Of a stretch of DNA of 61,997 nucleotides, positions 1-61,997 are shown piece by piece. A model generated the notes under the pieces. The model made no database searches. It was not told where the DNA came from and worked only from the letters and a program-made list of their open reading frames with translations. This stretch comes from a virus, in the IMG/VR virus record IMGVR_UViG_3300027848_000021, positions 1-61,997 of that record. One strand, 5' to 3'. The position numbers were made by a program, and so were the translations under genes. Position 1 is the first letter of the stretch; each line of letters begins with the position of its first letter.

Positions 1-114
1 TATGATAAAGCAGATTTTGATGCGTCACATGCCATGGACAGGGCTCAGCGCGATGCTTCGGTTGGTCTCTCAGATGCACTAAAAGCCATCGACGAAGAAG
101 GAGAACAGCAATGA
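1..114 (+). CDS. 3' end of a small gene entering from the left edge
   Basis: An open frame runs from the first base to a TGA at 112-114 and gives a 37-residue acidic, probably helical tail. Its stop overlaps the start of the next gene as ATGA, the junction used throughout this cluster, and that is the main reason to accept it. No family is recognisable from the fragment. The true start lies outside the window. Confidence 0.5.
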   Translation, partial: YDKADFDASHAMDRAQRDASVGLSDALKAIDEEGEQQ

Positions 115-569
115 GTGAACCAGTAGACATTGTTGCCCAGATGCGGGCTTACGCGCTTGAGGGCTGTCCTACCACTGATACTTTTAATGAGTGGGCTGAC
201 CACATGGAACGGCTACAAGAACTAGAACCTTCGGCAAAGCGAATAAATGTGGAACTCCTGAAGGCAGAAATCGGAATGTTAAACAGAGAAGTGGAACGGC
301 TAGAAGCGTTGGTGGAATGGCATCGTGTGGAACTCGCTAAACAGATAGAGATGACTAACACGCTAGGGGCAAAAGTGGAACGGCTACAAGCAGACCAAAC
401 GATTCTTTTAGCGACGGCACAAGACGCTTTAGAATGTCTGATTGATTGGGCTAGTTATGCCGACGAATATTTTTTGGTTAAACATGATTTCAAAGGTGAT
501 GTCCAACGGATTTCAAGTGTCACAGACAGATTCCGCAGAAACCTACAGACAGGAGACAGCAATGAATGA
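111..569 (+). CDS. DIVA/ERLQ-family coiled-coil protein
   Basis: This 152-residue protein of unknown function is the clearest member of a small paralogous family in this arm. Near the N-terminus it has P-V-D-I-V-A-Q-M-R, then a W-A-D-H-M-E-R-L-Q segment, followed by heptad-like Leu/Val/Glu stretches that predict a coiled coil. A GAAGGAGAA stretch lies upstream of the ATG. It overlaps the preceding gene by ATGA and the next by 8 bases. Related copies start at 1194, 2409, 3051, 3260, 4518 (broken) and 4837. No catalytic motif is visible; a structural or protein-protein interaction role is only a guess. Confidence 0.75.
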   Translation: MSEPVDIVAQMRAYALEGCPTTDTFNEWADHMERLQELEPSAKRINVELLKAEIGMLNREVERLEALVEWHRVELAKQIEMTNTLGAKVERLQADQTILLATAQDALECLIDWASYADEYFLVKHDFKGDVQRISSVTDRFRRNLQTGDSNE

Positions 570-1197
570 GACGCAATATCAAGTGAATGGGATTACGGTT
601 ACGGAAACAGCATTCCTTAAATCTCGTATTGCCAATTACCGGAGCGAACTAGAGTGTTTGCGGGCAGAAGTGGAACAACTACAGGCAGAAGTGCACTGGT
701 TGGAAAAAGTAGAAATGAAAGTGCTACAGAAAGAAATTGACCGCCAGCGCACGGTAATTAAAACTCTTGAAACCAGCGACTGGTTTGCCGAACGCGCCCG
801 CGCCAACTCGCTTCAGTTTGAAATAGAACGGCTACAATCTGAATTAGTTGGGATAAAACTGTTGAACGACCTCCAGGAGGAAGCCATGGAACCCGAAGTA
901 GATGAACGGCTAAAAACCGATGAACTAGGGATGGCTGACGGACACATCAGATATTTGCAGGCAGACAATAAAGCGTTACGGGCGGAAGTCAACCATCTGC
1001 GCTCACTGGTCGTTTATTACGAATCCGACGACGGAGAGAGGGATGTTATGAATAACAACGAAGGCACGCTTGTCACGATTAAACGGGTGTTTGATACAGA
1101 CATGGGATTTCTCCCCGACAACATAGAAAACGCGCTGGAAACTATTTCCGATATTATCCAAACCTGGAAGGAAAAGCGAGTAGGAGACGCCCGATGA
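562..1197 (+). CDS. long coiled-coil protein
   Basis: A 211-residue protein consisting almost entirely of predicted coiled coil, rich in L-x-x-E-V-x-x-L-Q heptads. I placed the start at the ATG at 562 because AGGAG lies six bases upstream; an in-frame extension to 442 has no such signal and would overlap the preceding gene by more than 120 bases. The E-I-E-R-L-Q motif near the middle links it loosely to the family at 111, but it lacks the D-I-V-A motif. It overlaps the next gene by ATGA. Function unknown. Confidence 0.7.
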   Translation: MNETQYQVNGITVTETAFLKSRIANYRSELECLRAEVEQLQAEVHWLEKVEMKVLQKEIDRQRTVIKTLETSDWFAERARANSLQFEIERLQSELVGIKLLNDLQEEAMEPEVDERLKTDELGMADGHIRYLQADNKALRAEVNHLRSLVVYYESDDGERDVMNNNEGTLVTIKRVFDTDMGFLPDNIENALETISDIIQTWKEKRVGDAR

Positions 1198-1511
1198 GCG
1201 AACCAAATAGTGAGCCAGTAGACCTTGAAGGGCTGTTTGATATTATGACTCAATCTAAATCTAAGAGCCAGATGCGCCGGTTGGCGATACAAACGGGCAT
1301 ATGCGAAACGGTAGACATCGTCGCCATGGGTCGTTTGGTCGCCGGGAATTTGCATGCGACTGGTGATATTGGGTGGGTTATTGACTCGGAGACGGTTGAC
1401 CTTTTGTGCTCCGAAGTTGAACGGCTACAAGTAGAAAACACCCATCTAGAAAGAGAAAAGGCGGCGTTAATAAGAATCGCCGCCGACCCTACAATTAGGA
1501 GACAGGAATGA
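1194..1511 (+). CDS. DIVA/ERLQ-family small protein
   Basis: A 105-residue protein of unknown function that carries both family signatures: T-V-D-I-V-A-M-G-R near the middle and S-E-V-E-R-L-Q in the C-terminal part. The N-terminus holds a second, weaker copy beginning S-E-P-V-D-L, so the gene may come from fusion or partial duplication of family units. It is coupled on both sides by ATGA overlaps. Confidence 0.7.
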   Translation: MSEPNSEPVDLEGLFDIMTQSKSKSQMRRLAIQTGICETVDIVAMGRLVAGNLHATGDIGWVIDSETVDLLCSEVERLQVENTHLEREKAALIRIAADPTIRRQE

Positions 1512-2032
1512 GTAATTACAGTGACATGGATGAAATCGGGCGGCTACAGCAACAGTCCGACGGCTACAAAGAACATGTCCTGCTGTTGAAAGAACAGGTC
1601 GCTTCGCTACAAGCAGAGAACAGTCTGCTAAAAAAATCCATATCCATAGAGTCAGAAGTATTCAGTATCGGCGAACCGTACCGAGAAGTTGTGTCGGCGG
1701 CAGATGAGTACCTAGAAATGAACCGCGAACACGGCATTGAGCCGTACATGTCCCCGACTGCCGACTGGAGAGAAATCGCGGCGAAAGCCATACTTGGAGA
1801 ACCAAACCCACCATACCCCGTAGTACCAAAACGCCCACGACTTACCAGAAACGCAGCACACTGTTTAACTTGCGACACAATTATAGAATCTACCCATCGT
1901 CATAATTGGGTTGCGTGTAAATGTGCGGATAATTCCGACACCGAAATCTACGTCGACGGCGGGTTAAGTTACTCGCGGCGTGGTGCAGGAGTAAACGCTA
2001 TCTACACTGATTTGTGCGAGTACACGAAATGA
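1508..2032 (+). CDS. hypothetical protein with coiled-coil N-terminus and Cys/His C-terminus
   Basis: A 174-residue protein. Residues 1-50 form a coiled coil of the local type. The middle resembles a phage-specific hypothetical region with an E-Y-L-E-M segment. The C-terminal third has C-L-T-C followed by H-R-H and a later C-K-C, a pattern compatible with zinc binding. The upstream bases contain AGGAG, and the gene is joined to its neighbours by ATGA overlaps. I do not recognise the family. Confidence 0.65.
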   Translation: MSNYSDMDEIGRLQQQSDGYKEHVLLLKEQVASLQAENSLLKKSISIESEVFSIGEPYREVVSAADEYLEMNREHGIEPYMSPTADWREIAAKAILGEPNPPYPVVPKRPRLTRNAAHCLTCDTIIESTHRHNWVACKCADNSDTEIYVDGGLSYSRRGAGVNAIYTDLCEYTK

Positions 2033-2412
2033 CACTTTACCCAAAGTCACGAGAGTACGAACTGTCAGTACTTGTCGCCGAAATCACGAACGCCACTGTT
2101 ATGCGTGAACATAATCTCGGGATAATACATGAACAGTTTGCGACAGCGAAGGCTAAAGCATGCGAAAAATATACCGAAGCGATATTGGACATTGACGAGT
2201 ACGAAGCGGGCACCGAAGCGAATCGTCAGCATGCTCTCCGTAAGGAAGAATCCGATGCACTCGCCGACGAAGTGTTCGCCAAACTAGGGAGAGAATACGA
2301 CGGACTTGACAAGTTTCGGGAACACACCGCCGGCGAGAACATTCGTCTCGGCAGACGACCATACACCGAGGCAGATGCCGTCCGCGACCGGGCTATGAAT
2401 TTCCCGTCATGA
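2029..2412 (+). CDS. hypothetical helical protein
   Basis: A 127-residue, highly charged and probably all-helical protein rich in Ala, Glu and Arg. I chose the ATG at 2029 because it forms the usual ATGA overlap with the preceding stop; a GTG fifteen bases upstream is possible but less likely. It ends in an ATGA overlap with the gene at 2409. No known domain is visible. Confidence 0.65.
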   Translation: MTLYPKSREYELSVLVAEITNATVMREHNLGIIHEQFATAKAKACEKYTEAILDIDEYEAGTEANRQHALRKEESDALADEVFAKLGREYDGLDKFREHTAGENIRLGRRPYTEADAVRDRAMNFPS

Positions 2413-2840
2413 GTGAAGTAGATATTGTTGCCGAGATGCGTGACCAGGCTGAGTGGCAAGAAACCGCACTAGACAACCCGTTCACGGCGAAAGACATGCG
2501 TAGGTGGGCAACCGAAGTGGAACGGCTACGGGGTATCCTAGACATTGTTGTTGCTGCCGATGACACAAAAGGATGGTTGGCGCATCAGATACAGCAACAG
2601 CGTGGGCTATTGAGAGAGGATGGGTACGAAATGAGTAAAGAACTGACAACACAAACGGTGTATTTCTGGATACTGATGACGGTCATCGGTTTTACGATAT
2701 TCGGGATTATCTTTGGACTACATTCCCTGGGGTGGGCCGCGGTCTTCCTTATTTTCGCTTTCATCGCCGTCGCGTTTGGTGTCCTCGTAACAATGATAGT
2801 AGAAGAAGCGGTTGATAACTATAACGAGAACCGTCGCTGA
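2409..2840 (+). CDS. DIVA/ERL-family protein with two membrane helices
   Basis: A 143-residue protein joining the family N-terminus (D-I-V-A-E-M-R, then E-V-E-R-L-R) to two hydrophobic segments, roughly residues 82-104 and 107-130, separated by a short Gly-containing loop. The second half therefore looks like a hairpin membrane protein with charged ends. This shows the D-I-V-A unit used as an N-terminal module in front of an unrelated domain. An inner-membrane location is likely. Function unknown; a holin-like role is possible from the topology only. Confidence 0.7.
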   Translation: MSEVDIVAEMRDQAEWQETALDNPFTAKDMRRWATEVERLRGILDIVVAADDTKGWLAHQIQQQRGLLREDGYEMSKELTTQTVYFWILMTVIGFTIFGIIFGLHSLGWAAVFLIFAFIAVAFGVLVTMIVEEAVDNYNENRR

Positions 2841-3064
2841 TGAAAACTAAACTCGTCAAATCGACAAATAACCCATTCTTGCGACTGTATGGCAATGTGG
2901 CATCATCATGGACAATAAAACTACTCGAACCGGTATGGGTAGATGACAAGCACAACATATTTACATGGCCCCTTGCCGCTATCATGAATCACTCGTTAAA
3001 ATACGCTGATTTTTACGAAGTAATTGATTGGGAATTGGGAGGAGAGAGCAATGAACGTTCCTGA
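2840..3064 (+). CDS. small hypothetical protein
   Basis: A 74-residue protein of unknown function, rich in aromatic residues, with no clear motif. The ATG overlaps the preceding TGA by one base (TGATG), and the gene ends 14 bases inside the next one, consistent with coupled translation. Confidence 0.55.
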   Translation: MKTKLVKSTNNPFLRLYGNVASSWTIKLLEPVWVDDKHNIFTWPLAAIMNHSLKYADFYEVIDWELGGESNERS

Positions 3065-3263
3065 CCCGAATAAGCCGGTAGATGTTCTTGCCGAAATGCG
3101 GTTGCGTGTCGCCCGCCAGCCGCCCTTTCCGTGGACTCATGAAAAAGCAACTATCGTCACGCTGACAATGCTCGACGGGTGGATTGCTGAAGTGGAACGG
3201 TTGCGGTCGGTTATTGCTTCATTGGCAACCAAGTTTATAACATCGTCAGCAGACACGCGATGA
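3051..3263 (+). CDS. DIVA/ERL-family small protein
   Basis: A 70-residue minimal family member: P-V-D-V-L-A-E-M-R near the N-terminus, about 25 variable residues, then W-I-A-E-V-E-R-L-R. The start at 3051 is preceded by GGAGGAGAG; an in-frame TTG at 3024 is less convincing. It overlaps the next gene by ATGA. Because almost nothing but the two motifs is present, this copy shows what the conserved core of the family is. Confidence 0.7.
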   Translation: MNVPDPNKPVDVLAEMRLRVARQPPFPWTHEKATIVTLTMLDGWIAEVERLRSVIASLATKFITSSADTR

Positions 3264-3646
3264 GCACAATAAATTGGTCTAAAGAAGATGCGGAACGTCA
3301 CGCCACGAGAGAAAAGGCTATCGCGGAACTAGATAGGGCATCTGACGCAAAACGGGGTGTTTACGGCGCGTCAGATATTGCCACCGAAGGGCGAGCACTA
3401 GCGGCGCAAATTAGGACGGGTCTTCTTGTCCCTGCTTCTGCCCAGGGGATTGTGACCGCATTGTGTAAGGATGTGGAGCGCCTACAGGGGCTATTAGTTC
3501 AGGAGAACGCTTTCGGCGAGCAGTACGAGGCGGTCATAGTGAGTCTCGGCAAAGAAATAGCGAGGCTACGCGTACAGTTAGAGATAGCGAACGACAGACT
3601 TATAGACCATGTGTTTCAACAGAAAATAATAGACAGTGAAAACTAA
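3260..3646 (+). CDS. divergent ERLQ-family coiled-coil protein
   Basis: A 128-residue protein. The central stretch, with E-G-R-A-L-A-A-Q-I-R and then K-D-V-E-R-L-Q, matches the spacing of the two family motifs, but D-I-V-A is degraded to D-I-A-T. The C-terminal half is a predicted coiled coil. It overlaps the next gene by 11 bases. Function unknown. Confidence 0.65.
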   Translation: MSTINWSKEDAERHATREKAIAELDRASDAKRGVYGASDIATEGRALAAQIRTGLLVPASAQGIVTALCKDVERLQGLLVQENAFGEQYEAVIVSLGKEIARLRVQLEIANDRLIDHVFQQKIIDSEN

Positions 3647-3812
3647 AGCCGAAATAGAGACCGAGTACCTGAGGGCGCGCTCCCACGCCTGGATTAAGTA
3701 TCTAAAAGCGTGTATGCCCGCACAGGTTGAATACAGCGCCGAAATCGCTCAGGCGAAGGTAGAATACGAGAAGTCACTAGAAGACATCGGCGAAAAGGAA
3801 AACGTGGTATGA
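3636..3812 (+). CDS. 58-residue helical protein
   Basis: A small GTG-started frame fills the gap between two firm genes. It overlaps the preceding gene by 11 bases and ends in an ATGA overlap with the SLOG gene at 3809. The product is charged and helical, with an E-I-A-Q-A-K-V-E-Y-E pattern. The junction geometry is the main evidence. Function unknown. Confidence 0.5.
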   Translation: MKTKAEIETEYLRARSHAWIKYLKACMPAQVEYSAEIAQAKVEYEKSLEDIGEKENVV

Positions 3813-4318
3813 CTAAATATGTTATCGCGGGCACTGGTTCACGCAACCTGGTGCTTGATGAAGATAAATATAACGGAGTGATGATTAGGCTCCGTGAATT
3901 ATTGAGAGACGCGAAGGCTGAACACGGCGACAACTTGATGGTTATATCCGGATTCGCAGAGGGATTCGACGAGGCGTTAGCAGGGGCGGCGCTGATAGAA
4001 AAAGTTAAGTTACTAGCCGCTATCCCGAATGCTGGTTACGGCGACTACTACTGGAAACATAACTCACTTCTAAAGTTAGACAGAAGCGTCCCTTTCCAAG
4101 TGTTGACCGATTACGCCAAATCTACGGGCGGGATTGAATATGTTTGTCGCAAGGTTTACCAAAACGGCAGGCACTCCAACTTCATTCGCAACGAGTGGAT
4201 GGCTGACCGCGCGAGTATTGTCTGGGTTTACAATCCTGTCACAAAGGGCACAAAGCAGTGCTACGAGTACTGTTTAAGTAAGAACATTGAAACACGAGTC
4301 ATTGACGCGGTTGCCTAA
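3809..4318 (+). CDS. SLOG-superfamily (YpsA/DprA-like fold) protein
   Basis: A 169-residue protein matching the SLOG Rossmann-like fold. The N-terminus has I-A-G-T-G-S-R, a typical first strand and nucleotide-binding loop. V-I-S-G-F-A-E-G-F-D-E-A-L-A near residue 50 is the characteristic G-x-A-x-G-x-D segment. The stretch W-M-A-D-R-A-S-I-V-W-V-Y-N near the C-terminus resembles the 'unknown substance' strand of this family. Members bind nucleotide-derived ligands or DNA and are common in phages, where they may sense or consume defence signals. The specific substrate cannot be told from sequence. It is coupled by overlaps on both sides. Confidence 0.75.
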   Translation: MTKYVIAGTGSRNLVLDEDKYNGVMIRLRELLRDAKAEHGDNLMVISGFAEGFDEALAGAALIEKVKLLAAIPNAGYGDYYWKHNSLLKLDRSVPFQVLTDYAKSTGGIEYVCRKVYQNGRHSNFIRNEWMADRASIVWVYNPVTKGTKQCYEYCLSKNIETRVIDAVA

Positions 4319-4515
4319 TGAGAAACACAAACAGGCGACCGTTATGGCTGTGGCTGTATGACTTGAGCGCCATTATCCCGCGCCGCTGGTCGGAACGGTA
4401 CAGTTGGTACGATGTGAAGAAATGGTTTAACTACTGTTTTCGTCGCCAACTGTGGATGCAACAACAATGGATAGAATGGGGCGAAGACAGCGAGCAGTGG
4501 GATTCCAAAGAATAG
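4318..4515 (+). CDS. small Trp/Arg-rich hypothetical protein
   Basis: A 65-residue protein strikingly rich in Trp, Arg and Tyr, starting at a TAATG overlap with the SLOG gene. It has no hydrophobic helix and no recognisable motif. Its composition suggests an RNA, DNA or protein-binding peptide, but that is a guess. Confidence 0.5.
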   Translation: MRNTNRRPLWLWLYDLSAIIPRRWSERYSWYDVKKWFNYCFRRQLWMQQQWIEWGEDSEQWDSKE

Positions 4516-4517
4516 AC

Positions 4518-4664
4518 ATGACCTAACCGATAGATATTGTTGCGAACGGGCGCGCCCTGGCTCTTTGGGCTGGCCCCCGAATATCATCCGTTATCAACGC
4601 ATTGTGTGACGAAGTAGAACGGCTACGGAAAGAACAACCCACCAGTAAAGGGAAAACAAAATGA
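4518..4664 (+). pseudogene. DIVA/ERLR-family gene broken by a stop at codon 3
   Basis: The frame reads Met-Thr-stop and then continues with P-I-D-I-V-A-N-G-R and later C-D-E-V-E-R-L-R before a proper TGA. This is a complete family member apart from TAA at 4524-4526. In intact copies the position before the Pro is Glu, so one G-to-T change (GAA to TAA) explains it. The ATG sits just after the preceding stop and the TGA overlaps the next ATG, so the remnant keeps normal cluster spacing. No convincing alternative start follows the stop. It could also be a base-calling error. Confidence 0.7.
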
Positions 4665-4840
4665 AAACTGAAAACAAACGCGTAGACGTGCCGTGGAAAA
4701 ACTGTCAAACAGCAATGGACACAGCGGAGAACATCTACAACAATGCACTCAAATCTGCGCTCGCGACTTACGAGTATGCACTGGATTACGCGGTGCGGAT
4801 GTATGTGACGGCTTTAAAAAGTGAAGGAGACACGAAATGA
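4661..4840 (+). CDS. 59-residue helical protein
   Basis: A short frame starting at ATG 4661, with GTAAAGGG upstream, begins in an ATGA overlap with the pseudogene and ends in an ATGA overlap with the gene at 4837. The product is helical, with an A-L-x-x-A-L-x-T-Y-E-Y-A-L pattern, and resembles the product at 3636 in size and composition. Function unknown. Confidence 0.55.
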   Translation: MKTENKRVDVPWKNCQTAMDTAENIYNNALKSALATYEYALDYAVRMYVTALKSEGDTK

Positions 4841-5145
4841 GTACAGACGAAGTGACTACGGATATTGTTGCCGAGATGCGGGCGCTGGTGTTATTATGCG
4901 TGAACGGTGCTCAAGTCCCACCCAGTGCGACGATACGCACCACGCTCAACAAGTGGGCCGATGAAATAGAACGGTTACAAAAAGTATTGTGGGATACCGA
5001 AGAGAACCGCGACTACATCAAAGACCATGTTGAGATGCTGCTCCGAGAATGTCGCGTCGCAGAAACCGAGGTAAAACGGCTACAGACAGAAGTAGACATG
5101 ATGCGCAAACTTATGGTTCATTACGAAACCGCCGGAGGAACATGA
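4837..5145 (+). CDS. DIVA/ERLQ-family coiled-coil protein
   Basis: The last gene of the plus-strand cluster, 102 residues. It has D-I-V-A-E-M-R, then W-A-D-E-I-E-R-L-Q, then a coiled coil with a second K-R-L-Q. The 3' end overlaps the convergent minus-strand gene at 5121 by 25 bases, so the two transcription units meet here without space for a terminator. Function unknown. Confidence 0.7.
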   Translation: MSTDEVTTDIVAEMRALVLLCVNGAQVPPSATIRTTLNKWADEIERLQKVLWDTEENRDYIKDHVEMLLRECRVAETEVKRLQTEVDMMRKLMVHYETAGGT

Positions 5146-5390
5146 TTCCTGTTAACTATCGTGCCGGTTGCGAAATCTAAACCTGTAAAATCTTCAAAAA
5201 TAACTGCGGCTATACGATTGCGTATTATGTTTATTAGTTGTGCATCGCGTTTTGACAGTTTAGAAAACCATATGACGCGGTTTGCCCAAAACGGGTGACC
5301 AGAACCGTCCCATCCGTCGTATTCGGCAATAATAGATTTCAGATGTTCGGCGGTATCGTTGTCTAGGAATTTATCTTTAGTGACAATCAT
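5121..5390 (-). CDS. short hypothetical protein, possibly an oxygenase fragment
   Basis: An 89-residue protein. I chose the ATG at 5390 because AGGGA lies seven bases upstream and the ATG overlaps the preceding stop as TGATG; in-frame Met codons further upstream would overlap the zinc-protein gene heavily. The segment with W-D-G-S-G-H-P-F-W-A-N-R-V recalls the N-terminal part of small phage 2-oxoglutarate/Fe(II) oxygenases, but the catalytic His/Asp residues are not present, so it is either truncated or something else. Confidence 0.5.
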   Translation of the reverse strand: MIVTKDKFLDNDTAEHLKSIIAEYDGWDGSGHPFWANRVIWFSKLSKRDAQLINIIRNRIAAVIFEDFTGLDFATGTIVNRNHVPPAVS

Positions 5391-5617
5391 CACCATTTCC
5401 CTATAGGGCATACGGCGGCTGCCAATTTCACCTTTATCTTCATGAAACAGCCGCACTCCATGCACTGGCTGGTTGCTTTAAGTAAGCGTGGACATGCTTC
5501 ACAAATCGCCCATCTGTCGGATGCGACTTCTTCGGTAGTCTTTTCTATATTGGGGTTGATAATGTCCCACGGACGGGTTTCTCCCAATTTTGCCTTGTAG
5601 TCACTCCATGCGCTCAT
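5390..5617 (-). CDS. small zinc-binding phage protein (C-P..C-x-x-C-G-C..C-P type)
   Basis: A 75-residue protein with a distinctive cysteine pattern: I-C-E-A-C-P, then Q-C-M-E-C-G-C-F-M, then V-C-P-I-G-K-W at the very end. This matches a widespread phage family, usually found beside structural or glycosyltransferase genes, thought to bind zinc; its role is unknown. It overlaps the glycosyltransferase gene upstream and the gene at 5121 downstream, so the three probably form one minus-strand unit. Confidence 0.7.
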   Translation of the reverse strand: MSAWSDYKAKLGETRPWDIINPNIEKTTEEVASDRWAICEACPRLLKATSQCMECGCFMKIKVKLAAAVCPIGKW

Positions 5618-6609
5618 AAGATGTCCCCGTAGTCTATCCCCATTGCTTGAGCATATTCCATATATGCCTTTTCGTCCTTAGCCCCAAAATACCCTAATTC
5701 TTTACCCCTTAGTATTAGTTTATAATGATGTGAAAAATTTTGATGTAAGAAAGTTAGCGAGCCGTGTATATACTTCCCATTGTTTGAACCAATATTCTCA
5801 AAATATTGTTCTGTTTTGTTCATAGTCATAACACTTTGTTCTCCGATGGCAAACATTCTATAACCATTCCCATGAGCCCTCATTGCTATTGTGTGTTCTT
5901 CTCCAAAGAATACAATTCTGGGGTCAGCAAATACATCTTTAACAAAACTGCCCGAAGCAAATATGAATCCTCCAGATACAAAATAGTGTTCTTTGTAGAT
6001 TATAGTTTTCCACAATTCTTCAATATGTGTGTCTTCTTCAATCAGGGTTGTCTGTCCGTCGGTTCTTGGCAATGTGATGTTAATAAGTTCATTTTTAAGT
6101 CCCTGAACATGCGGGCCGGAAAAATCATTGAATTTCAGGCTTCCATCTGCTTTTTTTTCAAAATATGGGATTCTGTAACTTATGATGGGTTTTTCGTAAC
6201 CATCATCCTTAATAATATTATAGTTTTTTATAAGAATTGAATCCCAATCCTGTTCAAATCTTGAATGAGCATCTATCCTCAAGAAAAACTCTTGATAGTC
6301 GTATAATGCCATTGCAATAGTAAAGGATAGCCCTAAACCAAGAGCAAACTTTGAAGATGTATTTACTACTCTGACATTTGGAAATCCAGAAAAATCTTCA
6401 AAATTAGTTCCTATTTTTTGATTCGCAATTCCTATGAATATTTTTGCTGGATTCGCGGCTTTTTTAAAACAATCTTCAACGGTTTCATATAGGTCTTCTT
6501 CTTCAAAAGCTGGAATTGCTACAAAGATAGAATCCGAATTGTGTGTTTTGTTGACCGTTGGGTTCTCGTAATCAGGGTTCTTTTTTTTATATTCCTGCCA
6601 CGCTAACAT
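5614..6609 (-). CDS. GT60-like glycosyltransferase
   Basis: A 331-residue protein resembling the GlcNAc-transferase family of Skp1-type enzymes (GT60, nucleotide-sugar GT-A fold). Visible signatures are V-A-I-P-A-F-E-E near the N-terminus, then F-L-R-I-D-A-H-S-R-F with W-D following (the DxH metal/UDP-binding motif, about residues 110-120), and P-H-V-Q-G near the middle. It may modify a virion or host surface component. The gene is clearly more AT-rich than its neighbours and its codon use differs, suggesting recent acquisition. It overlaps the zinc-protein gene by ATGA. Confidence 0.75.
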   Translation of the reverse strand: MLAWQEYKKKNPDYENPTVNKTHNSDSIFVAIPAFEEEDLYETVEDCFKKAANPAKIFIGIANQKIGTNFEDFSGFPNVRVVNTSSKFALGLGLSFTIAMALYDYQEFFLRIDAHSRFEQDWDSILIKNYNIIKDDGYEKPIISYRIPYFEKKADGSLKFNDFSGPHVQGLKNELINITLPRTDGQTTLIEEDTHIEELWKTIIYKEHYFVSGGFIFASGSFVKDVFADPRIVFFGEEHTIAMRAHGNGYRMFAIGEQSVMTMNKTEQYFENIGSNNGKYIHGSLTFLHQNFSHHYKLILRGKELGYFGAKDEKAYMEYAQAMGIDYGDIL

Positions 6610-6612
6610 TGG

Positions 6613-6933
6613 TCATGCTACTGGTCGTGAAAAAACGCCATCGGCGTACATGTATCCAATCTGCGCCGAATCTAACATATTTACTGGAATCTCAATGACC
6701 TTGGGGTCGGATGACATTGCCGCAATCGTACCCTCGGAACCCGGCATGAGTAAAAATAGTTGCTTATACGCAACTTCTCCGTTAACGGTATATATAAAAA
6801 GTTTAAATTGTTCTGGATTGGTGCGTGAATTCGGCATAGAAGGACCGAAATAACCCGGAATAGGTGGTGCACCTACAGCCGAAAGTTCAAGAAATCGTAT
6901 TCCATCCACCGTGGTTATGTCTCCTGCTGCCAT
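6613..6933 (-). CDS. hypothetical virion-associated protein
   Basis: A 106-residue, mainly beta-predicted protein with no recognised domain. A good ribosome site (AGGAG) precedes the ATG. Its place between the glycosyltransferase and the tail-tip proteins and its similar promoter-distal spacing suggest a small structural or tail-associated protein. Confidence 0.55.
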   Translation of the reverse strand: MAAGDITTVDGIRFLELSAVGAPPIPGYFGPSMPNSRTNPEQFKLFIYTVNGEVAYKQLFLLMPGSEGTIAAMSSDPKVIEIPVNMLDSAQIGYMYADGVFSRPVA

Positions 6934-6982
6934 ATGTTTTCTCCTATCGTCGTGTTTAGCATAGCATTATGTTCATTGGTTG

Positions 6983-7489
6983 TTAACAGGAATAAAGACA
7001 TGTCAAGAAGCAACCCAATGAGGTGCAACCGGGCTTTGAGCATTCATTGTATCCCGTAGCAAAAAAACATCCCACGCCAAAAAAGTCACCGCACACTATA
7101 ACCATAGTACAGGAGTAACTCCCGTCCCCACATGCACCACTACAGCTAGCGAAAGACGGCGGAAAGAATGGCGGGAAAAAGGGTGGGAAGAACGGTGGGA
7201 AGAACGGTGGGAAGAACGGTGGGAAGAAGGGCGGGAAGAAAGGACTTTTCCGAGCGTAATTAATGGGCGTACCGAGTACGGCCACCGAGGCATCGGTTAT
7301 CGCAGGTATTACTTTGTCATCATCTGCTGGCACATCCGTAGATGTCGTAGCCACTGTTCCAACAACAAATCCAGCTGAAGTTATAATGGTGTTGGCATCC
7401 GCTGTGCTGGTTCCAGACGCAATTATTGGTTTAGTGGCTCTCCTCTTGGAACCTTTATTGCCGCTGGATGCGGGATGTTTGGCAGTCAT
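6983..7489 (-). CDS. P-P-F-F repeat protein with a cysteine-rich tail
   Basis: A 168-residue protein with three parts: a Thr/Ala-rich N-terminal segment, about seven tandem P-P-F-F units, and a C-terminal region of about 55 residues with roughly eleven cysteines. I chose the ATG at 7489, which overlaps the preceding TAA as TAATG; an ATG at 7519 would add ten residues. I do not know this family. Its place directly after a fibre protein suggests an exposed tail component in which the Cys-rich end could be disulfide-stapled or metal-binding. Confidence 0.6.
   Translation of the reverse strand: MTAKHPASSGNKGSKRRATKPIIASGTSTADANTIITSAGFVVGTVATTSTDVPADDDKVIPAITDASVAVLGTPINYARKSPFFPPFFPPFFPPFFPPFFPPFFPPFFPPSFASCSGACGDGSYSCTMVIVCGDFFGVGCFFATGYNECSKPGCTSLGCFLTCLYSC
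7158..7241 (-). repeat. 12-base tandem repeat encoding P-P-F-F
   Basis: Seven imperfect copies of a 12-base unit (plus strand AAGAACGGTGGG) lie in frame inside the gene at 6983-7489. The inner copies are identical and the outer ones diverged, the usual sign of copy-number change by slippage. Assembly collapse or expansion is possible here. Confidence 0.8.
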
Positions 7490-8301
7490 TAGATGACCGT
7501 ATCCCCCATTATGACCCACGTATCGGTTGCTCGTTTAACCAGCGTGCCAGATGACCACTGTGCTCTTAACTTTAAACCTAATGAAGAGTTGATTGTTACT
7601 CCGGCTCCAGCCGTCACTGTTGTTTGACCGGCTCCCGTTTGTAAAATTGTGATATTTGTGCCAACAGAAAATGCTACGGAAGAATTTGGTGGCACTGTAA
7701 AAGTATTAGCCCCAGCAACGAGTATTTCTATCATCTTATCTCTGTCGGTCAACACCGCCGTATAACTGGCTACTTGAGCGTTAACAACGGCATCGGCTAT
7801 TTTATTTAGGTCAATCGCGGCTGACGCGTTGATGTCAGCATTGACAATTTTCCCTGCCGCTATCTCCACGACGCCCGCATTGGTGATTGTGACATCCCCA
7901 GAAACTGCTGTTGCTGTTGGGACACCGTCCGAGTTATGGAGCACAATTGTTGCCGCGGCGCCTGTGGCAAGTTTAGAGAGGGCAATCGCGGCTGACGCGT
8001 TGATGTCAGCATTGACAATTGCGCCGTCAACAATCTTTGCTGACGTTATAGTGCTGTCACCTACCGAAAACTGACTGGAGTCAATCCATGCGGCCCCATC
8101 GTAAAATTGGATTAAATTGGTGCTCTCCAAATAGCAAATACGGCCCTCCGAGAGGGTTGGTTCTCCGACTCCGCCGAAAGCCGCGTCACGAGCAGCAGCC
8201 GTTGCGAATACAGTAACAGCCTGGTCCATGAGATAGACATTGGTTTGTGCCGCGGTGAGGATTTCTCCCTGCACGAATAATTTTGTTCCGGCGCCAGCCA
8301 T
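7489..8301 (-). CDS. tail fibre-like protein
   Basis: A 270-residue protein. The N-terminal part has a typical phage fibre start with Y-D-G-A-A-W. The middle holds two copies of an I-V-N-A-D-I-N-A-S-A-A-I element (a beta-repeat common in fibre shafts), matched by an exact 38-base DNA repeat. The C-terminal part, with T-A-G-A-G-V-T-I-N-S and W-V-I-M-G-D, is like many phage fibre tips. An AAGGAG ribosome site precedes the ATG. It probably forms part of the host-contact fibre and lies next to the baseplate genes, as expected. Confidence 0.7.
   Translation of the reverse strand: MAGAGTKLFVQGEILTAAQTNVYLMDQAVTVFATAAARDAAFGGVGEPTLSEGRICYLESTNLIQFYDGAAWIDSSQFSVGDSTITSAKIVDGAIVNADINASAAIALSKLATGAAATIVLHNSDGVPTATAVSGDVTITNAGVVEIAAGKIVNADINASAAIDLNKIADAVVNAQVASYTAVLTDRDKMIEILVAGANTFTVPPNSSVAFSVGTNITILQTGAGQTTVTAGAGVTINSSLGLKLRAQWSSGTLVKRATDTWVIMGDTVI
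7812..8020 (-). repeat. exact 38-base direct repeat inside the fibre gene
   Basis: Bases 7812-7849 and 7983-8020 are identical, 171 bases apart and in frame (57 codons). They encode the repeated N-A-D-I-N-A-S-A-A-I element. The exact identity suggests recent duplication or gene conversion, and deletion by recombination between the copies would keep the frame. Confidence 0.8.
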
Positions 8302-8343
8302 CTTTATTTCTCCTTATCGGCGGTATCCAATATTAGCATTGCT

Positions 8344-9585
8344 TTACCCGAGCGGCATTTCGTCGAGTCGACCGAATCCGGAATCGCCAAGCGTAAAATA
8401 AAATGCGTCAACAGTTAAGTGATAAATTGTGTACCCTAATGGTCTCGCGGGCTCGACCGCGTTCAAGACTAGCTGGCTCTCTTCGCCGGCAATCGCGTCC
8501 GGGGTCTCGTTCGTTAGAGTGCGTACCAGTATTGACCATGTGTCGTTATTGTAATGCGGGGTAATCCCTACCACCTGCGTGCTCACCGCTCCATCGGTTG
8601 TAATTTTCAAAACCTGACGAACGGCATTATAGATGGATTTCCTTGTTCCGGCAGCGTAGCCGTAGAACGCGCCGTTTAATTGTGCATCTATAAACTCACG
8701 CTGGGTGCCAGCGTTTTCGAAGTGATTAGCACCCGTACCGTCGGTTAGGTTTCTGGCTAATCGTGCTCCCGTAAATTGGCTCAACCAATTCACATATTTC
8801 TCCCTAAGCACCCGCACATCTGTTAGCACGCTAAATTTGTCTTCATCGGGAAAATCATTTTTACCAACTAACTCCTTGACCTCATGACCTAGTAATTTTT
8901 TGTACTCTCGATGGGCCTCGTTTGCGGAGCTGAATAGGCAGTCTATGAAGCGATGGAATGGAGCTGTTGGGTAGGATTGTTGCGAATCGCGCTCCCAATA
9001 GAAATCAGGCATGAATTGTCGCGCTCCTGCAACAAATAAATTGTCGTAAAATCGCTGGTCGTCAATAAGATTCGGCAAAGTCATAAAGATATTTTGGCCG
9101 CCATGGTCAGTTATCTCTATATGTACTGTTGCCGTGTGATAGACGCCATCATCCGGGACTATCGTCGTATTCGAATGTACGGCGGCATATACTCCGCTTG
9201 CCGTTTCCGTCGTGTCGTGGTGGCCCCCTGCCGGTTGTCCGTCAATAGACAAAAGTGCATGACCCGTAAAAGGCTCAGTAGATTTCATCTTGCAATTAAA
9301 CGACAATACACGCCCATTGTCCGCTAGGACCAACGGAATTCCCGATAGCCCAATAGTCACGATGCCCGCACCAGATGGGGCTACTCTTAGCACGAATCGC
9401 GTATTAACCAGAAATTCCGTTGTTATAACGCTTGCCGTCGCACCGGTTACCACCCAGTTGGTGGTTACGTCGGCGAGTGCGATTGATGAACCCGAAACAG
9501 AACTCCCACCGGTAGTCGAGTTCGACACGCGCAAAACCGCGTACAGCCCGTCTGTGTCGGAAAGAATATTTACACTGGTCGCCAT
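8344..9585 (-). CDS. baseplate/tail protein I-like, with N-terminal beta domain
   Basis: A 413-residue protein directly downstream of baseplate J, where P2 gpI-like proteins usually lie. The C-terminal two thirds show an R-F-I-D-C-L-F... helical region and a Pro-Leu-Gly-Tyr end resembling tail protein I. The N-terminal 190 residues look like a beta-sandwich of carbohydrate-binding type with G-x-H and D-x-G turns, not normally present in gpI. Assignment rests on position plus weak sequence similarity. Confidence 0.6.
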   Translation of the reverse strand: MATSVNILSDTDGLYAVLRVSNSTTGGSSVSGSSIALADVTTNWVVTGATASVITTEFLVNTRFVLRVAPSGAGIVTIGLSGIPLVLADNGRVLSFNCKMKSTEPFTGHALLSIDGQPAGGHHDTTETASGVYAAVHSNTTIVPDDGVYHTATVHIEITDHGGQNIFMTLPNLIDDQRFYDNLFVAGARQFMPDFYWERDSQQSYPTAPFHRFIDCLFSSANEAHREYKKLLGHEVKELVGKNDFPDEDKFSVLTDVRVLREKYVNWLSQFTGARLARNLTDGTGANHFENAGTQREFIDAQLNGAFYGYAAGTRKSIYNAVRQVLKITTDGAVSTQVVGITPHYNNDTWSILVRTLTNETPDAIAGEESQLVLNAVEPARPLGYTIYHLTVDAFYFTLGDSGFGRLDEMPLG

Positions 9586-9586
9586 G

Positions 9587-11047
9587 TTAGTAAGTGATAT
9601 CTGTCGCGGTATACGTAAACGTAATGTCAGCAGTCGTCAAAATCGGCAAACTTCCCTTTGTGTGAAAGAGTAAATCGTTTCCCAATTTTGGCAGCCAGCC
9701 ATTGCCTGAAGAAGTCAGCACTAGGTTTTCTGTGTACACCACTCCGGGGATGCTCATTATCAATGTCGTTATTCGCGCAAGACGAATTCGGTCTTCCGAG
9801 TATGAATACTGTTTGGGGCTTAGAGTTTCAACCAGGGCTGATTCGATACTGGTCTGTAGACTTGTGGCATTGTATCTGTCGTCAATGATTATGTCGCCGG
9901 TAATCGTTAAGGTCAACAGGGTGGGATTCTTCACTGCGAATACTAAGCCAGCTACCGAAAAACCACTTATGTCATTAAATATTATAGTTTTTTGTGTAGC
10001 TGTTAAAAATGTATTCAGGCCATAGGCGAATACGGTCACGTAACCGGAAATCGGCTGACCGCCCGAGGCGGTTCCGGCGCACGCTGCGGAGGTAACGTTA
10101 GCGGCAACTTTGGTGTATGTTAATGTTGTCGTCAATGGAACTGCCACGATAGTGAATGTTCCGTTAAACGTTGCATCAACACCGGTGATAGTGACGACAT
10201 CACCAACAATAAACACATGGGCCGCAGAGGTCGTGAGGGTTGCCACGTCCGCTGTAAGGGCCTTGTTCGTAATCGTAATGGTTCTAGCGACGCTAATGTC
10301 GCCAAGGGTTTCATCTCCGTACGTTAAATCATAAGATTTAACACGGCTAACAGTATCTGCGTAATTTGAAAGAATATAGGCGTCAAGCTGGGAGGACGTA
10401 TTTATCGCGGAGCTGAGTGATTTTAGGTGTGTCGTGACGCGGGATAGATAGTCATGGTCTAAATCAGCCGCAATGCCGTTTGAGAAATTTGAATCTGCGG
10501 CGGTTAGTGCCGAATAAATAGTCAAGCCAGAACTCAAAATACTTAATTCTGTTGCGTCGGGGATTGTTGGAATGACTCCCGCAAATAAACAGGTAGCAGC
10601 AACGGTGCCGCTTGGATAGGGGTCTCCGGGCGCCGGGCCTACGATGGCGTCTATGACGAGAGCATCATTCGTTTCAAATACAAATTCTTGCAACTCGTCT
10701 TCGAATAGCACCGAATGGCCGAAAAGCGACCCTGATGGCACCGTCGTCCCTACGTAGCTATCTGCCGTAATGGTTATGTCAACTTCGGCGGGAATTGCGT
10801 CTTGTCGTGGAACTCCAAGAATCCCGGCGATACCCGCCATTAGGCGGTCCGGTAAACGATTTATTGCAGCAATATTTAATGCGCTGATATATGAGGCTGC
10901 CTGAAATATGGCATCTTCTGGCGTTCCTGTGCGCAAATTGAAATCGGGCATCGTTGTGCGCGCCGCCTCTATGGCATCGAGATAAATATCTCCAGGCTGA
11001 GAATTGAAAATTGATAAATCAATGTATTTGGAAAAATCTACTGGCAT
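9587..11047 (-). CDS. baseplate J protein
   Basis: A 486-residue baseplate J family protein (P2 gpJ / Mu gp47 type), which forms the wedge around the hub of a contractile tail. The N-terminus has F-N-L-R-T-G-T-P-E-D-A and L-P-D-R-L-M-A-G-I-A-G-I-L-G, the usual opening of the family. The middle has P-A-E-V-D-I-T-I followed by V-P-S-G-S. An inserted beta domain near residues 235-335 (T-I-T-N-K-A-L and V-A-N-V-T-S) resembles phage fibre-like decoration. The order wedge, J, I supports the call. Confidence 0.85.
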   Translation of the reverse strand: MPVDFSKYIDLSIFNSQPGDIYLDAIEAARTTMPDFNLRTGTPEDAIFQAASYISALNIAAINRLPDRLMAGIAGILGVPRQDAIPAEVDITITADSYVGTTVPSGSLFGHSVLFEDELQEFVFETNDALVIDAIVGPAPGDPYPSGTVAATCLFAGVIPTIPDATELSILSSGLTIYSALTAADSNFSNGIAADLDHDYLSRVTTHLKSLSSAINTSSQLDAYILSNYADTVSRVKSYDLTYGDETLGDISVARTITITNKALTADVATLTTSAAHVFIVGDVVTITGVDATFNGTFTIVAVPLTTTLTYTKVAANVTSAACAGTASGGQPISGYVTVFAYGLNTFLTATQKTIIFNDISGFSVAGLVFAVKNPTLLTLTITGDIIIDDRYNATSLQTSIESALVETLSPKQYSYSEDRIRLARITTLIMSIPGVVYTENLVLTSSGNGWLPKLGNDLLFHTKGSLPILTTADITFTYTATDITY

Positions 11048-11049
11048 GA

Positions 11050-11352
11050 CTATGAGGCCTTTCGTCTAAATTCGAAAGAAACGTTGACATTTCCATTACT
11101 CTCATCAAACTCGCTGTTAACGGAAATAATCTCAACTTCTGGAACAAATTTTGCGGCAGTAAGAACAAAAAGGCTTTTATCAATCCCAATAAAGCTCGGG
11201 TCAAAGGCGCCAAAACGTGGAGAAAATGGGTGGGTCTGCGGTTCGGTAAGTATCGCGATACTCAGTAGTTGGGTGTAATAATCGTGTGAACCATCAATGA
11301 GTTTAGCAAATCCGTTTTTGCCAAAACTAATTGGGAATTTAATCATGTCCAT
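11050..11352 (-). CDS. gpW/gp25-like baseplate wedge protein
   Basis: A 100-residue protein matching the GPW/gp25 family: I-K-F-P near the start, S-I-A-I-L-T-E-P-Q-T-H-P-F-S-P-R-F-G in the middle, and V-S-F-E-F-R-R at the end. Family members are baseplate wedge components with lysozyme-like ancestry but no enzymatic role in most phages. It lies between the spike and baseplate J. Confidence 0.85.
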   Translation of the reverse strand: MDMIKFPISFGKNGFAKLIDGSHDYYTQLLSIAILTEPQTHPFSPRFGAFDPSFIGIDKSLFVLTAAKFVPEVEIISVNSEFDESNGNVNVSFEFRRKAS

Positions 11353-11353
11353 G

Positions 11354-11713
11354 TTATGGTCCCTCCAGTGCTGTCACGCGAAGGTCAAGTGCCGCAAGGG
11401 CCGCCGTAAGGGCGGCTACTGTTACGGCGGAGGCGAATATGTCTGCTTTTAGTGTTGTTGGCCCGAAAGCAACAATACGTAATGCTGATTCATCTGTAAA
11501 TGTGCATTGAAGAATGTCGCCTATGGACACCTTGTTTAGGGGGGTCGTCCCGAGCGGTAGAACCCGGCCGTACGACGTACCAAGAACGCCAATTTTGATT
11601 GTTGCCAGCCCGGAAGAATTGACGGCGGTAACAGTGCCATTGTAGAACTCTCCGACACGCAGGGGCGCGGAAGCAGCCTTGTCGCGGTCGATTGTGCTTG
11701 GTTGGGGTCTCAT
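11354..11713 (-). CDS. short baseplate spike (gpV/gp5 OB-fold) protein
   Basis: A 119-residue protein with an OB-fold-like beta pattern: V-G-E-F-Y-N-G-T-V-T-A-V, then V-L-P-L-G, then G-D-I-L-Q-C-T-F. It ends in a C-terminal alanine-rich helix that could trimerise. Placement between the hub and the gp25-like wedge fits a minimal tail spike lacking the usual long beta-helical needle. Function by position and fold pattern only. Confidence 0.6.
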   Translation of the reverse strand: MRPQPSTIDRDKAASAPLRVGEFYNGTVTAVNSSGLATIKIGVLGTSYGRVLPLGTTPLNKVSIGDILQCTFTDESALRIVAFGPTTLKADIFASAVTVAALTAALAALDLRVTALEGP

Positions 11714-11798
11714 TTGTGTCCTCGTTGATATCTTAATTTACCAGCATAGTTTATATTACATATCGAAATGCCCCGTGCGTCAAGTGATATGTAACTAA
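11714..11798 (-). promoter_or_regulatory. possible promoter upstream of the spike gene
   Basis: This 85-base gap on the minus strand contains TTGACG followed, about 19 bases on, by TAATAT. The spacing is slightly long for a sigma-70 type promoter. The sequence TTGACGCACGGGG also partly resembles the shared late box. Weak evidence only. Confidence 0.25.
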
Positions 11799-13451
11799 TC
11801 ATGTCAAACCTGCCGTGTTCGGATATACGCTAGTGTTGATGTTGAGGGCTGGAAATCGCATTGTCAAAATCAATCGTTGTTGCTGGGATATTAAACCAGC
11901 ATATAGTTTGGCTTGGTCCGGGTCGGATATTTTGCCTAGATGAAGACCGTCGGCGAGATACTTGGAAACTACTTGGGCGCTAGTTTTTTGCACTGCCACT
12001 CCGCTTTCCGTCCATATCGTTGCGAGCACCACCGCGGTGTTGGTGGCCTCCCACGCTCCGGAATTTATGGTGAGATTTACTCGTTGGTATACCGTGATGG
12101 AGTACGTGGTTTTCGGCTTCAGGGTCGTAGCGTCCCATAAAACCGGCCGTGAATACAGGGGAATATTCCCCACCGTCGTCACGAATGGCGATTTCAACCT
12201 GGGATAACTGTATTCGTCGAGTAGTGTCGGGAGCGGGATAATCCGTCCGTCTATTGGTGGAGGTATGGGTCCCCCGTTAATTCTTGCGGACCTGATTACC
12301 TTGAGGTCATTAATGGAGTCGCCCGTTTGGACAAATGTTCCACCGATTCGCAGGGTCGGAGGGAATTCTTTTTCCCCACGCGCTGGCTTTCTAAATCTTA
12401 CCGTCACGGGGTCCGGTGTCCTGTCCGTGAAACTAACGGACTCAATCAAATAGTAACCATTTAAATTCGGGACATCGCCAATATATGCCGTCATGCCCGG
12501 CCTGATTTGGGTAGCGTTCGTTCTGTCTAGAAGCATTGTCCCGTCACCATAAAATGGGTCGTTATCGGACAGGTTTATTGTCGGCCACTGAAGCGGGAAA
12601 AAATATCCCGGGGTACCTTTTGTAACCGTAGGGTATTGTAGCGGGATATATTTCCACGTTTCGATTCGTTTCTTTTTGGTTTTTTTGTCTGTAACAATTC
12701 TTTCTTCTGTATCCGCGCCCCATTTGTGAAGAATATACTTTTCAGATGCAAAGATTAAATACCCGTCTACTTCAAAAACAACAAATTTGGCATCTCCCGC
12801 TAATTTGCCAATTACTTCCCAGAGAGACTCGGCCTGTTTGTCTCCGCCAGCCTTTGTTATATTCTGTTTTTTTGATGTTTGCTGTCCCCAGAATTTAAGT
12901 CCATATTTTAGTGCCGCCCGCTTGACAAATTCAGTCCCCGTTCCAGTAATCTTTGATGGAGTTCTGTCTCGCTTCATTTGTTGAATAGCTTTGGAATAAC
13001 ATCTTACCGACCACTGTGGACTACCACCGCCCCCCTGCGATATATCAACGCTTGCGATTTCAAATAATTGTGTTTGCTTGGTCGCAGCGTAACCCTTATT
13101 GGGGCCAGTATTCGCTATTGTTCCAAGTGTCTGAGTTTCATATATTACGTCACGACCGATTACGAAATAATTATTAGTTGCATACGCCAATTCTTGTGCA
13201 AATTGGCCTTCAGGCCGCGAGTATCTAGTGTAATCGGTGGTTGCCGACTCCAGTACGTCGAAACTCAACTGCGATGATTCCGACATTTGATAATCAATTT
13301 GAACATTAATAATGGATTCATTGATGTTCGATATTTGATTAGTATCTAGATTCGCGATAAATATTTGACCGGCCCAATTTCGGGTTGACAAATTTCCTTC
13401 CGCAAGCGGAAATCGCGTAGACGGCCCTACATCGCTCAATAGTTCCATCAC
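11799..13451 (-). CDS. baseplate hub protein (gpD/gp27-like)
   Basis: A 550-residue protein consistent with a contractile-tail hub. The first half has Y-Q-M-S-E-S-S-Q-L-S-F-D-V and repeated beta strands, then W-S-V-R-C-Y-S-K-A-I. Later come W-E-V-I-G-K-L-A and I-R-P-G-M, as in phage late control D proteins. The C-terminal 150 residues are an added Thr/Ser/Pro-containing beta domain. The position just after the tape measure and minor tail genes and before the spike is typical. Confidence 0.7.
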   Translation of the reverse strand: MMELLSDVGPSTRFPLAEGNLSTRNWAGQIFIANLDTNQISNINESIINVQIDYQMSESSQLSFDVLESATTDYTRYSRPEGQFAQELAYATNNYFVIGRDVIYETQTLGTIANTGPNKGYAATKQTQLFEIASVDISQGGGGSPQWSVRCYSKAIQQMKRDRTPSKITGTGTEFVKRAALKYGLKFWGQQTSKKQNITKAGGDKQAESLWEVIGKLAGDAKFVVFEVDGYLIFASEKYILHKWGADTEERIVTDKKTKKKRIETWKYIPLQYPTVTKGTPGYFFPLQWPTINLSDNDPFYGDGTMLLDRTNATQIRPGMTAYIGDVPNLNGYYLIESVSFTDRTPDPVTVRFRKPARGEKEFPPTLRIGGTFVQTGDSINDLKVIRSARINGGPIPPPIDGRIIPLPTLLDEYSYPRLKSPFVTTVGNIPLYSRPVLWDATTLKPKTTYSITVYQRVNLTINSGAWEATNTAVVLATIWTESGVAVQKTSAQVVSKYLADGLHLGKISDPDQAKLYAGLISQQQRLILTMRFPALNINTSVYPNTAGLT

Positions 13452-15007
13452 TATCCCACCACCTTGGACACATTCCCAAGAACCTCATTCGACATTAATC
13501 TGTACGTCTCGCCAAAGGTTAAGTCATTCCGAGGTACGTTCGTGGCATTTTTGCCAACTGGAATCAACCTGGGCATGTCCAGTAGGTTAATCAACTCAAG
13601 CGGCAATTCCTGTAACGTAATATTCACGGTTGCCCTATTGAGCTCGCCGCCCGCCGCCCTGTATATTTCTGCTATTGAAAAATCGTTGATGGCGAATTCA
13701 ATGCCGCGTACCTTCTCGCCTGGGATAATCGGAAAACGTAATTGATTTGTGACTATGTCGTCGAAGCCAAATAACATAACAGGAAATGGCCGTACTGCCA
13801 TTCTGCGCAAATTTAGTAATTGTTCTCTTATGTCTATCGTTATAGACTCACTCTGCGCGGTAGTATCAAAACCGCTCATCATGTATGCGCCGTCCTTAAT
13901 TCTAGTTACGACCGTAAATTGAAAAGCAACTTTTATTAATTTATAATTTTTCCAATCTATCAGCGGGACCTGACCAACTCTGGGTATTTCCGTCCACTCC
14001 GAACCGATATTATCGTACGTTAACTTGGGCATAATATCAAATTCATGAACAGCCCTAATAAATCCGGCGTCCGATGGTGTCGAGTACATTTGCACAATAG
14101 CGGCCTTCTCGCCGACTTCCCTTACGGCCCTGCCCCCATAGCCAAAATTGCCCCTTACGCGGACATTGGCTTTGATGCTGCCGGCACCGACGCCGCCCGG
14201 CGCCCCTTGTGGGCGTTTTGTTATTCCCGCCGCCCCCGGTCCCGGTATCGCGTTGGTGCCGAGCGCGCCCAACGCGATTGCCGCCATCGCTTGCGGCCTT
14301 GGCATTCCGGACATCATTAATGCAAGTATTCGGCCTTCCATTAATGGAGACATAGCGGGGTCGTTAATAAACTGTTCGGTCTTTGCATCTCGATGGTGCG
14401 GGTAAAATCGGCCGTAACCGCCGTTCGTACTCGGGTGCCACCAATAAAGAACAACGTCTTGAGTGATTGCATCTTTTTCTGCCGAAAGCTTTATCCAGAC
14501 GACCAAATTATTATAACAATATGGATTTTTTATACTTACACCCCACCCCAGCCCCCTGCCGATATTCGACCATAAAATTGTGTTATCGGTAGCAACGTAT
14601 GTTTCTCCGTTATAAATTTTATGTATGCCCTTTGTTGGCGAATCCGTAATGCATTTGGTATGTGGGTCCGATATAAAATCGTTAGCCGTCAGCACCAAGG
14701 ATGTATCTCTATTTGGGGTCGGTTGACTGAGGGACGCTTGAAATTCGGCATTTGTTTCATATTTCTCATACGACGTACGAGGTCGCCAATATAGTTGGGG
14801 CGGGGACACTTCGGCCCAGGCGTTTGGGTCGTACTCATTCGGGCTCAAATTGGCAACTAATCTGTTGGTACATCTGTAGTGGCGGAATAGAGGAAATCCC
14901 CTATATGCGTTTACCTTGATAATCAGGCCTACCATCAACGTCGGCGACGATGACGTACGGTGGCCGGTTGCAAAATACCGTAATTCGTTTAGGTAGTGAT
15001 GATTCAT
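13451..15007 (-). CDS. minor tail protein
   Basis: A 518-residue protein of unclear family located between the tape measure and the hub, where many contractile phages carry a LysM or cysteine-protease adaptor; neither motif is visible. The region near residues 240-280 is Gly/Ala-rich and flexible. A region near residue 370 has I-T-I-D-I-R-E-Q-L-L-N-L-R-R. The C-terminal part, with G-K-N-A-T-N-V-P-R-N-D-L and ending in V-S-K-V-V-G, is alpha/beta. It overlaps the tape measure by ATGA. Probably a tail-tip or baseplate adaptor. Confidence 0.55.
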   Translation of the reverse strand: MNHHYLNELRYFATGHRTSSSPTLMVGLIIKVNAYRGFPLFRHYRCTNRLVANLSPNEYDPNAWAEVSPPQLYWRPRTSYEKYETNAEFQASLSQPTPNRDTSLVLTANDFISDPHTKCITDSPTKGIHKIYNGETYVATDNTILWSNIGRGLGWGVSIKNPYCYNNLVVWIKLSAEKDAITQDVVLYWWHPSTNGGYGRFYPHHRDAKTEQFINDPAMSPLMEGRILALMMSGMPRPQAMAAIALGALGTNAIPGPGAAGITKRPQGAPGGVGAGSIKANVRVRGNFGYGGRAVREVGEKAAIVQMYSTPSDAGFIRAVHEFDIMPKLTYDNIGSEWTEIPRVGQVPLIDWKNYKLIKVAFQFTVVTRIKDGAYMMSGFDTTAQSESITIDIREQLLNLRRMAVRPFPVMLFGFDDIVTNQLRFPIIPGEKVRGIEFAINDFSIAEIYRAAGGELNRATVNITLQELPLELINLLDMPRLIPVGKNATNVPRNDLTFGETYRLMSNEVLGNVSKVVG

Positions 15008-18000
15008 GAACGCTCCCTACTGTTCCGTTCCTTGTCGTTAATTTTTTGCATTACGAGATTTGCCAATTGATTTTCGTTCATGCCTTGCGACGGATAAACA
15101 TTTAGCGTCGTTGCATATGTGTCTCCGCCCGACGTAGCGCTAGCCGCCCGACCCGAACCACGCATTGATGGAACGGCCGTATCGCCCACTCCACCCATAC
15201 CCGGACCCGGTACGACATGCAGGTGGCGATTAGCGGCACCGCCATGGAATTCGGCGAACCCGCCATTAGCGCGCGCCATGACGGCATACTGACCAAGATT
15301 TTGACCAACAAGGTCAATCGCTCGACCTGTTACGTGGTCGGAGTTACCTGAGCCGAGATTCGTCGTACGGTAACCAGACGTCACCGTGCGCGTTCCCGTA
15401 AGTTGGCTATTCATCGCCTGATGTCTGGCTAATGTTTGGGAGATTCGTGATGATGTTGTATCGCCGATACCGGAGCCACGGGGGGTCGATGTGTCGTCGG
15501 CCCAAACTGGCTTTTCGTTCCACCAACTTGGAGCCGCGCTCTTCGGGGTATTCGAAAAGAATTCGTCTGTATGGGTCTTATAAGTGTTCACGGCATCGAC
15601 GAAGTCCTTTCCGGCGCCCTCCATTTGGTCCGCGACAGCGTCTAATGCGTCTGTCGGTATCTTCTCGCCTATCAGACTAATGAGCCCGCCTTCGCCCAGG
15701 GTCTGGTTTAGCAAACTCACACCACCGATTCCCTCTTTCCCCTTGGCGGCGCTCTTGTCGAGACTAAGTTTACCGCCCTGCAAATCGCTCAAAAACTTTT
15801 CGAGCTCTGCGGGGTTCATTTGTTTCATCGCGGTTCTTATGTCGTCTGCCTTAAAGGACAAATTGCTTTCTGCACCCAGGGCCTGATATTGGGCAACCCC
15901 AACGTCCATGAGACCTTTTAGCTGCTGTTCTTCTACTTTTATCTGTAGGTCGGTGCGGAATGCTTTCTCCATGCCCTGAAGTGACCCCTCCTCTGTGAAC
16001 GCGGTGCCGCCAACCCCCGTAGTTTTCTGCTGGGCGAAATACGCCGCGACCGCGTCTCCGCCGGTAAGGGCAAGGTTGTCTGCTGCGTTGTCTCTTTGAA
16101 AAGCCAACATATCCCTATTGGTCATGGTGTTGGCTTGAAATTTGTTCCTAATCGCCACCGCCTTCTCATCCACGGCAAAAGTCGTATCTATTTTTTTTAT
16201 CTCCGCATCGAATAGTGATGTCGGGTCGAGGAGGGCATTTTGGTTGGCCATGCGCATTTCATCGGCCGACTTGAGCACGTTCAGCTTTAACTGCGTAACC
16301 ATGTCATCGAACTTTATGGTTGCATCGTAAAGGTTCACGCCCAAATTCTTGGCGAGCTGTTCTAGCTGCGGAGCGCTCTTGCCGCTCATCTTTCCTAGCA
16401 TCTCTATTCGCTTTTCATTAACACCGTCTATCTCTGTGAAGGCATCAATGGACGCCTTGGCCTTAGTGATAATCGCATCTATTGAACTACCTTCGCCCTC
16501 TAGTAAGTCCCTGCGCTGGTCCTTGGTCAAGGCCTGTTCGTCGGCTATGCGATTAAGAAGTTTTCGTCGACCCGTCTGTCGGGCGCTTGTGGCCTCGGCG
16601 TTATTCGCATTTGTGCTCATGCTCTTGGTGGCCTCTGCCTCCGCCACGAGGCCCATCGTTTTATCTCTAAATGTTTTGCCAACGTCCAGTAGCGAACCCC
16701 TCATCCCCGAAGTATTCTTCCCTTCGGCTAGAGCCCTTTGGCCCATATCGAACGTCGTATATGCGTTCGACATTATGCCCGTCAGCACGCCGGTAAGCGC
16801 GCTACCGATTGCTGCTTTGGCTAATTTTGCGCGTTCTTTAATGCCGTTAACTCCACCCATAATTGCGCCTGCAATTAAACCAAGAGCGCCACCTATCGCC
16901 GCTGCCGCGGGGGTGCCTCCAAGTTTCATTCCCAATGCCGCTCCACCTGCTGCGCCCGCAAGCGCGCCCGACCCTGCGGATTTTGCCTTCATTGCGCCGC
17001 CGAGTCCAGCAACGGCAATACCCAACATTGGGTCCACCTGTGATACGACGCCACCAAGGGCCATCGCCCCGCGCATTTCTTCCGGACCGTATTGCGACAT
17101 CGCCGCCAACCCCATACCGGCACCCATCCTGGCGCCCACGCTATTTTTCATGGTGTTATTAGCAAAATTTCCTGTTTTTGAAAAGTTTCGGTTATAACGC
17201 ATTGTTGCGCGCCTGTAATCCCTCCTTTGACGCTTATTTAAACTTGAGCCCCCTGGGCCCGTCCCGAATTCAGTTCGCTTTGGTGCGCCGCCACCAAAGC
17301 CAGCAACTTCGGCCATAGTCATTCGCTGCCTGGTGCCGTCACTCATGGTCTTCATCAACGATGGGTGCAGCGCGTCGCCGCCGCCGCCCCTCCAGCCCGG
17401 CCTCGATGTGGCGACACCCTGCGGCGAATACGGAGACGATGGTGCCGGTGTTCTCGGCCACGGAGATGATGGTGCCGGTGTTCTCGGCCACGGAGATGAT
17501 GGTGCCGGTGTTCTCGGCCACGGAGATGATGGTGCCGGTGTTCTCGGCCACGGAGATGATGGTGCTATTGCCGCCGGGGGCAGGGTTGTAAAATGGCCTC
17601 TTGCATTTCGCCCAACCGTCGGTTGCGTGTATCCAGGTCTCAGTCCGGCGCCGAGGGGAGAGGTTGCGCCAGAGCTCAATCTGTTAGCAGCGGCAGTGCC
17701 TGGGGCGACGCCGGGTCCGCCAAGATTTACGCTATTGGCCGTGACGTTCATGACTTGCGTGTTCGTCCCTCCGCCAGGAAGAAAGCTACCCTTGGTCGCT
17801 CCCATTTTGGAACCGACGTTGCGCATCAACATCAGTGGGAATAGGCTGCCCATCATTCCGCCACCAGCGAATTTAGTCATCATCCCAGTCAGTAGCCTGA
17901 AAACACTCGTTAGGCCTTCGACCAAATTATTAACAAGTGGAAGAATATCGAAAAAAGCTGATTTCATTTTTTGAGCGAATACGCTTACGGCATTTATTAA

Positions 18001-19401
18001 TATGCCAATTTTTTCTCCAAAACGAAGGACCTCATCTTTATTTTCCACAAGTTCATCGCGCATATTTTTTAGGTTGTCGGCTCCGCCCTGCTTAATCGCT
18101 TTCCAGATTGGCATAAATGCTTCTTCGAGAATTCTCGCACCGTCTATCAACGGTCGCATGCTGTCGGCCATAAGCCTGAATGTGCGGGTCATATTGCTCC
18201 ACCAGTCCCCCATCCTGCTGAACATCCCCTGTGATTTTGGAAGATAATCCTGAACCAATCTGACGAAGAAACTGCTTATTTTATCTACCGCAGTTACCAT
18301 CCCATCAAAGAAATTGCTGCTGCCCCATGCTGATGTAGCCGCGAATAATTTACGAAAGTTAAAAAATAAGATATTCGATATTTTTTGAAATGCTTCTTTT
18401 GCTGGTGCCAGAAAAGACTGACCGAAATCAGCAAACTGACCTTTGACTAAATTCAGAAATGTTTTTACTTGGCCTATCAGGGTGTTATTGACGGCGGCAA
18501 ATTGTCCCTCTACGCCACCCGCTTTGGCTAACTCCCCAGAGTCGAGACGTTTCCTGAGCTCATCTTTGGTTTTGATTCCCTTTAGTGCCTTGTTGACTGG
18601 GTCATTTATATCTCCCGACTTTGCGCCAGTTATTTTACGGAAGTCAGTCATGACTTGTTCTAGGGATTTTTTCCTATCAGACATCCCCGCAATTACCGCG
18701 CCGACCGCCTCCATGGCCGCTCCAGGGTCTTGTCCGGCAGAACCAAAATCCATTAAACCCGCAAACATTTTAGTACTGGCGTTTATCTGTGGTGTCGACA
18801 TGGTTTTCGCCATCACTGCGTAAGCTTTGTTCAGATTGGCAACCCCAAGTCCGGCAAGGTCAGCGTCCATCTGTAGGTTCCTCATTGCGGCTCTCGCTTG
18901 ATTTAAACCACTACCAAGTTCGCTCGCGCCCCGTCCCCTGAAGGCAAACATCGCAGCTTGCTGCTCGCGAATCGCGGCTGCTGCTAAACCAGCAGCAACC
19001 GTCAACGCAGCCACGCCAGCTGCCGCTATTTGCAGTGCTCCGCCCCATGCTTTCGCTAGGAATTGGCCGGTTATGAAAAGAGCATGGACGCCGAGCATCG
19101 CAAGGCTCAACAGGCCCATTTCGGCTATAACGGCCTTTATGCTCTTGCTTAGAAAACCCTTAAGTCCCTTACCAAACATTTGGACACCCTTGTCAACGAA
19201 GTCAAAATGTTTTTTGAATTTTCTAGAAGAACTATTTAAACTCTTGCTTAGTGCATTTTCGTATTTCTGAAGTGCGTTGGTGCGGCCGGAACTGAACCTG
19301 CCATCTTCTTCCTTGAGCCTCTTTAGGGCGCGCCTGTATCGCTCTAGCGTTTTTGTCGGCGCGTAGGTTTCGACCTCTACCTTGATATTCTCAGCAGCCA
19401 T
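15004..19401 (-). CDS. tail tape measure protein with peptidase M15 domain
   Basis: A 1465-residue protein. Residues 1-550 are mostly helical, and the hydrophobic Ala/Gly segment near residues 120-145 is a possible membrane segment. A Pro-rich tandem repeat spans about residues 610-657, with a second Gly/Ala/Met hydrophobic region near 800-870. A C-terminal domain near 1310-1400 carries S-G-Y-R, S-D-H-V-T-G-R-A-I-D and R-H-L-H-V, the zinc-ligand motifs of VanY/peptidase M15-type peptidoglycan hydrolases. It therefore sets tail length and probably cuts peptidoglycan during entry. R-L-S-S-G appears at 17668-17679, just before the repeat. It lies downstream of the frameshifted chaperone. Confidence 0.85.
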   Translation of the reverse strand: MAAENIKVEVETYAPTKTLERYRRALKRLKEEDGRFSSGRTNALQKYENALSKSLNSSSRKFKKHFDFVDKGVQMFGKGLKGFLSKSIKAVIAEMGLLSLAMLGVHALFITGQFLAKAWGGALQIAAAGVAALTVAAGLAAAAIREQQAAMFAFRGRGASELGSGLNQARAAMRNLQMDADLAGLGVANLNKAYAVMAKTMSTPQINASTKMFAGLMDFGSAGQDPGAAMEAVGAVIAGMSDRKKSLEQVMTDFRKITGAKSGDINDPVNKALKGIKTKDELRKRLDSGELAKAGGVEGQFAAVNNTLIGQVKTFLNLVKGQFADFGQSFLAPAKEAFQKISNILFFNFRKLFAATSAWGSSNFFDGMVTAVDKISSFFVRLVQDYLPKSQGMFSRMGDWWSNMTRTFRLMADSMRPLIDGARILEEAFMPIWKAIKQGGADNLKNMRDELVENKDEVLRFGEKIGILINAVSVFAQKMKSAFFDILPLVNNLVEGLTSVFRLLTGMMTKFAGGGMMGSLFPLMLMRNVGSKMGATKGSFLPGGGTNTQVMNVTANSVNLGGPGVAPGTAAANRLSSGATSPLGAGLRPGYTQPTVGRNARGHFTTLPPAAIAPSSPWPRTPAPSSPWPRTPAPSSPWPRTPAPSSPWPRTPAPSSPYSPQGVATSRPGWRGGGGDALHPSLMKTMSDGTRQRMTMAEVAGFGGGAPKRTEFGTGPGGSSLNKRQRRDYRRATMRYNRNFSKTGNFANNTMKNSVGARMGAGMGLAAMSQYGPEEMRGAMALGGVVSQVDPMLGIAVAGLGGAMKAKSAGSGALAGAAGGAALGMKLGGTPAAAAIGGALGLIAGAIMGGVNGIKERAKLAKAAIGSALTGVLTGIMSNAYTTFDMGQRALAEGKNTSGMRGSLLDVGKTFRDKTMGLVAEAEATKSMSTNANNAEATSARQTGRRKLLNRIADEQALTKDQRRDLLEGEGSSIDAIITKAKASIDAFTEIDGVNEKRIEMLGKMSGKSAPQLEQLAKNLGVNLYDATIKFDDMVTQLKLNVLKSADEMRMANQNALLDPTSLFDAEIKKIDTTFAVDEKAVAIRNKFQANTMTNRDMLAFQRDNAADNLALTGGDAVAAYFAQQKTTGVGGTAFTEEGSLQGMEKAFRTDLQIKVEEQQLKGLMDVGVAQYQALGAESNLSFKADDIRTAMKQMNPAELEKFLSDLQGGKLSLDKSAAKGKEGIGGVSLLNQTLGEGGLISLIGEKIPTDALDAVADQMEGAGKDFVDAVNTYKTHTDEFFSNTPKSAAPSWWNEKPVWADDTSTPRGSGIGDTTSSRISQTLARHQAMNSQLTGTRTVTSGYRTTNLGSGNSDHVTGRAIDLVGQNLGQYAVMARANGGFAEFHGGAANRHLHVVPGPGMGGVGDTAVPSMRGSGRAASATSGGDTYATTLNVYPSQGMNENQLANLVMQKINDKERNSRERS
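17431..17564 (-). repeat. 30-base tandem repeat in the tape measure gene
   Basis: Four full 30-base copies plus a partial one (plus strand CGGAGATGATGGTG, positions 1-14 of the unit) encode a ten-residue P-S-S-P-W-P-R-T-P-A unit. Three copies are identical and the first differs at one base, so the array probably changes length readily. There are no unique spacers, so it is not a CRISPR array. Confidence 0.9.
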
Positions 19402-19450
19402 TAAATCTCCAATGAATTGTTAGTTCACGTGAGTGTAAGACTAAAACAGC

Positions 19451-19636
19451 CTATTTCTGGGCCATCTTTCGCTCTTGCTCTTCGCGGTCGTTAGATATAA
19501 CTTTAGCACACGCCAGCCGTATGAACCAATCAGTATCGTCGACGTTTAGTAGCGCTATTGGGTCGGTGCCGAATAATTCGCCAAGACGGGCAGCAGTCTG
19601 TATTATGGGGTCTTCAGTTAACTGGCCGAAGACCCC
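19451..19636 (-). CDS. frameshift extension of the tail assembly chaperone
   Basis: After the chaperone frame, the -1 frame stays open from the GGGG run at 19633-19636 to a TAG at 19451-19453. It encodes about 60 residues ending with D-W-F-I-R-L-A-C-A-K-V-I and a charged R-E-E-Q-E-R-K tail. This is the typical second half of a gpG-T type chaperone pair and has no start codon of its own at the right place. A -1 slip on the Gly codon GGG within A-A-G-G-G-G-T re-pairs all three bases. Confidence 0.75.
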   Translation of the reverse strand, partial: GVFGQLTEDPIIQTAARLGELFGTDPIALLNVDDTDWFIRLACAKVISNDREEQERKMAQK

Positions 19637-19647
19637 TTCGTGGGGTC
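19607..19647 (-). promoter_or_regulatory. frameshift signal: slippery G run with competing hairpins
   Basis: On the minus strand the slip run GGGG can pair upstream with GACCCC (stem GACCCC/GGGGTC, 5-base loop) or downstream with GAAGACCCC (stem GGGGTCTTC/GAAGACCCC, 9 perfect pairs, 12-base loop). The two hairpins exclude each other and both include the slip site, so their balance could set how often ribosomes shift. The pairing is seen directly; its role is inferred. Confidence 0.6.
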
Positions 19648-20163
19648 ATCTACGTCAACAGTATCTGAATATCCAGCTCTGTCAAGAATTGCCAAAGCCG
19701 CAGATTCGACGTGTGGGTCAATACCAAAGAAGGCGCGTACACAGTCGGGGATTGGTCGTGTCGTGTCGGTCATTTGCAGCACCGATGAAGACGCGAATGT
19801 TAGTTCGTTCCCGTCCTCGTCAAACACCTCTATGCCGTCCATAAGAATGCCCTGCGTGGTATGTCCAATCACCATGCAGGCAAACTTTGTGGCGTCAAGT
19901 CCATTCCTGGATTCCTCGCCGGCCTGTTTGCGCCAGTTTCGCATTTGATTCTGGGTAATGTTAGGGCTGACCTTGACGGTCACACCAGGGCGTTCTGGTA
20001 CTTCAAGGAAAACGGCCGGGCGTTCAACCTTTTTCGAGATTGTCGCTCGTAGTCGTTCTAGGGTTGTCTCTTCTTTGCCAGAACTGGCAGCTTTTGTCAC
20101 TTTTGACTTTGCTGTCTGAGTGGATGTGTCGTCTGCCGAATATAGTGCGTCGTCTGTTGTCAT
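19618..20163 (-). CDS. tail assembly chaperone (short form)
   Basis: A 181-residue acidic protein lying between the tube and the tape measure, the classic place for tail assembly chaperones. The core has L-E-V-P-E-R-P-G-V-T-V-K-V, W-R-K-Q-A-G, G-x-x-V-F-D-E-D-G-x-x-L and R-P-I-P-D-C-V-R-A-F-F-G. I chose ATG at 20163; a TTG nine bases upstream is possible. It ends with a Ser-rich tail at the frameshift site. The long form made by -1 frameshifting ends at 19451. Confidence 0.75.
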   Translation of the reverse strand: MTTDDALYSADDTSTQTAKSKVTKAASSGKEETTLERLRATISKKVERPAVFLEVPERPGVTVKVSPNITQNQMRNWRKQAGEESRNGLDATKFACMVIGHTTQGILMDGIEVFDEDGNELTFASSSVLQMTDTTRPIPDCVRAFFGIDPHVESAALAILDRAGYSDTVDVDDPTKGSSAS

Positions 20164-20188
20164 GAGGCTCAAACTAGCACATCAAAAC

Positions 20189-20204
20189 TTTCCCTGGCGC
20201 AACT
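20189..20204 (-). promoter_or_regulatory. shared late box upstream of the chaperone gene
   Basis: The minus strand reads AGTTGCGCCAGGGAAA 25 bases before the chaperone start. It matches the boxes before the sheath and capsid genes at most positions. A TAGTTT follows 13 bases later and could act as a -10 element. Confidence 0.4.
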
Positions 20205-20236
20205 ACTAATCGGTGTTAATAGATACCACTAAAAGA

Positions 20237-20722
20237 TTAAGTTGTGGTTGCTCCGGATTGTACATCGCCGATAGCGAATGTTAGCGAGAATGTCGCCGGT
20301 GCACCAGAAGATGAATCGCCATCTGGCTCCGTGATTCCGACCAAAAGGGCCCCATAGTAAACTCTGTCGGTACCTGGTTCTTTTAGGTCGCAGTCATAAA
20401 TCGCTACTGTAATGTCATACGTAGCACGACCAACAAGTGGGCGGAGTTTTGCAATCTTCTCCATGATTCCCGTGTTCAGGTCGCTCTGGCGGTCATCGTT
20501 GTCGTAGTGACCAGTGACCGTTATGTCGCCGATTTCAGCTGGAGCACACAGAACTGTCGGACGGAGTGACCTGCCTTCGTAGATTTTTTCTACGGAAGCC
20601 GTAATTTCGCCGCCAGATACCTGTGGGAAATAATAGCCGGTCCACTTTGGGCTTGTCGAACCAGTAACCGGTGCGATAGTCGCGAGAACTTGTCTCTGAG
20701 CTGTTTTTGTATATGCTGGCAT
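20237..20722 (-). CDS. tail tube protein
   Basis: A 161-residue protein placed directly after the sheath gene. It has a beta-rich tube-like pattern with G-E-I-T-A-S-V, G-D-I-T-V-T-G-H-Y-D, T-Y-D-I-T-V-A-I-Y-D-C-D and S-L-T-F-A-I-G-D. The last matches the closing strand seen in many tube proteins. A strong GGAGGAA ribosome site precedes the ATG, consistent with a highly made virion protein. Confidence 0.8.
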   Translation of the reverse strand: MPAYTKTAQRQVLATIAPVTGSTSPKWTGYYFPQVSGGEITASVEKIYEGRSLRPTVLCAPAEIGDITVTGHYDNDDRQSDLNTGIMEKIAKLRPLVGRATYDITVAIYDCDLKEPGTDRVYYGALLVGITEPDGDSSSGAPATFSLTFAIGDVQSGATTT

Positions 20723-20736
20723 GTTTTATTCCTCCG

Positions 20737-22212
20737 TTATACGACGGATGTCGTAAGGTTGGATTTGACGATTTCTACATCGATTTTGTCGCCAATGCTA
20801 CTGACGCGCATACCGACCTTGGCCTTGACCGTTCCGCCAGCCAGCTGTGAGTTCGGATTCAACGCAGCATCACATCTAACCGTGAAACCGTTGTCTACTT
20901 TTGAACCGTCAGCCGCAAAGAGCTGGAATAGAGCGCCAGCGTCGCGTAGCGGAGCCAGGATTGCGATTAACCGAGCCGATATGGCGCTGAAAATCGTATT
21001 ACGTCCATCGAGCGGGCTGAACACCAAGTCCTCAAGGGATACAGCGGCAGCCAGTACAACCTGGTTGACGACGTCCTGTGCGGTGTAGTAACGGAAGTTG
21101 GATGTGTCTGCCGAGCATGAACGGGCACCATAAATACGAATCGTATTTTGGATGATTCTAATTGCGTTGACGGAGCCGTCATCAAGTATGTCGCCATTTG
21201 CGCGACCGATGTCTTCGACTACGCCGGTAACAAATCTGGCAACCGAAACGAGACCGGCGGCCGGCAAATGTGCACCAGTCTGATTGATGGCCACTGCTCG
21301 TTTTGCGGCTACATATCCGTCTGGCGGAATAACCCGTGAGACGCCGTCAACGGTCGTTGGTACTTCAATCCATGGATAGAACATCGCTGCGTGCTCGGCG
21401 TTGGCGACTGCCTGTACGGCGAGAGCGGATGCCAGTATCGCGGACTGTGATGCCGCCTGCACGCCGTGCAAAATGGCTATTCTACTGAAGTCATTGGCGT
21501 GCTGAACAAGTGCCGCTATCATCGCTGCGGACTCTAGTTCCGGACACGCCACAGCGCCGGAACCGAGGCTGTCGAGGAAAACCGTTAGACCGGTTAGCAA
21601 GGCGGCAGGGATGCCGGCGGCGTCTTCATCTGCCGCGACCGTCCCTATCAGCACCGCGTACAGGGCTGTGGCGGCGAGGACGATAGGTCTTGTCCCGTCG
21701 TCGAGAACTACGCTAGCGATTACTAGCTTGGAGGCGATAGCGCTTGAATTGATTCGGCCAACGGCCTGAGTGACGGTAGTGACCGACCCTGTCGTATAAA
21801 CGAGTACGGCATTGTTAAGGATGTTGACTATGAACGTGCCTGCCGCCGGATGAGTCACGCTTACGGTGATGTCGCTCGCGAAAACGCCAGGACCATTGGC
21901 CGTGACTCTCATTACTTCAACTGCCGCATTCATGAGTGCGTGTTTCCCTGTTGTCGCACTCGCTCCGACAACACGACCGATGTAACACTGCGTGCCACCC
22001 TCTTCGAAGAATGTTTCAACAGTTGGGTGCAGATTGGCGCCTGATTTGAAGCCGCCGAATCGTGCAACGAAATCGGCCAAGCTTGTTACAAGTACGGCCG
22101 CATTTGATGGGCCCATCGAGGCTGAACCGAGGAAGAACGCCTGCGAATTTTGCCGCGTCGTCGCCGCAGACGGGCCTGTTCTTACCGCTGTTGTTATTGA
22201 TAATCCGGGCAT
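20737..22212 (-). CDS. contractile tail sheath protein
   Basis: A 491-residue phage tail sheath protein. The N-terminus (M-P-G-L-S-I-T-T, then R-T-G-P-S-A-A-T, then F-F-L-G-S-A-S-M-G-P) and the sequence F-V-A-R-F-G-G-F with V-E-T-F-F-E-E-G-G-T-Q-C-Y-I-G-R-V are typical of the family. The C-terminal domain has I-R-I-I-Q-N-T-I-R-I-Y-G-A-R-S-C-S and Y-Y-T-A-Q-D-V-V-N. It establishes this phage as myovirus-type. The preceding 128-base gap contains a late box. Confidence 0.9.
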   Translation of the reverse strand: MPGLSITTAVRTGPSAATTRQNSQAFFLGSASMGPSNAAVLVTSLADFVARFGGFKSGANLHPTVETFFEEGGTQCYIGRVVGASATTGKHALMNAAVEVMRVTANGPGVFASDITVSVTHPAAGTFIVNILNNAVLVYTTGSVTTVTQAVGRINSSAIASKLVIASVVLDDGTRPIVLAATALYAVLIGTVAADEDAAGIPAALLTGLTVFLDSLGSGAVACPELESAAMIAALVQHANDFSRIAILHGVQAASQSAILASALAVQAVANAEHAAMFYPWIEVPTTVDGVSRVIPPDGYVAAKRAVAINQTGAHLPAAGLVSVARFVTGVVEDIGRANGDILDDGSVNAIRIIQNTIRIYGARSCSADTSNFRYYTAQDVVNQVVLAAAVSLEDLVFSPLDGRNTIFSAISARLIAILAPLRDAGALFQLFAADGSKVDNGFTVRCDAALNPNSQLAGGTVKAKVGMRVSSIGDKIDVEIVKSNLTTSVV

Positions 22213-22266
22213 TGGAAACTCCTGTTGCTTGTTTTTCGGGGGATTCTTTCCCGTCTGACTACGTCT

Positions 22267-22301
22267 ATTGTACTGATGTTAGACACTTCCCTAGTGCAAC
22301 T
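22267..22301 (-). promoter_or_regulatory. late promoter-like box upstream of the sheath gene
   Basis: The minus strand of this gap carries AGTTGCACTAGGGAAG at 22286-22301, then a TACAAT at 22267-22272 (five of six bases of a -10 consensus), 73 bases before the sheath ATG. The same box precedes the capsid and chaperone genes. The shared position and wording suggest a phage late promoter. Confidence 0.5.
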
Positions 22302-22340
22302 GTTAGAAAAAATTGCCGTCAAGAGATTTATCACTATATA

Positions 22341-22955
22341 TTACGGAGCGGTCAGTGTTGGCAGTGCCTCGTCGGCGCCGGATGTTTGTATTGTCAAAAT
22401 TGTCTCAGCCAATGTTCCGATAATCTCACGCATGACAACCTCGTCCATGCTCAGGGTGTACGAGACGTATGCGCCGCTTAGGTACCGGTCCCCCTTTACA
22501 AGGGTCAGGTCGGAGAATTCCTCTCGCATGCCTGATTCGTCAATCACCAGCCTGAACGATTCACGGCTATTTTCGTCATATGCCCTTAGGCATGGGTAGT
22601 CGAGTAGCGCCGAACGGACCACAGTCGTCAGTCTGTCTCTCATGATTGTAGTCTCTTCCGCGCCGTCGGCTTTGGCCCATATATAGGTCCGCATGGAGTA
22701 TTCGACCCTATAAAGGGGATTGCTCATGTCGTAGCCGATTCTTTCAAGTTTATTCGTTGAAACAACGATAGTTATAATTGTCGGCCAATGGTCGAGTACC
22801 AGCGGCTCGTATACTACGAATTTTGTAGGAGTGGGCAAAATGGCGTCATCCACTTCCCAGCCGTTCCTGTAAGAAACGAGCCTCGTGGGTAGGTCGTTCT
22901 TCAGGTAATCGTTTACGTACGCTTTTGCAAATTGCGCGCCATTCATCAGTTCCAT
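22341..22955 (-). CDS. tail terminator/neck protein candidate
   Basis: A 204-residue protein between the virion morphogenesis protein and the sheath, the position of tail terminator proteins. I placed the start at 22955, which overlaps the previous TGA as TGATG. The middle has W-P-T-I-I-T-I-V-V-S and Y-R-V-E-Y-S-M-R-T-Y-I-W-A, then R-D-R-L-T-T-V-V-R. Alternating strands and helices fit a terminator fold. No firm family match. Confidence 0.6.
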   Translation of the reverse strand: MELMNGAQFAKAYVNDYLKNDLPTRLVSYRNGWEVDDAILPTPTKFVVYEPLVLDHWPTIITIVVSTNKLERIGYDMSNPLYRVEYSMRTYIWAKADGAEETTIMRDRLTTVVRSALLDYPCLRAYDENSRESFRLVIDESGMREEFSDLTLVKGDRYLSGAYVSYTLSMDEVVMREIIGTLAETILTIQTSGADEALPTLTAP

Positions 22956-23425
22956 CAGATAGCTCCGTGGACTATGTACTTTTTGCATTTCTCAGCCAGG
23001 TCGCGCTCGAATCCGGCTGGCGTAAAAACTATTTGACGCTTCGGCATATTAATCGTGCCGTATTGGTGAAATTTTGCGTACTTAACGTCGGTGCCGTAAG
23101 TCGCTCGTTGTTTTTCAATGACATTTGCCCCCGACGAGTTTAGGTCCACCAGACTCCTGAACAGAGTTCCCGTATTAATCATTGCCGGTGCGCCGGGGTA
23201 GTGAACAACTTTCCATGCGTGCGTTCTTGGGGACAGTGGCCTCCAGCCGCCGGAGGGCAGACCATTGGCCGTGAAATTCTCAGCGTTTGCTAATTGTAGA
23301 CGTTCTTTCGCATATAGGAACAGCGGCCGAAAATCTTCCATCCGGTCCCTGACGTCATCTAGCTTATCAATGACGTCGTCGATATCTATTTTAACGCGGA
23401 CCCTAACCCCGCCCCCGGCGCTCAC
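22955..23425 (-). CDS. phage virion morphogenesis / tail completion protein
   Basis: A 156-residue protein of the virion morphogenesis (P2 gpS, Mu gpG) type: G-G-W-R-P-L-S-P-R-T near residue 60, I-N-T-G-T-L-F-R-S-L, then A-T-Y-G-T-D-V-K-Y-A-K-F-H-Q-Y-G-T and a basic end. These proteins join head and tail or complete the tail. It overlaps both neighbours by one base. Confidence 0.8.
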   Translation of the reverse strand: MSAGGGVRVRVKIDIDDVIDKLDDVRDRMEDFRPLFLYAKERLQLANAENFTANGLPSGGWRPLSPRTHAWKVVHYPGAPAMINTGTLFRSLVDLNSSGANVIEKQRATYGTDVKYAKFHQYGTINMPKRQIVFTPAGFERDLAEKCKKYIVHGAI

Positions 23426-24063
23426 TAGATTCTCACCCGCCTATACCTTCTTACTGCCGATAATTCTTTTTCCATAAAACCCGTTTCAAGTGGCGCCACT
23501 TCTCTCGTTGTCAAGTCCTTTAGGCCGACCACGTCGTCGTGCATATTCTGCATTTCCCTGGTCGCCGCGCGCAAAATCATTAATTTGAACATTGGAATTC
23601 CGCCACCGATTAAGCCTGCCGTGTACGTGATAGTAACTACGTCGCGAGCGTAACCATAAAAATAATCGATACCGTATGACAGCTGCTGGTAATCCACCTC
23701 ATTCACGAGGGTCCGAATCGGGCCATTGATTGGTTTCACGGTGACCCCCTCTATCGAGATGACCGGAGTGTTATTGAGATATATCGTTTGCGGAGGCGTT
23801 GACCATGAGACCGCACCCACTGGAGAGTTGTCGCTATTCTGGTAGTCCGTACTGCCAACCGACAAAAAGGAAGAAGTCGGCATGCCGGTGTACCCAGAAT
23901 CTATAGTGTGTGACTCCACGAACTCCGTAGATTCCAGCGGTCTTCTCAGGTAAGCCTCTAGTTCACTTTGAAGGCCAGCGATGACCATGTCCGCGGCGTC
24001 CTGTTGTCGTAGCGAAAACGTAACATCCATATAGCTAACTAGGTCGGCGCGTGTTACCAACAT
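23425..24063 (-). CDS. head-tail connector protein
   Basis: A 212-residue protein resembling gp6/gp15-type connectors. The N-terminal helices (L-V-S-Y-M-D-V-T and A-D-M-V-I-A-G-L-Q-S-E-L-E-A-Y-L-R-R) match the connector pattern. The middle has Y-L-N-N-T-P-V-I-S-I and V-V-T-I-T-Y-T-A-G, then helical R-A-A-T-R-E-M. It joins the portal vertex to the neck. It is coupled to its downstream neighbour at 23425. Confidence 0.75.
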   Translation of the reverse strand: MLVTRADLVSYMDVTFSLRQQDAADMVIAGLQSELEAYLRRPLESTEFVESHTIDSGYTGMPTSSFLSVGSTDYQNSDNSPVGAVSWSTPPQTIYLNNTPVISIEGVTVKPINGPIRTLVNEVDYQQLSYGIDYFYGYARDVVTITYTAGLIGGGIPMFKLMILRAATREMQNMHDDVVGLKDLTTREVAPLETGFMEKELSAVRRYRRVRI

Positions 24064-24066
24064 CGC

Positions 24067-24498
24067 TTACTTCTTTTTTCTTGTTCGTTTTGCCGGCGCG
24101 GCGGCCGCTTTCCGTGCCTTCGTCTTGGCTTTACGGGCTTTGGCGGCTTTATTCTTTTTAGTGACAGATGCCCTTTTCGCCTTCGCTGCCTTCTTATCAA
24201 AATTGAGCTTCTCTAACCCCTTCTGTTCACGCGTCTCCACCAAGCGACCCTTGGAGTCTCTGCCGAGTCTGCTTCTTGACTTTCTCGGGTCTCGGTCATT
24301 GCCGAAAAGCGCGAGCTGGCGGGCAACCTTTCTGTCTGAAAAGTTGTCTGATATTGATTTACGGATGCGCTTTAACTCGGCAGTTTTCCGTTGACTTAAA
24401 CTGCCAGCCTTCTTCATTTCTCGCTTTAGACCGCGCTCCTTGGTCAGCAATGAATCGGCCAATTCTGGCATCCCCGGCGAATATCTGACTGTGGGCAT
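24067..24498 (-). CDS. very basic, histone-like protein, paralogue 1
   Basis: A 143-residue protein with an N-terminal M-P-x-x-R-Y-x-P motif shared with the next gene, a helical middle (A-E-L-K-R-I-R-K-S-I), and a C-terminal stretch of about 50 residues made almost entirely of Lys, Ala and Arg. That composition is like the disordered tails of histone H1 and actinobacterial HU-type proteins. It likely binds DNA; packaging with the genome or acting in the host nucleoid are both possible. A good ribosome site precedes it. Confidence 0.65.
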   Translation of the reverse strand: MPTVRYSPGMPELADSLLTKERGLKREMKKAGSLSQRKTAELKRIRKSISDNFSDRKVARQLALFGNDRDPRKSRSRLGRDSKGRLVETREQKGLEKLNFDKKAAKAKRASVTKKNKAAKARKAKTKARKAAAAPAKRTRKKK

Positions 24499-24525
24499 AA
24501 TGGTCCTTTATCTATTCAATGAAAA

Positions 24526-25035
24526 TTATTTAGCGGCTGATTTTCGTGCAGCATAGGCCTTGCGACGACGCAGGTTTTTTGCATCTACTTGACGCTTCTT
24601 TGCTGCCGCGGCAGCTTTTGAGCCAGCTTTGGGCTTGGCCTTGCTGCGTCCGGCTTTTAGTAGCTCTGCATTCGTCATACGGGCAATCTCTTCCCGTGTT
24701 CGGCCGGTTTTCAAAAGCCGCTTTGCTTCCAGTTCTGCGGCTCGCGCTCTGGAGCCCCCGATTAAATCTCTTCCCTTGAATCTAACGCCACCAATCTTTT
24801 TTGACTTTCTTGTGTCGGAATATCCTTTTCTTCGGACGGATTCCCGTGCGTATTCCCTTAGATTCGCCCTGTTTCCAAATCCGGCCTTTATTGCCGCATC
24901 TATATCCTTCAGACGTCCTGTATCGGTGCGGTTTAATTTTCCGAGTTTTTTACGCTGTTTTACCAAGCGCTGCTGTTGGCGCAGCAAGTTATCCGCATCA
25001 TCAGTTATATCTGGCCCGTATCTGAGCTGTGGCAT
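24526..25035 (-). CDS. very basic, histone-like protein, paralogue 2
   Basis: A 169-residue protein related to the one at 24067: the same M-P-x-x-R-Y-x-P start, A-D-x-L-L, G-K-L, a matching helical block with L-K-D-I-D-A-A-I, and an Ala/Lys/Arg-rich end. A middle segment contains G-G-V-R-F-K-G-R-D-L. The tandem pair probably arose by duplication and diverged. Gene order places both between the neck genes and the DNA metabolism block. Confidence 0.65.
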   Translation of the reverse strand: MPQLRYGPDITDDADNLLRQQQRLVKQRKKLGKLNRTDTGRLKDIDAAIKAGFGNRANLREYARESVRRKGYSDTRKSKKIGGVRFKGRDLIGGSRARAAELEAKRLLKTGRTREEIARMTNAELLKAGRSKAKPKAGSKAAAAAKKRQVDAKNLRRRKAYAARKSAAK

Positions 25036-25074
25036 GGTGTATCTCCGGCGTCGTCGCTAGATAAATAGTACCAC

Positions 25075-25638
25075 TTAACGGTCCGCGTTCGGCGGCCGTT
25101 CTATCACCAAACCTCTATCTATCGTCCCGGGCGGCGCCTCGATGGGCACCCACGCGCGAGAGTAATTGTGCTGGTCTAGCTTCTTAATCTTAAACAAACT
25201 GCCCTCAATCATCAGTTCTAATTCGTCAATCTTCATGCACAGCAGGGAGTTAAAGTCGTCTCTCCCGTAGCGTCTCGACCTGTGTAAATCCCTGATTATT
25301 CGCGACATAGGTTTAGCCACGACACTACCTCTCCCGCGATTTAACTGAAGGTGCATCATCATCGCCTCAAGGGAATCAACATCATGCCGTACTATCGGAA
25401 TGGTCGCTCCAACGACGGAGATTATCTGCTTTACCGTGGTCGCCAACTTATACCGCTCAGAGCCGTCAATTATCTCGCCCGTGCTACTGCGAACATGGAT
25501 GGGCTCGATGAACCCATACAGAGTGAGTGACGATGACAGAACCAGCAAATCCGGGCGAAGAATGTGTGTTGCTTTCCACTCCGGAACCTTAAGCTCCGTG
25601 AAGTTCACATACTCTATTTCGAGTTTACTACTTATCAT
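25075..25638 (-). CDS. ParB-like protein paired with a PAPS-reductase-like gene
   Basis: A 187-residue ParB-domain protein: L-Y-G-F-I-E-P-I-H-V-R-S and G-E-I-I-D-G-S-E-R-Y-K-L-A are the strand-turn-helix and D-G-x-x-R motifs of the ParB/sulfiredoxin fold. The rest is a helical region. Its ATG overlaps the end of the PAPS-reductase-like gene. This pair resembles IbrB/IbrA of enterobacterial prophage-like regions. Function in the phage is unknown; ParB domains of this type can hydrolyse nucleotides or act as nickases. Confidence 0.75.
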   Translation of the reverse strand: MISSKLEIEYVNFTELKVPEWKATHILRPDLLVLSSSLTLYGFIEPIHVRSSTGEIIDGSERYKLATTVKQIISVVGATIPIVRHDVDSLEAMMMHLQLNRGRGSVVAKPMSRIIRDLHRSRRYGRDDFNSLLCMKIDELELMIEGSLFKIKKLDQHNYSRAWVPIEAPPGTIDRGLVIERPPNADR

Positions 25639-26761
25639 CTTTGGCCTCCGTTAATGCCCGAATCGTGTGTGCCCTCGTTTTAGGTCCGATGGGTGTCGGG
25701 GAATTCACATCTATTTCATTCAACACCAAACACCTAATCAACCAAGGTAGCGGGTAGGCGTGCGGGTCGGACGCGTACTTCTGACGAAACTTCGCAACGA
25801 AAACCCTCGCGTCACTTTGGCGTCTTTCCCCGACAAGGTAGTCGTCGATGAATGACGAGGCACCATCAAAACCAAACGCTGCATATTTCGCTATCAACTT
25901 CTCAACATCGAATTCCGGCCACCAACGACGCTGTGCATCGATTTGGGGAAAACAATGAACGAGTCTGTCGTAGAATTCCGGCTCCGTCGCTATCACATCA
26001 CCAATCCGACGAATAGCAACACTATGCAACGGAATTCCAACACGGGTATTGGAGCCGGTCTGGACTGCGAGGTCATAATATTCGCAGTAATTAGCTTTGC
26101 ATTCTTCAATGACATATTTAAAAACGTCTGGAGTGTTAAAATCGTAAATTATTTTACCAAACTTCAAAGGCACACCGCGCTTCAGTCTGTACGGGGTGGC
26201 GATGTAGGGCTCAACTAATTTCTGAGAAATCGAACGGAACCTCACCATACTTTCGGATGCCCTGACCCCAGTTAGAAAGCACACGCTCCCCCTTTTCCCC
26301 TGCATCACGTAATGGTCGACGGGTTCTGGTAGAGACTTGGTGTAATCTAAACCAAAATGCTCAGCCCTTATCGCCCACGGCGGAATCTCTCGCACCAGAC
26401 GTCCCTCTTGGCGACGAAGCTCGGACCAGAGGAGGGTAGTTTGTCGCTTGCCAAGCACCCAAATTTCCGCGGGGTATGGGAGGCAGTACCATTGCATGTC
26501 GACCCAATCATAATTTCTAACTTTTTCAAGGTGTTCAAGAACTGTCGGGGACAACATTTCCTCGTCCCTCAGAAAAACTTTTACCGGCCCGAGACCGCGT
26601 TCTTCATGAACTTCTTTAGCAAGATACAATACGGCAGTCGAGTCCTTTCCTCCACTGTAGGCCACATGGACCGAATCAAAAGTGTCGTAAATGTGGCGGA
26701 TTCTTTTTCTGGCAGCGTCTACGCAGGATAAATTGGGAAGGAAAAGCCGCTGTCTCGTCAT
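25628..26761 (-). CDS. PAPS-reductase-like (IbrA-type) protein
   Basis: A 377-residue protein of the phosphoadenosine phosphosulfate reductase/N-type ATP pyrophosphatase fold. The PP-loop is S-G-G-K-D-S-T at residues 36-42. Later V-C-F-L-T-G-V-R-A-S-E-S matches the typical G-x-R-x-x-E-S loop of IbrA-type and DndC-type proteins. C-terminal helices and Trp-rich regions follow. With the ParB-like gene it forms an IbrA/IbrB-like unit. Possible roles are sulfur-based DNA or tRNA modification, or regulation; none can be confirmed from sequence. Confidence 0.8.
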   Translation of the reverse strand: MTRQRLFLPNLSCVDAARKRIRHIYDTFDSVHVAYSGGKDSTAVLYLAKEVHEERGLGPVKVFLRDEEMLSPTVLEHLEKVRNYDWVDMQWYCLPYPAEIWVLGKRQTTLLWSELRRQEGRLVREIPPWAIRAEHFGLDYTKSLPEPVDHYVMQGKRGSVCFLTGVRASESMVRFRSISQKLVEPYIATPYRLKRGVPLKFGKIIYDFNTPDVFKYVIEECKANYCEYYDLAVQTGSNTRVGIPLHSVAIRRIGDVIATEPEFYDRLVHCFPQIDAQRRWWPEFDVEKLIAKYAAFGFDGASSFIDDYLVGERRQSDARVFVAKFRQKYASDPHAYPLPWLIRCLVLNEIDVNSPTPIGPKTRAHTIRALTEAKDDK

Positions 26762-26770
26762 CTGGTCAGT

Positions 26771-27427
26771 CTACAATATTTTGTTGTTCTTGCTAAGGTT
26801 GTCAAAAGCCCAAAGCGGTTGCAGGTTTGTATAGTGACAAGCAATTGCGAGCTGCGCTGGGTCTTCTAAATCGAATGAAGCCAGCGGCAGAACGTGGTCA
26901 ATGTGCCAGAGACCATGATTTGCCCAAGTTTGCCCCTTTGTAAATAGGCCTTCAAAATAAACTAGCAGTTCGTCAATCGTGCACCCTAATAATTTTACGG
27001 CAGAACCTTTCCTGCTTTTGTTTTTGATTGCGCTGCGAAGGCGGTTCCGCAACAGCGTCTTTAGCTTGAATGAGGGGTCTCTGGCGTATCGGTGGCGGTT
27101 ATATCCAATTGCTTTAGCCTTTGCTCCTGGAAGCGCCCGATTTTTTGCTGACCTATCTCTTAATAGCGCTCGATTAGCAGCGCGATGTTTTGCTGATTTT
27201 TTCTTCAAGAGCGTAGTATTTTTGGCCCTATATTCACAATCATATTTTGTTTGTTTAGCCTTTGCTCCTGGAAGCGCCCGACTCCTTGCCGCCCTAGCTC
27301 TAAATAATACCGGATTGGCGGCGTATAGTTCGCGCTTATGCTTGGCGTCCGCAGCTTTGTACTCGGGTCGCGCGCGACGTTTACGGTCGTACTTCCGCTT
27401 CTTTTCCTTCCTCTCCTCGTCAGTCAT
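26771..27427 (-). CDS. HNH endonuclease with basic repeat N-terminus
   Basis: A 218-residue HNH protein. The C-terminus has W-H-I-D-H-V-L-P-L, Y-T-N-L-Q-P-L and K-N-N-K-I, the H-N-H core. The N-terminal half is Arg/Lys/Ala-rich and repetitive, with two copies of R-A-L-P-G-A-K-A-K. I placed the start at 27427, inside the overlap with the small zinc-finger gene (ATGACTGA), since a longer frame to 27556 would lie inside that gene. It is likely a homing-type or packaging-associated nuclease. Confidence 0.75.
   Translation of the reverse strand: MTDEERKEKKRKYDRKRRARPEYKAADAKHKRELYAANPVLFRARAARSRALPGAKAKQTKYDCEYRAKNTTLLKKKSAKHRAANRALLRDRSAKNRALPGAKAKAIGYNRHRYARDPSFKLKTLLRNRLRSAIKNKSRKGSAVKLLGCTIDELLVYFEGLFTKGQTWANHGLWHIDHVLPLASFDLEDPAQLAIACHYTNLQPLWAFDNLSKNNKIL
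27113..27281 (-). repeat. 28-base direct repeat inside the HNH gene
   Basis: Bases 27113-27140 and 27254-27281 are identical and in frame (141 bases apart). They encode the repeated R-A-L-P-G-A-K-A-K segment of the basic N-terminal region. Confidence 0.8.
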
Positions 27428-27581
27428 ATCTGCTTCTACCCTCGGCTTTCCATTTATGATAGAAGTCGCGCATTCGGGCATTGATGGCTTTTTTGCATTT
27501 GTCGCATGTTGGTTCGCCGCGTCGTTGGTGCCTACGAGCTGCTGAATACGTCCCACAGGGCTTTAGTGTTGATTTCTTCAT
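27420..27581 (-). CDS. small zinc-finger protein (C-G-T ... G-E-x-x-C-x-x-C type)
   Basis: A 53-residue protein with P-C-G-T-Y-S-A-A-R-R-H near its start and G-E-P-T-C-D-K-C after it, then a helical tail. The spacing C-G-T, R-H, G-E-P-x-C-x-x-C is that of a family of small proteins common in actinobacteriophages; it supports an actinobacterial host. It overlaps the HNH start by 8 bases. Probably a DNA- or RNA-binding zinc finger. Confidence 0.7.
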   Translation of the reverse strand: MKKSTLKPCGTYSAARRHQRRGEPTCDKCKKAINARMRDFYHKWKAEGRSRYD

Positions 27582-27619
27582 ATCTATATCTTACCACACG
27601 CGCTAGTCGGGGATAGTAA

Positions 27620-28417
27620 CTAAACTTCAGTGTGCTCCCCGATGAAGTTAACTAATCTCTCTGCCGTGGTGTTGCCGTCAATTGATGGATTAGCGCGAAG
27701 CCATCTTACAAAAGAATACCAACGAGCCTGCTGAAGAACGTCGTCAAATACGATGGTGTATTGAACGGCGGCTCTTGGTGCTGCGCCGGGTATAGCGACT
27801 GTTGAGCCGCGTATTGCGATGTCATTTTGGTCTGCGTCGCTCGGTGCTCTTAGATAATTTTCGCCGTCTTCGTTTCGGCCGACCAGTCTCGCCAATTGTC
27901 CCTCTAGTTCGCTTACGTTAAGCGCGCCATCCACCATTACCGGCGCAGTAAATCCCTTTTCGGAAACAGAAGTAATGGAGTCATTAATCAACTCGGTATT
28001 TTGGTAGGACGCGATTTCAAATTCGTCCCACCCCAAATCATCGAACAGCTCCGGGTATATTTCATTAACATCCAGAATCATGGTCATCAGAAAGTCGGGG
28101 TCCGTGTACCCAAGTTCGCTTGTTCGGTTATCTGCCAGCGCAAAAGCCACTGAACGTTTCACGTCGCCATCCAGATACAGCACGGCGATTTTATCCCAAC
28201 CTAATTCCCTGGCGGCTTCGAGTTGGTGGTTCCCGGCTATGACGGTCGATGTCCCGTCCTCGTTGTGTCGGGCGACTATTGGTTTTAGTTGTCCGAATTC
28301 TCTGTACGACGCTACGATTGCATCGATATTCCCGACGTGTGGATTGTTCTCCAGCGGCGTGAGGGTGTTTATGTCAGTGGCCAAAGCCTTGAGCGACTTG
28401 TGAATTTTGTTTGTCAT
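27620..28417 (-). CDS. ParB-like nuclease domain protein
   Basis: A 265-residue protein with the ParB N-terminal domain: L-T-P-L-E-N-N-P, G-Q-L-K-P-I-V-A, V-I-A-G-N-H-Q-L-E-A-A (the G-x-H-R-like motif here reads G-N-H-Q), and A-L-A-D-N-R-T-S. The C-terminal region is acidic with no HTH evident, unlike partition ParB, so it is probably a phage nuclease- or methylase-associated ParB-like protein. It overlaps the next upstream gene by ATGA. Confidence 0.8.
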   Translation of the reverse strand: MTNKIHKSLKALATDINTLTPLENNPHVGNIDAIVASYREFGQLKPIVARHNEDGTSTVIAGNHQLEAARELGWDKIAVLYLDGDVKRSVAFALADNRTSELGYTDPDFLMTMILDVNEIYPELFDDLGWDEFEIASYQNTELINDSITSVSEKGFTAPVMVDGALNVSELEGQLARLVGRNEDGENYLRAPSDADQNDIAIRGSTVAIPGAAPRAAVQYTIVFDDVLQQARWYSFVRWLRANPSIDGNTTAERLVNFIGEHTEV

Positions 28418-28749
28418 ACCTGCACCCGAACATTCGCATTCAAAGTTCTCATCGCGTCCATGGATGCGCGTATGGAAAGTAGTGCTTCGCGCTTCGCCTT
28501 CATCATGGCCTCAGCGACCTTGAATTCAAAGTGTGGTGCGTCCATCTTGTAATCGGCCCACGCCTCTCTTTCTTTGATGGACCCCTTTGCCGAGAGATAT
28601 TCTTTAGCCCAGTGATTTTTATAAAGAGATTCTTTTTTGGCGGCGTCAACAGCCAGGTTCTCAAACATCTCTGTTTCTGCTTCAAGTCTGTCCACAAAAC
28701 GAAGCAATTCCTGCTCGATTTCAACTTGACTGATTGGCGCACTTCTCAC
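28414..28749 (-). CDS. hypothetical coiled-coil protein upstream of ParB-like gene
   Basis: A 111-residue protein of a phage-typical type: helical, Glu/Lys-rich, with E-Y-L-S-A-K-G-S-I-K-E-R-E-A-W-A-D-Y and a later A-M-M-K-A-K-R-E-A-L. The start is GTG in a GTGA overlap with the RuvC gene stop. I do not know its role; its location suggests DNA replication or recombination. Confidence 0.6.
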   Translation of the reverse strand: MRSAPISQVEIEQELLRFVDRLEAETEMFENLAVDAAKKESLYKNHWAKEYLSAKGSIKEREAWADYKMDAPHFEFKVAEAMMKAKREALLSIRASMDAMRTLNANVRVQV

Positions 28750-29318
28750 TTATTGCCACCTTCCGCTTTTGGGGTCGTCTCGGGCTGTCCGCGTACACCG
28801 GTAACGGTGTCCGTCAGCAACCCCCAATCTACCTTATCTAGACCCGATAGATTCACTTCTGGCCACTTGAAATGAGGTTCACCAATAGCCGTAAGCACCA
28901 TTTCCTCAAGTATCCACGCGTCGCATTTATCGTCAGCGCCAGGGTTGTTCCATATTATTCCGGTTCTTGCGGATACCGCGGAAACGACTTCATTCTTGGA
29001 CGCGTTACCTTTACCCGTGGCGAACTTGGCTCGACAAGTGGGCGGGATTTCGATGAATAAGCGCTCGTCCCGTTGCAGGGCAACCCTGACGACACCGCCG
29101 AGCTCGCCTATCGAAAATGCCTGACCGCTACGAGAAGCGAAAGAGTACCCCTCGATTGCCACGACATCGATGCAGTTTGCGTGGACGATGTCGATAATCG
29201 CCTCGGAAATCTCTATCAGCCTGGCTACGCCGCGTTGAGCAGACCGTATCACCCCTGTATCCCCGTTGTGGCAATAGCCCGTCGACGTTAGGGACAAATC
29301 GAGCCCCAATATGTTCAT
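28746..29318 (-). CDS. RuvC-like Holliday junction resolvase
   Basis: A 190-residue RNase H-fold nuclease: G-L-D-L-S-L-T-S-T-G at residues 5-14 (first Asp), A-I-E-G-Y-S-F (Glu), K-N-E-V and D-D-K-C-D-A-W (last Asp pair), all four acidic residues present. I placed the start at 29318, because the longer frame begins inside a strong terminator-like hairpin. It resolves branched DNA before packaging. Confidence 0.85.
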   Translation of the reverse strand: MNILGLDLSLTSTGYCHNGDTGVIRSAQRGVARLIEISEAIIDIVHANCIDVVAIEGYSFASRSGQAFSIGELGGVVRVALQRDERLFIEIPPTCRAKFATGKGNASKNEVVSAVSARTGIIWNNPGADDKCDAWILEEMVLTAIGEPHFKWPEVNLSGLDKVDWGLLTDTVTGVRGQPETTPKAEGGNK

Positions 29319-29345
29319 AGACCCAGATACTAGCCCAGAAAGCAA

Positions 29346-29379
29346 GAACCCGCCGGACCCCTGATGGTCGGGCGGGTTC
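29346..29379 (-). terminator. strong hairpin with T-rich tail (probable terminator)
   Basis: GAACCCGCC pairs with GGCGGGTTC, and inside it GACC pairs with GGTC around a 6-base loop, with one G-G mismatch. On the minus strand it is followed by TTGCTTTCT. It lies after the HNH gene at 29441 and before the RuvC start, so it would end the HNH transcript. Confidence 0.5.
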
Positions 29380-29440
29380 ATCTGCCGTGGTTCATGACCA
29401 CTCGACTTTGACCACCCGCCTTTCTATTTCAACGTGATTT

Positions 29441-29929
29441 TTACGCAGCCCGCCTAATGCTATTTCTGTGGCGATATTCAATTAGATACATCGAATTCTT
29501 GCCATGATTACACCCAGCGCATGCCCCAGCGAGATTCCCAACCGACCAGCGACCACCTTTGCAGACGGGGATAATGTGCTCGATGTGAACTGATGGCGCG
29601 GAATTACAGATGTAGCAGGGCTTCGATTTCATGGCCCTGAGCTCTTTGTCGGTTACGACGAACATGCCGCCTCCCAACTTACGGGCGCGACGACGCTGTG
29701 TTATCGCCAGCGCTTTTTCGGGGGGAGCCGGCCGGCGCTCATGCCCCATCGCCGCTATTTCTTCATGATTTACGGCGTAATTTCTGCGCTCCGTTGCCCT
29801 CTTCCTCTCGGGACCCGAGGCGCGCCATACGCGCTTCTGGGCTAGCAGTCTTTTCTTGTTTTCCTGGTTGTATCGACGGTGATAGGCCGCTACCCCATGG
29901 GGGCTCACGGTCCTCCGTTTTTGCGGCAT
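29441..29929 (-). CDS. HNH endonuclease with C-x-x-C zinc knuckles
   Basis: A 162-residue protein. The basic N-terminal half is followed by C-Y-I-C, H-I-E-H-I-I-P-V-C-K-G-G, N-L-A-G-A-C-A-G-C-N and K-N-S, which gives the HNH core with two zinc-binding C-x-x-C pairs. The ATG is at 29929. It may be a free-standing homing nuclease. Confidence 0.8.
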   Translation of the reverse strand: MPQKRRTVSPHGVAAYHRRYNQENKKRLLAQKRVWRASGPERKRATERRNYAVNHEEIAAMGHERRPAPPEKALAITQRRRARKLGGGMFVVTDKELRAMKSKPCYICNSAPSVHIEHIIPVCKGGRWSVGNLAGACAGCNHGKNSMYLIEYRHRNSIRRAA

Positions 29930-30037
29930 TATCTAGGATATACCCTATAAATTATGAACCGATAAATAAAGTTGTTTAGTTAAAGAAATATGAGAGGTAC
30001 ACTTATTTATCTGCGTCTATAACCCCGACATTATTCA

Positions 30038-30049
30038 CTGATATATCAG
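30038..30049. promoter_or_regulatory. 12-base perfect palindrome upstream of a lone plus-strand gene
   Basis: CTGATATATCAG lies 35-46 bases before the ATG at 30084. A perfect palindrome in an AT-rich gap next to a divergent gene pair is consistent with an operator. The AT-rich gap 29930-30083 (154 bases) also contains possible promoter-like T/A stretches on both strands, but I see no clear -35/-10 pair. Confidence 0.35.
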
Positions 30050-30083
30050 ACAAAAATGCCACGGAAGCCGTTAGGCTTGTTCT

Positions 30084-30383
30084 ATGAAACAGCAAGCACG
30101 GGTCGTAACGTTGCCGGATGGGGACCGCATTTTGGTCATCGACTCCGTGATTCCCGACGATGCCCCAGATGCAATCCGCGAAGGTTTGGCGCGCCGCGCC
30201 ATCGTCAATGGTGGCGGTCGCTGCCCGTGTGGGGCGTCCCCTTCTATGCCAAACAGGGCACAGCGACGAAAACTCAAGGGAAAAGTATTTGACAGGACCG
30301 TCGAACACGAAGACGACTGTCCCGCGATGACCTCAACTCTGGCTCCGGCCATCAAAGCGTGGGAGGCCGATAGGGCCGAGTAA
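30084..30383 (+). CDS. lone plus-strand C-P-C-G-A protein
   Basis: A 99-residue protein with R-C-P-C-G-A in the middle and E-H-E-D-D-C-P-A near the end, the pattern of a small Zn- or Fe-S-type protein common in actinophages. The N-terminus has V-V-T-L-P-D-G-D-R. It is the only plus-strand gene in the 5.1-35.6 kb region and is convergent with the HNH gene at 30386. The palindrome at 30038 may control it. A minus-strand frame covering it is a shadow. Confidence 0.65.
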   Translation: MKQQARVVTLPDGDRILVIDSVIPDDAPDAIREGLARRAIVNGGGRCPCGASPSMPNRAQRRKLKGKVFDRTVEHEDDCPAMTSTLAPAIKAWEADRAE

Positions 30384-30385
30384 GA

Positions 30386-30727
30386 CTATTTTTCCCAGCC
30401 GTGTTTAGCAAGACCTAAATCAAATGCCAACTGAGGCCAGTTCCCAATCCTGACATGACAGGGCCGACAGACCGCAAGCACATTCTCCGGGTCCAGAATC
30501 GAACCCCCCTGAGAGCGGCGGACTATTTCGTGAACGTCCCTGCTCAGGTGGTTGCTGTATGTGGTTTTTCCGTCGTGGATAGCGAAAACCTTACAGGCCT
30601 GGCACAGCGGGCGTTCTAAGAGAATTTTGGCTACGAAAGGACGGCGTTCCTCATATAGCGTCTCCATTTTTTCGCTTCTTCGACGAATAGGGGAGCGCTT
30701 GAGATATTTCTTTGGTTTCGGAGCCAC
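30386..30727 (-). CDS. HNH endonuclease
   Basis: A protein of about 113 residues. It has P-L-C-Q-A-C, D-V-H-E-I-V-R-R-S-Q-G-G, P-E-N-V-L-A-V-C-R-P-C-H at the HNH core, with C-x-x-C pairs on both sides. The start is uncertain: GTG at 30727 is chosen; a TTG at 30793 would overlap the upstream gene by 47 bases. It lies in the DNA metabolism block, close to the Cas4 and Rad52-like genes. Confidence 0.75.
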   Translation of the reverse strand: MAPKPKKYLKRSPIRRRSEKMETLYEERRPFVAKILLERPLCQACKVFAIHDGKTTYSNHLSRDVHEIVRRSQGGSILDPENVLAVCRPCHVRIGNWPQLAFDLGLAKHGWEK

Positions 30728-30746
30728 GACGTACCGCCCATGATAT

Positions 30747-31253
30747 TTAGATTGAGTCAGAGGTGATGTCGTCAAAACACCACTTATCGTCAAGTGTAGC
30801 CCATAGCGCGCGGTCTATCCCTGTGTCTTCTAGGTCGTATTCGCGCATTAGGGAGCGATGTCTATTTATGCCCTTTTTCAAAAAGTCAACCTCGGCCCAT
30901 CCGTCCGACGTACCCACTATTCCCGTCTCGACCATTTGCATTACTTCATCTAGTCGTTTATCGACATGGAACTTAAACCGCTTAATTTTTAGCGACCTAT
31001 TGTCGTAGGCCTTTTTCGCTTCACGAACGACACCCACTCCCGACGGACCGAGTGCGCCGTATCTCACGTCGTCGGCTGCGGCATCATCTTCGATGTCGGC
31101 CATCTGTGCGTCGAGATTATCGGACAGCATAACGAGAGCGGTTTTCCATCGCTCCCAATTCTCCTCTTTTAGCAAATCTTGTTTTTGCGAAGGAGCAATT
31201 TTGTTCTTTACGTCTTCGGCTACCATTCTTGCAAAAGCATCATCGTTAATCAT
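30747..31253 (-). CDS. hypothetical protein next to the Cas4-like nuclease
   Basis: A 168-residue helical protein of unknown function with a charged middle and L-W-A-T-L-D-D near the end. Genes of this size and type commonly lie next to Cas4-like and Rad52-like genes in actinophages. It overlaps the Cas4 gene by ATGA. Confidence 0.65.
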   Translation of the reverse strand: MINDDAFARMVAEDVKNKIAPSQKQDLLKEENWERWKTALVMLSDNLDAQMADIEDDAAADDVRYGALGPSGVGVVREAKKAYDNRSLKIKRFKFHVDKRLDEVMQMVETGIVGTSDGWAEVDFLKKGINRHRSLMREYDLEDTGIDRALWATLDDKWCFDDITSDSI

Positions 31254-32026
31254 TTTACACCCTTATTCCATATTGGACAAATTTTTTTATAGCTACAAAA
31301 CATGCAAAGACCAGATTTGATAGGCGGAAATACCCCGGTTCTGCATGCGTCATCAATATCTGATTTTGCTTGCTGAATCATTTCCACTGTCTGTTTGAGA
31401 TTATCAACGCTCACCTTTTTTTCTAATTTCACTCCGTCTTTGAGATAGAGCAATTCAATTTTATCGACAGACCCCACCTCCAATGACTGAAGAAGTTCTG
31501 CGTAAATTAATAACTGCTTGAACTTTTCCTCAACGTCATATTTCGGAGTTTTGCCAGTCTTATAATCGCTCACAACCAGCATCGTCGTGCCTTCGGAATA
31601 GCTGTATCTGTCGATAAAACCCTTCATTCGCACGCCACCGACGAAACCGTTTAGTTCGTATTCGAGACCCTCTGGGTGGGTGTCTACGGGATTTTCGATT
31701 TTCCAAAGGTTCTCGATACATGACCACGCGCGCTCCATAAATTTGACCAGACTGTCACCATGCGTAATCGTGGACTCTGCCTTTTCTTTCCATTCCTCAT
31801 TCCAGATTTGGCGCGCGATAACCTTGCACGCATCGATAGTCCGTAACTCTGGTGCCAGTTTGTACATTTCCTCAAGCACGTCATGTACGAAATTACCTAA
31901 TACCGCCCAATGGTTTGATGGGTCTGGCAGTTTGTCTATCTTGTTGTATTTGAACTTAAGTGGACATTGCCTGAATGTAGATATCGAGCTTGGTGATAAA
32001 TATTCAGGTGCCTTAATTTCACTCAC
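31250..32026 (-). CDS. Cas4/RecB-like exonuclease (PD-(D/E)XK)
   Basis: A 258-residue nuclease: S-I-S-T-F-R-Q-C-P near the start, G-N-F-V-H, G-F-I-D-R, V-V-S-D-Y-K-T-G-K and Q-L-L-I-Y-A-E-L-L form the PD-(D/E)XK core, followed by C-M-F-C and K-I-C-P for an iron-sulfur cluster. I chose GTG at 32026, which overlaps the end of the Rad52-like gene. It acts with the annealing protein in recombination. Confidence 0.85.
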   Translation of the reverse strand: MSEIKAPEYLSPSSISTFRQCPLKFKYNKIDKLPDPSNHWAVLGNFVHDVLEEMYKLAPELRTIDACKVIARQIWNEEWKEKAESTITHGDSLVKFMERAWSCIENLWKIENPVDTHPEGLEYELNGFVGGVRMKGFIDRYSYSEGTTMLVVSDYKTGKTPKYDVEEKFKQLLIYAELLQSLEVGSVDKIELLYLKDGVKLEKKVSVDNLKQTVEMIQQAKSDIDDACRTGVFPPIKSGLCMFCSYKKICPIWNKGVK

Positions 32027-32753
32027 TCGCCTGGACCCATTTGCCACCAAGGGACAAGCGCGTTGCTTCCCCTATGAGTTTGTCTAGCGCATCAATGGTG
32101 ACCGTTTCTTTTTTGGGCTTCGGCTTGCCGTCACTGTACGTCTTCCAGTATTCGCCGAGTTCAGTCTTGCCCTCTGGCGTTAGGGTCGCCGTTAAGCCGG
32201 AAAACTGTTCCCACTTTTCCGAAATATCATGAGGCACGGCAACGGCTGGGGCTGGCGGTATGTAATTATTCATTGCGTCCTCGATGTCCAGGGCGTCTGC
32301 GGTTCTTGCTAAATACAGACCGACACCAAGTTGCTGAGCGGCCTTCTTCAGACCATCTGATACAGCTCCCTTGAAGTCATTACCCAAATCTAGGGTTTTA
32401 CCCGAATTCTTAATGCGCTTTACGGACGAACCGCCAACACCGTGCTTCTCGACGATTACATCACCGAAGCGCGCACTAAGCGCGACATGAGAGATAATTT
32501 CGTCTACGTCCGTCTCGTCGCGCCCGACTGAAACAACTTTCATCGACCAACCGTCAACCCCGAGAACCATATTGAGTCGAGCGATGACTTCACTGATTGG
32601 TATGTAGATAATTTCTACACCGCCCTTGTTGATGGCTCTTTCCATCTCGACAGGGAATGGCGCGGCAAGCTGTATGGCTAGGTCGCGTGCTACCGTGGCC
32701 GGTGAGGGTGGGGCCTGTGGGGCCCCTGTGGTGACTTTCGTATCGGTTTTCAT
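32019..32753 (-). CDS. Rad52/Rad22-like single-strand annealing protein
   Basis: A 244-residue protein. It has W-S-M-K-V, a long beta-hairpin region and K-G-A-V-S-D-G-L-K-K-A-A-Q-Q-L-G-V-G-L-Y, the conserved segment of Rad52-type proteins. It promotes strand annealing. The C-terminal 100 residues are a flexible, charged region. It overlaps the next gene by ATGA and the Cas4 start. Confidence 0.85.
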   Translation of the reverse strand: MKTDTKVTTGAPQAPPSPATVARDLAIQLAAPFPVEMERAINKGGVEIIYIPISEVIARLNMVLGVDGWSMKVVSVGRDETDVDEIISHVALSARFGDVIVEKHGVGGSSVKRIKNSGKTLDLGNDFKGAVSDGLKKAAQQLGVGLYLARTADALDIEDAMNNYIPPAPAVAVPHDISEKWEQFSGLTATLTPEGKTELGEYWKTYSDGKPKPKKETVTIDALDKLIGEATRLSLGGKWVQASE

Positions 32754-33247
32754 TCGTTGTTGCCCTTTCTGACAATAATGCTGATTTTTAGTTGACCTGT
32801 TTCGCAGTAGCTATCTGCGTTGATTCCGATTTTGTCAAGTTCCTTAGTCCGCCAGTAATCGCAGTGAGCATAATCCAGTAACTGCAATGCGATTTCCTCG
32901 GGGGTATTGAGTATTTCCCCCGTCTCTTTGTCGATAGACATGCGCATCAACTTACTAACCACCGACGTGGCTAGCGCTTTGTGCTGCCAGGCCTTTCGGT
33001 CGTAAGAACCTTTCTTCTCAATGACCGCTCCGTTGTCCAGCGAAACCAATTCCTCTGAGCCCATGACACCGGCGACAGCAAATGACATTTCGTCGTAGAT
33101 TACGGACAGGTCGCGCTTTGCCAAATTAAATTGGAGTAAGGCATTGCTGAGTTCGGCTATTTCCGGACCGGAGTCGATGTAGGTTGTCATCTCGCGACCT
33201 AAATCCAGGATGTATTTGCGTAGTTCAGATATTCGTTCAATAGACAT
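32750..33247 (-). CDS. hypothetical protein in the recombination operon
   Basis: A 165-residue protein beginning with M-S-I-E-R and containing K-G-S-Y-D-R-K-A-W-Q-H and Y-W-R-T-K-E-L-D-K-I-G. It matches a phage-typical companion of Rad52-like genes, with no known function. It overlaps the Rad52-like gene at ATGA. Start supported by context. Confidence 0.6.
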   Translation of the reverse strand: MSIERISELRKYILDLGREMTTYIDSGPEIAELSNALLQFNLAKRDLSVIYDEMSFAVAGVMGSEELVSLDNGAVIEKKGSYDRKAWQHKALATSVVSKLMRMSIDKETGEILNTPEEIALQLLDYAHCDYWRTKELDKIGINADSYCETGQLKISIIVRKGNNE

Positions 33248-33285
33248 GAGCTAATAGGTCCTAACAGTAAATAGCGGGTTTGCTA

Positions 33286-35619
33286 TTAGACGACTATAGT
33301 CGCTCGTTTTCTCTGTGGCAACCCCAGCCCAGTTAAATATGCAAAAGCACTTGCGACAGAGTCCACTTGGTCATCATGGTCGCAGGCCTCAGGAAATGAC
33401 GAAAGTTCGTCCAACCAATCCGTAAGCCATATTCCTCTAACCACGCGAACATTGCCATTAGCGACCGCGGCGGCAAATGGCCTGGCGCGAGTGACCTTGT
33501 CCCCCGTGGAGCGCATCGCCATAAAATCAAACCCTGGCAAAACGTAACGCGCGTATTGGTCCATCAGGGCCTTCCCGCTTGAGCCCGGCTCCTGCTCCAT
33601 TCTAATAGGAACTCCGCGCCCGTCTTCATGGGCGGTCTGGGCGATGATTTGCTCGACACGCTCACCACGGTGACGAAAACGCTTCACATCTAGTACATAG
33701 GCTACACCTTGGTCAAAGAGCATTAAGGTTCCAACGGTGTAGTCAGGGTTGGGGGTGGAGTGGTTCGGCTCCGTCGCCGCCAAGTCCCAAAAACGCACAG
33801 CCCTAGCGGAACTGGTTATTTGCGGTATTTCGCTGGTTTCGAGCAAAATAATAGATGTCCTATCTATCAACGTTCCAAGAGTCGTGCTCCACCAGTCGCC
33901 ATCTTCAAGCCGTCGTCGCTCTATCGGGTCAAGTTCCTGAAGGGCCTGTCTGTAGGAGACTGCGTCGATGCCGGGGTTGTCGGTCAGCTTTGCCGGCACG
34001 AATATCCGCCCCGCTGCCTTTCCTTCGACAATGAATCTCTGCCTAACCCAATTAGGAGCGGGGTTGGACGCCGCGCGCATCCGTAGTGGGACGTTGGACA
34101 GTGGGCCTGTTGGCGGCCGGCGCAAACGAGAGAACAAATACCTATAGTCGGATTCTCGGATTTCTGTAACTTCATCCATCCCAATGTATTGAAATTCTGA
34201 GTTTCCAGTCCAGACAACACGCCCATTGTGCCTGGTCAGAAAGGTGTGATGAGGGGGGACGGTAAGGCAGTGAACGGTGCCTTTGTAATGTTTGGGGACT
34301 ATTGGCCGTCCATCGCCAAAGGTAATCATTCTGTCCTGGTCCGCCGTTTCAAGCAAAAACACATGGAACGCTAGGACGTCGTGTTCTTTTCCGTCAGGCG
34401 TAGTGGTGTGGTCCTGGCGCTCGTTGAGAGTGGCTCTAAAGCCACAGTGTTGCGCAAGTCTCATCACCCCGTCCGCCAACTCACGCGAAACAGTCACGTA
34501 ATGACCGCTTGTTTCAGTGCGCCACGTCCCATCGCCTTCAACTAGCGATTGCAAAAGAAGTCGGGCATATTTCGTTTTCCAAGTAAAAACTTCATCGGGA
34601 ATGCGTTTGTGATAAGCGCCCTTACCGGTGTGTTCATTTAGCCAGTTGGCGAGTTTCGTATTTGTGAATACAAGATTTCTGGGTTCGTCTCTGACATAAG
34701 CGCCAGAACGTTCAAGCAAAAGCCTCAGGGCATCTTTATGTACCCTGCTGTGCCCGTCGTGTAGTGAAATATTCATGGTTCCCTTATTTGTGCACCCCTC
34801 TGCAATATACCACCCGAGAAATGTGGCCCAGTCTTCTGCCGCAAAAACGACATCAGAACTGTTCTGTCTCCCCCGCATTAACCTCGGAAACAAAGCACCC
34901 CCGGGGTCGCCGCCGCCGACGAAATGACCCGCTTGCGGAAATTTTGCCACTATCGGTAATTCATCCGTTCTATATTTGCGAAGTTTCTTTACCCTCTGCG
35001 TTGAAACCCACCATGTGTGGTCTGCGGTCACGGCAAACGAAACATCCGAGCCTTCTCTCGGACTATAGATTGGCCCGTCGTGGTCATAGACCCAGGTGTG
35101 GGTTGCCGGTTGATAATCCCATTCTCGTGTTTCTGGATTCATGGAAGCGACCAATTCACCAACTTCGATATCTTCTATTTTCTTCCATCCAGAAGTAGCT
35201 AAAACCTCTGTTCCCTTTATGCAGGGGCCTTTGTATCGCAGATAGTCATCTTTATTATTAAGGTAACCGAACGTTACGCGAGCACCAGATGGGAATGTGG
35301 CGATGAAACTATTGTTGTTCCAGTGGACCTCCTCATGCGCCGAAACCCACATCCGGAAGCGGTCCATAAGTGCGCCGGGAAGCGAAAGGTCGGCGAATGT
35401 TCTACGGAAAAGAATGGCCGAATAATTTGGCACATCAACATACTGCAACGCCGCCATTAAAAGTGCCGAACTTTTCCCACCTCCGGCACTTCCTCCATAT
35501 AGAGCCTCAATCGAGTTGGTTCGCAGGAAGACCCGTTGATTTATCGAGGCAGTTTCGGGGCAGTACAGCGCCGGTTTGGGGGTGAGGTATTCGAGTACCT
35601 CCTGCCAGTTCTGCTCCAT
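33286..35619 (-). CDS. terL: terminase large subunit with intein
   Basis: The ATPase and nuclease of the packaging motor. The extein is 436 residues after removal of a 341-residue intein. Walker A is G-G-S-A-G-G-G-K-S (residues 42-50); Walker B is Y-I-G-M-D-E just after the intein; the nuclease has R-F-W-D-L-A-A-T-E, M-E-Q-E-P-G-S-S-G-K and D-D-Q-V-D-S at the C-terminus. The intein splits the ATPase core between a Lys-Gly-Pro and Ser-Glu-Phe, immediately before Walker B. No separate small subunit is recognised in this window. The start sits in a divergent promoter region with the plus-strand head genes. Confidence 0.9.
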   Translation of the reverse strand: MEQNWQEVLEYLTPKPALYCPETASINQRVFLRTNSIEALYGGSAGGGKSSALLMAALQYVDVPNYSAILFRRTFADLSLPGALMDRFRMWVSAHEEVHWNNNSFIATFPSGARVTFGYLNNKDDYLRYKGPCIKGTEVLATSGWKKIEDIEVGELVASMNPETREWDYQPATHTWVYDHDGPIYSPREGSDVSFAVTADHTWWVSTQRVKKLRKYRTDELPIVAKFPQAGHFVGGGDPGGALFPRLMRGRQNSSDVVFAAEDWATFLGWYIAEGCTNKGTMNISLHDGHSRVHKDALRLLLERSGAYVRDEPRNLVFTNTKLANWLNEHTGKGAYHKRIPDEVFTWKTKYARLLLQSLVEGDGTWRTETSGHYVTVSRELADGVMRLAQHCGFRATLNERQDHTTTPDGKEHDVLAFHVFLLETADQDRMITFGDGRPIVPKHYKGTVHCLTVPPHHTFLTRHNGRVVWTGNSEFQYIGMDEVTEIRESDYRYLFSRLRRPPTGPLSNVPLRMRAASNPAPNWVRQRFIVEGKAAGRIFVPAKLTDNPGIDAVSYRQALQELDPIERRRLEDGDWWSTTLGTLIDRTSIILLETSEIPQITSSARAVRFWDLAATEPNHSTPNPDYTVGTLMLFDQGVAYVLDVKRFRHRGERVEQIIAQTAHEDGRGVPIRMEQEPGSSGKALMDQYARYVLPGFDFMAMRSTGDKVTRARPFAAAVANGNVRVVRGIWLTDWLDELSSFPEACDHDDQVDSVASAFAYLTGLGLPQRKRATIVV
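34201..35223 (-). mobile_element. LAGLIDADG intein in terL
   Basis: A 341-residue intein. Block A is C-I-K-G-T-E-V-L; block B is T-A-D-H-T-W-W (residues 198-204); LAGLIDADG-like motifs are F-L-G-W-Y-I-A-E-G (about 267-275) and L-L-Q-S-L-V-E-G-D-G (355-364); the C-terminal end is V-V-W-T-G-N followed by Ser. The first residue Cys and final Asn-Ser fit a class 1 intein. The residue before the intein is Pro and the penultimate residue is Gly, both unusual. The homing endonuclease appears intact. Confidence 0.85.
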
Positions 35620-35681
35620 TAACTCATCCTAGTTCACAATAGGTAATGTATAATGATACCAAAGTGCGCTAATGTAAATCC
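35620..35681. promoter_or_regulatory. divergent promoter region between terL and the head genes
   Basis: On the plus strand an exact TATAAT lies at 35649-35654, about 28 bases upstream of the GTG at 35682, but no good -35 is seen at the right spacing. On the minus strand TTTACA is followed by 17 bases and CATTAT, upstream of terL. These are the likely starts of the two opposed transcription units. Weak to moderate evidence. Confidence 0.4.
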
Positions 35682-35882
35682 GTGCCTACTTTTACAGCCA
35701 GACTCAAAACCCGAATGGCCAGAATCAGGGCGGCATTTAAGCGCCAAACTGTCGCCTACGGGCTGCTAACTTCATTTATACTGTTTACCAGTGTTGGTAC
35801 GGGTTTGATATTCGTCCCAGCCGGTTTTATCGTGGCAGGAATCTCGTGTGGTGTTTTTGGCTTCCTATTGGGTCTTGAGTAA
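35682..35882 (+). CDS. small membrane protein
   Basis: A 66-residue protein starting at GTG. It has a basic N-terminal 20 residues and then two hydrophobic segments (Y-G-L-L-T-S-F-I-L-F and G-F-I-V-A-G-I-S-C-G), predicted to span the membrane. It sits just upstream of the portal, a frequent position for small membrane proteins of unknown function in actinophages. Confidence 0.55.
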   Translation: MPTFTARLKTRMARIRAAFKRQTVAYGLLTSFILFTSVGTGLIFVPAGFIVAGISCGVFGFLLGLE

Positions 35883-35884
35883 AT

Positions 35885-37942
35885 ATGGCATGGAATCAAT
35901 CGAGCAACAAATCGCTCAATAACGCGAGTGGCAAATCACTTGGCCCTGGCATGCCCGTCGCCAACAACCCGTCCTTTGTGGGCAAGCCCTACAGGGATAA
36001 TTGGGACATCGAACGAGCCTATAAAGAGGGCATGCAGAAGGTCACGTGGGTTAATAGGTGTGTTGACGCGATTGCCGGAAACCAGGCGCGACTTCCTGTC
36101 ATGCTACGAAAGGACAACTCCCCAGACGGTGAGATTGTTACCGGCAGGGAAGCTAAACGCTCAAATATTCTGGAGATTCTAAATACCAAGGCGAACATGG
36201 GGGAAAATTCTTTCATTTTTCGCTACAGACTGTCCGCACAACTGCTTCTTGGCACCCGTGGCGTTTTCATTGAGAAAATCCGCGGCAGGGACGGTGGGGT
36301 TATCGCGTTGAGCCTATTGCCGCCACAGCACACCGCTCCGATACCGCACCCAAAAACGTTTGTTTCGGGATATGAAGTCGCAATGCCCAATGGAGATAAA
36401 ATCATCCTGCCACCACGGGATGTCGTTTGGGTAAGGCGCCCACACCCACTCGACCCGTATCTATCCCTAACACCCCTTGAATCATGCGGAATTGCCATAG
36501 AAATCGAGAATTTGGCGAAAATCTACAACCGCAACTATCTTCTGAACGACGGAAGACCAGGCGGTTTGTTGGTTGTCCGTGGGGAAATGGAAGAGCCGGA
36601 TAAAGAGGAGTTGCGCAATAGATTCCGCGGCAATATCTCCAGAACCGGCCACACGACGGTCATTGCGTCTGATGATGGTGTTGATTACATAGACACGTCA
36701 GCATCCCCCCGTGACGCCGCGTATGTCCAAATGCGTCAATTAACAAAAGAGGAGATACTCGCATCTTTCGGCGTGCCGGAGTCGGTAATTGGAAACGCAA
36801 GCGGCCGTACGTTCTCGAACGCCGCGGAGGAAATACGGGTGTTCTGGATGGAGACAATGTTGCCCCACCTCGAACCGCTTGCTCGGGCACTTGACGAGCT
36901 AGACGATGAGAATTATATAGATTTCGATTTAACTGAAGTTCCAATTTTGATGCTCTACAAGCAAGAGAGAGAACGATATTTGCTCCAGGAGTTTCAAACC
37001 GGCCTGATTAGCAATAACGAATACAGGCTTGGTTCTGGCAGAAAAGAGACCGATGCCGATTTGGCGGATTCGCTGCTCATGAATCCAAACCTGATACCAA
37101 TTGCAAATACCAAAAAGAAAATGGACGTAGTTCCAACGGCGGAGATGGGCGGTGTACCACCAGGGGCGCCACCAGGAGCGCCACCAGGAGCGCCACCAGA
37201 AGCACCACCTGGATTGCCGCCAGAGGCACCAGTCGACCCGAATACCATGCAGGGCGCCCTTGCGGCCGAAGGAGCACCTCCTGCTGGCGATTTGGCTCAG
37301 GCGCTTCCAGGGGATGCAGCACCAGCGAATACCGCAGCGCCGATTCCAGCCGGTGCCACCAGCGCGCAGACGGGTGGAATAATGCACAAATCGGACACAT
37401 TTGCCAAAGAAACAACGGCAATTGGACGATGGGAAGAAATCTTGGCGCGGAGTCTGGAGCGCGTCGTCGAGCGTCAGCAGAGGGTCGTGTTAGAAAAAAT
37501 ATCGGGTGCAAAGTCTAAGAAATCCCTATTTGCAGGAACCCTCGACGCTGAATACATTTTGAACTCCGATTTATGGAATAGACAAATGGACGAGGACATT
37601 CGTCCGGTCATATCGGCAATCATTCAGGAGTCGATGAATCTGTCCGCGGAATCAACCGAAACCAAGACGGCAGAGGATGGCATCTCCACCAAGGCCCAAG
37701 AAGACATACGGGTACAAGTCGATTCACAAATGGACCGCATAAAGCAGTTAAACACAAGCAATCAATCGGCGATTTCCAATATGATGCTCAATTCATTTAA
37801 TATATTTGACTTGGAGGAGCGGGCGTCGGCTTTCAAGTCCTCGGTTAACGGACTATATGTAGGCATTTTGTCTCAGCAGCAGCAAGATGTAAGCGAAGAA
37901 GAGACGCGCAGGGCGTGGGCGTTCGGAAAAGGCAATTTGTAA
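35885..37942 (+). CDS. HK97-type portal protein
   Basis: A 685-residue portal protein, longer than the usual 400-500. Core signatures include V-N-R-C-V-D-A-I-A, L-L-G-T-R-G-V-F, L-L-P-P-Q-H-T, D-G-R-P-G-G-L-L-V-V-R, and G-V-P-E-S-V-I-G-N-A-S-G-R-T-F-S-N-A. After residue 420 comes a P-P-G-A repeat (37157-37227), then a helical domain that is not part of the normal portal fold; it may bind packaged proteins or protrude into the head. The start is next to the end of the small membrane protein. Confidence 0.85.
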   Translation: MAWNQSSNKSLNNASGKSLGPGMPVANNPSFVGKPYRDNWDIERAYKEGMQKVTWVNRCVDAIAGNQARLPVMLRKDNSPDGEIVTGREAKRSNILEILNTKANMGENSFIFRYRLSAQLLLGTRGVFIEKIRGRDGGVIALSLLPPQHTAPIPHPKTFVSGYEVAMPNGDKIILPPRDVVWVRRPHPLDPYLSLTPLESCGIAIEIENLAKIYNRNYLLNDGRPGGLLVVRGEMEEPDKEELRNRFRGNISRTGHTTVIASDDGVDYIDTSASPRDAAYVQMRQLTKEEILASFGVPESVIGNASGRTFSNAAEEIRVFWMETMLPHLEPLARALDELDDENYIDFDLTEVPILMLYKQERERYLLQEFQTGLISNNEYRLGSGRKETDADLADSLLMNPNLIPIANTKKKMDVVPTAEMGGVPPGAPPGAPPGAPPEAPPGLPPEAPVDPNTMQGALAAEGAPPAGDLAQALPGDAAPANTAAPIPAGATSAQTGGIMHKSDTFAKETTAIGRWEEILARSLERVVERQQRVVLEKISGAKSKKSLFAGTLDAEYILNSDLWNRQMDEDIRPVISAIIQESMNLSAESTETKTAEDGISTKAQEDIRVQVDSQMDRIKQLNTSNQSAISNMMLNSFNIFDLEERASAFKSSVNGLYVGILSQQQQDVSEEETRRAWAFGKGNL
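37157..37227 (+). repeat. 12-base Pro/Gly/Ala repeat in the portal gene
   Basis: Repeats of CCACCAGGAGCG and variants encode P-P-G-A and P-P-E-A units. They form a flexible linker between the portal core and its C-terminal domain. Confidence 0.7.
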
Positions 37943-37954
37943 TTTCAGTAAACC

Positions 37955-37982
37955 ACGATAAATAGTTTCGCTAAACTATCGT
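37955..37982 (+). other. hairpin between portal and protease genes
   Basis: ATAGTTT pairs with AAACTAT around a CGCT loop, and flanking ACG pairs with CGT across a 4-base bulge. No T-run follows, so it is not a clear terminator; it may stabilise or modulate the mRNA. The 110-base gap holds no gene. Confidence 0.35.
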
Positions 37983-38052
37983 AATAAACAGCAATACCTG
38001 CGCTGCGAACCGGTTCTCTCGTTTATTCTAGAAGATGGCGACGAGGAGAAAA

Positions 38053-41000
38053 ATGCCCGCTACAGACTTCCCAGACATACACTATAAATCCAACTCGGGT
38101 CCGATTAATTTCGATACCGCGAAGGGAATTGTTGAATGTTTCGTTGCCGGCATTGGCAACAAGGACTCTGTCGGGGACGTTTGCGTGTCGGGAGCGTTCA
38201 CAAAGAGCCTGCAACGTCGGAAACCTCGCGTGGTTTGGGGTCACGTCTGGAATGAACCAATTGGCAAAGTTTTAGAAATATATGAAGTCCCAGCGAATGA
38301 TGCGCGTTTGCCAGCAAAAATGCGAGTTGCTGGGGTCGGAGGGCTGTACGCAAAGGTTCAGTTTAATCTCGGTTCCGAGAGGGGTCGTGAAGCATTTGCA
38401 AACGTTGCCTTTTTCGGCGAGGAACAAGAATGGTCTATTGGTTACAAAACGCTACGCTCGCAACAGGACCCAGTGCTCCAGGCGAATATGTTGTACGAGG
38501 TCGAACTCTATGAAGTAAGCCCTGTTCTCCACGGCGCAAACCAGATGACCGCAACAATATCGGTCAAGGACGACCAGACTGCAATAGAAATTGGTCACGC
38601 AGATTGCCCCGATGGAGCCTGTGACCTTGCTAAAGACGAATCCAGCGCCCCAGTCGAGGAAAAACATATTCCGGTTCAGGACAACACGTTTGACGCTGTA
38701 GCAATTAAAATTGGGAACGAATTATCGGCTCGTAGTGGTTCGATTATTAACGTAATCTCGTTGGAAAAAGCAGCGGTCGTGTTTACCCGTATGGCCGCGA
38801 ACGGTGATGTCGTGACCTACAGGTGCGGCTATCACTTTGACGGTCTCACTTTTATGTTCGCTCGGCCAGAGCGTACTACGCCCGGGATAAATGTTCCAGC
38901 CGTTACGCCGGTAATACCAAGTGTCAGCCCTCAGCTACCGCCCGTGCCGGTAAGACCACAAATGCCCCTCGCCCCAGTAGTGGCGCCGGTCGTTGTTGTG
39001 GCGCCGGTGCAGGTAAACCGTGTCGCCCTGTCGGTGCCTACTGTTGTCAAGCCAGGGCCTATGGGCATGGAAACTGTTGTACTGCCGCAAATACGGTACG
39101 AGAACACCCCTAAGCCTATCGATATCGCGGCGGCTATCGAGCGGGTACGCAAACGTAATGGATATAAGTCGCTTTTTGATTTTGGCGAAGTAACGGAAAC
39201 GGACTTTTTGGATAGTGTTGTTACGGGCAATAATCCGACCAGCATCCCCTACATCATTCCCGTTGCCATAAAAGATGCATACGCCGTTAAATCCCTGGTA
39301 GACCCTATTTTGGATTATTACAGAATTGAAGCCAGAGTGGAACCAGAGGGCATTGTCCTTTCGTCTGGAGTGACCAAAGACTTTGCGGATGCGGTATCTC
39401 TCGCCACCAAGGGACTCGGCAGAACAATTGGACGCGCGCTCTCTGCTGTCCGTCCGAACATCGGGGCAGGGAGGGTGGGTAGTCCAAACTTGCGTGGAGA
39501 ACGCAAGCGTGGGCGTGGTTTCAACTTCGGAATGCCCGAGGGCGACACGAACCCAATGACGCGCGAAGACGGCAACAGAGACGGCACGGTATTCGACGGC
39601 ATTCCCGGTTGGGAACAGCCAGACCCGACTCCCGGCGGTGCGGGCTCAATCGATAATCGTGAAGCGTCCGCCGCGCAGGAAGCTATTGCCGCGACATCTG
39701 GGAAACCGGATTCTGGGGCAATCAAAAAAGATGAAAAAAAGAAGCCGAAACTTTCATCAACTACTGACCCCGAACGTAAGCCAAGGGGTAATAACCTGTC
39801 GCGTGAATTTGGTGACATGACAGAGGAGGAGCACTCCCTCTACGGTCGTTACGATGAAGGGGGACGCGAGAGAAGAGATGCCGCCACCGGAAGAACCGCG
39901 CGCGACGATAATGCTGCGGACAAAAAGCGTGGCCAGCGTGATTCTGCCGCCCGCAGTGCTCGATTGCGTCAAGCGGAAGCCGCGGGGGACAGGGGAGACA
40001 GGGACGACGATGAGGCCAGCAGAATCAAACTCTCGTCGGGAAAAACCGATAGACGACATGCTGACCGTAGTGCGGAGATGGAACGGACCTTCCCAAATTC
40101 CGAGGAAAATAAAAAACGTCTCGCCCATGATGCCACTGCGGACACGTGGAGAAAAGATGGTTTCGGCTGGACCGAAATCCCTAGATACTCGGGAGATAAA
40201 AACAGGAGTCCAGATTATTTGCGTGGCAGAGAAATCGGATTCAATCAAGGGCGTTTGATGTGGGATGGCACTGGCGGACACAGAACGCGTCCCGAGAAAT
40301 TTAACGAGAAACAAAAATCATCCATCCAGTACGCGGACTGGTACGAAAACCTACTCAATTCCGTCAGCAGGTTTGTTGACGCGCATAAGGGCGGAGATGA
40401 TGTTGATGAGTGGAACGGCGTAGAGGCTGGCTTCAAAGAGGTAGTAATAACCAACGCTCCAGATACGTCTACGTGGCCATCGGACAGAGTCAAACGATTG
40501 GGCGATTTGATGGACAGGTATGACCCTAGTCTTAGGGGCAAAAACCCTAAGTCAACAGGAAAACTGTCCAGCGCGCATAACGCCGCAGGATTTAATGCTG
40601 GTATGGAATTTATTGCCCGAATTGGTGCTGGTCGAGAATTTAATAGAGAAAATAAGAAAAAGAAAAAGAATACGGCCAGACGGGCTAATTATCCATCCAC
40701 GCAACCCAGATTATCTTCGGGCGCGGGCAAAGAGATTGACGCTCCAGAAGAAGAGGCAGACAGACCACCTTCGGGCAACATAGGGTCCGACTATCGCAGG
40801 TTCGACCTAGAAACAACCGATGGCGGACCGAACCTGCTTGACGGCATGCATGATGAAATTTCACGTAGTCCAAAACTCCGCAGTAAAATCATGGGCGAAA
40901 TCGCGAGCATGCTTGGCGCTGCTGGCTTAACTGAAAAAAATGGTTACGACACATCACGTGCGTTTGATGTCTTGACAGGTTCCGAGAAAGACTTCGAAGA

Positions 41001-43005
41001 CCACATCGACGCACTCTCTGACGCGCGAGCCGCACTGGGAAGTGGTTCCTACGGCATGTTGAAGGCCAGGCTGAAGGAGTACGAGAGTTCGGCTGAGCAC
41101 ATCAAGGCGCAAGACGCTGCTGACGGCAGACTGCTACGCCTGGAACAGAATGCTAAGGCAATCCGAGAACGCTTAACGGCCATAGACAGAGCCAAAACGC
41201 TTTCAGCCCAACGCGACGACGACGCGATGAACAGCGCCGACATCGGTCAGCTCGTACTTGGCAAAGAAGAAAACGCCCTATGGGACGCACGAAATGATTT
41301 GGCTAATAAATACAACGTCGATAAACCAGAGAAACTCTCGTCAGGGAAAGCCGACAAGGTTGCTGACACTCTTGAGAACCACGGCGATTGGGAAAAAACC
41401 GATGACGGGATAGAGATATACCCACAGGGCAAAGATGTCGCTTACCAAATAGGCAATGTGGGCAAGGGCAAATGGGCCGTTACGAGGCATTGGGATTTTG
41501 AGAGAAACGCTGGGCAGGACGCAAAGGAATACGAACACGACAAAATATTCGCAAGCGTTTCTGCTGCGAAAAAATGGGCTGATGCAGACTTCAGAAGAGG
41601 CGAGAATAGCGAAAAACCTTTGCCGGCCGCTAAACGGAAGAAAACAAGCAAGTCATCTTCCGGTAAGAAGAACTCCAAAATGATTAACGGAGTCAAGATT
41701 GATGTTTCGCCGGGGGCAGAGTTAGATGGCGCGGATTTAGATGGGGCAAACTTAAAGGGCGCGAACTTAAAGGGTGCGTACTTGCGCCGCACAGACATGG
41801 GCGGCGCAGACCTATCGGGTGCAAACTTGGTTGGCGCAGATATGACTGAGGCGAAGCTAGTTAATGCGAATTTGAGTGATGCAGACCTAAGCGATGCCGA
41901 CCTGGGCGGCGCGGACTTATATTTTGCAAACTTAGAGGGAGCAAACTTAAACGGCGCGAACCTGATAGGCGCAAAATTTACTCGTGCGAAATTAATTAAC
42001 GCCAATCTGACGGATACGCAAATGAATGGCGCTGACCTAGTTGATGCGGATTTGACCGGTGCGGACTTAGAGGGCGCAAACTTACGCAAAGCGAAACTGG
42101 GTGGTACGAACCTAACTGGCGCAAACTTAATTGGCGCAACAATGCCCGATAATACAAAGTGGACGCCAGACACCGACATGACAAAGTGGACGAAACCGGA
42201 CAGATTCTCTTCTGGCGGGACAAATATCAAGATGATTAACGGAGTTGAAGTCGATATTTCGCCGGGCGCGAACCTGGAGGCCGCGGACCTGACTGACGCG
42301 GACCTGACTGACGTGAACTTGGCTGACGCGAACTTGCGTTTTGCAAAACTGAATGGTGCAAAACTGAATGGGGCGAAATTGAATGATGCAGACTTGAGAC
42401 GCGCGAAATTGACTAAAGCGGACCTGACTAAAGCGGACCTGACTAAAGCGACCTTGGAAAACGCGAACTTGACTAGTGCGAACCTGACTAACGCGAACCT
42501 GACTGGCGCGACCTTGGAAAACGCGAACTTGGCTCGCGCGAACCTACGTAACGCGAACCTGACCGAAGCGTACCTGCCTAACGCGAACTTGGCTCGCGCG
42601 AACCTGACTGGTGCGAACTTAAGTGACGCGATTATGTATGACACGGACCTGAGGAGCGCGAACTTGACTGGCGCGGACTTAACTAACGCGAACTTGACTG
42701 GCGCGAACTTGGAAAACGCGGACTTGTCTAAGGCGGACTTGACTGGCGCGGACCTGTTTCGCACGAACCTTACTAAAGCGAACCTGACTGACGCGAACTT
42801 GGCTGGGGCGAACTTGGCTAAAGCGGACTTACAGGACGCGACTATGCCCGATGGGACAACATGGACGCCAGACACCGATTTAACACAGTGGACGGGAGCA
42901 AAAAAACTCTCGTCAGGGAAAACCCCAAAATTCAAAGACGACCCACTATCCCCATTCAAAGATTTACCCGAAGATTCAATAGTCACGCTTGAAGGCGACA
43001 AATAA
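38053..43005 (+). CDS. prohead protease fused to a modular polyprotein with pentapeptide repeats
   Basis: 1650 residues from an ATG with GAGGAG four bases upstream (an ATG at 38035 is also open). Residues 1-190 are an HK97-type prohead protease (S78/U35): G-H-V-W-N-E-P (His64), E-W-S-I-G-Y (Ser128), S-P-V-L-H-G-A-N. Next comes a Pro/Val-rich linker and several low-complexity, Arg/Lys/Asp-rich segments. The C-terminal third has two pentapeptide-repeat blocks, each beginning N-G-V-x-x-D-x-S-P-G-A and ending W-T-P-D-T-D. The motif [K/R]-[L/F]-S-S-G recurs at borders: 40030, 40711, 41335, 42205 and 42907, with an S-S-S-G at 41653. This suggests a protease that releases cargo parts. It ends in TAA, in frame with the next gene. 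Confidence 0.75.
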   Translation: MPATDFPDIHYKSNSGPINFDTAKGIVECFVAGIGNKDSVGDVCVSGAFTKSLQRRKPRVVWGHVWNEPIGKVLEIYEVPANDARLPAKMRVAGVGGLYAKVQFNLGSERGREAFANVAFFGEEQEWSIGYKTLRSQQDPVLQANMLYEVELYEVSPVLHGANQMTATISVKDDQTAIEIGHADCPDGACDLAKDESSAPVEEKHIPVQDNTFDAVAIKIGNELSARSGSIINVISLEKAAVVFTRMAANGDVVTYRCGYHFDGLTFMFARPERTTPGINVPAVTPVIPSVSPQLPPVPVRPQMPLAPVVAPVVVVAPVQVNRVALSVPTVVKPGPMGMETVVLPQIRYENTPKPIDIAAAIERVRKRNGYKSLFDFGEVTETDFLDSVVTGNNPTSIPYIIPVAIKDAYAVKSLVDPILDYYRIEARVEPEGIVLSSGVTKDFADAVSLATKGLGRTIGRALSAVRPNIGAGRVGSPNLRGERKRGRGFNFGMPEGDTNPMTREDGNRDGTVFDGIPGWEQPDPTPGGAGSIDNREASAAQEAIAATSGKPDSGAIKKDEKKKPKLSSTTDPERKPRGNNLSREFGDMTEEEHSLYGRYDEGGRERRDAATGRTARDDNAADKKRGQRDSAARSARLRQAEAAGDRGDRDDDEASRIKLSSGKTDRRHADRSAEMERTFPNSEENKKRLAHDATADTWRKDGFGWTEIPRYSGDKNRSPDYLRGREIGFNQGRLMWDGTGGHRTRPEKFNEKQKSSIQYADWYENLLNSVSRFVDAHKGGDDVDEWNGVEAGFKEVVITNAPDTSTWPSDRVKRLGDLMDRYDPSLRGKNPKSTGKLSSAHNAAGFNAGMEFIARIGAGREFNRENKKKKKNTARRANYPSTQPRLSSGAGKEIDAPEEEADRPPSGNIGSDYRRFDLETTDGGPNLLDGMHDEISRSPKLRSKIMGEIASMLGAAGLTEKNGYDTSRAFDVLTGSEKDFEDHIDALSDARAALGSGSYGMLKARLKEYESSAEHIKAQDAADGRLLRLEQNAKAIRERLTAIDRAKTLSAQRDDDAMNSADIGQLVLGKEENALWDARNDLANKYNVDKPEKLSSGKADKVADTLENHGDWEKTDDGIEIYPQGKDVAYQIGNVGKGKWAVTRHWDFERNAGQDAKEYEHDKIFASVSAAKKWADADFRRGENSEKPLPAAKRKKTSKSSSGKKNSKMINGVKIDVSPGAELDGADLDGANLKGANLKGAYLRRTDMGGADLSGANLVGADMTEAKLVNANLSDADLSDADLGGADLYFANLEGANLNGANLIGAKFTRAKLINANLTDTQMNGADLVDADLTGADLEGANLRKAKLGGTNLTGANLIGATMPDNTKWTPDTDMTKWTKPDRFSSGGTNIKMINGVEVDISPGANLEAADLTDADLTDVNLADANLRFAKLNGAKLNGAKLNDADLRRAKLTKADLTKADLTKATLENANLTSANLTNANLTGATLENANLARANLRNANLTEAYLPNANLARANLTGANLSDAIMYDTDLRSANLTGADLTNANLTGANLENADLSKADLTGADLFRTNLTKANLTDANLAGANLAKADLQDATMPDGTTWTPDTDLTQWTGAKKLSSGKTPKFKDDPLSPFKDLPEDSIVTLEGDK
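41695..42900 (+). repeat. two pentapeptide-repeat blocks (A-[D/N]-L-x-x)
   Basis: Tandem 15-base units encode A-[D/N]-L-x-x repeats. Block 1 covers about 41725-42145 and block 2 about 42274-42845, roughly 28 and 38 units. Each is flanked by the same start (N-G-V-[K/E]-x-D) and end (W-T-P-D-T-D) segments. The two blocks use clearly different codons, so they were expanded separately rather than copied recently. Pentapeptide repeat proteins form right-handed beta-helices that can mimic DNA. Confidence 0.85.
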
Positions 43006-43026
43006 AGAATCTACCCTGGTGACCGT

Positions 43027-46000
43027 TTGTCGTCAGGGTTCACGTACGGTGCTGAAACTGGCATCAAAACCAAAGACGAAATGTTTGAGTTCCTGAATGC
43101 GCAACTGATTGATGCCATCGAGAAGGCTGACCCAACATCATGGAAGATGCCATGGCGCGTTACCTCGATGCCCAACAACCCAACCACGAAAAAAACATAC
43201 ACCGGCACCAACTACATGGCGCTATCCATCATTGGGTCGGAGCGCGGTTACGCAAGTACACAGTGGGCTGGCTATGGACAATGGGAAAAAGTGGGCGGCC
43301 AGGTTCGCAAGGGCGCTAAGGGCGTACCAATTTTGGTACCGATTATGTTTAAGCCAAAGGATAAGGATGGTGCTGCCGACCCTGCATTGGGCGACAAAGT
43401 AAAGCGCGGCGGAATGGCGTGGAAGGTAATTCGGGTTTTCAACCGCGACGAGGTTGATGGTTTGCCTGATGACTATGGGGTGGTTGTAAAACTCGACGAA
43501 GGAACACGGGTCGAGAACCTAGAAAAGACACTCTCGGAAATAGCGCCAACGATTAATCACGGCGGCGCGAGGGCGTTCTATCGACCAAGCGACGACGCCA
43601 TAACTGTTCCCGCGTTTGCCGATTTCAAAACCGCCAGAGGGTACTACGGCACGGTTGCGCATGAATTGATGCACTGGACGGGTGGAGAAAAAAGATTAAA
43701 GCGCGCAAACATGAACCAATTCGGCAGTCCTGAGTACGCGTATGAGGAATTGATTGCGGAAATAGCGTCGTCAATGTTCCTTGCGGCACATGGGGTTGAA
43801 CCGGACATCCAGGATAACCACGCTCCATATTTGGCGAGTTGGCTGAAGGCGCTACGCAGTGACCCAACCGCGCTGCGACGCGCTATGAAGCAAGCTCAGG
43901 ACGCATTCAATTACGCAATGGGCTTGTCTCCGAGCATGACAAGGTTGTTTAAGTCAGAAGATGAGGGCGGATTAGAAGCAGATACCCCGGATGTTGCGGA
44001 AATAGTAACACCTGATTTGGGGTCCGGGGACAAACTTTCTTCAGGCGGCCGCCCGCGTAGAAGAATCGTCAGCCTAGAAGACCTGCCCGAATACAAATTT
44101 CCAACCGATAAATATGAAGCGAGTCCTCAACAGAAAACAATATCGAATGCTGTAGCGACTGGTGCGGACGTAGTTGTTAGGGCCCTGGCCGGAACGGGCA
44201 AGACTAGCACTCTCGGCGACATCGCGCGTCGCTTTCTGGGAGAAGAGCCTTCAACGAAGACAAACGACCCACCAACGAAAACGGGTGACCTGCCAGTAAA
44301 AATGGGCGCGACTGGCATGTTGACGCAGAAGCAGAAATATACGATAAAACCGGGCAGAATCGAAATCGAAAACGGCTTCCTTGTTAAGGACCGCATAAAA
44401 GAGGCCGGCGGGAAATGGGATGGCGCAAATAAGAAATGGTTCGTGCCGCTAAGTGATGATAGCGACGAACGGGAAGTCTTAAAGAAATTACAAAATCTGA
44501 CCAATCGTTTGGCGACGGGCGGACCATCCGCGGAAACGCGAATCATTTATCTTGCGTTCAATAAATCCGCAGAATTAAGCGCCAAGGGCGCTATGCCGAG
44601 CAATACCGAGGTTCGCACCGGCGACGCACTCGCTTGGGCGTTTGTAAGAAATGTAAACGAGAAGTTATTAGCGAAAAAAGAGAAGGGGATGAGAAACCTG
44701 AAGGGTATAGCGGGATACCTCGGCGTTAAGGGCATATTGATTGAAAGAAAAGGCGGCGGCGAGAAGAAAGAACTAACCCAAGAGGATATCGTGAGGGCGC
44801 TCAGTCACGCCGTCAAGCATTATTCCATCAGCGAGGACGATGAAATTTCGGCAAAGCATTTCGCCCCAATCCAACGGAAGGCATCAGGCAAGGTCGACGG
44901 CGTAAACTGGGATGAGTTTGAACTTCCTGAGGTGTTAGTCAAATTTGCCCAAAAGTACTGGAATGATTTGAATGACCCTGACGGAAAGATATATGCGGAC
45001 TTCACCCATTGGACGAAGATGTGGGCGCTTTCGCGGCCGGATTTCTCGGAAGAAATTCCGAACTCAAAAAATGGATTCGGTAGCGGCGTCGATATTGTAT
45101 TTTTCGATGAGGCCCAAGACATAAACCCCGTTATGGCCAGGGTCATACGCGAGCAGACAATTCAAAAAGTCTACGTTGGAGACTCGAATCAGGCCATCTA
45201 CGGGTTCCGAGGCGCAACCGATACGTTGTCGGAGGTGAAGGCAACCTACGATTTGCCACTTACGGAATCGTGGCGATTCAATCAGGCGATTGCTGATTTT
45301 GCTAATAAGTTTCTCGTAATTGCCAACGAAACGGAATTACGTGTTATTGGCAGAGGGAAGGGGGGCAAGATTGTTTATGATATGCAAGACGCCGACGTAA
45401 TTGAAGTCCGCACTAGGGGTGGAGCGCTTGATGCTATTCGGTCGGAATTGGCAAAAGGTCGCACGGTAGGCGTTTCTAAGAATTTCAAAACAAAACTCAC
45501 TACGTTTATCCTGCACGCCGAACACCTCGTACTGAAGAGGAGTGGCAAGCCAGAAAAGCAAAGCGACGACCTAGTCGGGTACGAGTCGTGGAAAGAGGTC
45601 TTGGATGCGGTCGAAAAGGGGGATGAGCCACAACTGGCAACGCTGGTAGCGATAGTGCTGGAACAGGGCGAGGGCGTAGATGGTATCAATAAACTAAAAG
45701 ACCTCCTCGGTAGAGTCAGGGAAATAGGGAGTGCCGGCCCTAGTGACGACCCGATAGACGTAGAAATCACTACGGCCCATACGTCGAAAGGCGGGGAGTG
45801 GCCCAAGGTCAAAATATGGAAAGATTTCTGGGGTCCGCGAAAAAATAAAGTGACCGGCGCAATAACCATGCCAACGCAAGAGGAATACCGCATTGCGTAT
45901 GTTGCGTTAACTCGACCCACATCAGAATTGGACCCTGGCAGTTTGAAGTGGATTCTAGAATACGTCCCAGATGGAGATGACAGGCTCTCATCGGGCAGGC

Positions 46001-47820
46001 GTGCCGCGCGGCGTGCTGGAGCAGCGGATAAATTATCTTCCGGCAAGAAGAAAAAACCTTCCGCGAACGCACGACGCCGCCCAGCATCGGCGGAAGAGCG
46101 TCAGTTGTTCGCTGATGGCCGTCGCAATCGGGCGCAAACAATTCAGGGGAAAAAGAAGCCAGGACCGTCTACTGATGAATTTACCGACGGTGATACATTC
46201 TCATCAGGTCGGGCCGCTCGTCTGAATAGACGCCTTAGTAGTGGTGGGTTTAATTCGACCGAGAATGATACCGCGCCAGCCCAGAGGCCATGGTTTATCC
46301 CCGAGGGCCTAACGGGGGACTCCATCGGGAGTATCGGGAAAAGCGACATTAATCCCGACAGGCAAACGGACTTCATCGGAAAACTCTCTGACAACGACGG
46401 GTACGACGGCAACGCTGATACGCCATGGTATCTGGATGCAAAAAAGTTTAGAGACCTGCTCAGAGACAGCACCGTAGACGGGGATGGCAAGCGCATCCCG
46501 GGCGAGCCGTGGAGCGACGCGAAGGTCATGGAGCTTTTGAATATTAGCGAGAAAAATGTAAGGCGTCTCAGCGAGCCCGGCGTAGGCATTAAGTCCAGCA
46601 TGGTCGAACACGTAATGGAAACAGTTGGGGACAAAAACTTACATGGTTACGAAATGCAGGAAAGACTTGAGGCCACGTGGGGTTTTAATGCGTACCCGTA
46701 TTGGTACGATATCGACGATGAGGCACTCAGCAAAAAGGAATACGACAGATTGGTAGACCGCAACAGGCGGGGGGAGGTGCGGACCGGTAGTGGCTATAAG
46801 CCTGGTGATTTAGAGGCGCCCGTCGCACTACCTGACAGGGCCGAGCGACCAACGCCCAAAGTGGTAACTGCCGAAGCGGCAATAACTTCAAAAAAACTGC
46901 CAATGGAAAGGCTCTACGAATTCTTGGAGCTCTCGCCCGATGACACGATGGAAGAAAAAGAAAAAAAGACCGGATTACGCAAAGCCGACATTAACAACTA
47001 CGTAAAGAACGGTCTTAACCCCGCGGTCCTCCGAGGCCTCATTGCCAGGGGCACTATCCCGAATGCCCAAACCCTTTTTGGTGAGGTCGGCAAAACATTC
47101 GACATGCAAGCGCCCCAGCCCTATCTGTTCCTTCGGATTGAGGATTTCCTCAGGGAAAAGGGGCACAAAGTCGCCGGTACTCCTAATCTTGACTTTATCG
47201 TAGGCGAAAAGAACATAGCTGCACTCATCAAAAAACTGAGAGCAAAGCCAGACCCACTCGCGGTTGATGCCCGCACTAAGCATTACTCCCCCGATGAGCT
47301 AGGCGCAGTCGTAGGCAGGATTAATGAAAAGTTTGCAACAGACTACGTCCCTGACGAAATATTCCCCCGTGATGAAAACGGCATACCCAAGAAGCTAAGC
47401 AGCGGCAGGGCGTCGACGAGCGGCTCCCGTAGGGTGTTCGGTTCTTCGTCCCGCGGAAACAGACTTGGCTCTGGCGCCACCGTGGAGGCTAGGAATCTTA
47501 CCGGCGCCCGCGGGTTCGAGCTGAACAGGCGTATCAATGCAATTGATGACAGAATCAAGAAAGCCGGCCTCAGTAGGGGCCTGGCTACACAGGCTAGAGC
47601 GCGAGCCGCTAAACAGAATAAGCTTGCGTCCGGGGCAAAGCCGGCAACGAATATAACCCCAAAAATGCAGAATGAACTAATCTCTTGGGCAAAGAACGGT
47701 GGTAAGTGGAGCAATTTCGCTAAAACGATGCTGGCCGCCTTCGAGGAAAACGGCAAACTGTCGCCCGGCCAGTGGACACGCTTAATGCAAATCCACGATT
47801 CCACTGTTAAGCGTCGCTAG
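43027..47820 (+). CDS. ArdC-type/metallopeptidase/UvrD-like helicase polyvalent protein
   Basis: 1597 residues. The TTG at 43027 has no visible Shine-Dalgarno and is in frame with the previous gene. Residues 1-160 resemble the ArdC N-terminal ssDNA-binding domain; V-A-H-E-L-M-H-W (His212, Glu213, His216) is a zincin active site. After L-S-S-G at 44035 comes an SF1 helicase: Walker A G-T-G-K-T-S (about 389-394), F-F-D-E-A-Q-D (about 692), Y-V-G-D-S-N-Q-A-I-Y-G-F-R-G, H-T-S-K-G and V-A-L-T-R. An insertion near residue 460 (E-A-G-G-K-W-D) resembles DUF5710. Further L-S-S-G or F-S-S-G motifs are at 45985, 46033, 46198, 46234 and 47395. Functions fit anti-restriction and DNA processing. Confidence 0.75.
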   Translation: MSSGFTYGAETGIKTKDEMFEFLNAQLIDAIEKADPTSWKMPWRVTSMPNNPTTKKTYTGTNYMALSIIGSERGYASTQWAGYGQWEKVGGQVRKGAKGVPILVPIMFKPKDKDGAADPALGDKVKRGGMAWKVIRVFNRDEVDGLPDDYGVVVKLDEGTRVENLEKTLSEIAPTINHGGARAFYRPSDDAITVPAFADFKTARGYYGTVAHELMHWTGGEKRLKRANMNQFGSPEYAYEELIAEIASSMFLAAHGVEPDIQDNHAPYLASWLKALRSDPTALRRAMKQAQDAFNYAMGLSPSMTRLFKSEDEGGLEADTPDVAEIVTPDLGSGDKLSSGGRPRRRIVSLEDLPEYKFPTDKYEASPQQKTISNAVATGADVVVRALAGTGKTSTLGDIARRFLGEEPSTKTNDPPTKTGDLPVKMGATGMLTQKQKYTIKPGRIEIENGFLVKDRIKEAGGKWDGANKKWFVPLSDDSDEREVLKKLQNLTNRLATGGPSAETRIIYLAFNKSAELSAKGAMPSNTEVRTGDALAWAFVRNVNEKLLAKKEKGMRNLKGIAGYLGVKGILIERKGGGEKKELTQEDIVRALSHAVKHYSISEDDEISAKHFAPIQRKASGKVDGVNWDEFELPEVLVKFAQKYWNDLNDPDGKIYADFTHWTKMWALSRPDFSEEIPNSKNGFGSGVDIVFFDEAQDINPVMARVIREQTIQKVYVGDSNQAIYGFRGATDTLSEVKATYDLPLTESWRFNQAIADFANKFLVIANETELRVIGRGKGGKIVYDMQDADVIEVRTRGGALDAIRSELAKGRTVGVSKNFKTKLTTFILHAEHLVLKRSGKPEKQSDDLVGYESWKEVLDAVEKGDEPQLATLVAIVLEQGEGVDGINKLKDLLGRVREIGSAGPSDDPIDVEITTAHTSKGGEWPKVKIWKDFWGPRKNKVTGAITMPTQEEYRIAYVALTRPTSELDPGSLKWILEYVPDGDDRLSSGRRAARRAGAADKLSSGKKKKPSANARRRPASAEERQLFADGRRNRAQTIQGKKKPGPSTDEFTDGDTFSSGRAARLNRRLSSGGFNSTENDTAPAQRPWFIPEGLTGDSIGSIGKSDINPDRQTDFIGKLSDNDGYDGNADTPWYLDAKKFRDLLRDSTVDGDGKRIPGEPWSDAKVMELLNISEKNVRRLSEPGVGIKSSMVEHVMETVGDKNLHGYEMQERLEATWGFNAYPYWYDIDDEALSKKEYDRLVDRNRRGEVRTGSGYKPGDLEAPVALPDRAERPTPKVVTAEAAITSKKLPMERLYEFLELSPDDTMEEKEKKTGLRKADINNYVKNGLNPAVLRGLIARGTIPNAQTLFGEVGKTFDMQAPQPYLFLRIEDFLREKGHKVAGTPNLDFIVGEKNIAALIKKLRAKPDPLAVDARTKHYSPDELGAVVGRINEKFATDYVPDEIFPRDENGIPKKLSSGRASTSGSRRVFGSSSRGNRLGSGATVEARNLTGARGFELNRRINAIDDRIKKAGLSRGLATQARARAAKQNKLASGAKPATNITPKMQNELISWAKNGGKWSNFAKTMLAAFEENGKLSPGQWTRLMQIHDSTVKRR

Positions 47821-47842
47821 AAGAATTCAAGGATTGAACACC

Positions 47843-47971
47843 ATGGGCAAAACTGATACTTCTTACGATAACTGTGTAGTAGGTTATACTTTAGGAAACA
47901 AGGTTTACGGTAATAGCGCTGGCTCTGGCGGCCAGTGTGTCAATTGTCTTTTAAGGAGCTCGGTCTTATGA
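47843..47971 (+). CDS. 42-residue cysteine-containing protein
   Basis: A short frame starts at ATG 47843, with AAGGA about nine bases upstream, and ends in a TGA that overlaps the next ATG (ATGA at 47968-47971). The product has N-C-V-V-G and Q-C-V-N-C near the end, Gly/Ser-rich between. The overlap suggests translational coupling. Unknown role. Confidence 0.5.
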   Translation: MGKTDTSYDNCVVGYTLGNKVYGNSAGSGGQCVNCLLRSSVL

Positions 47972-49542
47972 AGTTTGACGATAAAAGCATGGTCGGTATT
48001 GGTGCGGATGGCAACGTCATAACATGCGCTAAATTACTGAGTCCTGCCGACTGCGGCTTCGTCAATGGTGCTGCCGTTTGTGGAAAATGCGGCGCAGCGC
48101 CGGTACGTGTCAAAATAGCCCCAATGGAGAGCACCGAGGAAGACGATATGAAAGATAAAGCATACGAAACAGGGCACACAGAAACACCAGTTCCAGCAGC
48201 CAAAAAGAAACTCAAGCCACGAGAGCTTGTCATCCCCGATGCAGCGGAGCCAGAGGGCGAAGTATTAGACGAGGACATCGACGGCTCGGAAGAAGAATTG
48301 GACGAAGAGGGTAATCCTATTCTCAAAAAGACCGACGAAGAGGAATTGGACGAAGAGGGCAATCCCGTCGTCAAGGAAGCGGAAGAGGAATTGGACGAAG
48401 AGGGCAATCCCGTCGCCAAGGACGAGGAACTAGACATCGACGATGACGATGACGATGACGACGACGATGAGGAGGAGCTGGCCGAAAAGGGCTCAAACTG
48501 GAGAATCCCGCCAAAGAAGTCGTCTAAGAAAAAGAAAATTGCCGTAGATGAATACGGCGACCCAGTTGGGGAAGACATCGATGATGATGTCGAAGAGAAG
48601 TCCGATGAATCAGGCATGGACGTTTTCCGTCAACTCCGACTGGAATCATTAGGTCTGTCAAGTGACGAATTTGGTTCAGACGGTTTTATATGCGCCATTG
48701 AGCGCAAGTCACTTCTCGGTGGGGCGTCGGTTTGTGACGACTGCCCTGGTGGGTGCATGGCCGAAAAAGGAATGCCCAGCCTGCTCCATGTCGAGGGCCT
48801 GGCTGAGGATATGTTCGGTGGCACCGTTCTTGACTCCGGTTATTCCGCAGACGCCGACATGTTCGTGGTTGACGTACAAGTCAAAGACGGCAAGGCTGTC
48901 GAGATTTTCGTTGACGGTACATCCGGCGAAGTTATGGGTTGGCACAAGCTTGATAGCAATATCTTCGAGCAGAAATCCGCAATTGATGAGGTCCAGTTGA
49001 TTAGCTTCAATGAGGCCGCAGAAATCGCCGTCAAGTCAATTGATGGACATGTAGTTGCGGTCGAGCCAGACACGTTTGAGGGTCTCGATGCGTACGCGGT
49101 GGAAATCGATGCGTTTGACGGCAAGTCATACGACGTATTCGTTTCTCTCGACGGCGAAGTCCTCGGCTACGACAAGTACGAGCAAGATGAGGCCGAAGAG
49201 ATTGAAGCGGAAGCCGCAGAAATTGCTCTCAAGAGAGCTTTTAGTGATGAAATTCGCACCCAAATGGCGGCAGAGGGTTCCGCTATGGCGGATGGTTCAT
49301 TCCCAATTAAGTCACAAGAGGATTTGCGTAACGCGATTCAGTCTGTTAGTAGAGCGGAAGACAAGACCGCTGCCCGCAATCACATCATGAAGCGCGCAAC
49401 GGACCTCGATATGGTGAACCTAATTCCGGCTACATGGGTGGCTGGCGTGGAGGAGAAATCAGCACCAGACATCGATACTGATGGCGATTTCTTGAAACAA
49501 CTCGTTGAGTTCCAATTGCTAGAAATAGATAATAACTCGTAA
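47968..49542 (+). CDS. acidic protein with PepSY-like domains and a phage-typical C-terminus
   Basis: A 524-residue, very acidic protein. I chose the ATG at 47968 with AAGGAG nine bases upstream. The N-terminal part has C-A-K, D-C-G-F and C-G-K-C. Residues about 108-170 consist of E-E-L-D-E-E-G-N-P repeats and an Asp run. Two PepSY-like units follow, with D-G-T-S-G-E-V-M-G-W and S-L-D-G-E-V-L-G-Y. The end has F-P-I-K-S-Q-E-D-L-R-N-A-I and H-I-M-K-R-A, as in actinophage capsid-associated proteins (DUF6582-like). Possibly a scaffold, a cargo carrier or an inhibitor of the protease. Confidence 0.6.
   Translation: MKFDDKSMVGIGADGNVITCAKLLSPADCGFVNGAAVCGKCGAAPVRVKIAPMESTEEDDMKDKAYETGHTETPVPAAKKKLKPRELVIPDAAEPEGEVLDEDIDGSEEELDEEGNPILKKTDEEELDEEGNPVVKEAEEELDEEGNPVAKDEELDIDDDDDDDDDDEEELAEKGSNWRIPPKKSSKKKKIAVDEYGDPVGEDIDDDVEEKSDESGMDVFRQLRLESLGLSSDEFGSDGFICAIERKSLLGGASVCDDCPGGCMAEKGMPSLLHVEGLAEDMFGGTVLDSGYSADADMFVVDVQVKDGKAVEIFVDGTSGEVMGWHKLDSNIFEQKSAIDEVQLISFNEAAEIAVKSIDGHVVAVEPDTFEGLDAYAVEIDAFDGKSYDVFVSLDGEVLGYDKYEQDEAEEIEAEAAEIALKRAFSDEIRTQMAAEGSAMADGSFPIKSQEDLRNAIQSVSRAEDKTAARNHIMKRATDLDMVNLIPATWVAGVEEKSAPDIDTDGDFLKQLVEFQLLEIDNNS
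48291..48420 (+). repeat. acidic repeat (E-E-L-D-E-E-G-N-P)
   Basis: Three near-identical copies of an acidic unit (DNA GAATTGGACGAAGAGGG) lie 48 and 42 bases apart in frame, followed by a run of GAT/GAC Asp codons. Confidence 0.8.
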
Positions 49543-49563
49543 TCAACAGAAAGCGGAACCGCC

Positions 49564-52500
49564 ATGAAGACGGGTGGGCCGGTCTATAAAACGCGGATAA
49601 TCGTATCGAACAGATTCGTCTCCCCGCTGGTCGGAAGAAAGTCGTTTAACGACTCTGCGATTAATTTCAAAAAAGCAGTGCTGCTATCGATGGATACGCC
49701 GCGCCTTGACGCTAACGTGTCGGCGAAAGCCGCTAATCTGGGCAGTTCGATTGGCGGCACGGGTAAATCTACGTCACCGGATACCGATAATAAGAAACGC
49801 TCGACAGACGGCGCACCTCCCGGGCTAATCGAACTACCGGGAGGCTATCGCTACCTCCCCAACGCCACGGCCGATGATGGAATGGTGCTGAATCTATTCC
49901 CATCCGCTTTCAGTAGGGAATCATATTCCAAAGAACCAAACTTTGGTTGGGTGAAAAAAGCCAAGTCGGTAACCATCGATGAGTACGAGGAATATCAAAA
50001 AACCGCTCCACGGATTCGGATGCGAAAATATAAAGTCAATTCGCGAACCAATGACATTATCCTTGAAACAGAGCAAGAACTTGACCCGCTGTACGTAAAT
50101 GCGCACCCAAGTCCAACCCGCGTTGATGCTGGGGATTTACCCCTGGAACAAAAATCGTTAGGGGACAATCTTCAAAAGCTAGTCCCCGGTGGGTCTCTCT
50201 TGCAGCGCGCTGTTGGGAGGCTGGGGATTATCAGAGATGAACTGAATAAATTACGCTGCCCGCCAGGAACGCCGGCAGCGAATCAGTTTACGGATGCCCT
50301 CGGCTCGAACTGCTTCGGTGTTTCAGCAGGCAAGATTGCCAACTACGCCATGGATATGGCGCAAAAATTCGAAAAAGAATTAACCCCGTTTAGGAACACG
50401 GCCAAGAACGTTAGTAATTTCCTGTTTGACGTAGACCAAGGACGCTATGGCGCGTTGTTTGCTCGAACGGTTTGGTATGACGCAAACGGGAACAAAATCA
50501 AGAATATTCGCAAGTGGCGAGATATCCCCCAAGAGGGCGATGGCGCGTGGTTCGTCGGCGGCATGGCTCGCGCACAGGAGCGCCTGGCGCAGCAGGACGG
50601 CAATCTTAAGAAGATTTACGACAGTCTTGGAGTCATTCGGACTCCTACTATGACTAAAAACGAAGACGTCGTTCAGGCTTTTGAGGAACTGAAGCGCCGC
50701 GGACTTTGGGTCGGTGCGTTGAATGACCGTTTCAGTGATGTCGAAGTCGACCGAATTATAAACATGAGATTAAGAAGCATTTCCGGATTCCACGGTCTGT
50801 CCAAAGAACGTCAAGACGCACTACGCGCGGCGGACACTAAGCGTTGGTACGACAATGAGCGGGCGATATTAGAAGCACTGCTGGAAGAGCATTCTCTGAA
50901 CCCGAGGCATTTTGCTCTAATCGAATCCATTAACTACGAAATGAAGGTTCCGGGGACAGACGGCTACGACGAAGCAAGTGCCGCACCAACAGTTTTTGGA
51001 CCTAATGGCTTGCAGAGTAAAATCAATATAGACCTAACAGCGATAATGCGAAATCAAGAGCAAGAAATACCCGGGCTAAAACCAGACGAACGCACGCGCA
51101 TTGACGTAGTTGGGGCGAGAACAAGCGCTGAAGCCGGCGCTCATCTCGCAGACTTTTTGACTAGCGTAAACGTGAACGCCAAACAGATGGCGGCAATGGT
51201 CGAGGCGCGCGCCTATGCGCGTCATATAGCAAAACACGAATTCGCTCACACCATACAGATTGCGGCATTCGGGGAGGCCATAAAAGCCCGTATTAACGCT
51301 AATGGATTTATTGAAGTAACAAATGCCAAGGGGAAAGTGTCGCAAGTTTCAGACATTACAAAACTCACATCTAGCAACATATTCTCGATTATCCAAGACG
51401 TCGGCGATGGTATCGACATGGAAAGCCTTCAAAACGCTCTGTCACGCCTTGACGTGGTGGCATTTTTGGCTGGCAAATATCCACGAGAGTACTACGACGA
51501 GAAGGGCAAGACGGAAGTTTGGGCGATGGAGGTTACCGCTGAATTGTGGAGCCTTAGGGACCTCGGTTTAATCTATGGCGACGATATCGATGCGGCTCTG
51601 GAATACATGGACTCAATCATGGACAGAAGACACGCAAGTGCTCGAATTCTGTCCGATTATGATGCCATCGAAGCAGATTCCGCGCGATATTTCAACATTC
51701 CAGAAGAAGGCACGGGGGGAATTGAAGACCTGGCCGCAAGAGAGGCCGCCGAAGCCAGACGCGAGCTCAAGGAACTAAAAAACACATATTCCACGATGAG
51801 TGAATCGCAGCTCATTGAGGAAATTTCGTTAGAGAAGGCCCGGGTCGACGCCCTTCGGATTAGTGGCGCGGATGAAACGTCCCCCGAACTAGAGAGACAC
51901 CAAAATCGCTTGAGGGCAGCAGAATCCGCGTGGCGCAAAAAATACGGAGTCGGCGGTGCTGGTGACAAAAAAAATCTAAATCGAAAAGTTGACCAACACA
52001 GAACGGACAGGGGTCTGCACTCACCTGAGCGCCTAGCGGAGGATAGCCGTAAGGCCAGAATGAGGGAAGTACGGCTGGCGTCAGAAGCAATGGACGTGGG
52101 AGAAATCACCCAAAAGCTCGCTGATTACGAAGTCAAATTAAGAGACGCGTCCCTTCCGGCGGACGAGCGTTCCGCATTATTGGAAGAAGTGAAATTATTT
52201 AAAACCGCATACAAAGCTAGATTAGAAGAGGGTGGGGATTCCCGTACGTGGGCTCAGCAACGACGTGAGTTGGAAAAGAATATTGATTTGATTCTTCGTC
52301 CCGAGAGACCGCTCAGGAAAGTGCACCGTATAGCGACAGACGTTGGCGCCCAAAGGTACAGCAATGAGCAAAGAGCCAAGCTTCTGCAAAAGGCAACCCC
52401 ACAACAACGTCATGCGATAGTTGAGCTTGGAGATGCAAGCCAATCCGCAATAGGTCTTTTGCTTGACCCAGAATTCCAACAAGACGCCATTGATGCAATC

Positions 52501-55500
52501 AATCGACGACACCGTCGACTACAGAAAATGGGTCTTGTCTCCGGCGCGGAGAGCGAGAACGTAAGTCGTCACGAAGGCTCGCTCGAAAAACAAATCGAAC
52601 ATATCCTAATTCCGGCCATGGAGCTCATTGACGAATCACGAATACCAGATAATCTGGAGGTCGAAGCGGTACTCCATCTAGATATTGACCCCGCAACTGG
52701 CGAAACAATAACGACAGGTAACATCGAGCATTCCGGATTACTGACCGCCAGACTCATCACTAAAAAATCCCCCGCAGACGGTGGGTCAAAGTTGGACGAA
52801 TCCGGTTCTGACATAACGAGGTTAGGGAAGAGACGACAGCGGGTAGTGATACAGGTTGCCGAAGGCGATAGGGGGATTTTTCAACACTGGACATTTGACG
52901 CAAAGTTCAAAGACGAAAACCAAAACCTCACACTTCCCCCCGGTAAATTAAAAATTATCGAGGTTAAACCAGATGGAACCATTATCGCCCAGATAGAAGA
53001 ACAGAAAAATGCGGCGGAAGTCATGGATGACCTCGTCAAAGATACTAGTCGGATTATGGACCCTGAGTCCGTTGGGGCCGGCGGCTCAAAACGCCTACAA
53101 CGACTAGCTGACGACTACGCCGTAATGCGGCGCAAGAATGGGTTGAGCACTCCGTCCAAAGATGACAACACGACGGCAGCAATAGCCGACAGAAACGTCA
53201 CCGCAACACGCGCGATTATCGAATCCGGCGGGAAATTTGGCGAACCGGTGTCGCAGGACTACATCGACGAACCCAGAATCATAGACGGTGTTATCTATAT
53301 AGATATGTCACCGTCGGGAGCTAAAAAACTTAGTAGTGGACGAAGCGCGCTCGGAGAACCCGATACCCGCGAAGGACGCACCACTTCGAGAAAGAAACGA
53401 CAGTCAGCAATAGTCGATACGCTCCGAGGGGAAATCAACGGAACTGGAACCGATGATTCTACGGATGAAGATTTGTGGTTGCGCACCGCAGACGATACGC
53501 GTGGGCCTATCCAAATAGACCCACGCGTCGAGATAATTTTACGGAGCAAGACGGTGGAAGAGATTACAAAGGCCACGGAAGACGCTGCCGTTGATATACA
53601 TGAGGGCTTCGACAGGCGCCCGCGGGTTCGCATGACCGAAGACGAATTAAATACTTTTGCTGACGTCGGTTTTGTAAAACACCACGAAGTCGAGGCTGAT
53701 TTCGGGTCAGATAGTTCGCGTCGGCTGGCTAGACGGAATGCGCAAAATGAATCCGGCGAGAGGGCCGAGAGCCTCGGCGCGCAGCCGACCCCTCCGAGAG
53801 ATTTCGATGCCACGGCCGCCAAAGCTTTCCAGGTCATTGAGGAAATGACAAAAGCCGGACACGGGCTTCACGACATGAACAGAAGGGAACTTAAAAGATT
53901 GGGGCTGAGGGTAAGCCGCACCAAATCGATACTTGTGTCAAAAACCAAAGGCCGGGTTTACGAAGCCGACACCGTAGAACAAGCTCTCGCGTTGCTGTCT
54001 CTCGGTTATGAGGTCAACGTCAAAAATGACGAGCAGATAGTAATGGTGGCCAACGCTCAAAACGAATTAAAAAAATTGATACAAGAGTCCGCATCTTTAG
54101 TCGCCGAACAAAAATCGAAATTAGCAGAGATAGACGTAGGCAGACTATATAAAGCCGGGACAAACATTTTTGCTCACGAGTCGCTCGGCATTGACCGCTC
54201 TCAAATGCCGCAGCTTGGCGGCGTGCTGACCGGCCGCGATTCCATTGCCATGAGGGCAATAACCAGCGGCATTATGCCTGGCGGATGGGCCTCCCGTTTT
54301 GAGAAAGGCACACCGGAGCTTGTGGCGTTTAATGCACTCGCAAAAAAATACAGAGAAGGCCAAGCCCTTACCGACGAAGAACTCAAACACCTAATCGATA
54401 ATACTAGGTGGGATAAAATAAACGTTTTTGGGGAAGCCGTATTTATAGATTTTCTGAATAGGGTCGTAGTGACGAACTCGCCAGCCGGTGATAGCAACGC
54501 CGTAGTGCCCAGACGACTAGACCCAGCGACCCTGCGGGCATCGCAACAGCAAATATTGGGCCCGAAAATCGACAAGATGGCCGAAGACATGCTAAAAAAT
54601 TATAGGACGGCGAGAGAAATATTCAAAAAAGACAACCCAAATCATACATTGCAGGAATTTGAAGACTGGCGGGAAAAATATTTCAACATCGACGAGCCAA
54701 CGAGTCAGCACGCTCCGATTTTGACCACAAATGACGGATACGCCCTCGATGGGCATCATAGATTATTTGCACTTGTGCTTGTTCAGGGCCTAGCTCAATC
54801 GGATGACGAAAAATTCCCGATTTTTGTTAATGAGGTCCAAACGAATATCATCGAAGGTCTGAATCTGGGCCGAGTGTATCAAAAGCACATCGGGGTAATC
54901 GACGGTTCCGTTAGTGGCGAGCGAGAAGCGGACCAGGCGTATGTTGGCGACGGAATGCCCGAACGCATAACCAAGGATGAGTTTGAGATAGAGCAGCAGA
55001 AGCTTGTCGATTCCGCAGCGGCGGAAGTGGAAAAACTGTATGCCGATGAGCACTTCATAAAGATAGACAGCGTAGGGTTAAAAAACCGTCCAGAATTGAT
55101 GTTGGATGCCACCGCCAGAAGGGACGCGGGGAGAACGCGACGAGAGACGGGCGAGGGAGCCCTTATGAGCGACAGAATACGAAGAACATCACTAAGAACA
55201 CCCGGCGGGGCGAACGCGATAGGCCAAATCCGTGGCGGCGGAGGCAGTGGAGCCGGCCGTGCGACATCCCCAAGAACACAGGGGCGCTCCTCTATAGCAT
55301 TGTCCGAAACAGGCCGAATGCCGGATACGGCAAGCAAAAAGAATACAAAATCCCTAGAAGGACAAACAGCCCCTACGCGCTCCGAAGGCATGGTCGGTAC
55401 TGGCGCTAGCGATAAGAGGCGCTTGTCATCTGGCGCTTACAAGAGCGAATACGAACACCGTATCGGGATACACGAAAGCACCCCTTCTGATTCACGGCCA

Positions 55501-56427
55501 GTTAATGGGTATTTGGTCCACAAATCACACATTGAAGAAAAAAAGCGTCGCGTCCTTGCGTCGGGTTCCGGAAACACGGGGCCAGATGCGATATTCGAAT
55601 TACAAGACAAGGACATAGTCGGTGATGGTTTGACGAGCCTCGGAGAAATTGAAGTTGTATTGAAGTCGGGGGTTTCCAATCGAACCGCATACGGTAGTGG
55701 CGAGTCCGTTCAAACGGCGCATCGACCCGTAATGATGAATTCACGGAACCGCGAAGATATCACTGACGCCCTAACCAATTTCGACGGCACGAATGGTAGA
55801 GAAAAAAGCATGGATGCCATGATTAATCTTTTGGGTGGGTCGATTGATAATAACTACTCGTCGGCCGGAGCGAGATTAGACGGGGACAGACGGATGCGGC
55901 CAGTTGGGAAACCCGACCCATCCGCCGACACACGTGACTACGACATGTTTGAAGCCAGTATTCTTGGCGGTTTCAATAAGGATGAGGTAGAGGGGATACA
56001 TTACCCATACTCTAAAATCCAAGGCTTGGCAGAGAATGAAAATATAGATGACGTTATGTCGGAGGCAACAATTACGGCCAAACTTTCAAAACTCGGTTTC
56101 ACGCCCGAGGAGATTTTACAGTACGGCGCTATGAGTGTCGGCAAACCGCTCGACAACGCCGGCAGCCAGAAGTTGCGCGAGTATCGAGCCGCGAAGAGAA
56201 TAAAGAGCCGTTACGAAAAAATGGGGATTGGGTATGTCAAGTTCGCCCACCCACAAGGTCTTAACATCGAGAACCCGCGAACGTACAGCAAGAAAGCCAC
56301 AGGCAGGGAGAACGTCGAAGACATACTTAAAGAGCAGATATTCGCCGATTTCGACGAATCAGCAAAAAAGTTCTTAAAGGAAATGCGAAAATCACCTAGC
56401 AATAATCTGATTGGACGCCCTCTATGA
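49564..56427 (+). CDS. giant zincin-metallopeptidase/ParB-like polyvalent protein
   Basis: A 2287-residue protein. Visible parts: a Cys motif C-P-P-G-T with F-T-D and C-F-G near residue 232; a zinc metallopeptidase site H-E-F-A-H (558-562); coiled coils around 715-790; K-L-S-S-G at 1255-1259; a ParB-like D-G-H-H-R motif (1729-1733, preceded by D-G-Y-A-L); a basic Arg/Gly-rich region; R-L-S-S-G at 1953-1957; and a last module of about 330 residues whose fold I cannot name. I-I-D-G-V-I-Y-I-D-M-S-P-S-G precedes the first motif, echoing the start of the pentapeptide blocks. Like its upstream neighbours it fits a packaged, protease-processed effector. Confidence 0.7.
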   Translation: MKTGGPVYKTRIIVSNRFVSPLVGRKSFNDSAINFKKAVLLSMDTPRLDANVSAKAANLGSSIGGTGKSTSPDTDNKKRSTDGAPPGLIELPGGYRYLPNATADDGMVLNLFPSAFSRESYSKEPNFGWVKKAKSVTIDEYEEYQKTAPRIRMRKYKVNSRTNDIILETEQELDPLYVNAHPSPTRVDAGDLPLEQKSLGDNLQKLVPGGSLLQRAVGRLGIIRDELNKLRCPPGTPAANQFTDALGSNCFGVSAGKIANYAMDMAQKFEKELTPFRNTAKNVSNFLFDVDQGRYGALFARTVWYDANGNKIKNIRKWRDIPQEGDGAWFVGGMARAQERLAQQDGNLKKIYDSLGVIRTPTMTKNEDVVQAFEELKRRGLWVGALNDRFSDVEVDRIINMRLRSISGFHGLSKERQDALRAADTKRWYDNERAILEALLEEHSLNPRHFALIESINYEMKVPGTDGYDEASAAPTVFGPNGLQSKINIDLTAIMRNQEQEIPGLKPDERTRIDVVGARTSAEAGAHLADFLTSVNVNAKQMAAMVEARAYARHIAKHEFAHTIQIAAFGEAIKARINANGFIEVTNAKGKVSQVSDITKLTSSNIFSIIQDVGDGIDMESLQNALSRLDVVAFLAGKYPREYYDEKGKTEVWAMEVTAELWSLRDLGLIYGDDIDAALEYMDSIMDRRHASARILSDYDAIEADSARYFNIPEEGTGGIEDLAAREAAEARRELKELKNTYSTMSESQLIEEISLEKARVDALRISGADETSPELERHQNRLRAAESAWRKKYGVGGAGDKKNLNRKVDQHRTDRGLHSPERLAEDSRKARMREVRLASEAMDVGEITQKLADYEVKLRDASLPADERSALLEEVKLFKTAYKARLEEGGDSRTWAQQRRELEKNIDLILRPERPLRKVHRIATDVGAQRYSNEQRAKLLQKATPQQRHAIVELGDASQSAIGLLLDPEFQQDAIDAINRRHRRLQKMGLVSGAESENVSRHEGSLEKQIEHILIPAMELIDESRIPDNLEVEAVLHLDIDPATGETITTGNIEHSGLLTARLITKKSPADGGSKLDESGSDITRLGKRRQRVVIQVAEGDRGIFQHWTFDAKFKDENQNLTLPPGKLKIIEVKPDGTIIAQIEEQKNAAEVMDDLVKDTSRIMDPESVGAGGSKRLQRLADDYAVMRRKNGLSTPSKDDNTTAAIADRNVTATRAIIESGGKFGEPVSQDYIDEPRIIDGVIYIDMSPSGAKKLSSGRSALGEPDTREGRTTSRKKRQSAIVDTLRGEINGTGTDDSTDEDLWLRTADDTRGPIQIDPRVEIILRSKTVEEITKATEDAAVDIHEGFDRRPRVRMTEDELNTFADVGFVKHHEVEADFGSDSSRRLARRNAQNESGERAESLGAQPTPPRDFDATAAKAFQVIEEMTKAGHGLHDMNRRELKRLGLRVSRTKSILVSKTKGRVYEADTVEQALALLSLGYEVNVKNDEQIVMVANAQNELKKLIQESASLVAEQKSKLAEIDVGRLYKAGTNIFAHESLGIDRSQMPQLGGVLTGRDSIAMRAITSGIMPGGWASRFEKGTPELVAFNALAKKYREGQALTDEELKHLIDNTRWDKINVFGEAVFIDFLNRVVVTNSPAGDSNAVVPRRLDPATLRASQQQILGPKIDKMAEDMLKNYRTAREIFKKDNPNHTLQEFEDWREKYFNIDEPTSQHAPILTTNDGYALDGHHRLFALVLVQGLAQSDDEKFPIFVNEVQTNIIEGLNLGRVYQKHIGVIDGSVSGEREADQAYVGDGMPERITKDEFEIEQQKLVDSAAAEVEKLYADEHFIKIDSVGLKNRPELMLDATARRDAGRTRRETGEGALMSDRIRRTSLRTPGGANAIGQIRGGGGSGAGRATSPRTQGRSSIALSETGRMPDTASKKNTKSLEGQTAPTRSEGMVGTGASDKRRLSSGAYKSEYEHRIGIHESTPSDSRPVNGYLVHKSHIEEKKRRVLASGSGNTGPDAIFELQDKDIVGDGLTSLGEIEVVLKSGVSNRTAYGSGESVQTAHRPVMMNSRNREDITDALTNFDGTNGREKSMDAMINLLGGSIDNNYSSAGARLDGDRRMRPVGKPDPSADTRDYDMFEASILGGFNKDEVEGIHYPYSKIQGLAENENIDDVMSEATITAKLSKLGFTPEEILQYGAMSVGKPLDNAGSQKLREYRAAKRIKSRYEKMGIGYVKFAHPQGLNIENPRTYSKKATGRENVEDILKEQIFADFDESAKKFLKEMRKSPSNNLIGRPL

Positions 56428-56915
56428 AATCCGCTCTGGTCGCCGCTCGGGGAACCGACAAGGTCTATTACGTTATAGACGCTCCGGCCGGCTCTCGGGA
56501 CGGCCTCGTGGTTAGGGCTGATGGGTCATCTATCCCTGTGTACTTCTTCGCGTGGACGTCAAAGGCTCGCGGGCTAAAGCCAATCTTGACGTCAAAATTC
56601 AGTCGCTCGCTATGGACCGCCCCCAAAGACCCCACGCGTGGAAAATGGTACGACACGTTCATAGCCAAAACCAGCATTGTCGAAGATGATATGCTTGAGG
56701 GCGTAGTGCTGAAGACAGACGGCCCTCAGAAAAAGAAGAAAATTGAGAGCAAGGTTGCACTAGTATTCAATAGGCAGCCCCAAAACAAGGACATACTAGC
56801 AGCACTTGATAGCCATAGAGTGGTACAGTCGAGTGCGGGGATGCGCTCGTTGCGGGAGCGCGACGCGTCATGGGCCCTGACTAAGGCTCTATTCCGTGCG
56901 AAAGAAGGCAACTAG
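56424..56915 (+). CDS. hypothetical head-region protein
   Basis: A 163-residue protein that overlaps the giant gene by ATGA. The first half is beta-rich with a V-Y-F-F-A-W segment; the second half has K-K-K-K-I and a Ser/Arg-rich end. No recognised family. Its position suggests a protein acting with the giant protein upstream. Confidence 0.55.
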   Translation: MKSALVAARGTDKVYYVIDAPAGSRDGLVVRADGSSIPVYFFAWTSKARGLKPILTSKFSRSLWTAPKDPTRGKWYDTFIAKTSIVEDDMLEGVVLKTDGPQKKKKIESKVALVFNRQPQNKDILAALDSHRVVQSSAGMRSLRERDASWALTKALFRAKEGN

Positions 56916-56917
56916 TA

Positions 56918-57613
56918 ATGAATGAAAACAACCTGTTGCCGGAATCTACGCCCTCGGTCAAAGCATTAGGCCCGTTGGGCGGAATAGTCCCCCAAGAAAT
57001 AGTAACTGGGGGCATCATGAGGGGCTACGGACCGAGACGCGGCAATCTGGAGCGTTTACTAAGGTACTGGCGTCCAATAATGAGAAAGCCAGGCGGTTTT
57101 ACTAGATGCAGGGTCATACTCGCGAATCATCCGGAACTGTATCCACTTGAGCGAATATGCGCATGGCTCCACCACGAAACCACTGGTGTTTGGCCGAACG
57201 AGGGGTGCCATCACCCAACGATGAAGAACTGCCGAAATAAATTAAAAAAGTTAACCAAAAAAAATTGGACAAATCTAGAGTTTGCCAGACATCTACGGTC
57301 GGGCAATATTTCCGCACCGAGGCAGCTTTCCGGAATCAAGTCGGACGATACGGATGCCCCACAGGATGTTTTTTTTCATGACTTTGAGGCCCCATCAAAA
57401 GATGAGATGCATATAGTGACCGAATCTGATATTAAGCATGCCATGGACGTTCTGCGAGACTTCAATGAAATGGAATCAACATTTTGTAGCTGGCTAAGAG
57501 ATTCCGGCAACTGGGAGCACGAAGGCCAGGATTCGTCGGGAGAAATGAAAACAATGGATATTTCTCAGGAAAAATCACTCGAACAAGAATGCTGTGGTGA
57601 AAATGTATATTAA
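56918..57613 (+). CDS. hypothetical actinophage head-region protein (W-R-P-I-M-R-K-P-G-G type)
   Basis: A 231-residue protein. The middle has Y-W-R-P-I-M-R-K-P-G-G-F, I-L-A-N-H-P-E-L-Y-P-L and W-L-H-H-E-T-T-G-x-W-P-N-E-G, a combination I recognise from a family of hypothetical proteins near head genes of uncultured phages. The C-terminus is acidic and variable. No function is known. Confidence 0.6.
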   Translation: MNENNLLPESTPSVKALGPLGGIVPQEIVTGGIMRGYGPRRGNLERLLRYWRPIMRKPGGFTRCRVILANHPELYPLERICAWLHHETTGVWPNEGCHHPTMKNCRNKLKKLTKKNWTNLEFARHLRSGNISAPRQLSGIKSDDTDAPQDVFFHDFEAPSKDEMHIVTESDIKHAMDVLRDFNEMESTFCSWLRDSGNWEHEGQDSSGEMKTMDISQEKSLEQECCGENVY

Positions 57614-59591
57614 TGATACCTCAGACATGCCGTGCTGTCCCGGCGTAGAGATTGGTGCCAGCGTCACCGTGACGCGCGTTGTATACAAAGACGGAAATAC
57701 CGTAGACCAGAAATCGTTTGTTCGCTCATATCGAAAACTCACGCCCCAAACCGTGGCGTACAAGGCTCTATCAAAACGAAACGGCAATGCTCGTAGGGAT
57801 ACGCAACGCGTATCTATCGAATCGGGGATTCAGGTTAAGGCTCGGGTGGCGTCGACCTTGCGCTCTCTTCTCATCCCTGGAGATACCGACCCACTTAAAT
57901 CCCCTATCCGCTCCGCGGTATCTCGTATTCTTACCCCCGGCAAGCCGAGCATCTCGGGGTCTTTTCCAACAAAGCCGAACCGCGGTTACCGTTGTCCCGA
58001 GGGTTATCAATACGGTGGACGTTTTACCGACTCGCGTTTATCGACATGTGGTCTGAAATTATTTGACATACCATCCCCGCTCGGCTTACTAATCAGCGCG
58101 ATTCGTAGGGCTGGAAGAAACGCGGTTGGAGCGAATACGTACGGTAAGCCGCTCACCCCCGGAACGCCAATAGTAGACCCGGTTACACGCAAGCCACAGA
58201 TACCGCGCGTGTCTCTGGACAACGGACGCGCCGTCGATATTTCCATCAAGGAAATGGCCAGGCAGATGCGGTCGCATAACGGTACGGCCGTCAGGCTAGT
58301 TCGGCGAGATGGATTTGTTCTGGAGCCGGTCGTCTCGGCTAAGGTGTTGCGGGCGATACCGGACAGTCGCGACATGGAAAATGGAACATACCTGCTCAAC
58401 GTAATGAACCCCGAGGAGATTGGCGGTGAAGAGCTAGGGCTCTTGTCGAATACCGGAATAAAATCATTAAGGTACATCACCCCCAACGGTTCAATTTTCA
58501 CCCTAGAGAAAGTACGCCTTCTAGAAATCGGTGAGCGCCGTAAATTGGGCCGAACAGTCAATTCATCTATGACTATTGATAATTCAAAAGACCCATTGGC
58601 CAGGCTCAAGGCCGTTGCATCAGAAACGGGTAACGGGCTTCGATTTAGCGAAGACCTTATCGGAACCGTCAGTGAAATATTTAAACGCCGTAAGGGTGGC
58701 AAAATTGCCGCGCCGGAAGACGTCGATGCGGATAAGGACGTCGCCAAAACCGACAGAACCAAACTAATCGACAGCATCGGGGCCGCCATCGCGCACATCG
58801 CTGATGGCGGGAGTCTTGCTGATATATCACCGGAGATACTTGCCGAGTTATTGTCTAAAAATCAAAGTATTCGAACGCAAAAACTCTCCCGACATGAAGC
58901 CCTGTCGGTGGCCGGTACCTCGCGTTATTTGCTGCACACATCGCCGGGCGAGATGGACTACATCGACGAGATGTACTCAGCGGCAGTCCAAAGGCACCTT
59001 GGCCTCAACGCGCCGCGTATTATCCCGGTTGGGAAAGCTGACGGCCGCAGAGAATACTTCCGAGAGGATGTGGAAACCGCGCTTGCTGGGTCGAAATTTA
59101 ACCCCGATGCCACATTCCAAAGCCTCCTCCCGAATGACGTAGCCAGCATGATGATTGCGGACATGCTGACCGACCAAATTGACCGTCCGCTTACATCCGT
59201 GTATGCGATGGAAATGGATGGGGCCACCCGACCGATGCTCGCCAACAACACGGTCTCTCAACTAACCGATTTAAGTAAAATCGAAATTACAAAACGCTCC
59301 GAAATGTCTATAGACAGACTGTATCGGTTGACCGGAATGACAAAATATTCCGAATACTACGGCAATTTATCGCGAGACCAGCAACGGGCCTACATGCTTA
59401 TAATAGCTTCGCTGCTTGAAGCGGCGCGCAAATGGAATTCCGCAAAGTACGCACGCAGTCTTGACAAATATGCTTTAAACGATAACGAAAGACACGCGCT
59501 GGCCATCCGCAAAACAATTTTTGACGGTCGATTAAGTACCCTGATGGGCGGCAAGCGAAGGCTTGCGGAATTATTTCGAGGAGAATCATGA
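57594..59591 (+). CDS. hypothetical protein with Cys motif and possible degenerate kinase-like fold
   Basis: A 665-residue protein. The start may be GTG 57594/57597 or ATG 57603. Residues near 133 have C-P-E-G-Y-Q-Y-G-G-R-F-T-D with C-G later, related to the motif in the giant protein at 49564. The C-terminal third has L-G-L-N-A-P-R-I-I-P-V-G and M-I-A-D-M-L-T-D-Q-I-D-R, which recall HipA-like or PI3/4-kinase-like folds; the catalytic loop is incomplete, so any enzymatic role is speculative. Confidence 0.55.
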   Translation: MVKMYINDTSDMPCCPGVEIGASVTVTRVVYKDGNTVDQKSFVRSYRKLTPQTVAYKALSKRNGNARRDTQRVSIESGIQVKARVASTLRSLLIPGDTDPLKSPIRSAVSRILTPGKPSISGSFPTKPNRGYRCPEGYQYGGRFTDSRLSTCGLKLFDIPSPLGLLISAIRRAGRNAVGANTYGKPLTPGTPIVDPVTRKPQIPRVSLDNGRAVDISIKEMARQMRSHNGTAVRLVRRDGFVLEPVVSAKVLRAIPDSRDMENGTYLLNVMNPEEIGGEELGLLSNTGIKSLRYITPNGSIFTLEKVRLLEIGERRKLGRTVNSSMTIDNSKDPLARLKAVASETGNGLRFSEDLIGTVSEIFKRRKGGKIAAPEDVDADKDVAKTDRTKLIDSIGAAIAHIADGGSLADISPEILAELLSKNQSIRTQKLSRHEALSVAGTSRYLLHTSPGEMDYIDEMYSAAVQRHLGLNAPRIIPVGKADGRREYFREDVETALAGSKFNPDATFQSLLPNDVASMMIADMLTDQIDRPLTSVYAMEMDGATRPMLANNTVSQLTDLSKIEITKRSEMSIDRLYRLTGMTKYSEYYGNLSRDQQRAYMLIIASLLEAARKWNSAKYARSLDKYALNDNERHALAIRKTIFDGRLSTLMGGKRRLAELFRGES

Positions 59592-60346
59592 GAACATTTT
59601 CAGTAGTTAGTGACGCTATACGTGACACCCCATACGCCGTAGTCATTTCGGACAACGACAACGTCACGTTCCATGGCCTACATCAACACGGCAGAGAGTG
59701 GGCCGCTATCGCATCGAAGGCCCTGGCGAATGGCGACACCGTAGTTTACCCCGACGGAGTTACGCGAAGTCGGTCTACCGAAATGAGCGAGACTCTGTTT
59801 AAGACCTTTTTCCAATCGAATCAGCCGATGGGGGAGTATGCTCCGGAATCGAGCGGCATAGCAGACGGTTTGCGTAGGCTTTCATTAAACCATAAATCGT
59901 TCCGCGGTAGAACACGCACGCAACAGGCCGAGAAATCGGGTGCTCATAGGATTATGGAGGTTCCGATTCGTGACGTTGGGTCCGGTCAAAAGAAATCCGC
60001 CGTGGCATACAAGGCACGAACATTTAAACTTGACGCCAGAATAAGCTCCTGTATTGGGGAGATTAAGCAAAACGGGTACGGGTTTAGCTCGGAGAACAAC
60101 GTATTTAAACAGCGCTTCCCGAGTACCGCAAGCGAATACGCGTCAGCGGTGATGATGGACACTGGTGGTCAGGGCCCAATGAGGCGATTTGGTCGTTCGG
60201 CTAATGAGCAGATGAAAACGCAGGCGTCTGGCCGGCGGGCTGCCAGGCATGCCAAAATGCTTAGTCGCAATGGGCATCAAGGTGAAGAATCCGGATTGAG
60301 AAAACGAAAAGTTCAGGCCATGCAAAAAAGACTTAGGAAGTTATAA
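59588..60346 (+). CDS. hypothetical basic protein
   Basis: A 252-residue protein that overlaps the previous gene by ATGA. The first 80 residues are mixed alpha/beta; the end is basic with R-R-A-A-R-H-A-K and R-K-R-K-V-Q. No family is recognised. Position before the capsid gene suggests head assembly or DNA-binding function. Confidence 0.55.
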   Translation: MRTFSVVSDAIRDTPYAVVISDNDNVTFHGLHQHGREWAAIASKALANGDTVVYPDGVTRSRSTEMSETLFKTFFQSNQPMGEYAPESSGIADGLRRLSLNHKSFRGRTRTQQAEKSGAHRIMEVPIRDVGSGQKKSAVAYKARTFKLDARISSCIGEIKQNGYGFSSENNVFKQRFPSTASEYASAVMMDTGGQGPMRRFGRSANEQMKTQASGRRAARHAKMLSRNGHQGEESGLRKRKVQAMQKRLRKL

Positions 60347-60348
60347 CC

Positions 60349-60930
60349 ATGTCAAAAAACACAACAGTGACCGGCAAAATTGAGGCACTTCGTTTAGCGG
60401 AACAAATCGGATGCTCCGGTGCGCATCAGCATGACGATGGGGGCTGGATGCCCTGCGTTTCGCATGAAATAATGACCCAACTGTCTAAAAAGGGAAGAAA
60501 AAAGATAGGGAAAAGAAAACGACAAGAATGGGAGATGCTGAGAGAGATGCCGATTGGGTCAATTAGCACCATTGAGGGCGGGGGGCTAGTGTCGGGACCG
60601 GCAATGTCAAAATCCGCCGACTTCAAAGGCCCAGAATCGGTACGGGACAATGACCCCGATGTTTTTCTTGACCCCGAGTCGGCGCGATTTAGGTCACGTC
60701 AACTGGGGTGCATTGGGATAAGCAGGAGGTCTTCGACGTCAGGGAGAATCGTGTGGATGCCTTGCACGAATATGTCAGACTATGCGTCTCGGACTGGTTC
60801 CACCGCACTTGGTCGCCGAAATCAGCGCAGAGCTATGGAGAATGTTGTTCGTACGGTTCTGTCAAGAGAAAAGGCAAAGCTTAAGCGAAAAGTGGTACTA
60901 CACGTAGAGCTAAATCAAAACGAGATTTAG
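60349..60930 (+). CDS. protein with two G-C-x-G ... W-M-P-C motifs
   Basis: A 193-residue protein containing the motif twice: I-G-C-S-G-A-H with W-M-P-C near residues 22-37, and L-G-C-I-G-I with W-M-P-C near residues 121-140. A basic region follows each copy, with G-R-K-K-I-G-K-R-K-R-Q after the first and G-R-R-N-Q-R-R after the second. Paired cysteines suggest a metal site or disulfide. The family is known to me only as phage hypothetical proteins. Confidence 0.6.
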   Translation: MSKNTTVTGKIEALRLAEQIGCSGAHQHDDGGWMPCVSHEIMTQLSKKGRKKIGKRKRQEWEMLREMPIGSISTIEGGGLVSGPAMSKSADFKGPESVRDNDPDVFLDPESARFRSRQLGCIGISRRSSTSGRIVWMPCTNMSDYASRTGSTALGRRNQRRAMENVVRTVLSREKAKLKRKVVLHVELNQNEI

Positions 60931-60967
60931 GATAATTATTTACACACTTTAGTGTTGATAATAAAGT

Positions 60968-61006
60968 AGTTGCACTACGGGAAATTATTCTCTGTTACCG
61001 TATACA
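60968..61006 (+). promoter_or_regulatory. late promoter-like box upstream of the capsid gene
   Basis: AGTTGCACTACGGGAA lies at 60968-60983 and TATACA at 61001-61006, 70 bases before the capsid ATG. The first block matches those before the sheath and chaperone genes. The gap (145 bases) is the second longest in the window and has no gene. Confidence 0.5.
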
Positions 61007-61075
61007 GGTAGGGCTGGGTGCTTACCTAAGCCGGATAGCAAGTCAACCCACCCATTAAAAAAATAGGAGCACAAA

Positions 61076-61997
61076 ATGTCGCAAGACAATGCAAGAGTTA
61101 CCGAGCTGCAATCAGCTCTCCGTGGCAAGATGGCCGACAATAAAGCCATTGCCGATTCATTCGTCGTAGAGAACGGCACCGTCGTTGTATCTACCGAGCA
61201 GAAGTCAGCGTTTGACAAGAACATGACTGACATCAAGGAAATCAAAAGCCTCATCGATGGCATGCAAACAATGGACAGTGTCGACGCGTGGGCATCAGCT
61301 CCAGCAGCGACAGTTGCCGGCGAGTTTGCGGCAGCATCAGCACAAGTCGCTCAGCTTTCGTCACGCGAAATTAAGACTGTTGGCGAACAGTTCCTGGATT
61401 CCCCGGAGTTCAAGTCACTCGCAAACGGCCGTAATGGCGCAAACATGGTTGCCGCATGGCAAGCAAATGCCTCGTTCCATGGCCTGAGCCAGAAGGACGT
61501 TTACACCGCATTGCCAACCGGCACCCCGGGCAGCTTTGGCACAATTCAGCGCGATGCGATGGTGACACCGCCGACACGCACGAAGCGTGTCCGTGACTTG
61601 TTCCCATCCCGCACCACGACAGCCGCGGTCATTGAGTACTTCCGTCAAGTCGGCTTTACTTCTCTCGGAGAAGCAACGACCGTCGGTGGTTCACGTAGTG
61701 CGGTACCGTCGAATGCCGCAGCGGCAGTCGCTCAGCGGACAGCCGATGACTCGGCCTTCGCCGCGAAACCAACATCTGGATTCCAGTTTGTTGGTGAGCA
61801 AGCAGCAGTTCGCACCCTCGCGCACTGGGAAGCTGCACACAGAAACGTTCTCGCCGATGAGCCGCAGTTGCGCTCAATCATCGACAACGAGCTCATGTAC
61901 GGTCTTCGTTTGCTCGAAGACAACCAAATTCTGAACGGCAACGGCTCGGGCGAAAACCTGCGCGGTGTCCTTCAGACACCAGGTATCCAGACCTACA
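61076..61997 (+). CDS. HK97-fold major capsid protein (5' part)
   Basis: At least 307 residues, cut by the window edge. A strong AGGAG ribosome site precedes the ATG. The first 100 residues are helical and charged like an HK97 delta (scaffold) domain, then the capsid core begins: R-D-A-M-V-T-P-P, L-F-P-S-R-T-T-T, V-I-E-Y-F-R-Q-V-G-F, H-W-E-A-A-H-R, L-L-E-D-N-Q-I-L-N-G-N-G-S-G-E-N-L-R-G-V. L-S-S-R lies at residues 94-97 (61355-61366), close to the expected cleavage point. This is the most abundant head protein. Confidence 0.9.
   Translation, partial: MSQDNARVTELQSALRGKMADNKAIADSFVVENGTVVVSTEQKSAFDKNMTDIKEIKSLIDGMQTMDSVDAWASAPAATVAGEFAAASAQVAQLSSREIKTVGEQFLDSPEFKSLANGRNGANMVAAWQANASFHGLSQKDVYTALPTGTPGSFGTIQRDAMVTPPTRTKRVRDLFPSRTTTAAVIEYFRQVGFTSLGEATTVGGSRSAVPSNAAAAVAQRTADDSAFAAKPTSGFQFVGEQAAVRTLAHWEAAHRNVLADEPQLRSIIDNELMYGLRLLEDNQILNGNGSGENLRGVLQTPGIQTY

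What the first reader, a model, noticed from the sequence alone, without database searches (positions are those of the whole stretch)
42997..43038. Two giant genes lie in one frame across a single TAA, with the motif at the junction
The first gene ends at TAA 43003-43005. The next open frame is in the same frame and, after seven codons, reads D-R-L-S-S-G. The only start there is TTG at 43027, whose codon is the Leu of the motif, with no Shine-Dalgarno. So the downstream gene is made by stop readthrough, or the stop is a recent mutation or an error. Readthrough would give a single polyprotein of about 3250 residues.
Basis: seen in the sequence. Interest (0 to 1): 0.78.

Follow-up and report, generated by a model that had tools for sequence, protein, structure and literature searches.

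The report
Phage polyprotein gene interrupted by stop
The two "giant genes" are one phage gene for a probably self-cutting polyprotein, which runs unbroken in dozens of related phages but carries a single stop codon in this record, most likely a recent mutation or sequence error rather than a programmed signal.

Summary
ORF 38035-43005 ends at TAA 43003; the frame reopens in phase (RIYPGDRLSSG...) and runs to 47820. TTG 43027 is not the only nearby start: an in-frame ATG lies at 43081, just before the ArdC domain, and the TTG has a weak GGTGA element. Related uncultivated phages settle what this is: one polyprotein gene, with an N-terminal S78 prohead protease, then shuffled cargo modules (pentapeptide repeats, ArdC plus metallopeptidase, UvrD helicase) separated by repeated [KR][LF]SSG motifs, ending just before the scaffold gene. 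Of 56 relatives with a closed protease-headed ORF of at least 1400 codons, 55 are unbroken. The nearest relative is colinear through the stop, with a sense codon there. The stop is therefore an unconserved nonsense interruption, most likely a recent mutation, minority variant or consensus error. Programmed readthrough is unlikely (UAA-A, no suppressor tRNA, unremarkable structure). The motif is probably the prohead-protease cleavage site: it changes in concert within each lineage and tracks the major capsid protein's predicted cleavage region (23/23 versus 4/14). The stop is ordinary; the protease-headed polyprotein is the interesting find. One relative (L047) is split at a dnaX-like -1 frameshift site.

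The parts
38035..43005 (+). First part of the polyprotein gene: S78 prohead protease (residues 32-176), linker modules, two duplicated pentapeptide-repeat modules, [KR][LF]SSG motifs; ends at the interrupting TAA
43003..43005 (+). Interrupting in-frame TAA; sense codon (Phe) at the colinear position in nearest relative L002
43006..47820 (+). In-frame continuation: PGDRLSSG linker, ArdC-N, MPTase-PolyVal metallopeptidase, UvrD-like helicase, C-terminal modules, conserved polyprotein C-terminus
43024..43038 (+). RLSSG motif (predicted prohead-protease site) before ArdC; homologous to PG[QDE][RK]LSSG in relatives and GFGSR in L002
43027..43029 (+). TTG inside the motif, possible reinitiation start with GGTGA upstream (-7.2 kcal/mol)
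43081..43083 (+). In-frame ATG at the start of the ArdC domain, weak SD
43013..43036 (+). Hairpin just after the stop, -14.3 kcal/mol, within the strongest 5% of windows in this gene; not remarkable
35885..37942 (+). Portal protein gene upstream of the polyprotein
47935..49542 (+). Probable scaffold gene (named by inference); C-terminus resembles by eye the C-terminal part of the protease fusion gp27 of Gordonia phage DalanDe; homologues follow the polyprotein in relatives
49564..56427 (+). 2287-aa late protein with two further LSSG motifs
61076..61996 (+). Major capsid protein (cut by the window end) with QLSSRE at the predicted delta-domain/mature boundary

Best explanation
The locus is a single late phage gene (38035-47820, about 3260 codons) for a protease-headed polyprotein, interrupted in this record by one nonsense codon, TAA 43003-43005. 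Shown by comparison: the gene is continuous in relatives, from the S78 protease to just before the scaffold gene, and sequence is colinear through the stop. Inferred: in intact phages the polyprotein enters the prohead, the protease cuts at the [KR][LF]SSG linkers (and at L[ST]SRE in the major capsid protein), and the released modules (pentapeptide proteins, ArdC anti-restriction, helicase) are ejected with the DNA. Inferred: the TAA is a recent mutation, a population variant or a consensus error. In a phage carrying it, the downstream modules would be lost or made weakly by reinitiation at TTG 43027 or ATG 43081.
For: Nearest relative L002 has a 3834-aa ORF with protease, the same FKDLP..IVTL.GD segment, gapless alignment through the stop position and the same ArdC domain. 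ArdC lies in the same ORF as the protease, after PG[QDE][RK]LSSG or a related motif, in the relatives examined except L047. Of 56 relatives with closed ORFs of at least 1400 codons, 55 run unbroken, with the scaffold gene about 50-300 nt downstream where the contig reaches it. The window's second half ends in the conserved C-terminus (SPGQWTRLMQIHDSTVKRR vs LSPTQWTSLLRLHDNSKSRR), and P0004 follows. pN/pS versus L002 is alike on both sides (0.19 and 0.20). Motif enrichment. Lineage-wide motif switches (LSSG, FASR, GMRSR, GLRS). Covariation with the capsid protein: 23/23 vs 4/14, Fisher p 2.9e-6. H, S, H of the protease invariant in 120 sequences.
Against: No read data and no second contig of this phage cover the TAA: L006 (99.66% identical) stops 2.5 kb short. 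I saw no other broken gene in the record (no systematic check), which argues mildly against general sequence error, and the downstream ORF is intact. Cleavage is not shown experimentally. L002's capsid protein does not carry its own FASR motif, so the cleavage inference is incomplete. The Fisher test ignores shared ancestry.
Confidence: 0.75

Rival explanations
1. Split but functional: the stop truncates the first product, and the second half is made by termination-reinitiation at TTG 43027 (or ATG 43081), giving a protein that starts almost exactly at the predicted cleavage site.
For: TTG lies about 20 nt after the stop with GGTGA (-7.2 kcal/mol), similar to many genes in this window; ATG 43081 starts the ArdC domain; the downstream ORF is intact.
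Against: No relative splits the gene here; the GGTGA is inside the predicted hairpin; an untethered second half would lack the N-terminal protease that presumably carries it into the head (inference).
Confidence: 0.15
2. Programmed stop-codon readthrough sets a gag-pol-like ratio of short and full-length polyprotein.
For: Same frame; conserved motif just after the stop; a hairpin about 8 nt downstream; one other relative, L047, looks built for -1 frameshifting.
Against: Stop not conserved in any relative; UAA followed by A is generally an efficient stop (own knowledge); no tRNA gene in the window; hairpin in the top 5% only, region z-score -0.72.
Confidence: 0.07
3. Two independent genes that happen to lie in one frame.
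For: Same frame by chance has probability one third.
Against: Homologous parts form one ORF in relatives; post-stop codons are colinear with coding sequence; the second half has the polyprotein's C-terminus.
Confidence: 0.03

Closest known systems
Polyvalent proteins of phages and conjugative elements (Iyer et al. 2017, PMC5512222)
   Same: Large multidomain phage proteins with ArdC-N, MPTase-PolyVal and helicase domains, proposed to be packaged and injected and released by embedded peptidases.
   Different: That paper reports the assemblin-like peptidase always at the C-terminus; here a prohead protease is N-terminal and, in large members, several to about 20 copies of a lineage-specific motif punctuate the modules.
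HK97-type S78 prohead proteases of actinophages (Gordonia phages GMA6 and DalanDe, Brevibacterium phage Cantare)
   Same: Same protease family (38-42% identity), next to capsid genes.
   Different: GMA6 and Cantare genes are 484 and 417 aa; DalanDe is 1633 aa with the protease in its C-terminal half. In Cantare and DalanDe no such motif repeats; GMA6's protease gene was not examined for motifs.
Prohead proteolysis of packaged ejection proteins in giant phages (SPN3US gp245; PMC10052503, PMC7411985, abstracts only)
   Same: A prohead protease cleaves head proteins, in a head that also holds ejected proteins.
   Different: There the substrates are separate gene products; here protease and many putative substrates are one polypeptide.
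dnaX-type -1 programmed frameshifting (own knowledge)
   Same: L047 has A_AAA_AAA, a 6-8 nt spacer and a stable stem-loop where its polyprotein changes frame.
   Different: Seen in one contig only; a homopolymer indel is not excluded. The window's own interruption is a nonsense codon.

Membership tests
S78 (HK97-type) prohead protease | Pfam Peptidase_S78 match above curated cut-off | tested here: met
   38.1 bits against cut-off 21
S78 (HK97-type) prohead protease | Conserved catalytic His and Ser | tested here: met
   H of WGH, S of EWSIGY and H of LHGAN invariant in 120 distinct sequences; that these are the catalytic residues is from general knowledge
Polyvalent proteins | Several unrelated conflict-related domains in one phage polypeptide (ArdC-N, MPTase-PolyVal, helicase) | tested here: met
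   in the window these three all lie after the TAA
Polyvalent proteins | Packaged in the virion and injected | not testable with these tools
   Late head-gene position only
Self-cleaving polyprotein | Protease and substrates in one uninterrupted ORF | tested here: met
   Met in relatives; in the window itself only up to the TAA
Self-cleaving polyprotein | Cleavage at the repeated motif | tested here: inconclusive
   Concerted motif change and capsid covariation; no biochemistry
Programmed stop-codon readthrough | Stop conserved among relatives | tested here: not met
Programmed stop-codon readthrough | Leaky stop context or stimulatory structure | tested here: inconclusive
   UAA-A is not a known leaky context; the hairpin is only in the top 5% of windows; no reporter test possible

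The most novel reading that the evidence does not exclude
Some of these phages regulate a protease-headed polyprotein by translational recoding, as retroviruses do for gag-pol: readthrough or reinitiation at the TAA in the window and -1 frameshifting at A_AAA_AAA in L047, setting the ratio of N-terminal to full-length packaged cargo.
Probability: 0.1. Interest if true: 0.85.

Novelty: new variant of a known kind. Interest (0 to 1): 0.55.

Why it matters
The stop codon is probably incidental, but resolving it exposes a widespread architecture in uncultivated phages: a prohead protease at the head of a polyprotein of up to about 4800 residues whose modules are separated by motifs that evolve in concert and track the capsid protein. 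If cleavage at the motif is confirmed, a tailed phage would pack a modular set of injected proteins as one self-processing polyprotein, and the motif would mark the boundaries of many unannotated, possibly injected proteins.

Tried and rejected
Same-phage contig over the stop: none with an exact pattern holding NNN at the stop or by ArdC peptides; L006 is the same species but ends at 40516. Stop reassignment: TAA, TAG and TGA all end predicted genes in this window. Suppressor tRNA: no tRNA gene found in the window; the record may be incomplete. Recombination junction at the stop: rejected, alignment with L002 is gapless across it. DNA-level match to cultured phages: none. Literature for phage polyproteins headed by a prohead protease: nothing found in the held open-access library, which is incomplete. 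GTDB scan: only two contigs with ordinary 425-431-codon protease ORFs. Close relatives of L047 to test its frameshift: only the same contig came back. A first dN/dS run used wrong coordinates and was discarded, redone.

Full report
What is there. The window is a tailed-phage record from IMG/VR with portal, tail sheath, terminase and capsid genes. ORF 38035-43005 starts with an S78 prohead protease and ends at TAA 43003. The same frame then stays open to 47820 and encodes ArdC-N, an MPTase-PolyVal metallopeptidase and a UvrD-like helicase. [LF]SSG occurs 6 and 7 times in the two halves against about 0.06 expected each.

One gene, not two. The nearest relative, L002, has a single 3834-aa ORF covering protease and ArdC. 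Codons align without gaps through the stop: window K-stop-RIYPGDRLSSG, L002 E-F-TISGSDGFGSR, both followed by FTYG.ETGIKTKDEMFE. In the more distant relatives examined, ArdC sits in the protease ORF after PG[QDE][RK]LSSG or a related motif; L047 is the exception. A survey of 189 distinct protease loci found 90 closed ORFs, 56 of them at least 1400 codons. Fifty-five are unbroken, and the scaffold gene follows within about 50-300 nt unless the contig ends first. The exception is L047, broken by a frame change. The window's second half ends with the family's conserved C-terminus and is followed by P0004, a homologue of the gene that follows in relatives. The window is the only case of a nonsense interruption.

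What the stop is. No relative shares it. UAA-A is generally an efficient stop (own knowledge), no tRNA gene is present in the window, and the downstream hairpin (-14.3 kcal/mol) is in the strongest 5% of windows but the region folds little better than shuffles (z -0.72). Constraint on the two sides is alike (pN/pS 0.19 and 0.20), which fits a recent event, though the comparison is too distant to date it. A same-species contig, L006, differs by 14 substitutions and one 12-nt (in-frame length) gap but ends before the site. I therefore rank recent mutation, variant or consensus error first, reinitiation second and programmed readthrough third.

What the motif is. Within each phage lineage the repeated motif is uniform but differs between lineages: LSSG or FSSG in most, FASR/FGSR in L002, GMRSR in L057/L059/L065/L081/L083/L084, and more weakly GLRS in L062/L071/L072/L076. 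Modules between motifs change order between phages, and the window's pentapeptide module is duplicated together with its motif. The major capsid protein carries [QHS]L[ST]S[RHS]E just before its predicted mature start in 23 of 23 LSSG-type phages and 4 of 14 others (p 2.9e-6, not corrected for ancestry). The mature start itself is predicted from the general pattern of HK97-type capsid proteins, not measured. L002's capsid protein lacks both LSSRE and FASR. This supports, but does not prove, that the motif is the prohead-protease cleavage site.

Comparison with known systems. The domains are those of polyvalent proteins (PMC5512222), but there the assemblin-like peptidase is described as C-terminal. 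Cultured relatives of the protease have shorter genes (GMA6 484 aa, Cantare 417 aa), or in DalanDe a 1633-aa gene with the protease in its C-terminal half; Cantare and DalanDe show no repeated motif, and GMA6's protease gene was not examined for one. I found no paper describing a protease-headed phage polyprotein in the held library.

Limits. No reads, no proteomics, no experiment. Sequence survey counts are by distinct protease sequence and are not phylogenetically independent. The name 'scaffold' for the gene after the polyprotein is an inference from position, acidic composition and a similarity to the DalanDe protease fusion noted by eye.

Noticed in passing
L047:17400-17500 (IMGVR_UViG_3300010885_034363): Polyprotein breaks right after GLSSG and continues in the -1 frame; A_AAA_AAA, a short spacer and a stem-loop (z -3.38) with upstream AGGA look like a dnaX-type frameshift signal, or a homopolymer indel.
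   Followed up: partly
window 33286-35619 (-): Terminase large subunit with a LAGLIDADG-like insertion, probably an intein.
   Followed up: no
window 15004-19401 (-): 1465-aa protein on the opposite strand also carries RFSSG, RLSSG and LGSG motifs and a weak peptidase M15 match.
   Followed up: no
window 49564-56427 (+): 2287-aa late protein with no Pfam or PHROG match and two LSSG motifs; parts are conserved in relatives, upstream of the capsid gene in several.
   Followed up: partly
window 25628-26761 (-): Phosphoadenosine phosphosulfate reductase-like auxiliary gene.
   Followed up: no
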